Source: Candidatus Kaiserbacteria bacterium
GTDB lineage: Bacteria > Patescibacteriota > Minisyncoccia > Phycocordibacterales > UBA2100
Length of the DNA stretch: 33,816 bases
NCBI GenBank assembly: GCA_016204805.1
Contig: JACQKA010000022.1
Span: 1 to 33,816, forward strand
Reading direction: 5' to 3'
Below the pieces are notes generated by a model. The model had not been told where the DNA came from, made no database searches, and was given only the letters and a program-made list of their open reading frames with translations. A program made the position numbers and the translations under genes. Below are positions 1 through 33,816 of the stretch, in pieces; positions within the stretch are counted from its first letter, which is position 1; each line of letters begins with the position of its first letter.

Positions 1-317
1 ATCCGGGGTTGAACCTATCTCTGTACGCAAACGTAAAAGCTGATAAACTGCTCGCCGAAGCCCGTCGGGCAATCGACCAGAAGACGCGTGATGAGAAGAC
101 CCGGGAATTCATCGATATCATCAACGACGAGCACCCTGCGGCATTTCTCTACGCGCCCGAATTCATCTATGTCGTGCCGGATGATCTGACGGGTGTGCGC
201 ATCGGATCAATCACGACCCCATCCGAGCGATTCCTGAATGTATACGAATGGCATCGCGAGACGGAGAGGGTGTGGGATATTTTCATACCGAAAGAACAGA
301 TAGTCACTATATATTAA
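1..317 (+). CDS. Peptide ABC transporter substrate-binding protein, C-terminal end (5' partial)
   Basis: This is the C-terminal ~105 residues of an extracellular solute-binding protein of family 5 (OppA/DppA type), which captures peptides outside the membrane for an ABC importer. The frame stays open to the left window edge, so the start is missing; the TTG at position 9 is not a real start. Visible family features are a helix of the type NVKADKLLAEAR, the segment PAAFLYAPEFIYVV, and the closing block PSERFLNVYEWHRETERVW. No permease gene follows, so the rest of the transporter, if any, lies upstream. The family call is from remembered sequence patterns; peptide specificity cannot be told from this end. 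Confidence 0.8.
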   Translation, partial: PGLNLSLYANVKADKLLAEARRAIDQKTRDEKTREFIDIINDEHPAAFLYAPEFIYVVPDDLTGVRIGSITTPSERFLNVYEWHRETERVWDIFIPKEQIVTIY

Positions 318-576
318 AAGTTACTAAATTAATCGCGCCATTCGGCGCAAAACAATACACAGATATGTCCGGTAGTAGAATTTCAGCTTAATTATGTTCA
401 CCAAAAACAAACAACGAAACATTATGTACGACATACGCATCGCACAGCATCCATTCCCTACTGCACGACGCTCAAGAACATAATCGGATTATCTGCAAAA
501 ATATGCTTCCACAAATTACGCTTTATACATTATTCGCTCATTCAGCGACGTGCGAGCTGAAATTTCACTACCGGAT
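318..576. other. AT-rich intergenic region upstream of RNase J
   Basis: No gene was found here. A short hairpin (GCGCC-ATTC-GGCGC, 335-348) follows the preceding stop codon but has no U-tract, so it is at best a weak terminator. A -10-like TACATT at 528-533 precedes the two possible RNase J starts (GTG 550, ATG 577). No clear SD site was seen. Confidence 0.4.
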
Positions 577-2457
577 ATGACTCCACAAAAGAGAAGCGGG
601 CCGGGAGGGCCCCATGATGGCGGCCGTCCGCGACCGCAAGGCGGCGGGCGTCCCGGCGGAGGACGCGGATTCGGCGGCCTGCGTCGCGGTGGTTCGCGCC
701 GTCCGCCCCGCAAGATGGGCCCTGTCCGCCACATGCCACGCAGTACCAACAGCGCACCGCGTCCGATAATCCCACCTCCAGGCGAGGGTGTTATTCGCGT
801 CATCCCCCTGGGCGGCGTCGAGGAGATCGGCCGCAACATGACCGCGATAGAGATCGGTAACGATATCATCGTCGCTGACGCCGGTTTCGGATTCGGCGAA
901 ACGGATACGCCAGGCATCGATTACATCCTGCCCAACACTGAATACCTCGAAGAGAACCGTTCAAAGATCCGCGCACTCGTCATTACGCACGGACACCTCG
1001 ACCACATCGGCGGCATTCCCTACATCATCGACCGCATCGGCAATCCGCCTATCTACACGCGCAAGTTGACCGGCGTCATGATCAAGAAACGACAGGAAGA
1101 ATTCTCACACCTGCCGCCGCCCACGATCCGCGATGTCGAGAAGGATGAGACGATCAAGATCGGCAGTCTCACCCTGAAATTCTTTGCAGTGACTCACACT
1201 ATTCCGGATTCGATGGGTATCATCGTCGAAACGCCGTATGGCGACGTCGTCGTCACCGGCGATGTGAAGCTCGATCTCGCGGACGGAAAACCGACCGCTG
1301 AAGAAGAGCGCGAGTACGGCATCTTCAAAGACCGAAACGTGCTCCTCCTCTTGATGGACTCGACCAACGTTGATCGTGCCGGATGGTCCATTCCCGAGCG
1401 CACAGTGCACAAGACACTCGAAGACCTCGTCACGAAAACAAAAGGCCGCATCATCGTCGGTACGTTCGCTTCGCAATTGGAACGACTGATGAAGATCGTC
1501 CGCATCGCGGAGACGCAGGGCCGACGCATCGTCGTCGACGGCCGCAGTATGAAGACCAACATCGAGATCGTGCGCGAGCTCGGTATCCTGAAACACAAAG
1601 ACGAGACCATCGTTTCGGTCGAGAATATGCGCGACTATCCGCCGGAAAAACTCATCATCCTCGCGACGGGGGCGCAAGGCGACGAATTTGCATCGCTTAT
1701 GCGCATCGGCAACAAAACGCACAAATACATCTCGCTCACGCCGAATGACACAGTGATCCTTTCATCGTCCGTCATTCCGGGGAACGAGCGCGCGGTGCAG
1801 AAATTAATGGACAATCTTTCCCGCCAGGGCGCGCACATCATCACGTATCAATCGAGCGATGTGCACGCGTCCGGCCACGGGTATCGCGAGGAAGCGATCT
1901 GGATCCACCAGAAGATCCGCCCGAAATTCTTCATGCCGCAACACGGATACCACTACAAACTGCGCATCCACGCCGATCTCATCCAGGAATCGATCGGCAT
2001 GCCGCGGGAGAACATCGCTATCCCCGACAACAGCTCCATCATCGAGATCGTCGAGGGTGGGACGAAGATCGTGAAGCGAAAAGAAAAAGCACCGGACAGT
2101 CTCCGCGTCGTCGAAGGACAATCGATCACTGAGCTTTCGGATGTGCTCATGCGCGACCGCAAGACGCTCGCCGAAGAAGGGTTCTGCGTCGTCGTCGCGA
2201 CCATCGATCGCCGCACCGGCAAGTTGCACAAATCCCCTGATATCATTTCACGCGGATTCGTGTACTTGCGCGACAACCGCGACCTCATGGATCAGACGCG
2301 GCTCATCATCAGGAAAAGCGTCGAATACGCGCTCCGCCCGCCAAAGACGCAGGACCTTGATCGCGCGCGTGAAGACCTCGCCGACGCAGTCGCACACTTC
2401 CTCCTCCAGCAAACCCAAAAACGCCCCATCGTCATTCCAGTAATTGTGAGTATCTAA
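577..2457 (+). CDS. rnj: Ribonuclease J
   Basis: RNase J is a metallo-beta-lactamase/beta-CASP nuclease that degrades and matures RNA with endo- and 5'-exonuclease activity in the cytoplasm. The zinc motif HGHLDHIGG is at residues ~138-146. Other family blocks are VVVTGDVKLD, DSTNVDRAGWS, the beta-CASP segment around GTFASQLERL, ATGAQGDE, SSSVIPGNE, the DVHASGHG motif, and the C-terminal domain with ISRGFVYLRDN. Before the catalytic domain lies a Gly/Arg/Pro-rich tail of ~65 residues, probably disordered and RNA-binding (inference). ATG 577 is preferred; an in-frame GTG at 550 would add nine residues, and neither has a clear SD. Total length is 626 aa, longer than the usual ~555 because of the tail. 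Confidence 0.95.
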   Translation: MTPQKRSGPGGPHDGGRPRPQGGGRPGGGRGFGGLRRGGSRRPPRKMGPVRHMPRSTNSAPRPIIPPPGEGVIRVIPLGGVEEIGRNMTAIEIGNDIIVADAGFGFGETDTPGIDYILPNTEYLEENRSKIRALVITHGHLDHIGGIPYIIDRIGNPPIYTRKLTGVMIKKRQEEFSHLPPPTIRDVEKDETIKIGSLTLKFFAVTHTIPDSMGIIVETPYGDVVVTGDVKLDLADGKPTAEEEREYGIFKDRNVLLLLMDSTNVDRAGWSIPERTVHKTLEDLVTKTKGRIIVGTFASQLERLMKIVRIAETQGRRIVVDGRSMKTNIEIVRELGILKHKDETIVSVENMRDYPPEKLIILATGAQGDEFASLMRIGNKTHKYISLTPNDTVILSSSVIPGNERAVQKLMDNLSRQGAHIITYQSSDVHASGHGYREEAIWIHQKIRPKFFMPQHGYHYKLRIHADLIQESIGMPRENIAIPDNSSIIEIVEGGTKIVKRKEKAPDSLRVVEGQSITELSDVLMRDRKTLAEEGFCVVVATIDRRTGKLHKSPDIISRGFVYLRDNRDLMDQTRLIIRKSVEYALRPPKTQDLDRAREDLADAVAHFLLQQTQKRPIVIPVIVSI

Positions 2458-2464
2458 AAACTCA

Positions 2465-2494
2465 CCCGCACCAGTACGCTATTGGCAGTGCGGG
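2465..2494 (+). terminator. Hairpin after RNase J
   Basis: A perfect 7-bp stem CCCGCAC/GTGCGGG with a 16-nt loop starts eight bases after the RNase J stop. It has no U-tract, so intrinsic termination is uncertain; it may only protect the 3' end. Confidence 0.35.
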
Positions 2495-2496
2495 AA

Positions 2497-2502
2497 TATG
2501 CT
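2497..2502 (+). promoter_or_regulatory. -10 box of a leaderless-type promoter
   Basis: TATGCT lies 5 nt before ATG 2508, and no SD is present. This fits the TANNNT-N5-7-ATG pattern seen at many flanking genes in this window. Confidence 0.45.
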
Positions 2503-2507
2503 AATCT

Positions 2508-4271
2508 ATGGAAATGAAACAAGGCGCCCCAACCCCTTCGCGTAAACCCATGGGGGGGAAACTGTCGCTTGCCATGGCGGCCCTCGCCGGAGCGATGGCA
2601 GCCGGGAATCCTGCCGTCGCAGCTCCCCCAGATACGACCTTTGAGGTGCAAAAAACTAGCGAAGAAATAGGACTTGAAACCGAACTGAAAAATTTACTGG
2701 AAAAAGATCCGATTGCGTTTATTGAACGCGCCAAACAACTTGGCAAGAAAGTTCCTTTCGTCAGTCTGTTACGTGCGAATATTAAGGCGCCCCTGCTTGT
2801 GTTGAATAATCTTGATCATTTTGAACTCGAAGCGTCTGAAGAAGCTACCGTTATCCGAAGCATGGTCGAAAGCATGGATGTGGTCTCGGCGGCACAATGG
2901 TTGAGCACTCATCCGGACAAGCTGGAACGAATGAGGAAGAATGCTGAATATTGGTTAGAGAATTTCCGCTTTGATTGGCAAAAAGAAGAGTACGAGACAA
3001 TCGCTCATTTCCCTTCACCAGCCGCAGCGCAGTTGATGCTCGCCTTTTATCTCAAACATGGCGGTAAAGCCGTGACATGGCTTAACACGACCGATCATGT
3101 TGAAGAATTTGAAACCGCTACTAAACTACTTGAAAAGTATCCTTTCATCGCCGAGCATGTTAATGGAGCGGACTCTCATTTTGATAAAAGTGCTTTTACG
3201 AAAACAGCTCGGAATTTGGTGAACATAGAACACGTTTTGATGCGAACAAGCAGGGATATGGAGGCGGCTATCAAAGCACGCAAAGAGGAGGGTGCGGGCA
3301 TTGCCGATACTACCTCGCTATGGGCGAACAAATTCAATGCCAAGAATCCTCTCCTTCTTGCAAAATATGCTGTTTTGATCGCGCGCGATATAGCGTTGCG
3401 TGGCGTATCTGCAGACTCGGCCGAAGAAGTACAAAAGTCCTTGGTGCGAATCGAGGCGGGACAGAGGGAAGCGCAAAAAATGGATATTCTGAAGGGAAGA
3501 GACCTGTTTGTCTTTATGTCCGGCGATAGCGATATGGAGACAAAAAACGACGAGAAGACACGAGTCCACCAACTGCATGATCAGAACGCTGCCAATGTCT
3601 ATGAACGAATATGGAAAGAGAAGAATCCGACAGGATTCAAAATTGAAAAGCTGGCCGTGCCTTTCGACGAGCAGGGGAATGTGGCCAATGCGGACATTAA
3701 AAAAACAAAAAGGGCGCTTCTTGAGTATGTGGAGGGTGGTGGGAATCCGCGCGTTGTGCTTATCGAAGCACATGGAGGAAGAGAATCGATCGGCATATAC
3801 AAAGATCCAGTGAAAGATACGGGAGAATTTGGAGATGGAATTATTACTCCCACAGAGTTCGTGGCTGCGCACAAGAAACGGGTGCAAGACTCTACGGTGG
3901 CTCAAAACTATGCTACCGGCAAGCGGGACGTCTATCTTTTTTCCCAATGCCTCTCTTCCGACTTCGCCAGAAACGTGTTTGCGCTCCTCCAAAAGGAGAA
4001 ACTCCCTATACCGATTATTATTGCGTCCGCTGAAGTTGGAGCCTCTGCCCAATTCTTGCCACCAAGCGCACACCCAGGGGGAAGGTCTGAATTCACTGAC
4101 GCACTCGCGAGTCGTTTAGAACAGGGGCTCGATTCCGTCGTTGAGCAAGCACTTACCTTTACTCCTGACGGAATAGATTCTCCAATTATTATTTTCATTC
4201 CGGACGCGGAAGGACGACCGCTACAAGTAACCGAGCCTACGAACATCAAGAGAGATACGGACCACGCTTAA
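2508..4271 (+). CDS. Secreted protein with a putative caspase-like (clan CD) cysteine peptidase domain
   Basis: This is a 587-aa protein of unknown role. Residues ~18-39 form a signal peptide: Lys18, an Ala-rich hydrophobic stretch, then a PAVAA cleavage site, so export is likely. The middle is helical and unrecognised. Residues ~330-540 look like a caspase-haemoglobinase fold: a strand LFVFMSGDSD, then VVLIEAHGG with His422, then about 59 residues later DVYLFSQCLSS with Cys481. A hydrophobic strand before HG and another before Cys is the clan CD signature (caspases, legumains, gingipains). Overall similarity to any named family is low, so peptidase activity is an inference. No partner gene adjoins it. 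The base composition appears more AT-rich than RNase J, which may point to a separate history. Confidence 0.5.
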   Translation: MEMKQGAPTPSRKPMGGKLSLAMAALAGAMAAGNPAVAAPPDTTFEVQKTSEEIGLETELKNLLEKDPIAFIERAKQLGKKVPFVSLLRANIKAPLLVLNNLDHFELEASEEATVIRSMVESMDVVSAAQWLSTHPDKLERMRKNAEYWLENFRFDWQKEEYETIAHFPSPAAAQLMLAFYLKHGGKAVTWLNTTDHVEEFETATKLLEKYPFIAEHVNGADSHFDKSAFTKTARNLVNIEHVLMRTSRDMEAAIKARKEEGAGIADTTSLWANKFNAKNPLLLAKYAVLIARDIALRGVSADSAEEVQKSLVRIEAGQREAQKMDILKGRDLFVFMSGDSDMETKNDEKTRVHQLHDQNAANVYERIWKEKNPTGFKIEKLAVPFDEQGNVANADIKKTKRALLEYVEGGGNPRVVLIEAHGGRESIGIYKDPVKDTGEFGDGIITPTEFVAAHKKRVQDSTVAQNYATGKRDVYLFSQCLSSDFARNVFALLQKEKLPIPIIIASAEVGASAQFLPPSAHPGGRSEFTDALASRLEQGLDSVVEQALTFTPDGIDSPIIIFIPDAEGRPLQVTEPTNIKRDTDHA

Positions 4272-4304
4272 CTTTCTCTTTGACGTACTTTCACGCGTGA
4301 GTAT

Positions 4305-4333
4305 TTGACGGAAAAATTATATTATTGTAGTAT
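4305..4333 (+). promoter_or_regulatory. Promoter of the 49-codon gene
   Basis: The -35 box TTGACG (4305-4310), a 17-bp spacer and the -10 box TAGTAT (4328-4333; a TATAAT overlaps at 4331-4336) lie about 30 nt before ATG 4364. Confidence 0.6.
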
Positions 4334-4363
4334 AATCGCTAGGAAAAACAGAGTGAGGTCCCG

Positions 4364-4513
4364 ATGAAATATCCAAACTGGGTCAGTGCTTTGATCAACC
4401 CTATATCGCGTACGTACAAGATGTGGCGCTTGCGTCGTGATCTCCGCGCCATCTGGCGTGAACACGATCGCACATGGGAACAAAATGGGACATGGAGGTG
4501 TCCCCGGCACTAA
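4364..4513 (+). CDS. Small basic tryptophan-rich protein, unknown (49 aa)
   Basis: A 49-codon frame starts MKYPNWVSALINP and ends TWRCPRH. It contains five Trp and many Arg residues and no clear membrane segment or known domain. Support that it is a real gene: a promoter at 4305-4333, an SD-like GAGGT eight bases before the ATG, and a strong intrinsic terminator 19 nt after the stop. It is therefore a complete, self-contained transcription unit. The sequence is too short to recognise; the helical basic middle (RLRRDLRAIWREH) could bind nucleic acid or membrane, which is speculation. A structured RNA that merely contains this frame is the main alternative. Confidence 0.6.
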   Translation: MKYPNWVSALINPISRTYKMWRLRRDLRAIWREHDRTWEQNGTWRCPRH

Positions 4514-4532
4514 TAGCCACCGACAATGTTTG

Positions 4533-4562
4533 CGCCCCGCCTGAAACAGGCGGGGCGTTTTT
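4533..4562 (+). terminator. Intrinsic terminator of the 49-codon gene
   Basis: A perfect 11-bp GC-rich stem (CGCCCCGCCTG/CAGGCGGGGCG) with an AAA loop is followed by TTTTT. Confidence 0.9.
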
Positions 4563-4583
4563 CGTTGCTATACTTATAATGAT

Positions 4584-5762
4584 ATGGCTCACGCGCGCGG
4601 TTTTTCTGTACTACGCTTCGCGCCGCTTTTTCTGCTCGGACTTTTCTACAGCTTGACCATAGCACCGCCCGGTATTTACAACGCAGAATTTTTGGTGTAC
4701 CGATCATTCTCGACGGAAACTGCCGGACACATTTATGTTTTTGCCGCATTGGTAGAGGCCGCTATTCTCATGATGCTCCCCGTGTTCTTGACGCGCCACG
4801 GTGCCCGCCGCACGCTCCTCGCGCTCACACTGCTCGGCGGCATCGGCGCCCTATCGCTTGCACTCGTTTCCTCGCCGACGGCAACGCTCATCGCATTTCT
4901 GGTATTCATCGGGGGTCAGATATCCATTTATGCGCTCATAGATTTTTTCCTTGAGGCGCGTGTGGATGGTTTCGAAGGCATCACCGGCCGCGTACGCGGA
5001 TTCTATCTCATGATAGTGAACATAGCGTTCACTGCGGGGCCGCTCATTGCAGGGCTTATCATTTCGCAGTACTCATTCGAACTGCTCTATCTGCTCGCCG
5101 CTCTGGTGTCGCTCGCCTTTTTCGCCTGCGCCAATTACGTCACGCGCGGTTTCAAAGACAGCCCTTATCCGCATATCACCGTGGGATATATCGTGCGAAC
5201 GATTTTCCAAAACCGCTCCATCGTCGCGGCACTCACCATCAATTTTCTTCTCCAGATGCGCTATGCGTTCGTCGTGGTGTACCTCGCATCATATCTCTAC
5301 CACGTGCTCGGCTTTTCTTTCGCGGAGATCGGATTCATGGTGACCATAGCGAACATCCCGTTCGTGCTCATTCAATTCCCGCTCGGCCATTCAGCGGATC
5401 GCTGGCTTGGCGAGAAAGAGCTCTTGGCTTTCGGATTCCTCATGACCTGCGCGGGCGGATTTCTGCTCGCATTCGTCCCCACAACTGCAGTGGTCACCAT
5501 GACCTCGATACTCACACTCATGTTCACCGGTGCGGCAGTGATCGAGATCATGTCGGAGAGTTATTTTTTCAAACACGTCCGGAGCAAACACGACGCCCAC
5601 ATTGTCGCATTCCGCCTGCTCATTCCTCTGTCCTACATCGCGGCGCCGCTCTTTGGCGGGCTCATCCTCCTGTCACTCCCCGTGCAATATGTGTTCGCGG
5701 CTATCGCCGCACTGTGCCTCTTGGGAATTCCGCTCGCGCTCTCGCTCAAAGACACTCGCTGA
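4584..5762 (+). CDS. Major facilitator superfamily transporter
   Basis: This 392-aa membrane protein has about twelve hydrophobic helices in two halves, the usual MFS length and shape. After helix 2 it has RHGARRT, a reduced form of the MFS loop motif A; the second half carries a matching loop, GHSADRWLGEKE. The substrate cannot be predicted: no efflux or sugar signature is obvious. A TATAAT lies only 3 nt before the ATG (4575-4580), an odd spacing, with a TATACT nine bases upstream of the ATG as an alternative. It follows the terminator of the 49-codon gene closely and is probably transcribed alone; the next genes run on the other strand. Confidence 0.8.
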   Translation: MAHARGFSVLRFAPLFLLGLFYSLTIAPPGIYNAEFLVYRSFSTETAGHIYVFAALVEAAILMMLPVFLTRHGARRTLLALTLLGGIGALSLALVSSPTATLIAFLVFIGGQISIYALIDFFLEARVDGFEGITGRVRGFYLMIVNIAFTAGPLIAGLIISQYSFELLYLLAALVSLAFFACANYVTRGFKDSPYPHITVGYIVRTIFQNRSIVAALTINFLLQMRYAFVVVYLASYLYHVLGFSFAEIGFMVTIANIPFVLIQFPLGHSADRWLGEKELLAFGFLMTCAGGFLLAFVPTTAVVTMTSILTLMFTGAAVIEIMSESYFFKHVRSKHDAHIVAFRLLIPLSYIAAPLFGGLILLSLPVQYVFAAIAALCLLGIPLALSLKDTR

Positions 5763-5807
5763 ACATGCCATAGCAACGGGCTCTTCCGAAATATGCGAAA
5801 TAAGTCG

Positions 5808-5847
5808 TGGGTCAGTAATTTCAGCACCTGCTCCAATTACTGACCCA
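5808..5847. repeat. Perfect 13-bp inverted repeat
   Basis: The arms TGGGTCAGTAATT (5808-5820) and AATTACTGACCCA (5835-5847) enclose a 14-nt loop. It sits between two convergent genes and has no T-tract, so it does not look like an ordinary terminator. It could be a protein-binding palindrome or a remnant of a mobile repeat. Confidence 0.6.
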
Positions 5848-5849
5848 TG

Positions 5850-5876
5850 CAAAAAGCCCCGGATACTTGTCCGAGG
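5850..5876 (-). terminator. Intrinsic terminator of the minus-strand DNA-repair operon
   Basis: Read on the minus strand, GCCTCGG and CCGGGGC pair (one G-U) around an 8-nt loop and are followed by TTTTTG. It lies directly after the stop codon of the 61-aa gene. Confidence 0.7.
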
Positions 5877-6062
5877 CTAAATGTATTTGCTTTGTTTCGC
5901 GAAGAGCAGGATGGTTGCTTGTCCCAAGAGGTAGGTCTGGGTTAAAGATCCCATTCCGAATCCCGTCCAAAATGTGTCCCCGATCATGAACCATAATGGC
6001 AGGTACAACCACGTGGGTAACAAAATTGCCACCCACGTAAGCACTACTTTCCATGCGTACAT
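5877..6062 (-). CDS. Small two-helix membrane protein, unknown (61 aa)
   Basis: The protein starts MYAWKVVLTWVAILLPTW and has two hydrophobic segments (residues ~5-27 and ~34-54) joined by a short loop, so it is probably an inner membrane protein. The start at 6062 is chosen because AGGAG lies 6 nt upstream; a longer frame back to 6164 would run into the MutY-like gene. It is the last gene of the run and is followed at once by a terminator. No family is recognised. Its position after three DNA-repair/phosphatase genes does not indicate a function. Confidence 0.65.
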   Translation of the reverse strand: MYAWKVVLTWVAILLPTWLYLPLWFMIGDTFWTGFGMGSLTQTYLLGQATILLFAKQSKYI

Positions 6063-6111
6063 GTTCGACTCCTGATTTCTCAAAACAGATTGGCACCGAA
6101 TACTATAAGCG

Positions 6112-6924
6112 TCAAGATATCTGCCAACGAGATCCATTTTTTCTGACCATACCCTCTGCTTCAAGCGCCACGAGCGCCTGCATGAGTCGTGACGTGGCGA
6201 ATCCGGTCTTATACGCGAGAGTAGATTCGGTTGCGTTAGATCCCGATAATGTTCGCAAAATTGCGCCGCGCACTTGGCGTTGTGAATCTTTGAACGGTTT
6301 CTGTTTTACATATGCCCTGCTCCGGCGCGTCGCATTGCTGTGCTCTTTCTTGATCTGTGTTCCGTAATCCATCAGCGCCCAATACCAGACTCTCGGAGAA
6401 TTGACATGCTGGATGCACGCCGCGAGAATCGATGCGAGCCGCTCATCGCTCACCTTCCGCCCGCGTGGGAAGAAATCGTGGATGACGGCAGTGCGGATAT
6501 TCGTTTCGAGCATTACCTCCGGCAGGTCGAATGCGAACGTGCGCACGGCTTTCGCCGTGTATTCCCCCACTCCCGGCAATGCGCGGAGCGCGATGTAATC
6601 GCTCGGCGTTTTGCCGTGGTGTTGCGATGCGATCACCTGCGCCGCTTGGTGCAGGAATTTTGCGCGGCGGTTGTATCCGAGCCCGCTCCATTCTTTCAAC
6701 ACTGTACCGAGCGATGCTTGTGCGAGCGTTTTTGCAATGGGAAATTTTTTAATGAACCGCTGATAGTACGGTATGACCCGATCGACTTGCGTCTGCTGGA
6801 GCATCATCTCGGAGACGAGTATGCGATAGGGGTCTTTGGTTTTCCGCCACTGTAGATGATCACGTCCCTCTTTTTCATAATGTACAAGCACCTTCTTGCA
6901 GAAGAGCTGGACGCTATAGTTCAT
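6112..6924 (-). CDS. MutY-like HhH-GPD DNA glycosylase lacking the iron-sulfur cluster
   Basis: Homologue of A/G-specific adenine glycosylase (270 aa), base excision repair. Seen: SEMMLQQTQV with the catalytic Glu39, the helix-hairpin-helix LPGVGEYTA (116-124), and LETNI where MutY has LDGNV, so the catalytic Asp is Glu140. After WALMDYGTQ, where MutY has its four cluster cysteines, there are none; a basic stretch RRSRAYVKQ follows, then a small C-terminal domain, possibly winged-helix. The NUDIX-like 8-oxoG recognition domain of classical MutY is absent. Start 6924 overlaps the end of the HAD gene by 11 nt, suggesting translational coupling; the frame upstream lies inside that gene. Substrate may differ from classical MutY (A:8-oxoG); a thymine or uracil glycosylase role is possible. 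Confidence 0.85.
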   Translation of the reverse strand: MNYSVQLFCKKVLVHYEKEGRDHLQWRKTKDPYRILVSEMMLQQTQVDRVIPYYQRFIKKFPIAKTLAQASLGTVLKEWSGLGYNRRAKFLHQAAQVIASQHHGKTPSDYIALRALPGVGEYTAKAVRTFAFDLPEVMLETNIRTAVIHDFFPRGRKVSDERLASILAACIQHVNSPRVWYWALMDYGTQIKKEHSNATRRSRAYVKQKPFKDSQRQVRGAILRTLSGSNATESTLAYKTGFATSRLMQALVALEAEGMVRKNGSRWQIS

Positions 6925-7609
6925 AGATAACATCCTTCCGTTCCACAACCACATTCCACTTGTTGCGCTTTGCGTGCCGATACAGCTTGCTCGACGGATT
7001 GAAACAGATCGGCTTCGCGACAAGCTCCAAAAACGGCACGTCGCTTTCTGAATCCCCCACGCCTATCGAATGATGGAGCGTCAAATTCTCTTTTTCGACA
7101 GCGCGTTTGAGCGTATTCGCCTTATTGAAAATGATGTGTTCATCGGCAACTTTCCCCGTCAGACGGTCTTCAGGACCAATCTCGTAGATAACGCCATACA
7201 CCTTGTCGAAACCGAGCCGCGGACAGAAAAAATCAAGAATGGTTTTCGGTGAATGCGACACGGCAAGCAGATAGTAATCGCGCTTCTTAAGTTCCTTAAG
7301 TAGATCGCGCGTATAACGATAGACGCGCTTCCATTGCGCCTCTACCACGTACTGCGCCGCATCACGGAAATCGCCGTAGTAGACGCCTTTGAAATATTTC
7401 TCGGATGCATCCACCATCGCGCGGATATATTCGTCGTATGTTCCTTCGCGGTTCACCCATTTGCTCTGCTCACGCGCGTAGGTGTTGTGCATCTCTTCGG
7501 GAATATGCCCACGCTCGATGAGCCTCTCGACTAGCTGGATGAATAGCGACGAGCGAAAGATCGTGCCGTCCACATCAAATACCGCCACCCGACGTTTTTG
7601 CGCACTCAT
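6914..7609 (-). CDS. HAD-IB family phosphatase (SerB-like)
   Basis: A 231-aa haloacid dehalogenase superfamily hydrolase. Motif I is VFDVDGT (Asp12 nucleophile, Asp14 acid/base), motif II is in AVSHSPKT, and motif IV is GVGDSESDVPFLE, followed by PICFNPSSKL, typical of the HAD-IB group that includes phosphoserine phosphatase and lipid-phosphate phosphatases. The helical cap lies between motifs I and II. The substrate is unknown. The -10 box TACAAT lies exactly 6 nt before the ATG, suggesting a leaderless transcript that also carries the MutY-like gene. It could supply the phosphoserine phosphatase activity whose gene survives only as a fragment at 18684, which is an inference. Confidence 0.85.
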   Translation of the reverse strand: MSAQKRRVAVFDVDGTIFRSSLFIQLVERLIERGHIPEEMHNTYAREQSKWVNREGTYDEYIRAMVDASEKYFKGVYYGDFRDAAQYVVEAQWKRVYRYTRDLLKELKKRDYYLLAVSHSPKTILDFFCPRLGFDKVYGVIYEIGPEDRLTGKVADEHIIFNKANTLKRAVEKENLTLHHSIGVGDSESDVPFLELVAKPICFNPSSKLYRHAKRNKWNVVVERKDVIYEL

Positions 7610-7615
7610 GCGCCT

Positions 7616-7621
7616 ATTGTA
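7616..7621 (-). promoter_or_regulatory. -10 box of a leaderless-type promoter (HAD gene)
   Basis: TACAAT on the minus strand, 6 nt before ATG 7609; no good SD. Confidence 0.45.
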
Positions 7622-7627
7622 GCAAAG

Positions 7628-8290
7628 CTACTTTGCTTTAGGCCAGCGGGTGGCAGCTTCCGGCCATAGTTTTGTCAGTGGGTGGATAGAACAATCATGT
7701 TTATTCGCCTTGCACACGTAGCGGCCGTACAGCATAAGACCGTTGTTAACGTATTTCCAATCTTTTTCGGGGACGAGCGCTTCGAGGTCGTGCGATATTT
7801 TCTTGAGATCGCTGTTGTCAGAGAGGTCAAATTTCTTCGCAAAGCGCTTCACGTGCGTGTCTGTCGGGATGCCCGGCCACTGTTCATAGAGTTCACCTAG
7901 GACAACATGCGCGGTCTTGTAGCCGATACCGGGAAGCTTTTGGAGTTCCTCGGCGCTTGCCGGAACCCTGCCGTGATGTTTTACGACGATCTCTTTTGCG
8001 GAATCGATGATGGCTTTCGCTTTGTTGCGAAAGAATGGGACGGACGAAAGTTCTTTCGTGAATGCTGTAGAGTTCGCGCCAGCGAAATCTTTCGGCGTTT
8101 TGTATTTCTTGAAAAGCGTCTCCGTAAGCCGGTTCACTGCCTTGTCGGTACATTGCGCAGAAAGCATGACCGCCACCACGAATTGGAATGGAGTTGTATG
8201 CTTGAGTTCGCTCTTCGGTTTCGGGTATATCTTTTTCAGATACGCCAGAATCTTTTGCATCCGCACCTTTCTCTCCGTGTGTTTGTTCAT
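7628..8290 (-). CDS. nth: Endonuclease III with a degraded iron-sulfur site
   Basis: Nth removes oxidised pyrimidines from DNA and cuts the abasic site. The 220-aa protein has normal family length. Seen: SAQCTDKAVN, the helix-hairpin-helix LPGIGYKTA with catalytic Lys125, and PTDTHVKRF with Asp144, so the active site is intact. The C-terminal cluster motif is broken: Cys193 and Cys200 keep the C-x6-C spacing, but the last two ligands are gone (SIHPLTKLW follows), so a normal [4Fe-4S] cluster is unlikely. The gene lies 18 nt upstream of the HAD gene on the same strand. TAATAT 7 nt before the ATG suggests leaderless transcription; GGG just before the ATG is too close to act as an SD. Confidence 0.92.
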   Translation of the reverse strand: MNKHTERKVRMQKILAYLKKIYPKPKSELKHTTPFQFVVAVMLSAQCTDKAVNRLTETLFKKYKTPKDFAGANSTAFTKELSSVPFFRNKAKAIIDSAKEIVVKHHGRVPASAEELQKLPGIGYKTAHVVLGELYEQWPGIPTDTHVKRFAKKFDLSDNSDLKKISHDLEALVPEKDWKYVNNGLMLYGRYVCKANKHDCSIHPLTKLWPEAATRWPKAK

Positions 8291-8297
8291 GCGCCCT

Positions 8298-8303
8298 ATA
8301 TTA
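8298..8303 (-). promoter_or_regulatory. -10 box of a leaderless-type promoter (nth)
   Basis: TAATAT on the minus strand, 7 nt before ATG 8290. Confidence 0.4.
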
Positions 8304-8342
8304 CACTACCTTCTCCACGCATAACCCCACAAGTCGGATCTT

Positions 8343-8810
8343 CTACTCGTCTTTGGGTGTGAGCGGCACGACCTCTGCTTCGTGCGGGTTAATATCCTGT
8401 TCGGTAATACCCCAGAACGGCATCGTGTCTTTTACAAATAGATTCTGTGTTGCTGTGAATTTCTCGATCTCTTCAGGAGTGTCATTACGGAAGGTGGGAT
8501 TTGTGAGTCGATCCTCTATAGCAGTTAATCTCCTTTCCATTGTTTTTATCATGTCTTCGAACATGTCCGGATCCTTTTCTATCTTCAATTCTTCCAAATC
8601 TATAACCTTCGCTTCTCGCATCTTCTTCGCGGCCTTTTCTTTTTCTGCTATGTTCTTCTTTACAGCAAACATGTGGAGCCGCCCAAGTTTTGCGGCCACA
8701 TTCGCGAGTCTGCCCCATTGTGCTTCGGCTGTTCTTCCAAATGGCGGCGGTCTATTATCGTTCGTTTCCTTTGGTAGAAAGTTATCATTCGCCGGTTCTT
8801 CCATTTTCAT
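8343..8810 (-). CDS. Conserved-looking hypothetical protein, charged helical (155 aa)
   Basis: No domain is recognised. The protein is soluble, rich in Lys, Glu, Asn and Pro at the N-terminus (EEPANDNFLPK), with a long charged helical centre (VKKNIAEKEKAAKKMREAK, then DMIKTMERRLTAIEDRL) that may form a coiled coil, and an acidic C-terminus. Start 8810 is chosen because its ATG overlaps the ZIP stop codon as ATGA, a usual sign of translational coupling; the longer frame would read back through the ZIP gene. A second ATG two codons later is possible. It is co-transcribed with the ZIP transporter, but a functional link is only guilt by association. Confidence 0.7.
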   Translation of the reverse strand: MKMEEPANDNFLPKETNDNRPPPFGRTAEAQWGRLANVAAKLGRLHMFAVKKNIAEKEKAAKKMREAKVIDLEELKIEKDPDMFEDMIKTMERRLTAIEDRLTNPTFRNDTPEEIEKFTATQNLFVKDTMPFWGITEQDINPHEAEVVPLTPKDE

Positions 8811-9541
8811 ACGCCTGCGAGATTGATGACAACATACAGAACGGCTGCGCCCAAAACCGTCGCCACGGTCGTCCACCATACGGGGTGGGCGTGATGACTT
8901 TCGGGGATGAGATCACTTGCACCGATGTAGAGGAAGAATCCCGCGAACAATGCGAGCAAAAGCCCGAGCTGTGCATCAGGAATAGCGAAGAATGAGGCGA
9001 CGGCGATGCCGATGACCGGTGCGAATGCGTCGATCATGAGCCAGCGCAATGCCTTACTCTTGTCGCCACCATGCTTAAGAACCAGGTTCACGGTATTGAT
9101 GCCGTCGGAAAAATCATGTGCTAACACGGCCGCAGCGACGGTGATGCCGAGCGCCGATGATATATGAAATGCGAGTCCGATGGCGATGCCATCGAGAAAA
9201 CTGTGAAATGACAGACTCCCCGCCCCTGCGGTGCCACGATGCTGGTGCTCGTGAGTATCTTCTTCAGTATGACCATGCAACAGCACCAGGCGATCGAGCA
9301 CGAGATAGATCAGGAAACCGACTGCCACCAATGCGGTTATGGTCGCACTGTCATACTGCACGCCACCCAGTTCAAGCGCCTCGGGGATGATATCGAAAAA
9401 CGCAACGCCAATGATCGCACCGGCACTGAACCCGAGTATCAGGTGCAGTTTATCTTTGAGCCGCAGAGCGAACAGACCGCCCAACAGGGTCGATACGAAA
9501 GTAGCACCCGCAATGAATATAATCATGGGAACATGGTGCAC
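8807..9541 (-). CDS. ZIP family divalent metal transporter
   Basis: ZIP proteins import zinc or iron across the membrane. The 244-aa protein has eight predicted helices and a His-rich cytoplasmic loop after helix 3 (HGHTEEDTHEHQH). The binuclear metal site residues are in helix 4, SFHSFLDGIAIG (His and Asp), and in helix 5, AHDFSDGIN, where the usual HExxxE helix reads HDFSDG, so Asp replaces Glu. The closing helix has ASDLIPESHH. It lies 20 nt downstream of the 48-aa cysteine-rich gene and overlaps the next gene by ATGA, so all four genes 10101-8343 form one operon. Zn or Fe specificity is not decidable. Confidence 0.92.
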   Translation of the reverse strand: MHHVPMIIFIAGATFVSTLLGGLFALRLKDKLHLILGFSAGAIIGVAFFDIIPEALELGGVQYDSATITALVAVGFLIYLVLDRLVLLHGHTEEDTHEHQHRGTAGAGSLSFHSFLDGIAIGLAFHISSALGITVAAAVLAHDFSDGINTVNLVLKHGGDKSKALRWLMIDAFAPVIGIAVASFFAIPDAQLGLLLALFAGFFLYIGASDLIPESHHAHPVWWTTVATVLGAAVLYVVINLAGV

Positions 9542-9561
9542 GAGAATACGCTCGTGCGCAA

Positions 9562-9708
9562 TTACATTGAGTGTTGGTGCATGCCGTCGTCACAGCCGCA
9601 GGGCTGGAGTGGAAGGCCTTTCATTGTGCAATTATCCGTTTCGCACACACCTGCTTCTGGTGCAGTGCCCTTGCATGCCGCACATGCGTAGTGAGTAATA
9701 TCGTTCAT
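9562..9708 (-). CDS. Cysteine-rich small protein, putative zinc-binding (48 aa)
   Basis: A 48-codon frame starts MNDITHYACAACKG and carries six or seven cysteines: CAAC near the N-terminus, single Cys at residues ~22 and 27, and CGC at ~37-39, followed by a His-containing tail. Paired cysteines suggest a small zinc ribbon or metal-binding protein. It sits only 3 nt after the stop of the 4-TM gene and 20 nt before the ZIP transporter on the same strand, which fits a metal-related operon. No SD of its own was seen, so translation is probably coupled to the upstream gene. The family is not named; similar short cysteine proteins occur in CPR genomes as far as I remember. Confidence 0.7.
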   Translation of the reverse strand: MNDITHYACAACKGTAPEAGVCETDNCTMKGLPLQPCGCDDGMHQHSM

Positions 9709-9711
9709 ATA

Positions 9712-10101
9712 CTAGCGGATGATGCCAAAGCCAATGCCTGTTAAGTAGCCACCGAGGAGGATTGAGATGAGACCGCCCGCGAGATACCATGTCGGAGTCG
9801 CAAAACGCTTCATGAATTGCTGTATGTCGCGCGACGGCATGAGGAGGTAAAAGATGCTTTCGACGACCATCATCCATCCCACGAGCGACAGCACCCCGTC
9901 CGTCGAAAATCCGACTTTCGGATACGCGAGCACCACCGCGAGGCCAGCCAAAAGCTCTACCATGCCTACGATGATAAGCATAGGACGGTTGGCAAGGAGC
10001 TGTTTCATCGCGGGCATGAACGCCGAACGACGCACCACGACGATAAAACCGACTATTAAAAAGTAGAGGCCGATGAGCTGTGTGAGATCGAATGAGATCA
10101 T
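9712..10101 (-). CDS. Four-helix integral membrane protein, unknown (129 aa)
   Basis: Four hydrophobic segments fill most of the protein: residues ~7-24, ~41-61, ~67-88 and ~104-127. The helix 1-2 loop is basic (VVRRSAFMPAMKQ), and a short polar stretch MPSRDIQQFMKRF separates helices 3 and 4. No motif of a known transporter or enzyme is visible. As first gene of the run with the cysteine-rich protein and the ZIP transporter it may be a membrane accessory in metal handling, which is inference only. The upstream region 10102-10227 is AT-rich near the start, but no clear promoter could be fixed. Confidence 0.7.
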   Translation of the reverse strand: MISFDLTQLIGLYFLIVGFIVVVRRSAFMPAMKQLLANRPMLIIVGMVELLAGLAVVLAYPKVGFSTDGVLSLVGWMMVVESIFYLLMPSRDIQQFMKRFATPTWYLAGGLISILLGGYLTGIGFGIIR

Positions 10102-10227
10102 AACATTGCTAATAATTTTCTAATGATACATATACGGTAACATACTTTTACGACTGTCTCGACCATACAATGGAACACTGTGGAGAAACAAAACCCCTGC
10201 CTTGGGCGCTCCTGAAGTACGGTGAGT
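10102..10227. other. Short intergenic region between two minus-strand genes
   Basis: AT-rich next to 10101, GC-rich near 10200. No reliable promoter or terminator could be assigned. Confidence 0.3.
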
Positions 10228-10806
10228 TCACCGGGGATTTGGCCCCATAGCCACGGCCATGCTGTGTCTATACGCGCCGAAGAGTTCGAGTCCGAAGGTG
10301 GCGGCGAGCATCAAGAGGAGTCCGATCGTGAGCTTCATCGTAAAATCGCGAATGCGCATTTCGACTTCAGACATGTTGCGACCAGACACGACATAGAATT
10401 TCTTCTCCGGCACGTATCGGACAACGAGCGCAATACGCGTCGATCCGCTCGGCTGCCATGTCACCCGATTCTCGCCGGATGTGCGTGCGGAATCGAATAT
10501 GCCTTGCGGCGGCGCAGGCGGCGCTCCTGCTATTGCTGCGGATGATTCGAGCGGGGTTCCGTTCTCGTCGAATATTGCAACGAATGGGGAGAGACTCTCA
10601 TCAGCATTGAATACGTACCGTGGCACGACCGAGGCCGGCTCTGCGCCATCGCGCAGCGCATTAGCAACGTCGCGCGCGATCTGAATCTGCGGATCGTTCA
10701 GATCCTGTCGATACACCTGGTGAGTACCTGTGTACAATAATCCCCCAAAACCGATAATGACCACGGCAAGCGGCGACCACTTGGCTATAACGATTTTTAT
10801 GGACAT
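10228..10806 (-). CDS. Two-helix membrane protein with an extracytoplasmic sensor-like domain, unknown
   Basis: The 192-aa protein has an N-terminal helix (residues ~8-27, WSPLAVVIIGFGGLLY), about 120 residues outside the membrane, and a C-terminal helix (~158-178, LTIGLLLMLAATFG). The outside part includes FVAIFDENGTPLESSA and RIALVVRYVPEKKFYVVSGRNMSE, which resembles a PAS/Cache-like sensor fold, but there is no kinase or other output domain. Start 10806 is chosen because TACTAT lies 6 nt before this ATG; a longer frame to 10860 would overlap the divergent gene. It shares a 42-bp intergenic space with the spermidine synthase-like gene. No function is assigned. Confidence 0.65.
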   Translation of the reverse strand: MSIKIVIAKWSPLAVVIIGFGGLLYTGTHQVYRQDLNDPQIQIARDVANALRDGAEPASVVPRYVFNADESLSPFVAIFDENGTPLESSAAIAGAPPAPPQGIFDSARTSGENRVTWQPSGSTRIALVVRYVPEKKFYVVSGRNMSEVEMRIRDFTMKLTIGLLLMLAATFGLELFGAYRHSMAVAMGPNPR

Positions 10807-10848
10807 GTACGGATAGTAGCACGGAGAGCGGCATGGTACAGTGCCGCA
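10807..10848. promoter_or_regulatory. Compact divergent pair of leaderless-type promoters
   Basis: Minus strand: TACTAT (10813-10818) is 6 nt before ATG 10806. Plus strand: TGGTACAGT, with the hexamer at 10837-10842, is 6 nt before ATG 10849. Both -10 boxes fit into 42 bp, and neither gene has an SD. Confidence 0.5.
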
Positions 10849-12918
10849 ATGCGTGCGCATAAGCTCTACGGAGCGACGATTTTTCTAAGCGCATTTTTAC
10901 TCTTTCTGATCCAACCGCTCATCGGACGGCACCTGCTTCCTGTGTTCGGCGGCGCATCCGCAGTGTGGGCGACGAGTCTTCTTTTCTTTACGACGGCACT
11001 CTTCCTCGGATATGCATACACGTACTATGTGAGCCGCCTGCACCCACGCACTCAGGTGCGTATTCATTTCTTTGTACTCGCAGTTGCGGTGGTGCTCGCG
11101 CTCGCACATCCGCTGTGGTATGGATCTATCTACCCATCGCTCGAATGGACGCTCACGAGTGCGTTCCCACCCGCGGCACAGGTGTTGCTCGCGCTCGCCA
11201 TATCGATCGGCATTCCCTATTTCCTGCTCGCGACGACGGGGCCTTTGGTCCAACACTGGTATGGTGTCATGGAATCAAAAGAGCCCTATCATCTCTACGC
11301 ATTGTCGAATATCGCATCATTCGTCGCGCTCGGTACGTATCCATTCGTGATCGAACCGATGTTCACCTTAAGTTTCCAGAAATCGCTATGGCTCGGGCTG
11401 TTTGCGATATTCGTAGTGCTCTATGGAGCCATTACGATATTCTTTCTGCGCAGTCACGTGCATGTCGTTATCGAGAAGCCTGCACCGACTCCCTTTCTCG
11501 AAAAATTGCGCTGGATCGGGCTCGCAAGCTTGCCCGCCGCGCTCTTGGTCGCGACCACCGCGGAGATCACCCAAGCGGTCGCCCCCGTGCCGTTCCTGTG
11601 GGTCATCCCGCTCGCGCTCTATCTGTTCACTTTCGTCATCGCTTTTCGCGGCTGGGGCAATCGTGGCATCATTCCGGCACTCGCCATACTGAGCGCCGCC
11701 GTTGCATTCATGTTTTTGGGATTCAGTTACGACGCGATCACGCGGCAGATGCTGGTGTATCTCGCATTCTTTTTCTTCACCAGCTTGTTCTGCCATGCAG
11801 AGTTGTACGCATCACGCCCCCATCGCGGTTCGTCATCATTGTTCTATCTCTGCACTGCGTTTGGAGGCATGATAGGAACGACCTTGGTGAGCATCGTCGC
11901 GCCACTCGTCTTTGTCGATGTGTTTGAATTCCCGTTCGGCCTCGCACTCGCCGCGGGTGTCGCGATCACGCTTTTCCCCGCGATGCGCTACGTGCGTGAT
12001 GAATTCGAGCGCAGTGTCATGGTGCTCCGCATCATTGCACTCGTCGTCGTCTTAGCCGCGAGCATCCACTTCTTCCAAGGTGAGGACACCTATTATTCGG
12101 TCGTCTCCCGCAATTTCTACGGTGTCGCGAAAATAAGTGAGGATGAAGAGCGGCGCAATCTTTATAACGGCACGACCTTCCACGGCGAACAGCTGTTCGA
12201 TAAAAAATTGGCATACATACCGACCACGTATTACACTGCGCCAAGCGGCATCGGTCGCGCCATACGATACGAAGAAGTACTCAACAAAAAAGTGCCGATC
12301 AATGTGGGCACTATCGGACTCGGCACGGGCACAATCGCTTCATATTGCCGCCCCGGGGATCGCTACACGTTCTATGATATAGACCCACGAATCGAAATGC
12401 TCGCGCGCACCTATTTCACCTATCTTGAACACTGTGCAGGGAGCGATGTACGTATAGGTGACGCGCGCCTTCTCCTCGACAAAGAGCGCCGTGAAGGCAA
12501 GCTCGGCACATACGACATACTCGCCGTGGATGCATTCAGTAGCGACACCATTCCTGCGCACCTCCTCACTATCGAAGCCATGCGGCTCTACCTGGAACAT
12601 CTCAAAGACGACCGTAGCCTGCTCGTTGTCCACACATCGAATCGCTATCTCACGCTTGCACCGGTCGTGCGGCGTATCGCACAAGAACTCGGGCTTACCT
12701 ATCGCATCGTGGATTCATCAAGCGATGATGCGCCATACGCGACATTTTCACAGTGGGTAATAGTTTCCCGCGATCCCCACGCATTCGAATCACCGATCTT
12801 CAAAGATCTGGAAGCAGACACAAACGAAACTCGCGCGCCGCTCTGGACCGACGATTACATGAACATATTCGCCGCCCTAAAACTCCCCACGATCTACAAT
12901 TTCAGTTCGGGTAACTAG
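10849..12918 (+). CDS. Membrane-fused spermidine synthase-like protein
   Basis: The 689-aa fusion has an N-terminal membrane half of about ten to twelve helices (residues 1-~410) and a C-terminal class I methyltransferase-fold half related to spermidine synthase. In the latter are GLGTGTI (~490-496, cofactor loop), FYDIDPR (acidic residue after strand 2), GDARLLL, and DAFSSDTIPAHLLT, the block that in spermidine synthases carries the catalytic Asp. Fused membrane versions are widespread in bacteria and mostly uncharacterised; polyamine synthesis should not be assumed. The membrane half could move the product or its substrate. It is transcribed divergently from the 2-TM gene and is followed 7 nt later by palindromic element A. 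Confidence 0.85.
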   Translation: MRAHKLYGATIFLSAFLLFLIQPLIGRHLLPVFGGASAVWATSLLFFTTALFLGYAYTYYVSRLHPRTQVRIHFFVLAVAVVLALAHPLWYGSIYPSLEWTLTSAFPPAAQVLLALAISIGIPYFLLATTGPLVQHWYGVMESKEPYHLYALSNIASFVALGTYPFVIEPMFTLSFQKSLWLGLFAIFVVLYGAITIFFLRSHVHVVIEKPAPTPFLEKLRWIGLASLPAALLVATTAEITQAVAPVPFLWVIPLALYLFTFVIAFRGWGNRGIIPALAILSAAVAFMFLGFSYDAITRQMLVYLAFFFFTSLFCHAELYASRPHRGSSSLFYLCTAFGGMIGTTLVSIVAPLVFVDVFEFPFGLALAAGVAITLFPAMRYVRDEFERSVMVLRIIALVVVLAASIHFFQGEDTYYSVVSRNFYGVAKISEDEERRNLYNGTTFHGEQLFDKKLAYIPTTYYTAPSGIGRAIRYEEVLNKKVPINVGTIGLGTGTIASYCRPGDRYTFYDIDPRIEMLARTYFTYLEHCAGSDVRIGDARLLLDKERREGKLGTYDILAVDAFSSDTIPAHLLTIEAMRLYLEHLKDDRSLLVVHTSNRYLTLAPVVRRIAQELGLTYRIVDSSSDDAPYATFSQWVIVSRDPHAFESPIFKDLEADTNETRAPLWTDDYMNIFAALKLPTIYNFSSGN

Positions 12919-12925
12919 ACGCTTC

Positions 12926-12998
12926 GCAACCACACCCTCAAAAAAGACCACTCGAGGGCGTTTGCCCAAGCTTTAGTCTTTTTTGAGGGTGTGGTTGC
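12926..12998 (+). repeat. Palindromic element A (23-bp perfect arms)
   Basis: Arms 12926-12948 and 12976-12998 are perfectly complementary, beginning GCAACCACACCCTC and ending AAAAAAGAC. The 27-nt core holds CACTCGAGGGCGT and TTGCCCAAGC, with an inner GGGC-GTTT-GCCC hairpin. It starts 7 nt after the stop of the plus-strand gene and ends 5 nt before the stop of the minus-strand FMN reductase. The same core and related arms recur at 27226-27353. The T-run lies inside the right arm, so this is not a classical terminator, though it may act at 3' ends. Confidence 0.85.
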
Positions 12999-13003
12999 TT
13001 CGC

Positions 13004-13588
13004 TTACGCGCGTGCATTCTTCAATGCCTTTGTCCACCACAATAGTTGTTCGATGAATTTCTGCGCTGGTACGGCGACGGCTTCGAAGAGCGTTTCTGCG
13101 GGGGCTTTGCCTATCAAGACCGGAACCCATTTGTCCGGCGGAAGATGAATAGCGGCACGGATAGGTACCATCTGCAGTTCTATCGCCACCATTCGAAGTT
13201 GCTCCACCGCGCGGGCTCCTGCAACCGAACCATAACTCACAAAACCTATCGCCTTCTGATTCCATTCTGGATATACATAATCAAAGGCGTTTTTGAGGAC
13301 AGCGGGGTAGCCGTGATTGTATTCGGGCGTCACGACGACGAACCCGTCTGCCTCGGCAATCTTCGCCGTCCACTTTTTCACCACTGGATGCTTGTACGGC
13401 TCCGTTTTCATCGACGGACTCACTGCTTCATCGAAAAACGGCATGGGGTAATCACGCAAATCGAGCACTTCCACATCGACGCCATTCTGTTTTTTCAATT
13501 CATTAAAAATCCACTGTGTCGGCGTTTCACTAAACCGACTCGGTCGTGTGCTCCCCATGATCACTTTTATCTTCATGTTGTCCGCCAT
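13004..13588 (-). CDS. NAD(P)H-dependent FMN reductase
   Basis: A 194-aa flavodoxin-fold reductase that passes electrons from NAD(P)H to FMN or to quinones/azo compounds in the cytoplasm. Seen: the phosphate-binding loop GSTRPSRFSE (residues ~12-21), TPEYNHGYPAVLKNAFDYV (~87-105), the classic FMN-binding segment of this family, and SYGSVAGARAVEQLR. Length is normal. The start lies 1 nt after the stop of the ArsR-type regulator, so the two form an operon and the reductase is probably the regulated enzyme, for example in redox or metal stress (inference). An internal Met at residue 5 is an alternative start. Confidence 0.9.
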   Translation of the reverse strand: MADNMKIKVIMGSTRPSRFSETPTQWIFNELKKQNGVDVEVLDLRDYPMPFFDEAVSPSMKTEPYKHPVVKKWTAKIAEADGFVVVTPEYNHGYPAVLKNAFDYVYPEWNQKAIGFVSYGSVAGARAVEQLRMVAIELQMVPIRAAIHLPPDKWVPVLIGKAPAETLFEAVAVPAQKFIEQLLWWTKALKNARA

Positions 13589-13589
13589 A

Positions 13590-13877
13590 TTATTTTTTAG
13601 ACTTGCCTACATCCATGGCAAGTTTTTTCAATAACCCCGCCATGTACGAGACGTTTATCGAATAATACACCTCCTGCCCCTGCCGCTCATCGTCGACGAG
13701 ATTTGCGGACTTGAGGACTGTGAGGTTCTGCGAAACTGCCGGCTGTGCCATGCGAAGCCGCGCCGCTATTTCCCCCACCGTGCGGGGGCCCCGCATCAGC
13801 GCTTCGAGAATGCGATAGCGGTTCTCATTGCCGATACCCTTCCCCATCCGCGCAATCTCCTTGCACAAATCAGTCAT
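13590..13877 (-). CDS. ArsR family winged-helix repressor
   Basis: This 95-aa regulator has the ArsR fold: a helical start (MTDLCKEIARMGKGIG), NRYRILEALMRGPRTVGEIA, the recognition helix region MAQPAVSQNLTVLKSANLV, and the wing DERQGQEVYYSIN. The classical CVC metal site in the recognition helix is absent, so a metal sensor of the ArsR/CadC type is unlikely; a redox or unknown signal is possible. Start 13877 is chosen over 13928 because the extra N-terminus is not family-like and covers the promoter. A palindrome over the start codon and a -10/-35 pair just upstream suggest self-regulation of the ArsR-reductase operon. Confidence 0.88.
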   Translation of the reverse strand: MTDLCKEIARMGKGIGNENRYRILEALMRGPRTVGEIAARLRMAQPAVSQNLTVLKSANLVDDERQGQEVYYSINVSYMAGLLKKLAMDVGKSKK

Positions 13878-13928
13878 ATGCGTATATTTGCATATCTTTA
13901 TATATCTTGCAAGCCTAATGTTCCACAA
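13876..13928 (-). promoter_or_regulatory. Promoter and putative ArsR operator
   Basis: On the minus strand TTGTGG (13923-13928), an 18-bp spacer and TATATA (13899-13904) form a likely promoter. The palindrome ATATGC-N8-GCATAT (13876-13895) overlaps the start codon and is a candidate operator for the encoded repressor. Confidence 0.5.
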
Positions 13929-13964
13929 GACTCGCTCCGCCCTTTTGCGCAGGTGTCGGCTCCG

Positions 13965-14984
13965 CTACTGCGAAGGCATCAAGGTGCGAATGCTATCTGC
14001 ATTGAGCGTGTAGGCACGCACAAATGAATCATCGACATGTGCATATAAAGTCCCACTTCCAGATTCGTGTTGCACAAATTGACTTGCGAAAGTGATCGTT
14101 TTTGCTTCTGTGTCTTGAATGAGTGGTTGCGGCGAGACCCATTCGATCTTTCCATGTTCGTAATCATAGATGAACAGGCCGATGGCGAAGGAACCGTAAT
14201 GTGTCTTCTTGCCCACTTTTCTGCTTGCTTCACGACCATTCATGATGCCAAGCATTTTTCCAGGCCCGAGATCAATAAATGATTTAGGGAATAATGGCCC
14301 TGGTGATGCATGTTCTCCTGCCCATGGAATCTTGTGATCGCCCGGATGAAATGCAACCGGACCAAATTCCCATTCCTTACCCATATCTTTCGCAATCGCA
14401 ACACGCACCGTTGAATACCAACGATGGCCGCGTTTGTCGTTGGATTCGATAAGGTTGTATCTTATTCCTTCGCTGTTTTCAGGGGCAATGGAAACCTCTT
14501 TCGCAGAATTTTTTCCTTTGGGATCGGACTGAAGCACGGGCTCAGTCATCTCAAGAGAATCGAGATCTTTGCCCACAGCGTGCCCGAGATGAACTTGTAC
14601 TGTTCCTTTTACTTTGTGTCTCAGGGGGAGTGTGAAGTACAGATGCAATTGCTGCATTCTTTCATCAAAAAAGAGGTCGGGATCTTCAAAACCGATGCAC
14701 TCCCATGCACCTCCGCCAAACTTTGTAAGAACATCTTCTCCACGGATTTCGAGACGGCCGCCGATAGTGAAATGTCCAGGCGTCGTTTCCGAGACATGAT
14801 GGATGACGCTACGATCAATATAGCCACCGACATCCACCGAACCCTCTCGGCTTGTGATGCACCGAATGACACCCCGTTTATAGTTTGAAGTTGCATCAAG
14901 CGCAATCGCCATGACATGACTGAACCGATGTCCATGTTCTATTGCCTTATCAGGATGTTGAGTATATGCGGGTGTTTTTTCCAT
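13965..14984 (-). CDS. Beta-propeller protein, glycosidase-like (GH43/GH130-type), tentative
   Basis: A 339-aa protein with no signal peptide and a repetitive beta-rich pattern. The segment GFEDPDLFFDE followed by LHLYFTLP resembles the blade motif of five-bladed propeller glycosidases and phosphorylases (GH43, GH130 and relatives), as do the STVRVAIAKDMGKEWEFGP and WVSPQPLIQD segments. Catalytic acids cannot be fixed, so enzyme activity is unproven. Start 14984 is chosen for AGGAG 7 nt upstream; a TATACT box 6 nt before another ATG at 15011 would allow nine more residues. It is divergent from the E1 gene and shares its 200-bp upstream region. Role in the neighbouring acyl-CoA island is not evident. 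Confidence 0.45.
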   Translation of the reverse strand: MEKTPAYTQHPDKAIEHGHRFSHVMAIALDATSNYKRGVIRCITSREGSVDVGGYIDRSVIHHVSETTPGHFTIGGRLEIRGEDVLTKFGGGAWECIGFEDPDLFFDERMQQLHLYFTLPLRHKVKGTVQVHLGHAVGKDLDSLEMTEPVLQSDPKGKNSAKEVSIAPENSEGIRYNLIESNDKRGHRWYSTVRVAIAKDMGKEWEFGPVAFHPGDHKIPWAGEHASPGPLFPKSFIDLGPGKMLGIMNGREASRKVGKKTHYGSFAIGLFIYDYEHGKIEWVSPQPLIQDTEAKTITFASQFVQHESGSGTLYAHVDDSFVRAYTLNADSIRTLMPSQ

Positions 14985-15017
14985 AGAATTTCTCCTAACC
15001 CCTTCAAGCATGCGGAC

Positions 15018-15023
15018 AGTATA
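15018..15023 (-). promoter_or_regulatory. -10 box of the propeller gene
   Basis: TATACT within TGGTATACT (extended -10) on the minus strand lies 6 nt before ATG 15011 and 33 nt before the preferred SD-bearing ATG 14984. Confidence 0.5.
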
Positions 15024-15058
15024 CCAGAGACGACGCTTCATTCGGAGCGGAGAGTAAA

Positions 15059-15184
15059 ATGAAAAAGCGAGTACCGAGGACCCGCTCCTCGCTAGCCGCA
15101 GTAACAAGCTGGAAGCAATTGACTTGGTACGAAGTTGTGATACAGGTTATGATAGATACGAACCTTAAAAAGAGGAGTGGGTAG
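15059..15184 (+). CDS. Possible short upstream reading frame (41 codons)
   Basis: An ATG with GGAGAG 4-5 nt upstream opens a 41-codon frame (MKKRVPRTRSSLAAV...) that ends 3 nt before the E1 start. The peptide is basic and unrecognised. The frame covers the probable E1 promoter, so it may be chance; if translated it could couple to E1. Confidence 0.2.
   Translation: MKKRVPRTRSSLAAVTSWKQLTWYEVVIQVMIDTNLKKRSG
15066..15090 (-). other. Hairpin between divergent promoters
   Basis: Read on the minus strand, a 6-bp stem CGAGGA-GCGGG-TCCTCG competes with an outer AGCGAG/CTCGCT pairing that is followed by TTTTT. It looks like a terminator, but it lies upstream of both nearby promoters, so what it would terminate is unclear. 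Confidence 0.35.
15119..15153 (+). promoter_or_regulatory. Promoter of the E1 gene
   Basis: TTGACT (15119-15124), 17 bp, ACAGGT (15142-15147) matches the TTGAC-17-NNNGGT pattern of other genes of the island. TTGGTA (15124-15129), 18 bp, TATGAT (15148-15153) is an overlapping alternative. GAGGAG at 15172-15177 and TAGGAA nearer the ATG serve as SD candidates. Confidence 0.5.
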
Positions 15185-15187
15185 GAA

Positions 15188-17383
15188 ATGAACGGACATG
15201 TAGCACGGCTTTCCAGGGAGAATCAGCTCCTGATGTACGAAATCATGTATAAAGGGCGTACCATTGATGAAAAGATCAGTGAGAGCGTCAAGACCTCTGA
15301 CGGGCTCATCCCGACGGGAGGTTTTGTCACGATCGGAGAAGAAGCAGTTTCTGCAGGCGCCGCTATGGCGCTTAATCCGAAACTTGATTGGGTCGGTATG
15401 CAGCATCGCTGTAAACCTGGATATATCCGATTCGGCGTTACGCCGTACGAAGACTTTATGAATCAAGGATGTCGGAAAGAATCTTCGACCGGCGGCAGAG
15501 ATGGGACAGTGCATTATGCATTCGTCCATCGTCATGTGCTCAAGTTCATTAGCCACATGGGTGCTCAAGTGGGAGCCGCATGCGGAGTCGTCGAAGGCCT
15601 GCGCTATCTGTATGATCTTGAGAAACGGGAAGGAGAGCTTCCGGTCTGCCAGGTGTATTTTGGAGATGGCGCCGCGCAACAGGGTATCATCCATGAGGCG
15701 ATGAACTATGCAGCCACGCGCAATCTTCCGGTCATCTTTGTGATAGACAACAATCACATCTCGACCGTGACGCGTGCGGACGGAGAATACGCAGGAAGGC
15801 ATTTATTTCCCCGCGCTCTTGGTTACAACATCGGCTGGCGGTATGTGGAAAACGGCAACGATGTTGTCGCTGTCTACAACGCTGCATATGAACTGGTTGA
15901 GCGTGCGCGCAGCATTGCCCGCTGTGGTCCCGGAGAATCGGGTCCCACCAAAGGTGAGGTGCGTGCGCCGGCAATTCTCGAATGCAACACATTCCGCTGG
16001 TCGGCTCATAACGAGTCGTTCATGCTACAGGATGTGGATCTCGACGAATGGCGCGAATGGCGCGCTCGCGATCCGGTCCGTATGTATCGCAATTTCCTGC
16101 TCGAGCTTCGCAGTGTCGAAGCGCTTAAGAAGGTAACCAGCAGAGAACCGCGAGCCATGCGTCTAGTGGAAGATCGTGAATTCAGCGAGGAAGAAATCAT
16201 CGCCATTGAAAAACGTGTGAAGGCGGAGGTTGAAGAGGCCTACGCGAAAGCGAAGGCGATGGAAAACCCCGATCCCAAAAAAGATGGGCTCGGCGACGTG
16301 TACCCCCCGACCGTGATCGTAAAAAAGGAGCGCATTGTCGAGCCGCTCCGAGCAGGTCTCCGTACGAGTTTCTCGAACGAAGAGTTGAAAAGCAAGCGGT
16401 CGTTTATGCGGTCGCTCCAAGATGTCATCAGGGAAACTCTGCGCGCTGACAAACGAGTACGCTATTTCGGAGAAGATGTCCGCGGACACGGCAACCATAT
16501 GGGAGGGGTGTCAGGCAAAACGCTCCTTGCGATCAAGGATCCGGATATTCTTGAAGAGCAGGTGTTTAACACACCACTCTCTGAGATGGCGATCATTGGC
16601 TCTGCGATCGGCCAGTCCTTGGTCGGGATCAAGCCGATCGCTGAAATTCAATATATGCCGTTCATGTCGGTTGGGATCTCGCAATTGACTGATTACGCTG
16701 CGACTCATTATTACACGACTCATACCCCCATTCAAGCAATGTTCACGATGCAATATGGCGGTCCCGCAGGCGGCGACTTCCATAGCAACACACGGCTTGA
16801 GGCGACACTCTTTCATACGCCAGGCATCAAGATGGTCGATCCGTCGACTCCGGCTGATGTGGCTGGACTTTTCAGGTCAGCTATGAAAACGCAAGCGCCA
16901 GTCATCTTTAAGACGAACGTCTGGGCATTCTCGCGCATCTATGGAGATCCCGCACCTGATGGATATGAAGTTCAGATCGGCATACCAGCACTTCGCAAGG
17001 AAGGTACGGATCTTACCATTATTACGTGGGGTCCGAGAATGCTCTTTGACGTAGTCGCTCCGGCAATAACGCGTCTTGAAGCGGAGGGACATTCGATCGA
17101 ACTCATTGAGCTTCGTTCTATCCAACCGTATGACCTCGAGTTCCTCGTGGATTCGGTGAGGCGCACGCGACGAGCTCTGGTTGTGCATCAGGATGTGGAG
17201 ATGGGTGGCGTTGGTGAATCAATTGCCTCCGCGATCACGAAAGATGCGAACTTCGATATGCGCGCAATCTCATACGGAGCCGCATATACTCCCACGCCCC
17301 AGCATCCAAATCTGGAACAGTATTTCCTGCCCTCAGCTGATGGCGTGTACAAGCACTCTATGAGGCTGCTCAAACATTGGTAA
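15188..17383 (+). CDS. Branched-chain-type 2-oxoacid dehydrogenase E1, fused alpha and beta subunits
   Basis: E1 decarboxylates a 2-oxoacid with thiamine diphosphate and passes the acyl group to lipoyl. Residues 1-~330 are the alpha part: GGFVTIGEEAVSAGAAMAL, HRCKPGYIRFG, and the ThDP motif running from GDG (159-161) to DNN (~187). Residues ~395-731 are the beta part: FGEDVRGHGNHMGG, FNTPLSEMAIIGSAIG, IAEIQYMPF, MQYGGPAGGDFHSN, and the closing VVHQDVEMGGVGESIAS. Such fusions are known for 2-oxoisovalerate dehydrogenases; two separate genes are the rule elsewhere. Length 731 aa is normal for a fusion. It heads the plus-strand set with the lipoyl protein and E2. Branched-chain oxoacids are the likely substrates, but pyruvate or other oxoacids are not excluded. 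Confidence 0.9.
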   Translation: MNGHVARLSRENQLLMYEIMYKGRTIDEKISESVKTSDGLIPTGGFVTIGEEAVSAGAAMALNPKLDWVGMQHRCKPGYIRFGVTPYEDFMNQGCRKESSTGGRDGTVHYAFVHRHVLKFISHMGAQVGAACGVVEGLRYLYDLEKREGELPVCQVYFGDGAAQQGIIHEAMNYAATRNLPVIFVIDNNHISTVTRADGEYAGRHLFPRALGYNIGWRYVENGNDVVAVYNAAYELVERARSIARCGPGESGPTKGEVRAPAILECNTFRWSAHNESFMLQDVDLDEWREWRARDPVRMYRNFLLELRSVEALKKVTSREPRAMRLVEDREFSEEEIIAIEKRVKAEVEEAYAKAKAMENPDPKKDGLGDVYPPTVIVKKERIVEPLRAGLRTSFSNEELKSKRSFMRSLQDVIRETLRADKRVRYFGEDVRGHGNHMGGVSGKTLLAIKDPDILEEQVFNTPLSEMAIIGSAIGQSLVGIKPIAEIQYMPFMSVGISQLTDYAATHYYTTHTPIQAMFTMQYGGPAGGDFHSNTRLEATLFHTPGIKMVDPSTPADVAGLFRSAMKTQAPVIFKTNVWAFSRIYGDPAPDGYEVQIGIPALRKEGTDLTIITWGPRMLFDVVAPAITRLEAEGHSIELIELRSIQPYDLEFLVDSVRRTRRALVVHQDVEMGGVGESIASAITKDANFDMRAISYGAAYTPTPQHPNLEQYFLPSADGVYKHSMRLLKHW

Positions 17384-17390
17384 AGGAACA

Positions 17391-17421
17391 GCCGCCCGCG
17401 ATATACCGCGGGCGGTTTTTT
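17391..17421 (+). terminator. Intrinsic terminator after E1
   Basis: CCGCCCGCG/CGCGGGCGG stem with a 6-nt loop followed by TTTTTT. It separates E1 from the lipoyl/E2 genes, which have their own promoter. Confidence 0.9.
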
Positions 17422-17427
17422 GCGATA

Positions 17428-17456
17428 TTGACAAATCATATAAAAAGTAAGATGGT
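17428..17456 (+). promoter_or_regulatory. Promoter of the lipoyl protein-E2 operon
   Basis: A consensus TTGACA (17428-17433), a 17-bp spacer and GATGGT (17451-17456) lie 32 nt before ATG 17489. The -10 is weak against TATAAT but fits the NNNGGT pattern of this island. Confidence 0.45.
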
Positions 17457-17488
17457 GAGTGACAGGATCTTTAAGAAAAGAGGACGAC

Positions 17489-17764
17489 ATGAAAATCGCG
17501 ATCACCGTTCCTATCTCGTATGAAGTGCAGGAGGCGACCGTCGAGAAATGGTATAAGAAAATCGGCGACTCCATAGTAGCGGGCGATTCACTGCTCGATT
17601 GCGCCACCGAGAAAGTTGTCATCGAAATTCCGGCCCCTGCAGACGGCGTGCTTTTGGAGATCATAGCGAAAGACGGTGAGTCAGTCTTTCGCCCGGAGCA
17701 CGCGCCCACCACAGGCAACTGGGACGCCACGGTCGGCTATATGGAAACGGGTAACACGCCATGA
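17489..17764 (+). CDS. Free-standing lipoyl carrier protein
   Basis: A 91-aa protein consisting of one biotinyl/lipoyl attachment domain. The attachment lysine is Lys42 in DCATEKVVIEIPAP, with the typical Glu before it and ADGVLLEI after it; this hairpin context (EKV, not MKM) indicates lipoylation rather than biotinylation. Start 17489 has AGAGGA upstream and begins the fold (MKIAITVPIS); a GTG 30 nt earlier is unlikely. Its stop overlaps the E2 start as ATGA. In most organisms this domain is the N-terminus of E2; here it is a separate protein, presumably shuttling acyl groups between E1 and the E2 catalytic domain. Confidence 0.88.
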   Translation: MKIAITVPISYEVQEATVEKWYKKIGDSIVAGDSLLDCATEKVVIEIPAPADGVLLEIIAKDGESVFRPEHAPTTGNWDATVGYMETGNTP

Positions 17765-18591
17765 CTGGAATGGCTTCCGCATCGCACCCGCCGGGAACAC
17801 TTATACTCAAACCCTCGCAAGAATTGTTGAGAAAAGCGCACGGTCTTGAAGGACTGAACAACCGACTCACCTATACCACTAAAGAGAGGCGAGTCGTCGT
17901 TGCCGGTGGCGAACCGATTGCATACAATCTGTATAAACTCCTCGCATTCAAAAAGGAGCTCGACTATCGGTTTCAAGAAGTATTACACGTACGTGTGCGG
18001 CCATGGATGTTTGTTGCGCTTGCCGTAGCGCGCGTGCTGACGCGAGATGCATTCGCAACATTGAACGGCTACTGGAACACGCATGATACTGACCAGAAAT
18101 ATGACAGCGTTGCGCTGTATGCATCCGTCCATCTCGGGTTCTCGTACGACCGTGGCACTCCACCGCGCATTGATAGAGAGCAGAGAACGATCGGCGAAGG
18201 GACTCCCGGTTTGCGGATTCTCACACTGCGCGACGCGCACATGAAATCATGCGCAGAATTTCTTGCTTCGCTCGATGATCTGCTCAAGAGAGCAGATCTT
18301 GATACACGGAAAGGAACGCGTATCAAAGACACAAAGCTTGAAGAGTGGACGGGCGCGACTTTCATATTCAACAATATCGGGGCGTTGCGCCACGCGCGCG
18401 GCTGGTCAATCCTGTCACCGCATATATCCGCGCTTATGAATATGGGACACATTGCCCCTGACGGTACAGCCACGTTCCAGATCTTTTTCGACCATCGGAT
18501 GTGTGACGGCTCGCTAGTGACTGCGTTTACGGACGCTGTATATGAGGAGCTCGGGCGCGTGCTCACGGAAGTGAACGCGCTCATCGCGTAG
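17761..18591 (+). CDS. 2-oxoacid dehydrogenase E2 acyltransferase, catalytic domain only
   Basis: This 276-aa protein transfers an acyl group from lipoyl to CoA. The catalytic signature HRMCDG (His245, Asp249) is intact, as is the preceding NIGALRHARGWSILSPH region that shapes the active site. It starts directly with a divergent N-terminal part (residues ~1-60) and has neither a lipoyl domain nor a recognisable E1/E3-binding domain, so how the complex is held together is unclear. The gene overlaps the lipoyl gene by ATGA, so the pair together replaces a normal E2. A strong terminator follows. The divergent sequence leaves the exact acyl specificity open. Confidence 0.85.
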   Translation: MTGMASASHPPGTLILKPSQELLRKAHGLEGLNNRLTYTTKERRVVVAGGEPIAYNLYKLLAFKKELDYRFQEVLHVRVRPWMFVALAVARVLTRDAFATLNGYWNTHDTDQKYDSVALYASVHLGFSYDRGTPPRIDREQRTIGEGTPGLRILTLRDAHMKSCAEFLASLDDLLKRADLDTRKGTRIKDTKLEEWTGATFIFNNIGALRHARGWSILSPHISALMNMGHIAPDGTATFQIFFDHRMCDGSLVTAFTDAVYEELGRVLTEVNALIA

Positions 18592-18595
18592 CAAA

Positions 18596-18632
18596 AAAGG
18601 CACCTGCGGAAAACAGGTGCCTTTCCCTTTTT
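18596..18632. terminator. Intrinsic terminator after E2
   Basis: AAAGGCACCTG/CAGGTGCCTTT stem with a 7-nt loop, followed by CCC and TTTTT. Confidence 0.85.
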
Positions 18633-18683
18633 GACCTGCTTTAACCACAAAAAATCGCGCTGACAATAGTGTATATTTTCTGT

Positions 18684-18821
18684 ATGTTCGGACACGATAC
18701 ACAGTTCATCATCGATTTTGATAGCACGCTTGTCTCCCTGGAGACGCTCGACGAACTCGCGAAGATCACGCTCGCAGATGACATCTGGGACAGTTTTGAT
18801 AAGGTAAACGCAGAATCATAG
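18684..18821 (+). pseudogene. serB (HAD phosphoserine phosphatase) remnant, N-terminal 45 codons
   Basis: A 45-codon frame reads FIIDFDSTLVSLETLDELA, which is HAD motif I (DFDST) and the helix after it as found in long SerB-type phosphoserine phosphatases of some bacteria. It then stops after DKVNAES, where such a protein should continue for hundreds of residues; motifs II-IV are absent downstream, where serA begins. The stop TAG overlaps the SD of serA (AGGAGG). It is best read as the surviving 5' end of a deleted serB that once preceded serA. Use as a short leader peptide that couples translation to serA is an alternative. Confidence 0.65.
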
Positions 18822-18832
18822 GAGGCGCCGTA

Positions 18833-20041
18833 ATGAGCAGAGGAACAGTGGTGTTACTCAACACGATCCATGATCGTGCACAAAAAATGTTCGACCAAAA
18901 CGATTACCGCGTAGTGCTGGCATCGACGTCAGCACTCAAGGGCGAGTTACACAGGGAATTGCGTGATGCGGTCGTGCTCGGTATTCGTTCGAGCAATACC
19001 GTAACAGAAGCGATGCTCGAGCAGATGCCGAATCTGCTTGCAATCGGCGCATTTTGCATCGGCACGAACCAGATAGACATAGCCGCATGTTCAAAGCGCG
19101 GCATCGCAGTCTTCAACGATCGACACAGCAGTGCGCGCAGTGTCGCGGAACTTGCGCTCGCATGTATGTTGAATCTGTCGCGCGGCATCGGTGATCACAG
19201 CAAGTCCATGCACGATGGCATCTGGAACAAGCGTGCCAAGGGAGCACACGAGATCCGTGGCAAAAAATTGGGCATCGTGGGCTACGGCAACATCGGTACG
19301 CAATTATCGGTCATGGCAGAAGGTCTCGGTATGCAGGTGTATTTCTACGATGTTGCTGATAAGCTTGCGCTCGGCAATGCACGCAAATGTGCGTCTCTTG
19401 TTGAGTTACTTTCGACAGTTGATGTCGTCAGCATGCACATTGACGGCCGCGGCGCGAATAAGAAAATTATGGGTGAGCAAGAATTCAGTCTGATGAATCG
19501 CGATGCATATTTCATCAACGTAAGCAGAGGAAGTGTTGTTGACGAAATAGCTCTCGCACATGCGCTCATGAGCGGTAGACTTGGCGGCGTCGCGCTCGAT
19601 GTGTTCGAAAAGGAGCCATCTGGTAACGAGGAGTTTGCTTCGCCGCTCAGGAATATGCGGAACGTTATTCTCACGCCGCATATCGGCGGCAGTACGGAAG
19701 AAGCGCAGGAAAACATAGGTGCGTTCGTTGCAGAAAAATTGCGCGCGTATCTCGAAACCGGCTCGACCGCGCTTTCGGTCAACCTACCGCAAGTCACTAT
19801 GCAAGAGATGCACCGACAATACCGCATTACGCACCTACACCGGAATGTGCCGGGTGTCATGGCGAACATCAACGCCCTCTTTGCGCACAGCAAAATAAAC
19901 ATCGAAGCCCAACGTCTGCAAACCGCAGGAGAGTTGGGATACGCAGTCATCGACCTGAATCAACCGTGCGATGCGAGTCTACTGCAGGCACTGCACGATA
20001 TTCCAGAGACCATACGGCTTCGAGAGATCGACAGAGCATAA
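18833..20041 (+). CDS. serA: D-3-phosphoglycerate dehydrogenase (2-hydroxyacid dehydrogenase with ACT domain)
   Basis: SerA oxidises 3-phosphoglycerate in the first step of serine synthesis. Seen in 402 aa: substrate-domain GIRSSNTVTEAML and GAFCIGTNQIDI, the NAD loop VGYGNIGTQ (~148-156), RGSVVDE with the catalytic Arg, FEKEPSG with Glu, and PHIGGSTEEAQ with the catalytic His. A C-terminal ACT domain (HLHRNVPGVMANINALF) is the usual serine-feedback site. AGGAGG lies 7 nt before the ATG. The adjoining serB remnant supports the serine role. Because it sits next to an oxoacid dehydrogenase, action on another 2-hydroxyacid is a weaker alternative. Confidence 0.88.
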   Translation: MSRGTVVLLNTIHDRAQKMFDQNDYRVVLASTSALKGELHRELRDAVVLGIRSSNTVTEAMLEQMPNLLAIGAFCIGTNQIDIAACSKRGIAVFNDRHSSARSVAELALACMLNLSRGIGDHSKSMHDGIWNKRAKGAHEIRGKKLGIVGYGNIGTQLSVMAEGLGMQVYFYDVADKLALGNARKCASLVELLSTVDVVSMHIDGRGANKKIMGEQEFSLMNRDAYFINVSRGSVVDEIALAHALMSGRLGGVALDVFEKEPSGNEEFASPLRNMRNVILTPHIGGSTEEAQENIGAFVAEKLRAYLETGSTALSVNLPQVTMQEMHRQYRITHLHRNVPGVMANINALFAHSKINIEAQRLQTAGELGYAVIDLNQPCDASLLQALHDIPETIRLREIDRA

Positions 20042-20044
20042 AAC

Positions 20045-20070
20045 AAGGGAGGCCAGTGGCCTCCCTTTTT
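20045..20070. terminator. Bidirectional terminator between serA and the acyl-CoA dehydrogenase
   Basis: AAGGGAGGCC-AGT-GGCCTCCCTT with TTTTT on the plus side, at the meeting point of convergent operons. Confidence 0.88.
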
Positions 20071-20075
20071 AATTT

Positions 20076-21212
20076 CTACTTGTCCAGATTCTTTGCAATC
20101 ACCTCGAGCTGGATGTTGTTCGCACCCTCATAGATGAGCGTAGGGAAAATATCCATGAGTCGTGGGAGCCAAGGCATCTCTTGCGTCACTGCCATGCCGC
20201 CAAAATAGGTAGCAAGCTTGCCACCGTATTGCCATGCGATTTCTGTGGCATTTTCCTTCGCTTCCGATGCTATTTTGGTACAGTATTCACCGCGATCGCG
20301 CATTTCTGATGCAGCGAGCACCAGTGTCCACGCCGCTTCCAGCCGCGCATGCGCCTGGGCAAAATCGAGTCTCACTTTCTGATTGTCCCAGACCGCTCTG
20401 TCGAATTGTCTTCGCGTTTTAGTCCACTCAAGAGCGGTGTCGAAGATCCACATCGCCATACCAATCGCCTGCGCGGCGATATTGATGCGCCCGCCATCCA
20501 AGGTCTTCATGGCTATGTCCCAGCCGTCTCCTTGGAGCAGGGTGTCTTCTGGCAGTACCGCATCTGCAAATGATATCTCGCAAAAATCGGAACTTTTCAA
20601 CACACGCTTGGGAAGATAGCGGACATTGACACCCGGATGTTTCAATCCTGGCGCTGATTCAAGAACAAAAGCGGAAATGTCTCTGAATCCTGTGCGGGCA
20701 AACATCACTGCTACGGACGCGTGCAATGCATTCGTAATGAATGTTTTCGTACCGTTAACTACCCACCCATCTTTTTGGAGATGTGCATGAATTTTCATCG
20801 AACGTGCATCCGAACCCGCATTCGGCTCGGTAAGCGCATAACAGCCGAGGATTTCACCCGAGGCGAGTTTTGGCAGAATCCGTTTTTTCTGTTCCTCACT
20901 ACCCGCATACATAATGGGAAATGCCGCAAGCGAGCTATTCGCTGTCCATATCAGATGAAAAGACGGCCAGTAATAGGCAACTTCGCGTGCAACATACGAT
21001 GCCGCAACGGTGTTCATGCCCATGCCACCATATTGCTCGGGAATCGTGAGCCCGAATAATCCAAGACTGCCCGCTTTCTTCACAGGCTCTGCCGGGAACT
21101 TCCCTTCCTCCTCGTGAGTAGTATAAGCGGGTAGTAGCTCTTCCTCGCCGAATTTGCGGACCGTATCAAGTATCGCCCGCAATGAATCGTCGTGTGGTTC
21201 TGTCCACCGCAT
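20076..21212 (-). CDS. Acyl-CoA dehydrogenase
   Basis: This FAD enzyme introduces a 2,3-double bond into acyl-CoA, passing electrons to ETF. Seen in 378 aa: CYALTEPNAGSDARSM (FAD/substrate), WVVNGTKTFITNA, GRINIAAQAIGMA, RRQFDRAVWDNQKV, and IYEGANNIQ with the catalytic Glu362. The base at this position places it with short/medium-chain and isobutyryl/2-methylacyl-CoA dehydrogenases; isovaleryl-CoA dehydrogenase carries its base in the helix that here reads DGGRIN, with no Glu. So a simple isovaleryl-CoA assignment is doubtful. SD GGGAGA precedes the ATG. It lies downstream of the SDR terminator, so it may have its own promoter. Confidence 0.93.
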   Translation of the reverse strand: MRWTEPHDDSLRAILDTVRKFGEEELLPAYTTHEEEGKFPAEPVKKAGSLGLFGLTIPEQYGGMGMNTVAASYVAREVAYYWPSFHLIWTANSSLAAFPIMYAGSEEQKKRILPKLASGEILGCYALTEPNAGSDARSMKIHAHLQKDGWVVNGTKTFITNALHASVAVMFARTGFRDISAFVLESAPGLKHPGVNVRYLPKRVLKSSDFCEISFADAVLPEDTLLQGDGWDIAMKTLDGGRINIAAQAIGMAMWIFDTALEWTKTRRQFDRAVWDNQKVRLDFAQAHARLEAAWTLVLAASEMRDRGEYCTKIASEAKENATEIAWQYGGKLATYFGGMAVTQEMPWLPRLMDIFPTLIYEGANNIQLEVIAKNLDK

Positions 21213-21249
21213 GCTTTTTCTCCCTTTGTGTCTGATCTTTCTCTAACAT

Positions 21250-21277
21250 AAAAAAAGCCCCCGCGCGAGCGCGGGGG
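21250..21277 (-). terminator. Terminator after the SDR gene
   Basis: CCCCCGCG-CGAG-CGCGGGGG stem followed on the minus strand by a U-run. The 20-nt hairpin is identical to the one at 22187-22206. Confidence 0.88.
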
Positions 21278-21292
21278 ATTCTACTGAGAGTT

Positions 21293-22114
21293 TTAACTTA
21301 CCAAGTAACCGCCATCAACAGGCAGGCAGGCACCGTTTATGGCACTCGCTTCTTTGCTTGCCAGCCATAGTACGGTCTGAGCAATTTCCGCCGGCTGTAT
21401 TTTTCTCCTTTGTGGATTCCGTGCGAGGTACGACGCCAATGCCGCATCAGAAAGGTCAGTGGTCATCGGTGTTTCTACGATACCAGGGGCCACCGCATTC
21501 ACGGTGATATCCAAAGCGGGTTCATCGCGGTTTTTGTTAAACGGCGCTTCACAAGCAAGGGTCTTGGTCAGAGAAAGTACCGCGGCTTTTGATGCCGCAT
21601 ATGCGAGATTGCCTACGTCTCCCTTAAGTCCCTCCACCGAGGCAATATTTACAATCCTGCCGTATCCGGCCCTGCGCATGTATGGTAATACCGCATGACA
21701 ACAGTGCAGTGTTCCCCAAAAGTTCACGTCCATCACACGGCGCATGGAAAGAAAATTCTGCTCCGTTACTTTTGCCAGAGTCTGCATGGCATCCTTGGGC
21801 ATAATGCCAGCCGCATTTACTAAAACACTGATGCCCCCGCAGTCCGATGCTATGGATTGTAAACCATCGCTCACCGCTGCAAGATCAGTAACATCCAAAT
21901 CCCATGTTTTGATTTCACAATTAACATTCCGGGTACTCAGTGGAAAAAGGTCATGAAGTTCTCGATGCAGTTCTTTCAACTGCACGTATGCCTTCGTATG
22001 ATCGAGAAGGGTGATGTATAATGCGTCGCTACCGTATGTAGCGACAAATTGCTCCGCTATCGCCCTACCAATACCACCCGCAGCACCGGTAATAACGACC
22101 ACCTGTTCCTTCAT
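21293..22114 (-). CDS. Short-chain dehydrogenase/reductase
   Basis: A 273-aa classical SDR: VVITGAAGGIGRAIA (NAD(P) loop), LVNAAGIMP, Ser in IVNIASVEG, YAASK with the catalytic Tyr and Lys, and VAPGIVETPM. Length and motifs match FabG, acetoacetyl-CoA reductase and 3-hydroxybutyrate dehydrogenase. In this context it may interconvert acetoacetate (made by HMG-CoA lyase) and 3-hydroxybutyrate, or act on a 3-hydroxyacyl-CoA; this is inference. AAGGAGA precedes the ATG. A stretch of about 25 residues after GSDALYITLLDH is longer than usual. It has its own promoter (22150-22178) and terminator, so it is a single-gene unit. Confidence 0.88.
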   Translation of the reverse strand: MKEQVVVITGAAGGIGRAIAEQFVATYGSDALYITLLDHTKAYVQLKELHRELHDLFPLSTRNVNCEIKTWDLDVTDLAAVSDGLQSIASDCGGISVLVNAAGIMPKDAMQTLAKVTEQNFLSMRRVMDVNFWGTLHCCHAVLPYMRRAGYGRIVNIASVEGLKGDVGNLAYAASKAAVLSLTKTLACEAPFNKNRDEPALDITVNAVAPGIVETPMTTDLSDAALASYLARNPQRRKIQPAEIAQTVLWLASKEASAINGACLPVDGGYLVS

Positions 22115-22149
22115 TTTTCAGTCTCCTTTCCAAATGCCGATCCCATGAA

Positions 22150-22178
22150 ACCCTACAGCACGGTGGCAACTGCGTCAA
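22150..22178 (-). promoter_or_regulatory. Promoter of the SDR gene
   Basis: Minus strand TTGACG (22173-22178), 17 bp, TAGGGT (22150-22155), about 35 nt before ATG 22114. Confidence 0.6.
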
Positions 22179-22180
22179 AT

Positions 22181-22209
22181 AAAAAGCCCCCGCGCGAGCG
22201 CGGGGGCTT
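22181..22209 (-). terminator. Terminator of the hydratase-carboxyltransferase-lyase operon
   Basis: GCCCCCGCG-CGAG-CGCGGGGGC stem followed on the minus strand by TTTTT; it contains the same 20-nt hairpin as 21258-21277. Confidence 0.88.
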
Positions 22210-22215
22210 CTCCAA

Positions 22216-23106
22216 CTACTTCAAAGATCGTAGATATCGCGATGGAAGCTCGTGTCCAAGCACTGCTTCCATGTACCGCGATGCTTTGACGAGTTTTGCA
22301 ATGTCGATGCCGGTCGTGATGTTACTTTTCGCAAAGCAGTCCACGACATCTTCGGTAGCAACATTGCCGACCGACACGTTGGCGAACGGACAACCGCCCA
22401 ATCCGCCAGCGGAGCTATCGAATGTCCGAATACCGAGGGCATACCCACGCTCGATGTTCGCGAGCGCATTGCCATCAGTATCGTGCATATGAAGTGCAAA
22501 GCAAGATGTGCCGTGCCGTGCGAGTACAACGTCGAGAAGCTGTGACACTTCATCAGGACTCGCTTTGCCGATCGTATCCGCAAGTGACACTTCATAGACG
22601 CCGAGATCAAAGAGTGCGGTTGCAACATCGAGAACTTTCTGTGGATCAACTCGGCCTTCGTACGGACACCACCATGCTGTTGATACGTATCCACGCACCA
22701 CCATGTCAGAGCGCAAGGCACATGCGACAATGCCGCGATATGCCTCGATCGATTCGTCAATGGACTGTCTAATGTTCCGTACGCTGAATGTATCAGATGC
22801 CGCGGCAACAATGGCGATTTCTTTAACGCCCGACGCAAGCGCTCGAACTAATCCTACGCCGTTTGCAACAAGTGCAGAATAGTGCGCGGGTGGGTATGTA
22901 AGTAGTGCCTCACATACCACCTGTGCATCACGCATCTGCGGCACAAGGTCAGGTCGAACAAATGACGTGACCTCGATGTGCCGACACCCCGCATCCACCA
23001 ATTTCTTGATGAACGCTATCTTGTGTTCGGTCGCGATGAAGTCCTCAATATTCTGGAGCCCATCGCGCGGACCGACTTCGACAATGCGAACGTCATTTCG
23101 ATCCAT
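22216..23106 (-). CDS. Hydroxymethylglutaryl-CoA lyase
   Basis: HMG-CoA lyase splits HMG-CoA into acetoacetate and acetyl-CoA, the last specific step of leucine breakdown. Seen in 296 aa: VEVGPRDGLQN with Arg14 and Asp15, metal ligands HMHD (His206, His208), and GGLGGCPFA with the active-site Cys239, followed by NVATEDVV. All catalytic residues are present and length is normal. Its start overlaps the end of the carboxyltransferase gene by 14 nt, so it belongs to the same operon, with the terminator 7 nt after its stop. Related lyases of the DRE-TIM family would lack this Cys block, so confidence in the call is high. Confidence 0.95.
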   Translation of the reverse strand: MDRNDVRIVEVGPRDGLQNIEDFIATEHKIAFIKKLVDAGCRHIEVTSFVRPDLVPQMRDAQVVCEALLTYPPAHYSALVANGVGLVRALASGVKEIAIVAAASDTFSVRNIRQSIDESIEAYRGIVACALRSDMVVRGYVSTAWWCPYEGRVDPQKVLDVATALFDLGVYEVSLADTIGKASPDEVSQLLDVVLARHGTSCFALHMHDTDGNALANIERGYALGIRTFDSSAGGLGGCPFANVSVGNVATEDVVDCFAKSNITTGIDIAKLVKASRYMEAVLGHELPSRYLRSLK

Positions 23107-24799
23107 AGCTCTTCTCCACCAGTGCGGGCCACAGCGTCCAAAGCCCTTGCACGGACTCTGGCTTCTTCATGCCCGAATACGCTGCGTGCAAAAACCACGT
23201 AAGGTACTCGCGGAGTCGTGACAAATTCACGACTTCATCAACGATACCCTGCCTTGCAACATAGTGCGGGCAGGCGCTCTCGCTGTACTTTTCCACGAGT
23301 CCGTTCATTTTCGCAATGACAGAAAGCCGCTCCGTATCATCTGCCGCCTTTTTAAGAGCGCGGCCAAAACAAGCGATTGCAGCGGTTTCTTTGTGCATGA
23401 CCATGACCTCGGTCACTGCAGTTCCGATCGTGAGCGCATTGTTGGACGCCATCGGTCCGCACATTACGTAGTGGCTCGCCGCATGCCCCTTTCGAAGCAC
23501 GACGGTAGCCATTGGAATGTTCGCGCGTTCGATTGCATAGATGAGCGCCTGCCCCAGACCGAGGAGCCCTGCCTTTTCGGCTTGGTCTCCGACGTCGATT
23601 CCCGACGTGTCTTGGAGCCAGATCATCGGCACCTTATTTTCATCGCACCACGAGACGAATTTACACATCTTCACCAAACCCTGCCGGTACAATTTCCCTC
23701 CTATGCCAGGATAATCCGCATACTCGGGATAGCCGCGAGGAAGGAAGCCCTGCCGATTGGCAACTATGCCTGCAGAGAGTCCGTCAACGGATACGACTCC
23801 GCAATACACTTCGGGGCCATATCCTGGCAGATATTCTCTTGATGTACTTCCGTCTACCAGTCGGGCAAGTATATCTTCCGTCTTGTATGTCATTTTTGAA
23901 TCATGAGGTATTAGGTAGTACAGATCCTCACCGTCATATTTTGGAGGGTCTGTGACGTCCCACAGTTCTTGCGGGTCATCTGCACCGCGAGCGGCAATGC
24001 ACGACCTCATGGCTTCGATCACTTCTTTCTCCGTCCCGTGTACACTGTCGAAGAATCCCGTCTGCGTATGAACGGTTGAGCTACCGGGGGGCGGAATCTT
24101 GCTGATCCGTTCCATTTCCTCCAGCAGCGCAGTAACATCCTCTTCGCTAAAACCACTCTTCGAAGACCGCATACCGCTCAAAATCGCCGCGCCGCCGACC
24201 GCCATGCTGGCGTCTGCGTGCGCCAAGCGCTTGGTGGCGGAAATACCGTGATAGCCGCCGCCCGCGGGATTGGTTCCGAAGATGCCCGCGATGATGGGGA
24301 TGCCCTTCGCCGAAAGGCGAGCGTTATTGAAGAATATCTTTCCACCGCTGTCGTGACCAGTGTATACCCGATCCTGTCGTTCAAGATCGAGCCCGCTACA
24401 TTCAAGAAGCCACATGATGGGTGTGTGTAGCAATTCCGCCAACCGCTGTATACGCAGTATCTTTTGGGGTTGGCCGGGAAGCCACGCTCCCTTGCGTAGT
24501 TCAGGATTGGATGCGATGACGCACACGCATTCCCCATGCACTTTTGCCAGTCCAGTGATGACGCCGGTTGCTCCTTCAGGATTGCATTCCGGATCATACA
24601 GACTCCCGAGATCAAGAAACGTTCCAGGGTCAACGAGTAGCGTGATGCGCTCCCGCACGACCCTTTCTTTCCTTGCGCTCTGGGAGTGCCCAAGTACACG
24701 CTCGGTTTCCTTGATACGTGCGGCATTCGTTTCGTTCCGCGTATAGTCACCTGGGGAACATGCTCTTCCCAAGGTCTCTAGTCTGCCGAAATCGCTCAT
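23093..24799 (-). CDS. Biotin-dependent acyl-CoA carboxyltransferase, glutaconyl-CoA decarboxylase alpha-like
   Basis: This 568-aa double-crotonase-fold enzyme moves a carboxyl group between biotin and an enoyl-CoA. Blocks seen include KGAWLPGQPQKILR, CSGLDLERQDRVY, FGTNPAGGGYHGIS, MAVGGAAILSGM, GIGGKLYRQGLVKM, WLQDTSGIDVG and LRKGHAASHYVM. From memory these match glutaconyl-CoA decarboxylase alpha (GcdA) more closely than methylcrotonyl- or propionyl-CoA carboxylase beta. In this operon the likely reaction is 3-methylcrotonyl-CoA to or from 3-methylglutaconyl-CoA. No biotin carboxylase, biotin carrier or membrane decarboxylase subunit is in the window, so the biotin partner must lie elsewhere. 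Its start overlaps the hydratase stop as ATGA. Confidence 0.88.
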   Translation of the reverse strand: MSDFGRLETLGRACSPGDYTRNETNAARIKETERVLGHSQSARKERVVRERITLLVDPGTFLDLGSLYDPECNPEGATGVITGLAKVHGECVCVIASNPELRKGAWLPGQPQKILRIQRLAELLHTPIMWLLECSGLDLERQDRVYTGHDSGGKIFFNNARLSAKGIPIIAGIFGTNPAGGGYHGISATKRLAHADASMAVGGAAILSGMRSSKSGFSEEDVTALLEEMERISKIPPPGSSTVHTQTGFFDSVHGTEKEVIEAMRSCIAARGADDPQELWDVTDPPKYDGEDLYYLIPHDSKMTYKTEDILARLVDGSTSREYLPGYGPEVYCGVVSVDGLSAGIVANRQGFLPRGYPEYADYPGIGGKLYRQGLVKMCKFVSWCDENKVPMIWLQDTSGIDVGDQAEKAGLLGLGQALIYAIERANIPMATVVLRKGHAASHYVMCGPMASNNALTIGTAVTEVMVMHKETAAIACFGRALKKAADDTERLSVIAKMNGLVEKYSESACPHYVARQGIVDEVVNLSRLREYLTWFLHAAYSGMKKPESVQGLWTLWPALVEKSYGSK

Positions 24800-25851
24800 G
24801 ATTTTTCCTCCATCTGTTTGAGCTCGAAGTTAGGGACTCTCTTTTCCAATACCGCTCGGATGCCTTCCGCAAGAAGAGGATGTCGATAGAGCATCGAATC
24901 GCACTTCATCTCTGTGCGGAAAAAATGCTCCTCTTCATACGGGATGCCGTACGCTAGAAACAACGTACGGAGCGCCTGTATTGATTGAGGTGCGAGGGGC
25001 ATTTTCAATTCCGCAATTTCATTCCGAACATCCCCGAGGGGTTTCCCCCACAGATGACTATATGTATGAGGATCGCATCTTCGTGCGACCTCTGCTTCCA
25101 TGTCATCCTCACTCATGAGTATGGTGGGAACGCGAGTTTTGATCTTGCTCAAGGCGAGCTTGAACGCCCGTTGGAACAATGCCGCGAGCATACAGCTACC
25201 GACCACTGCGTCCAAAACACCGATAGCTTTGAGTTCACGTGCGGTTGTTTTTCGTGCTGTCGCAACGAGACAACGCGCATTATGATGCCCTGCCTTGGTA
25301 CTCAATCGCGCGAGACCACCCCATCCAGGGATGAGTCCGATGGTCGCCTCGCTCATGCAGATAGTCGTGCGGGGATCGCCGACCATCTGATCCGCCCAGA
25401 GCGCAATTTCTGCAGACCCGCCGTAATAATCACCGCCGGGAAGTACAGAAATAATGCGTAGGTGTTTTGCGAGCGCGCGTACTCTTTTATAGAGCGCGAA
25501 CGCCGTGAGCAACCGTCGATCCGCCCACCTGTATCCGCGTTTCGTACGCAGACTGGTGAGTGTTTCTTTGAGATCGCCACCGGCGTGTACTGGATCGGGT
25601 GCAAACGAAAAGATGAGGAACGATAATTCCCTCTTTCGCCGCTCGATGAGTTTCAGCTCCGACGCATAGGCGTCTAACACGTGCGTGTCTATTTGATGCA
25701 CCGGCGGATTCTCATAGTGCAGTACCACGCCGCGAGTCCCTTTGAAGGACACGGTGTGTGCGTGTAGCATTTTGAGACCGCCCCATGCCACGGTGCAGGA
25801 ATCCAAAATCTGGGCACCGGTACTTTCAATGGCTTGGCGCAGTTGGTCCAT
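24796..25851 (-). CDS. Enoyl-CoA hydratase/isomerase family protein
   Basis: A 351-aa crotonase-fold protein. FSFAPDPVHAGGDLKE forms the oxyanion-hole loop (AGGDL, 90-94). Both hydratase glutamates are present: Glu148 in YGGSAEIALWAD and Glu168 in CMSEATIGLIPGWGG. The C-terminal third (residues ~250-351) is longer than in ordinary hydratases (~260 aa) and ends LLAEGIRAVLEKRVPNF, recalling both hydratases and hydroxyisobutyryl-CoA hydrolases. In this operon it probably hydrates 3-methylglutaconyl-CoA to HMG-CoA (inference). It is the first gene of the operon, with AGGAAGGA before the ATG and a good promoter. Divergence in the active-site loop (PGGDYYGGS) makes the exact reaction uncertain. Confidence 0.82.
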   Translation of the reverse strand: MDQLRQAIESTGAQILDSCTVAWGGLKMLHAHTVSFKGTRGVVLHYENPPVHQIDTHVLDAYASELKLIERRKRELSFLIFSFAPDPVHAGGDLKETLTSLRTKRGYRWADRRLLTAFALYKRVRALAKHLRIISVLPGGDYYGGSAEIALWADQMVGDPRTTICMSEATIGLIPGWGGLARLSTKAGHHNARCLVATARKTTARELKAIGVLDAVVGSCMLAALFQRAFKLALSKIKTRVPTILMSEDDMEAEVARRCDPHTYSHLWGKPLGDVRNEIAELKMPLAPQSIQALRTLFLAYGIPYEEEHFFRTEMKCDSMLYRHPLLAEGIRAVLEKRVPNFELKQMEEKS

Positions 25852-25893
25852 GCAGTTCCTTCCTCTCTTTATATGTCAAAGCTCCTGTCCGAC

Positions 25894-25922
25894 ACCATAC
25901 AATTCTGAACTGTGTGAGTCAA
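25894..25922 (-). promoter_or_regulatory. Promoter of the hydratase-carboxyltransferase-lyase operon
   Basis: Minus strand TTGACT (25917-25922), 17 bp, TATGGT (25894-25899), 42 nt before ATG 25851. Confidence 0.65.
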
Positions 25923-25924
25923 GG

Positions 25925-25955
25925 AAAAACTCCGGCAGATTTTGCCGGAGTTTTT
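25925..25955. terminator. Bidirectional terminator after the thiolase gene
   Basis: AAAAACTCCGGCA/TGCCGGAGTTTTT stem with a GATTT loop lies just after the thiolase stop (minus strand); its U-run works on both strands. Confidence 0.9.
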
Positions 25956-25957
25956 GT

Positions 25958-27157
25958 TCATGTTCTTTCCAAAAGAACAGCGACCGCCTCGCCGCCGCCG
26001 TTACAGGCGACCGCGACGCCTCTCTTTTTCTTCAGCGCAACAAGCTGGTGTGCGAGCTGGCCCACGATGCGCGTGCCGGTCGCACCCAAGGGATGCCCGA
26101 TCGCGATCGACCCGCCCCACACGTTCATCTTTTCGCGTGGGATGTAGAGCCATCGCATTGCAAAAAGCGGAACGACAGCAAATGCTTCGTTCACTTCGAA
26201 CAGATCAATGTCATCGATCTTAAGACCGCAACTATCAAGAAGTTTCTTGGTTGCGCTCGCCGGCGCTGTTGTATACCAATTCGGCCCATGCGAACAAACC
26301 GCGAAATCGCATATGCGCGCGATTGGTTCGATACCCATGTGGCGAACGGAAGGCTCATCAGCGATAAGAAGCCCCGACGCGCCGTCTGCGATCTGTGCCG
26401 ACGTCGCCGCAGTGATGGTGCCTTTCTTGTCGAATGCTGGCGGCATTTTTTTTATCTTGGTAGCATCCGCCACCCGCAGACCTTCGTCTTTGTATAGGCC
26501 GCTCACTGATGCCATCCACGTATCGAAACAGCCGTCACTGTGCGCATTGTTGGCGCGAGCAAAGCTTTCGATCGCGTACTCTTCCTGCGCTTCGCGCGTG
26601 ATGCCGAAGTGCGCCGCACAATACTCCGCGACAGCGCCCATGTGGGGTCGACCTTCAGCCGACGGTTCGGAAAGTCCATCGTACACCATGCTGTCGTACG
26701 CTTCCCGCGGCGATTCCTTGCCTGATTTGATATAGAGACTGGATAGCGTCTCATCGCCCATACGTTTTGCACCACGCCGGATGAGATAGGGTGCCCTACT
26801 CATGCTCTCCATGCCGCCCGCGATCATGCAGTCGGCCTCGTCGAGCTGGATCATATGAGTCGCGTGTCGTAGCGCCACGAGTGATGACGCGCACACTTTG
26901 TTGAATGTCTCTCCGGGACATGTATGCGGCAAACCGCTCTGTAGCGCCGCATGACGCGCAGGGTTCTGTCCTTCGCCCGCAGTCAAGACCTCGCCCATGA
27001 ACACCCCCTTCACCATATCGAGAGGTAGATTGCTCCTCTCTAATAAAGATCTGATGACCACTGCTCCGAGTTCAGAGCTCGAATGTTCTTTCAACGACCC
27101 GCAGAAACTGCCATGCGCGGTGCGCACGGCATCGCAAATGTACACACTTCGCTTCAT
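25958..27157 (-). CDS. Acetyl-CoA acetyltransferase (thiolase)
   Basis: Thiolase cleaves 3-ketoacyl-CoA, here probably acetoacetyl-CoA, into acetyl-CoA units, or condenses them. The 399-aa length is normal. Seen: NKVCASSL with nucleophile Cys89, EVNEAFA, GGSIAIGHPLGATG with the catalytic His (~356), and VACNGGGEA with the second Cys (~386). The usual CxGGG motif reads CNGGG. GAGGAGA precedes the ATG. The gene has its own promoter and terminator and is not part of the operon downstream of it. If acetoacetate from HMG-CoA lyase is to reach it, a CoA-transferase or ligase would be needed; none is in the window. Confidence 0.93.
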   Translation of the reverse strand: MKRSVYICDAVRTAHGSFCGSLKEHSSSELGAVVIRSLLERSNLPLDMVKGVFMGEVLTAGEGQNPARHAALQSGLPHTCPGETFNKVCASSLVALRHATHMIQLDEADCMIAGGMESMSRAPYLIRRGAKRMGDETLSSLYIKSGKESPREAYDSMVYDGLSEPSAEGRPHMGAVAEYCAAHFGITREAQEEYAIESFARANNAHSDGCFDTWMASVSGLYKDEGLRVADATKIKKMPPAFDKKGTITAATSAQIADGASGLLIADEPSVRHMGIEPIARICDFAVCSHGPNWYTTAPASATKKLLDSCGLKIDDIDLFEVNEAFAVVPLFAMRWLYIPREKMNVWGGSIAIGHPLGATGTRIVGQLAHQLVALKKKRGVAVACNGGGEAVAVLLERT

Positions 27158-27184
27158 GTGTGTCTCCTCTATTGCTCTGTGGTC

Positions 27185-27217
27185 ACCCTAGCGCATTTGT
27201 GTGGGAGTGCAATGCGC
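27185..27217 (-). promoter_or_regulatory. Thiolase promoter with a palindromic operator candidate
   Basis: Minus strand TTGCAC, 16 bp, TAGGGT (27185-27190), about 27 nt before the ATG. The perfect inverted repeat GCGCATT-N13-AATGCGC (27191-27197 and 27211-27217) lies directly against the -10 box, covering the spacer and the -35, where a repressor would act. Confidence 0.5.
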
Positions 27218-27225
27218 AAGCCGGA

Positions 27226-27353
27226 GTCGCCACATCCTCCAAAAAGACTGGAGCTTGGGCAATTCCCGTTTTGCCCAAGAGCGAAGCGATTGGATGCAAA
27301 ACGCAATCCTGTAAGGGACGCCCTCGAGTGGTCTTTTTGGAGGATGTGGCGAC
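27226..27353 (-). repeat. Palindromic element B (23-bp perfect arms, 55-nt insertion in the core)
   Basis: Arms 27226-27248 and 27331-27353 are perfectly complementary. Read on the minus strand it has the same signatures as element A, GACCACTCGAGGGCGT (27318-27333) and TTGCCCAAGCT (27252-27262), with 55 extra nt between them. Five positions differ between the A and B arms, and each change is matched in the opposite arm. It begins 8 nt after the stop of the minus-strand ligase gene, the same placement as element A. An inner hairpin CTTGGGCAA/TTGCCCAAG (27254-27279) is present. Confidence 0.85.
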
Positions 27354-27361
27354 GAAGGCGC

Positions 27362-28396
27362 TTATTCGAAGTCCACAGCATTGCCGCGCGCGAGCGTATT
27401 TTCGACGATCTCTTTCACCAGATCGGTGTAGGTCAGATTCTGTAATCTGGCGCTGTCCCCGAATTCACCCTCGGGCGAGAAGTCCGGATTAGGATTGATC
27501 TCGAGAATATACGGACGGCGATTCTCGCTGATGCGGAAATCGATGCGCGCGTAATCACGGCACCCGAGCGTCTGGAATGCCCGGAGCGCGAGTTTCTCGA
27601 GCCGGTTCTTGAGCGTCGTTTCGATTTCAGCGGGAAACACTGCATTCAGATCCGGCGCATCACTTTTCCATTTTGCTTCGTATGATTTGATCTTCGGTTC
27701 TTTTGCTGACAGCACGCTGAAATCGATCTCGCCTATGCCGAGTACGCGCGGCGGATTGCCGAATACCGGCACCGTGACTTCGCGTCCTTCGATAAATTCT
27801 TCGACGAGCGCCGCTTGTTTGTAGGTTTCGTGAATGATCTTTATCTGCTCCTCGGCTTCTTTGGGGGTTTTAACCACCGAATCTTTCGTAATACCGAAAC
27901 TGCCGTCTTCGCGTACGGGCTTTACGATAAAAGGCGGCGTGATGGCGTCGAGGTTCGGCATGTCGCCCACCTGCGCCAATATAGATGGCGCGACCGGTAG
28001 CCCCGACGCGCGCGCGATCTGCTTGCAGCGCATCTTATTAAGCGCCAAAACAAGCGAAAGCGGCGGCGCGCCCGTATACGGGATCTTCAGCAATTCGAGC
28101 CAGCCGGCCACGTACATCTCGGCGAGCGCTTTGTGTTTGTGGTTGTAGAGCGTTTCGCAGAGGTTGAATATGAGATCCGGCTTGATCTCTTCGAGCTGTG
28201 CGGTGAATTTTGACGTCAATTTGCGCAACGCGAGCGTGCGCACGTTCATGCCGAGTTCTTTGAGCGACGAGCGTACCGCTTTCGTGTCGCTCCGTTCATT
28301 CAATATCGATTCGAAATCCGCTTCAGCCATTTCTTCCGGCGGTTTGCCGCTCGCAACGTTATACAAGATGAGACACGTTTTGCCTTCCAATTTCAT
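27362..28396 (-). CDS. D-alanine-D-alanine ligase-like ATP-grasp protein
   Basis: The 344-aa protein has the ATP-grasp order of Ddl enzymes: N-terminal domain with PDLIFNLCETLYNHKHKALAE, LLKIPYTGAPPLSLVLALNK (substrate/ATP entry), PPFIVKPVREDGSFGIT (ATP lysine), EEFIEGREVTVPV, and the metal-binding YILEINPNPDFSPEG at the end. Many Ddl relatives in CPR join other amino acids or peptides, so cell-wall D-Ala-D-Ala synthesis is only the default assumption; the EGREVTVPV and NPNPDF segments are typical of the wider group. AAAGG upstream may act as SD. It is divergent from a second ATP-grasp gene over 121 bp and followed by palindromic element B. Confidence 0.82.
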   Translation of the reverse strand: MKLEGKTCLILYNVASGKPPEEMAEADFESILNERSDTKAVRSSLKELGMNVRTLALRKLTSKFTAQLEEIKPDLIFNLCETLYNHKHKALAEMYVAGWLELLKIPYTGAPPLSLVLALNKMRCKQIARASGLPVAPSILAQVGDMPNLDAITPPFIVKPVREDGSFGITKDSVVKTPKEAEEQIKIIHETYKQAALVEEFIEGREVTVPVFGNPPRVLGIGEIDFSVLSAKEPKIKSYEAKWKSDAPDLNAVFPAEIETTLKNRLEKLALRAFQTLGCRDYARIDFRISENRRPYILEINPNPDFSPEGEFGDSARLQNLTYTDLVKEIVENTLARGNAVDFE

Positions 28397-28517
28397 ACTA
28401 TACCTTTATTAAATCATATCGCTTACAAAAAAGAAATAGAAAAATTAACATATGGACGTTATCCCCTGTTTTACTAAAACTTCACGATAAAAAAATATTC
28501 GTCTATATAATTACCTG
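28397..28517. promoter_or_regulatory. AT-rich divergent region with a leaderless-type promoter for the plus-strand ligase
   Basis: On the plus strand a perfect TATAAT (28506-28511) lies 6 nt before ATG 28518, with a weak TTCACG about 19 bp upstream. On the minus strand TATGAT lies about 16 nt before the Ddl-like ATG. Confidence 0.55.
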
Positions 28518-29447
28518 ATGCTGACCATCGGATATATTTTCGGAAACAAAGAATTAACGTACGAGGACAAATTATTTTTGAGGCTGACTCGCAAAAAAGG
28601 TGCGCGGGTGGTCACCTTTCCCTCCATGCGGCACATTTCGCCCCGCCAGATAGTCAACAAATCCGCACGGTGCGATGTTATATTCAATGGTTCTGCAGAT
28701 TTGGTCGCGGTGGAAATTGCAAAAATAGCCGAATACGCGGGTGCGCTTGTTTTGGACCCCACACAATCTTTTTATTACTGCGAAGACAAGATGCTGTTCT
28801 CGATCCTCTGTGCGAAGCACGGCATCCCGACGCCCAAAACGTACCTGCTCCCCATGCCCATCCACAAATGCCGCGAGCCGATACGGCGTTTGATACGCGC
28901 ACACGGTGCCGTCGTGATTAAAAACATCATGGCGGACAACGGTGAATTCGTTGGTCGCGCGAAAACTGTTGATCAGGCACTGGAATTGATCAAAAAGTTC
29001 CGCAAGCGCGATCTTGCACCACTCATCGCACAGGAATATATCCACGCATCGCGTAATGTCTACCGCGTCATGGTTCTGGACGGTACAGTCGTGCAGGGTG
29101 TCGTGAAAAAATCGCGCCACTGGAAATGCACGGGCGAATTTGTACACGGAGACGCCCCCGTGTTCCACGTCCCACCGCCACTCGAGGAGGTGTGTGTCAA
29201 AATTGCGCAGGTCACTAATCTTCCCCTCTGCGGCATAGATCTGATGCGCAAGAACGACACATGGGTCGCCATTGAAGCGAACTCCTGCCCTGGAATGGAC
29301 TTCGTTAAGCAAGACATGGCGCGCCTCTACGAGCGTCTGATCAGCTATCTCGTGCGCAGGGCAAACGCCCGCAAAGAAGCGGTGCGTAGTGCCTATGCTA
29401 ATGCGATAGAAACAGAGCTCCCGCTCGTTGTCGCACCGCGCACATAG
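28518..29447 (+). CDS. ATP-grasp ligase, RimK/glutathione synthase-like
   Basis: A 309-aa ATP-grasp protein that would form an acyl-phosphate and join it to an amine, as RimK and related ligases do. Seen: a pre-ATP-grasp domain with DPTQSFYYCEDKMLFSILC, GIPTPKTYLLP, VVIKNIMADNGEFV (ATP lysine and glycine loop), LIAQEYIHASRNVYRVMVLDG, and WVAIEANSCPGMDF with the Mg-binding Glu and Asn. The substrate is unknown. With the divergent Ddl-like gene it could make a small peptide or modify a protein tail (inference). Translation probably begins on a leaderless mRNA, as TATAAT lies 6 nt before the start. The last ~25 residues are a variable tail. Confidence 0.8.
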   Translation: MLTIGYIFGNKELTYEDKLFLRLTRKKGARVVTFPSMRHISPRQIVNKSARCDVIFNGSADLVAVEIAKIAEYAGALVLDPTQSFYYCEDKMLFSILCAKHGIPTPKTYLLPMPIHKCREPIRRLIRAHGAVVIKNIMADNGEFVGRAKTVDQALELIKKFRKRDLAPLIAQEYIHASRNVYRVMVLDGTVVQGVVKKSRHWKCTGEFVHGDAPVFHVPPPLEEVCVKIAQVTNLPLCGIDLMRKNDTWVAIEANSCPGMDFVKQDMARLYERLISYLVRRANARKEAVRSAYANAIETELPLVVAPRT

Positions 29448-29489
29448 TGCTCCTTACCCCACAATTTCATTTGCACTGCGGATGTGAAT

Positions 29490-30038
29490 TTATCGAGCGC
29501 GCGAAAAATGTATACGGTCTACTACGAAATAATGTGCGAGGAGTGCCATCACGATGCCCAAGCCCGCGCCCACGATAACATCGGATGGATAGTGTACGCC
29601 CGCGACGATGCGGCTGATACCCATCAAAACGGCCGCAACAAAGAATGCGGCTCCCCACTTTTTGTTATGCAGATACACGACCATCGCCAGCGCAAAGAAT
29701 ATCGCCGCATGCGACGACGGGAATGACCACGAGCTATCGGCATAGAACCAACCATCGGAAAGCAGTGTGTGAGAAGAGAGTATCAGGAACGGCCGTGGGC
29801 GATGCATGAAATAACGGATCGCTTCTATCACGCCATAGCGCATGACCACGATGGCTATCGCCATCGTCCATCCGAATAACAATTTCCCCCGCTTCGTTTG
29901 TCGAAATAACAGCCATAAAAAAGCCGCAACGAGGAAATACTGCAGAATGGACGCAAAAAATATGACGATGGCATCGAGTACGGCGGAATGCCCAGCTAAA
30001 CCATTTAGTGCGAAAAACAGCGTATAATCCCATGCCAT
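29490..30038 (-). CDS. PAP2 family membrane phosphatase (undecaprenyl-diphosphatase-like)
   Basis: This 182-aa protein has five to six helices and the three acid phosphatase motifs: the KxxxxxxRP-like RYFMHRPRP, PSSHA (catalytic His), and SRIVAGVHYPSDV (Arg, nucleophilic His and Asp). Proteins of this size and order include BcrC-type undecaprenyl-diphosphatases, which recycle the lipid carrier of cell-wall synthesis, so that is the likely role; phosphatidylglycerol-phosphate phosphatase is an alternative. The active site faces outward. TACCAT lies 7 nt before the ATG and no SD is seen, fitting leaderless expression. It is convergent with the ATP-grasp gene and alone in its unit. Confidence 0.88.
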   Translation of the reverse strand: MAWDYTLFFALNGLAGHSAVLDAIVIFFASILQYFLVAAFLWLLFRQTKRGKLLFGWTMAIAIVVMRYGVIEAIRYFMHRPRPFLILSSHTLLSDGWFYADSSWSFPSSHAAIFFALAMVVYLHNKKWGAAFFVAAVLMGISRIVAGVHYPSDVIVGAGLGIVMALLAHYFVVDRIHFSRAR

Positions 30039-30045
30039 TACGTAT

Positions 30046-30051
30046 ATGGTA
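30046..30051 (-). promoter_or_regulatory. -10 box of a leaderless-type promoter (PAP2 gene)
   Basis: TACCAT within TGGTACCAT on the minus strand, 7 nt before ATG 30038. Confidence 0.4.
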
Positions 30052-30071
30052 CCATTCTAAAATTAAGGTTG

Positions 30072-30305
30072 TTATATCAACTGCAATTTCTTTTGTCGTG
30101 TCCATTGTTTGATCTGAGCTTCTCTTTTCGATGCTGATGACCTGTCGGGGTGCGGTTCGGTATATACTACCCGCACCGCCTTCTTGGAGCTGGTATAGTG
30201 ACCTCCCTCTTTATTCTTGTGCTCGCTGAAACGCCGTTCTACATCGGTAGTAATACCAGTATACAAAGACCCGTCAGCACATTCGATGATATAGAGGTGG
30301 TACAT
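30072..30305 (-). CDS. GIY-YIG domain protein
   Basis: A 77-aa stand-alone GIY-YIG domain of the UPF0213/YhbQ type. The paired motifs are LYIIE (for GIY) and LYTGIT (for YIG), followed by the helix DVERRFSEHKNKEGGHYT with Arg and the Tyr/Thr of the family, VYTEPH, then a helix with Ser/Lys/Arg/Glu (SASKREAQIKQW) carrying the metal-binding Glu, and a basic tail. These domains resemble nuclease domains of UvrC and homing enzymes; the cellular role of the solo form is poorly defined, probably DNA repair or processing. Start 30305 gives the normal N-terminus MYHLYIIE. Confidence 0.88.
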   Translation of the reverse strand: MYHLYIIECADGSLYTGITTDVERRFSEHKNKEGGHYTSSKKAVRVVYTEPHPDRSSASKREAQIKQWTRQKKLQLI

Positions 30306-30378
30306 ATATCGGGATAATGTTGGGGCCCATCTGACCAATGTAGTATACCGGTAAGTAAGGGGATATCACATCGTCTGT

Positions 30379-30384
30379 TACGAT
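30379..30384 (+). promoter_or_regulatory. -10 box of a leaderless-type promoter (GH18 gene)
   Basis: TACGAT lies 6 nt before ATG 30391. An ATG at 30385 follows the box immediately and is therefore the less likely start. Confidence 0.4.
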
Positions 30385-30390
30385 ATGACT

Positions 30391-31872
30391 ATGCAAAGAG
30401 TTTTCGCATGCATACCTGTCTTCATGATAACGCTATTCATGTTGCCTATCTCCATTTCTGCTGCAGAACGGTCGCTCTATCTCGGCACGTCGGGTGCCGA
30501 TGTTACGACGCTCCAGAAAACGCTCATCGCAAAGGGCTATCTTTCCGCGGGAAAGGCCACCGGATATTTTGGCCCACTCACCGAAGCGGCACTCAAGAAA
30601 TTCCAGTGCGATCACAAAGTGATCTGTGCGGATTCCACCAACATCGGCTACGGCGTCTATGGCCCCAAAACGCGCCTCGCCCTCGCGTCCGTAAACGCCG
30701 CCTCGGACAACTACGCGACGATCAAATCCGGCGCGATGACGCCTCGCGCGACGGGAACATTCGAAGTCTCCGGCTGGATTCCCTATTGGCGCACCGCGAG
30801 CGGCACGCAAGACGTCCTCCCTCATCTCAATCAAATGACGAGTGTCATGCCTTTTGCGTACAGCGTGAAGAGCGACGGCACTCTATCCGACACCGCAAAG
30901 ATCACCGAAGATCCGTGGATTTCGTTCATAGCAGAAGCGAGGCGTCAGAAAGTGCGCGTCATCCCTACTGTGATGTGGGGCAACGGCGATCACATCCATG
31001 CGATATTGAGCGATACCAAAAAGCGCATCGCGCTCGAAGACGAGATCGCGAAACTCGTGCGCGACAATAACTTCGACGGCATCGACATAGATTTCGAAGC
31101 CAAAAAGCACGAGACGATCACCTACTATTCCACCTTCCTCAAAGGGTTGTATCAACGCATGGGCAAAAAATGGGTGTACTGCACGATCGAAGCGCGCATA
31201 CCGCTCGAGAATCGCTACAGCCCGGGTACCACGATTCCTGCGGATGCCACCGACTATGCCAATGACTACGCGGAGCTCAATAAATATTGCGATCGCGTCG
31301 AGCTTATGGCGTACGATCAAGGTACGATCGATCTGCGGCTAAACGCCGCGCGCCGCGCACCGTATGCACCCGTCGCCGATCCGGGCTGGGTAGAGACGAT
31401 GGCGACGCTCGCCGCGCAGAATATCTCGCGCAATAAATTGGTCATTGGCATCCCAACGTATGGTTACGAATACACCGTAACGCCACAGCCGGACGGCACA
31501 TATAAATACAAAGTCCTGTGGCCGTTCAATTACCGCTATGCCATCGATATCGCTCAGAAACTTGGCATCTCACCGGAGCGAAACAGCGCAAATGAAATCG
31601 GCTTCGCATACGACCCGAATCGTCTTGCCGCTATCGCCCCCATGGGCAGCGAATCGACACAGACACAACAGCACAACATCCCCGAGACTTCCATCACACA
31701 GAATGCTGACTCACAGGTGAGCACCGCTACGCCACTCAACTATCTCTCGTGGAGCGATGCGCGCGCGATCGCGGACAAGGTGGAGATCGCTCACCGCCTC
31801 GGTGTGCGCGGAGTAGCGATCTTCAAGATGGATGGCGGCGAAGACCAAGCGATGTGGGAAGTGTTGAGGTAA
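30391..31872 (+). CDS. Secreted peptidoglycan-binding protein with a GH18 glycosidase domain
   Basis: A 493-aa exported protein. A signal peptide (residues 1-~24, MQRVFACIPVFMITLF then SISAAE) is followed by a PG_binding_1 domain (~27-100; LGTSGADVTTLQKTLIAKGYL, GYFGPLTEAALKKFQ) that anchors to cell wall. Residues ~125-493 are a GH18 barrel: SGWIPYWR (strand 1), SVMPFAYSV, VIPTVMW, the catalytic DxxDxDxE motif in FDGIDIDFE, VELMAYDQ, VIGIPTYGYEY and the last strand GVAIFKMDGGED. Relatives such as spore cortex and cell-wall GH18 proteins cut glycan strands. All key acids are present. Likely role: remodelling own or host-cell wall. Start 30391 is preferred over 30385 for promoter spacing. Confidence 0.9.
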   Translation: MQRVFACIPVFMITLFMLPISISAAERSLYLGTSGADVTTLQKTLIAKGYLSAGKATGYFGPLTEAALKKFQCDHKVICADSTNIGYGVYGPKTRLALASVNAASDNYATIKSGAMTPRATGTFEVSGWIPYWRTASGTQDVLPHLNQMTSVMPFAYSVKSDGTLSDTAKITEDPWISFIAEARRQKVRVIPTVMWGNGDHIHAILSDTKKRIALEDEIAKLVRDNNFDGIDIDFEAKKHETITYYSTFLKGLYQRMGKKWVYCTIEARIPLENRYSPGTTIPADATDYANDYAELNKYCDRVELMAYDQGTIDLRLNAARRAPYAPVADPGWVETMATLAAQNISRNKLVIGIPTYGYEYTVTPQPDGTYKYKVLWPFNYRYAIDIAQKLGISPERNSANEIGFAYDPNRLAAIAPMGSESTQTQQHNIPETSITQNADSQVSTATPLNYLSWSDARAIADKVEIAHRLGVRGVAIFKMDGGEDQAMWEVLR

Positions 31873-31897
31873 AACCTTGTCGTTTTATATCACAAAA

Positions 31898-31922
31898 AAC
31901 TAGCCCCTCGGCTCTCGCAAGC
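31898..31922 (-). terminator. Weak terminator-like hairpin outside the left IS end
   Basis: On the minus strand, AGCC-GAGG-GGCT followed by AGTTTTTT, just outside the insertion sequence. The stem is only four pairs. Confidence 0.35.
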
Positions 31923-31950
31923 GGGTGTGTAAATACTTTTGTGTAAATGG
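31923..31950 (+). repeat. Left terminal inverted repeat of the IS256-family element
   Basis: 28 bp; begins GGGTGTGTAAATAC and ends GTAAATGG; pairs with 33239-33266. Confidence 0.85.
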
Positions 31951-31975
31951 CATGGGGATAACATAGCTAGCATAG

Positions 31976-33202
31976 TCATATTTTGATCTTGTCAGGAAAC
32001 ATAATCGCGAATTGTGCAACACAATCTCCCCATGCTGGAATCGGTGAGGTCCACTTTTTTGCAATGTCACGCTGTGCGAGCCAAAGCAGTTTCTTGAGCG
32101 CTTCATCGTGGGGAAAGATCGTCGTCGTTTTAGTAACTTTACGTAATTGATGGTGCACACTTTCAACGGCATTCGTCGTGTAGATGACTTTGCGCACTGA
32201 TGCTGGATAGGAGAAGAAGGGTGAGATCTCACTCCAGTGCGTCTCCCAACTTTTAAGATAGAGCGCATACTGCGGCCAGAGTTGTTTGACCTCTGCAAGC
32301 GCATTGCGTCCCGCTTCTTCTGTCGGTGCGGTGTATACCGTACGGAGATCTTTGCAGAACTTGTCGCGGTGTTTGCTCGGCACGTATTTCATCGAATTGC
32401 GTATCTGGTGGATAACACACTGCTGCACGGTGGCAGTTGGGAACACCGCCTGAATCGCCTCGGAGAAACCGGTGAGCCCATCGACGCAGACGATGAGCAT
32501 GTCGTCGACACCGCGATTCTTGATCTCATTCAAGACGCCCAACCAGAACTTCGCTCCCTCGGTGGTACCGACCCACAAACCCAGTAATTCCTTGTATCCT
32601 GACTCATCGACACCCAGGGCGGTGTAGGCGCATTTGTTAACGATTCTGCCGCCATCGCGTACCTTGAAGTGAATACCATCGAGATAGACGACCGGGTACA
32701 GGGACGCGAGCGGACGCGCCTGCCACTCTTCGACGAGCGGGAGTACTTTGTCGGTAATGGCAGAGATCATCGCGGCTGATACATCGACACCGTAGATATC
32801 GTTCATGTGATCAGTGATGTCTCTCGTTGTCATACCTTTCGCGTACATGGAGACAATCTTCTCTTCGACATCGCTTTCGACCGTCTCGTACTTCTTGACG
32901 ACGAGCGGCTCAAAGGTGCCGTTACGATCGCGTGGGATTTTGAGCTGTTCTTGACCAAAACTTGTTTTCAATACCTTCGTGCTGTTGCCGTTGCGAGAGT
33001 TGCCGGAATTCTTTCCAACCGACTCGTACTTCTTGTATCCGAGGTGATCGTCCAGCTCAGCTTCCAGCATCTTCTGGAGGGTGGGAGCGATCAGTGTTTT
33101 GACGAAATCGGTGACGTCGGAGAGGGTCTTTAGGTTCTTGCTGCGCTCCGTGAATTCTTCGTATGAGATGACCTCGGCAGTGCTGTGTTTCTCGTTGTGC
33201 AT
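31976..33202 (-). CDS. IS256-family (Mutator-type) transposase
   Basis: This DDE transposase of 408 aa, normal family length, moves the element by cut-and-paste or copy-out. The N-terminal part has a helical DNA-binding region (DVTDFVKTLIAPTLQKMLEAELDD split by family positions, then HLGYKKYE). Catalytic acids are Asp in VYLDGIHFK, Asp in IVCVDGLTGF, and Glu in TNAVESVHHQLR. The insert domain carries CVIHQIRNSMKYV. The frame is intact, so the copy may be active. No SD is seen before the ATG. Confidence 0.96.
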   Translation of the reverse strand: MHNEKHSTAEVISYEEFTERSKNLKTLSDVTDFVKTLIAPTLQKMLEAELDDHLGYKKYESVGKNSGNSRNGNSTKVLKTSFGQEQLKIPRDRNGTFEPLVVKKYETVESDVEEKIVSMYAKGMTTRDITDHMNDIYGVDVSAAMISAITDKVLPLVEEWQARPLASLYPVVYLDGIHFKVRDGGRIVNKCAYTALGVDESGYKELLGLWVGTTEGAKFWLGVLNEIKNRGVDDMLIVCVDGLTGFSEAIQAVFPTATVQQCVIHQIRNSMKYVPSKHRDKFCKDLRTVYTAPTEEAGRNALAEVKQLWPQYALYLKSWETHWSEISPFFSYPASVRKVIYTTNAVESVHHQLRKVTKTTTIFPHDEALKKLLWLAQRDIAKKWTSPIPAWGDCVAQFAIMFPDKIKI

Positions 33203-33238
33203 ATGGTTTGAAACGATGATTGATTAATTGTGTAATAC

Positions 33239-33266
33239 CCATTTACACAAAATATTGTACACACCC
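33239..33266 (-). repeat. Right terminal inverted repeat of the IS256-family element
   Basis: 28 bp; on the minus strand begins GGGTGTGTACAATA and ends GTAAATGG. Confidence 0.85.
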
Positions 33267-33300
33267 CGGCACCGGAGACGCGCGGGGCACGCGCCATACC

Positions 33301-33525
33301 TCAGAGAGCGATGACGTGCACGCTGATATTGGGAACGGCGACGTCGCTCGCGTCTTGCTCCGCGAGAGATGCCTCGGTCGCTTCGCGCACGTTCGCGAGC
33401 GCCTCGTTCATCGTCCGTCCCTGGCTGTAGCAGCCGGGTAGCGCCGGATTGGTGGCGACGAAAAAGCCTGCTTCGTCCTGTTCGACGATGATGGGGAAGT
33501 GGCGGGTATCGCGTGTCCGGGTCAT
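33301..33525 (-). CDS. HicB-like antitoxin domain protein, apparently without HicA
   Basis: A 74-aa protein with the partial RNase H-like HicB fold: HFPIIVEQDEAGFFVATNPALPGCYSQGRTMNEALANVREAT is the family core (strand, GCYSQG turn, helix). It normally neutralises the HicA mRNA toxin. The C-terminal DNA-binding domain of longer HicB is missing. No HicA-type double-stranded RNA-binding fold is visible on either side; the IS256-family element begins 34 nt after its stop, where a co-directional hicA could once have been. Start 33525 is chosen because TACACT lies 6 nt upstream; an ATG at 33543 would overlap that box. Confidence 0.75.
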   Translation of the reverse strand: MTRTRDTRHFPIIVEQDEAGFFVATNPALPGCYSQGRTMNEALANVREATEASLAEQDASDVAVPNISVHVIAL

Positions 33526-33531
33526 GCAGAC

Positions 33532-33537
33532 AGTGTA
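33532..33537 (-). promoter_or_regulatory. -10 box of a leaderless-type promoter (hicB-like gene)
   Basis: TACACT within TGGTACACT on the minus strand, 6 nt before ATG 33525. Confidence 0.45.
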
Positions 33538-33591
33538 CCACATCGGCGCTTTCGCGCGAGGAGTGCGCACGCCGACAGAACCGAAAAGCAA

Positions 33592-33816
33592 GCGGGGCGA
33601 CCAGATGGCCGCCCCCTTAGCCCCTTTTATTCATGAGGCTGTGTGAGGTGATGCGGTAGCGGCGACCAAGCCGTTGGCCTGGCGTATGATTTTGTTGTGG
33701 TACTGTAAAGTTCATTGTGTCTGCGCGCTGTGGATAAACCCAAATTGATGCACCGGATATCTCGACCAGTTCCGTGTTTCAAAGTCTTTGATGATGATAA
33801 ATACATAGTCCAGTAA
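33592..33816. other. Right-end region without a confident gene
   Basis: A GC-rich hairpin (GGGGCG...CGCCCC, about 33594-33616) lies near the left. On the minus strand a frame from ATG 33715 to TAA 33617 encodes 32 residues (MNFTVPQQNHTPGQRL...), and another frame ends at 33712 with its stop overlapping that ATG. Neither has SD or promoter support, and neither is recognised; they may be part of a repeat or of a gene cut by the window edge. Confidence 0.3.

What the first reader, a model, noticed from the sequence alone, without database searches (positions are those of the whole stretch)
2508..4271. Secreted caspase-like protein
A signal peptide and a His422/Cys481 pair in strand-HG and strand-C contexts match clan CD peptidases. 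Secreted caspase-like proteins in a reduced, probably host-attached bacterium could act on host or neighbour proteins. The N-terminal 300 residues are unlike known domains.
Basis: partly seen in the sequence, partly recalled or inferred. Interest (0 to 1): 0.55.

Follow-up and report, generated by a model that had tools for sequence, protein, structure and literature searches.

The report
Exported caspase-like protease of Patescibacteria
This gene of a tiny-genomed bacterium encodes an exported protein-cutting enzyme with the caspase fold, part of a highly variable and undescribed family in which only the two catalytic residues never change; it is a good new branch of a known kind of protease, with an unknown target.

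Summary
The finding holds up. ORF 2508-4271 encodes 587 aa with an N-terminal signal peptide, a helical region of no known family (about 45-325), and a C-terminal clan CD cysteine-peptidase domain. In 31 relatives (11-22% identical to the window protein) the only two invariant columns are H422 and C481. AlphaFold2 gives the caspase-haemoglobinase topology, with His after strand 3 and Cys after strand 4. Foldseek returns caspases-3, -7 and -8. The family profile matches the solved GPI transamidase GPI8, family C13, at E 1.4e-6. One relative passes Pfam's Peptidase_C13 cut-off and another nearly reaches C25; the window protein matches nothing on its own. So it is clan CD, nearest C13/GPI8 by sequence, and not a caspase or metacaspase proper. 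Export is supported by signal segments and by depletion of non-catalytic cysteines, while relatives in another class lack a signal and look cytoplasmic. The gene is a lower-GC accessory gene: the RNase J-MFS junction it occupies is closed in two relatives. Likely role: exported endopeptidase acting at or beyond the cell surface. Substrate, activation and host-directed action are inferred.

The parts
2508..4271 (+). whole gene, 587 aa exported clan CD peptidase
2508..2627 (+). signal peptide region (residues 1-40; uncharged hydrophobic core 21-32 LAMAALAGAMAA, then NPAVAA; no lipobox). Starting at Met1 (2508) or Met15 (2550) both leave a signal peptide
   Evidence: cleavage site read by eye
2640..3482 (+). 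helical N-terminal region (residues about 45-325), no known family; low model confidence between 149 and 231
3345..3479 (+). conserved helical pair before the fold (281-298, 305-324), with the family's 'IARN' signature; R293 is Arg in 26 of 31 members
3501..4205 (+). caspase-haemoglobinase fold (residues about 332-566): beta1 332-337, beta2 379-383, beta3 415-420, beta4 475-479, beta5 503-506, beta6 561-565, with helices between
3771..3776 (+). catalytic H422 and G423 at the end of strand 3 (His 31/31, Gly 28/31)
3948..3950 (+). catalytic C481 at the end of strand 4 (31/31; sole Cys)
4026..4043 (+). S507-A512 (SAEVGA) after strand 5, equivalent of the family's SEYGQ motif and of yeast GPI8 SSEMDES; E509 and G511 kept, Tyr and Gln lost in this copy

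Best explanation
The gene encodes a Sec-exported cysteine endopeptidase of clan CD. After signal-peptide removal, a C-terminal caspase-haemoglobinase domain would cleave peptide bonds with the H422/C481 dyad. The variable helical region in front is best read as a pro- or targeting domain that controls access to the active site. The enzyme would act outside the cytoplasm, on surface or surrounding proteins. It belongs to an undescribed, fast-diverging and patchily distributed family of small-genome bacteria (Patescibacteria) that sits nearest to C13/GPI8, and in this genome it is an acquired accessory gene. Shown by computation: fold, invariant dyad, family, signal segment, insertion. Inferred: catalysis, pro-domain role, place of action, substrates.
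For: Dyad invariant in 31 of 31 members at about 20% identity, and present in three further copies read with TGA=Gly. Six-strand caspase topology with His and Cys at the expected strand ends, core pLDDT above 90 (topology definition from PMC4357240). Foldseek: caspases at probability up to 1.00 and Raptor. Profile to yeast GPI8 chain 9ub7_C, E 1.4e-6, aligning HG, the Cys and the SSE motif. Pfam: one relative 24.4 bits against a C13 cut-off of 22.8, another at C25 E 2e-4. Export: 9 of 9 members of the window's lineage and its nearest signal-bearing relatives have a strong hydrophobic N-terminus, against 0 of 21 others; non-catalytic Cys 13 per 6241 residues against 89 per 15430, Mann-Whitney p 0.0015 on total Cys density. 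Accessory gene: GC 0.45-0.50 against about 0.55 in the flanks, and RNase J-MFS directly adjacent in G003 and G059.
Against: The window protein alone matches no Pfam, NCBIfam or PDB entry. Foldseek E-values are modest (1e-4 to 1e-3) with TM-scores of 0.43-0.59 for the best hit. The window copy lies on a long branch and has lost conserved pocket-like residues (RFG at the first helix; Y and Q of SEYGQ), so its activity or specificity may differ. No neighbour gene hints at a substrate. The exported/cytoplasmic grouping was drawn from the trait itself; only the cysteine comparison is a separate measure.
Confidence: 0.75

Rival explanations
1. Envelope maturation enzyme: the exported peptidase processes, or by transpeptidation attaches, the bacterium's own surface proteins, as GPI8 (C13) and PorU (C25) do, rather than attacking others.
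For: Nearest solved relative by sequence is GPI transamidase; another member scores near C25; exported.
Against: Rare and patchy (4 of 297 genomes of the order), not expected of a housekeeping sorting enzyme; no conserved partner or substrate gene nearby. No search for a shared C-terminal sorting signal in the genome was made.
Confidence: 0.12
2. Intracellular stress, death or defence protease (like bacterial metacaspases) whose N-terminus is a membrane anchor, with the catalytic domain on the cytoplasmic side.
For: Homologues in another class lack any N-terminal hydrophobic segment; one family member hits PADLOC 'caspase' at E 6e-5. A relative carries a pair that looks like toxin-antitoxin genes at the same RNase J-MFS junction.
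Against: N-terminal positive residues before the segment predict the rest outside; cysteine depletion in signal-bearing members; A-x-A-type site; no defence genes recur nearby.
Confidence: 0.1
3. Inactive pseudopeptidase used as a binding scaffold.
For: Loss of family motifs RFG and SEYGQ in the window copy; long branch.
Against: Both catalytic residues kept in every member, C481 being the only Cys in the protein.
Confidence: 0.06

Closest known systems
Peptidase family C13 (GPI8/PIGK GPI transamidase; legumain)
   Same: Order of the dyad; HG; Cys at the end of strand 4; a post-strand-5 motif (yeast GPI8 SSEMDESSYSH, family SEYGQxGFSxP); one member above the Pfam cut-off.
   Different: Window protein below detection; about 20% identity within the family; long variable N-terminal helical region; no C-terminal legumain pro-domain; the window copy lacks the family's RFG arginine.
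Caspases and bacterial metacaspases/orthocaspases (C14)
   Same: Fold (best Foldseek hits); dyad; some bacterial ones also have N-terminal signal or membrane segments (46 of 671, PMC3501461).
   Different: No Pfam C14 match for the window; only one member at E 0.017; residue two before the Cys is Ser, not the Asp of basic-specific enzymes nor the Gln of caspases.
Gingipain family C25
   Same: Exported clan CD peptidase; one member at E 2e-4, just below cut-off.
   Different: No C25 architecture; not matched by the window protein.
CHAT/Raptor-like caspase-fold domains
   Same: Fold; Raptor and its complexes among Foldseek hits; a CHAT chain at E 0.23.
   Different: No TPR or partner genes found; weaker match.

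Membership tests
Clan CD cysteine peptidases | His then Cys dyad in that order, invariant | tested here: met
   31 of 31 members
Clan CD cysteine peptidases | Caspase-haemoglobinase fold, His at the end of strand 3 and Cys at the end of strand 4 | tested here: met
   definition. Predicted, not solved
Clan CD cysteine peptidases | Cysteine-dependent peptide bond hydrolysis | not testable with these tools
   needs enzyme assay
Peptidase C13 (legumain/GPI8) | Match to the Pfam Peptidase_C13 model over its cut-off | tested here: not met
   window protein no match; one relative met it
Peptidase C13 (legumain/GPI8) | Sequence homology to a solved C13 enzyme by profile | tested here: met
   family profile to GPI8, E 1.4e-6; holds for the family profile, not for the window sequence alone
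Peptidase C13 (legumain/GPI8) | S1 pocket Arg at the start of helix 1 (legumain Arg44) | tested here: inconclusive
   Family has RFG (Arg in 24 of 30); aligned residue in the window is not Arg and the alignment there is unsure
Caspase/metacaspase C14 | Match to the Pfam C14 model | tested here: not met
Caspase/metacaspase C14 | Asp (metacaspase) or Gln (caspase) two residues before the catalytic Cys | tested here: not met
   S479 in the window; S/G/A/N in most members; the rule itself is and general knowledge
Gingipain C25 | Match to the Pfam C25 model over its cut-off | tested here: not met
   window none; one relative 21.2 against 23 bits

The most novel reading that the evidence does not exclude
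An independent clan CD family of the Patescibacteria, in which an enzyme that is cytoplasmic in one class is exported in others and now works at the cell surface, possibly as a GPI8/PorU-like transpeptidase that attaches proteins to the envelope or as a weapon against neighbours.
Probability: 0.15. Interest if true: 0.75.

Novelty: new variant of a known kind. Interest (0 to 1): 0.52.

Why it matters
Most members of this family are invisible to Pfam and NCBIfam, and literature searches on caspase, metacaspase or C13 in these bacteria returned no paper describing it. An exported, rapidly diverging protease with a hypervariable N-terminus in an ultra-small bacterium is a concrete candidate for interaction with other cells, and it can be tested outside the uncultured organism. 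The family also shows the same catalytic fold with and without an export signal within one phylum, useful for the history of C13, C14 and C25.

Tried and rejected
Direct searches with the window protein: Pfam and PDB found nothing, which on their own would have looked like an orphan. No relatives in phages or plasmids with the window protein, nor in viral contigs with one relative's domain, so a phage origin is not supported. The caspase-only reading was set aside in favour of C13 affinity. Conserved neighbourhood: none. Tree placement of the window copy is unresolved. Matches to Rep3_N, ligase OB and CodY were single-member noise. Two weak phylum hits (G944, G884) were not used. Contig contamination was considered: the adjacent RNase J is 59-70% identical to the full-length copies of relatives, so at least the left end is native.

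Full report
OBSERVATION. The ORF at 2508-4271 (+) is real: 587 codons, ATG to TAA. The N-terminus carries a signal peptide: charged start, uncharged hydrophobic core at residues 21-32, then NPAVAA. No Pfam match exists for the protein up to E 10 and no PDB sequence match.

RELATIVES. A search of 98 related genomes gave two members in the same GTDB family. Profiles built from them (A2 to A5) found more in the order, class, family and phylum, and in 26 of 288 genomes of another class. The final domain alignment A6 holds 31 sequences at 11-22% identity to the window protein. Its only invariant columns are H422 and C481; G423 is 28/31, A454 28/31, E509 26/31.

FOLD. AlphaFold2 of the domain alone with eight sequences gave pLDDT 77, pTM 0.81. 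With 29 rows the full-length model has its core above 90. The order of elements is strand 332-337, helix 353-372, strand 379-383, helix 394-409, strand 415-420 then H422, hairpin, helix 448-459, strand 475-479 then C481, helix 483-496, strand 503-506, helices 528-549, strand 561-565. This is the six-strand clan CD plan as described in PMC4357240. Foldseek against the PDB gave caspase-3 and -7 first and Raptor lower, and caspases-3, -7 and -8 for most of the top 23 with the full model.

FAMILY. The A6 profile matches yeast GPI transamidase GPI8 (9ub7_C) at E 1.4e-6, aligning HG, the catalytic Cys and SSEMDESSYSH with SEYGQxGFS. One relative passes the Pfam C13 cut-off, another nearly passes C25, one hits C14 weakly and one hits PADLOC caspase at 6e-5. 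So membership of clan CD is met, C13 is nearest, and formal membership of C13 or C14 is not met by the window protein. The window copy keeps E509 and G511 but departs from the family at RFG (start of helix 1) and at Tyr/Gln of SEYGQ. Because legumain uses an Arg at the start of helix 1 and residues in the loop after strand 5 for its S1 pocket, specificity of this copy may have shifted (inference).

EXPORT. All members from the window's class, plus G917, have a strong N-terminal hydrophobic segment; the 21 other full-length members have none. This split was defined by the trait, so the test value is not independent. A separate measure agrees: signal-bearing members are depleted in non-catalytic cysteine (13 in 6241 residues against 89 in 15430; Mann-Whitney p 0.0015 on total Cys density), and in six of nine the catalytic Cys is the only one. 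Some of these segments may be anchors (G624 and G917 are the most hydrophobic). The tree needs about four changes of the label, so export was probably gained or lost more than once (placements are weakly supported).

N-TERMINAL REGION. It is helical, of low confidence, in no known family, and not alignable between members except close paralogues. A role as pro-domain or targeting domain is inference, by analogy with gingipain and metacaspase N-termini.

GENE HISTORY. The gene's GC is 0.45-0.50 against about 0.55 in the flanks. RNase J upstream is 58-70% identical in full-length copies of relatives. In G003 and G059 RNase J is directly followed by an MFS gene 31% identical to the one downstream of the window gene; in G001 two small genes that look like a PIN toxin and its antitoxin sit at the same junction (by eye). 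The gene is therefore an accessory insertion, and the family is rare in the order (4 of 297). No neighbour recurs near members in a way that suggests a partner.

JUDGEMENT. Fold and dyad are as well supported as sequence-based methods allow. Activity, substrates and extracellular role are inferred. Bacterial caspase homologues with N-terminal signal or membrane segments are already known (PMC3501461), so the finding is a new variant of a known kind. Its interest lies in the undescribed family, the exported/cytoplasmic split and the direct testability.

Noticed in passing
window 15188-27157: Cluster of E1 dehydrogenase, acyl-CoA dehydrogenase, HMGL-like lyase, carboxyltransferase and thiolase, resembling leucine or branched-chain catabolism, unexpected in a genome of about 0.75 Mb; the carboxyltransferase is absent from six relatives searched.
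   Followed up: partly
window 30385-31872 and 31976-33202: Exported glycosyl hydrolase family 18 protein with a peptidoglycan-binding domain, next to a Mutator-family transposase.
   Followed up: no
window 4364-4513: Small 49-codon ORF downstream of the peptidase gene, behind a promoter-like site (4305-4333) and before a strong terminator (4532-4558).
   Followed up: no
L086 2598-3264 of the reverse complement (G001): The RNase J-MFS junction holds two small genes that look like a PIN toxin and antitoxin in a relative: a possible integration spot.
   Followed up: partly
L037, L051, L052: Family members in genomes that read TGA as glycine.
   Followed up: yes
L080 (G1273) and G1292: Two adjacent copies of the peptidase gene on one contig of G1273 and three copies in G1292: expansion in that class.
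   Followed up: no
window 2490-2510: A TATGCT-like box lies a few bases before the ATG with no clear ribosome-binding site, which could mean leaderless expression.
   Followed up: no
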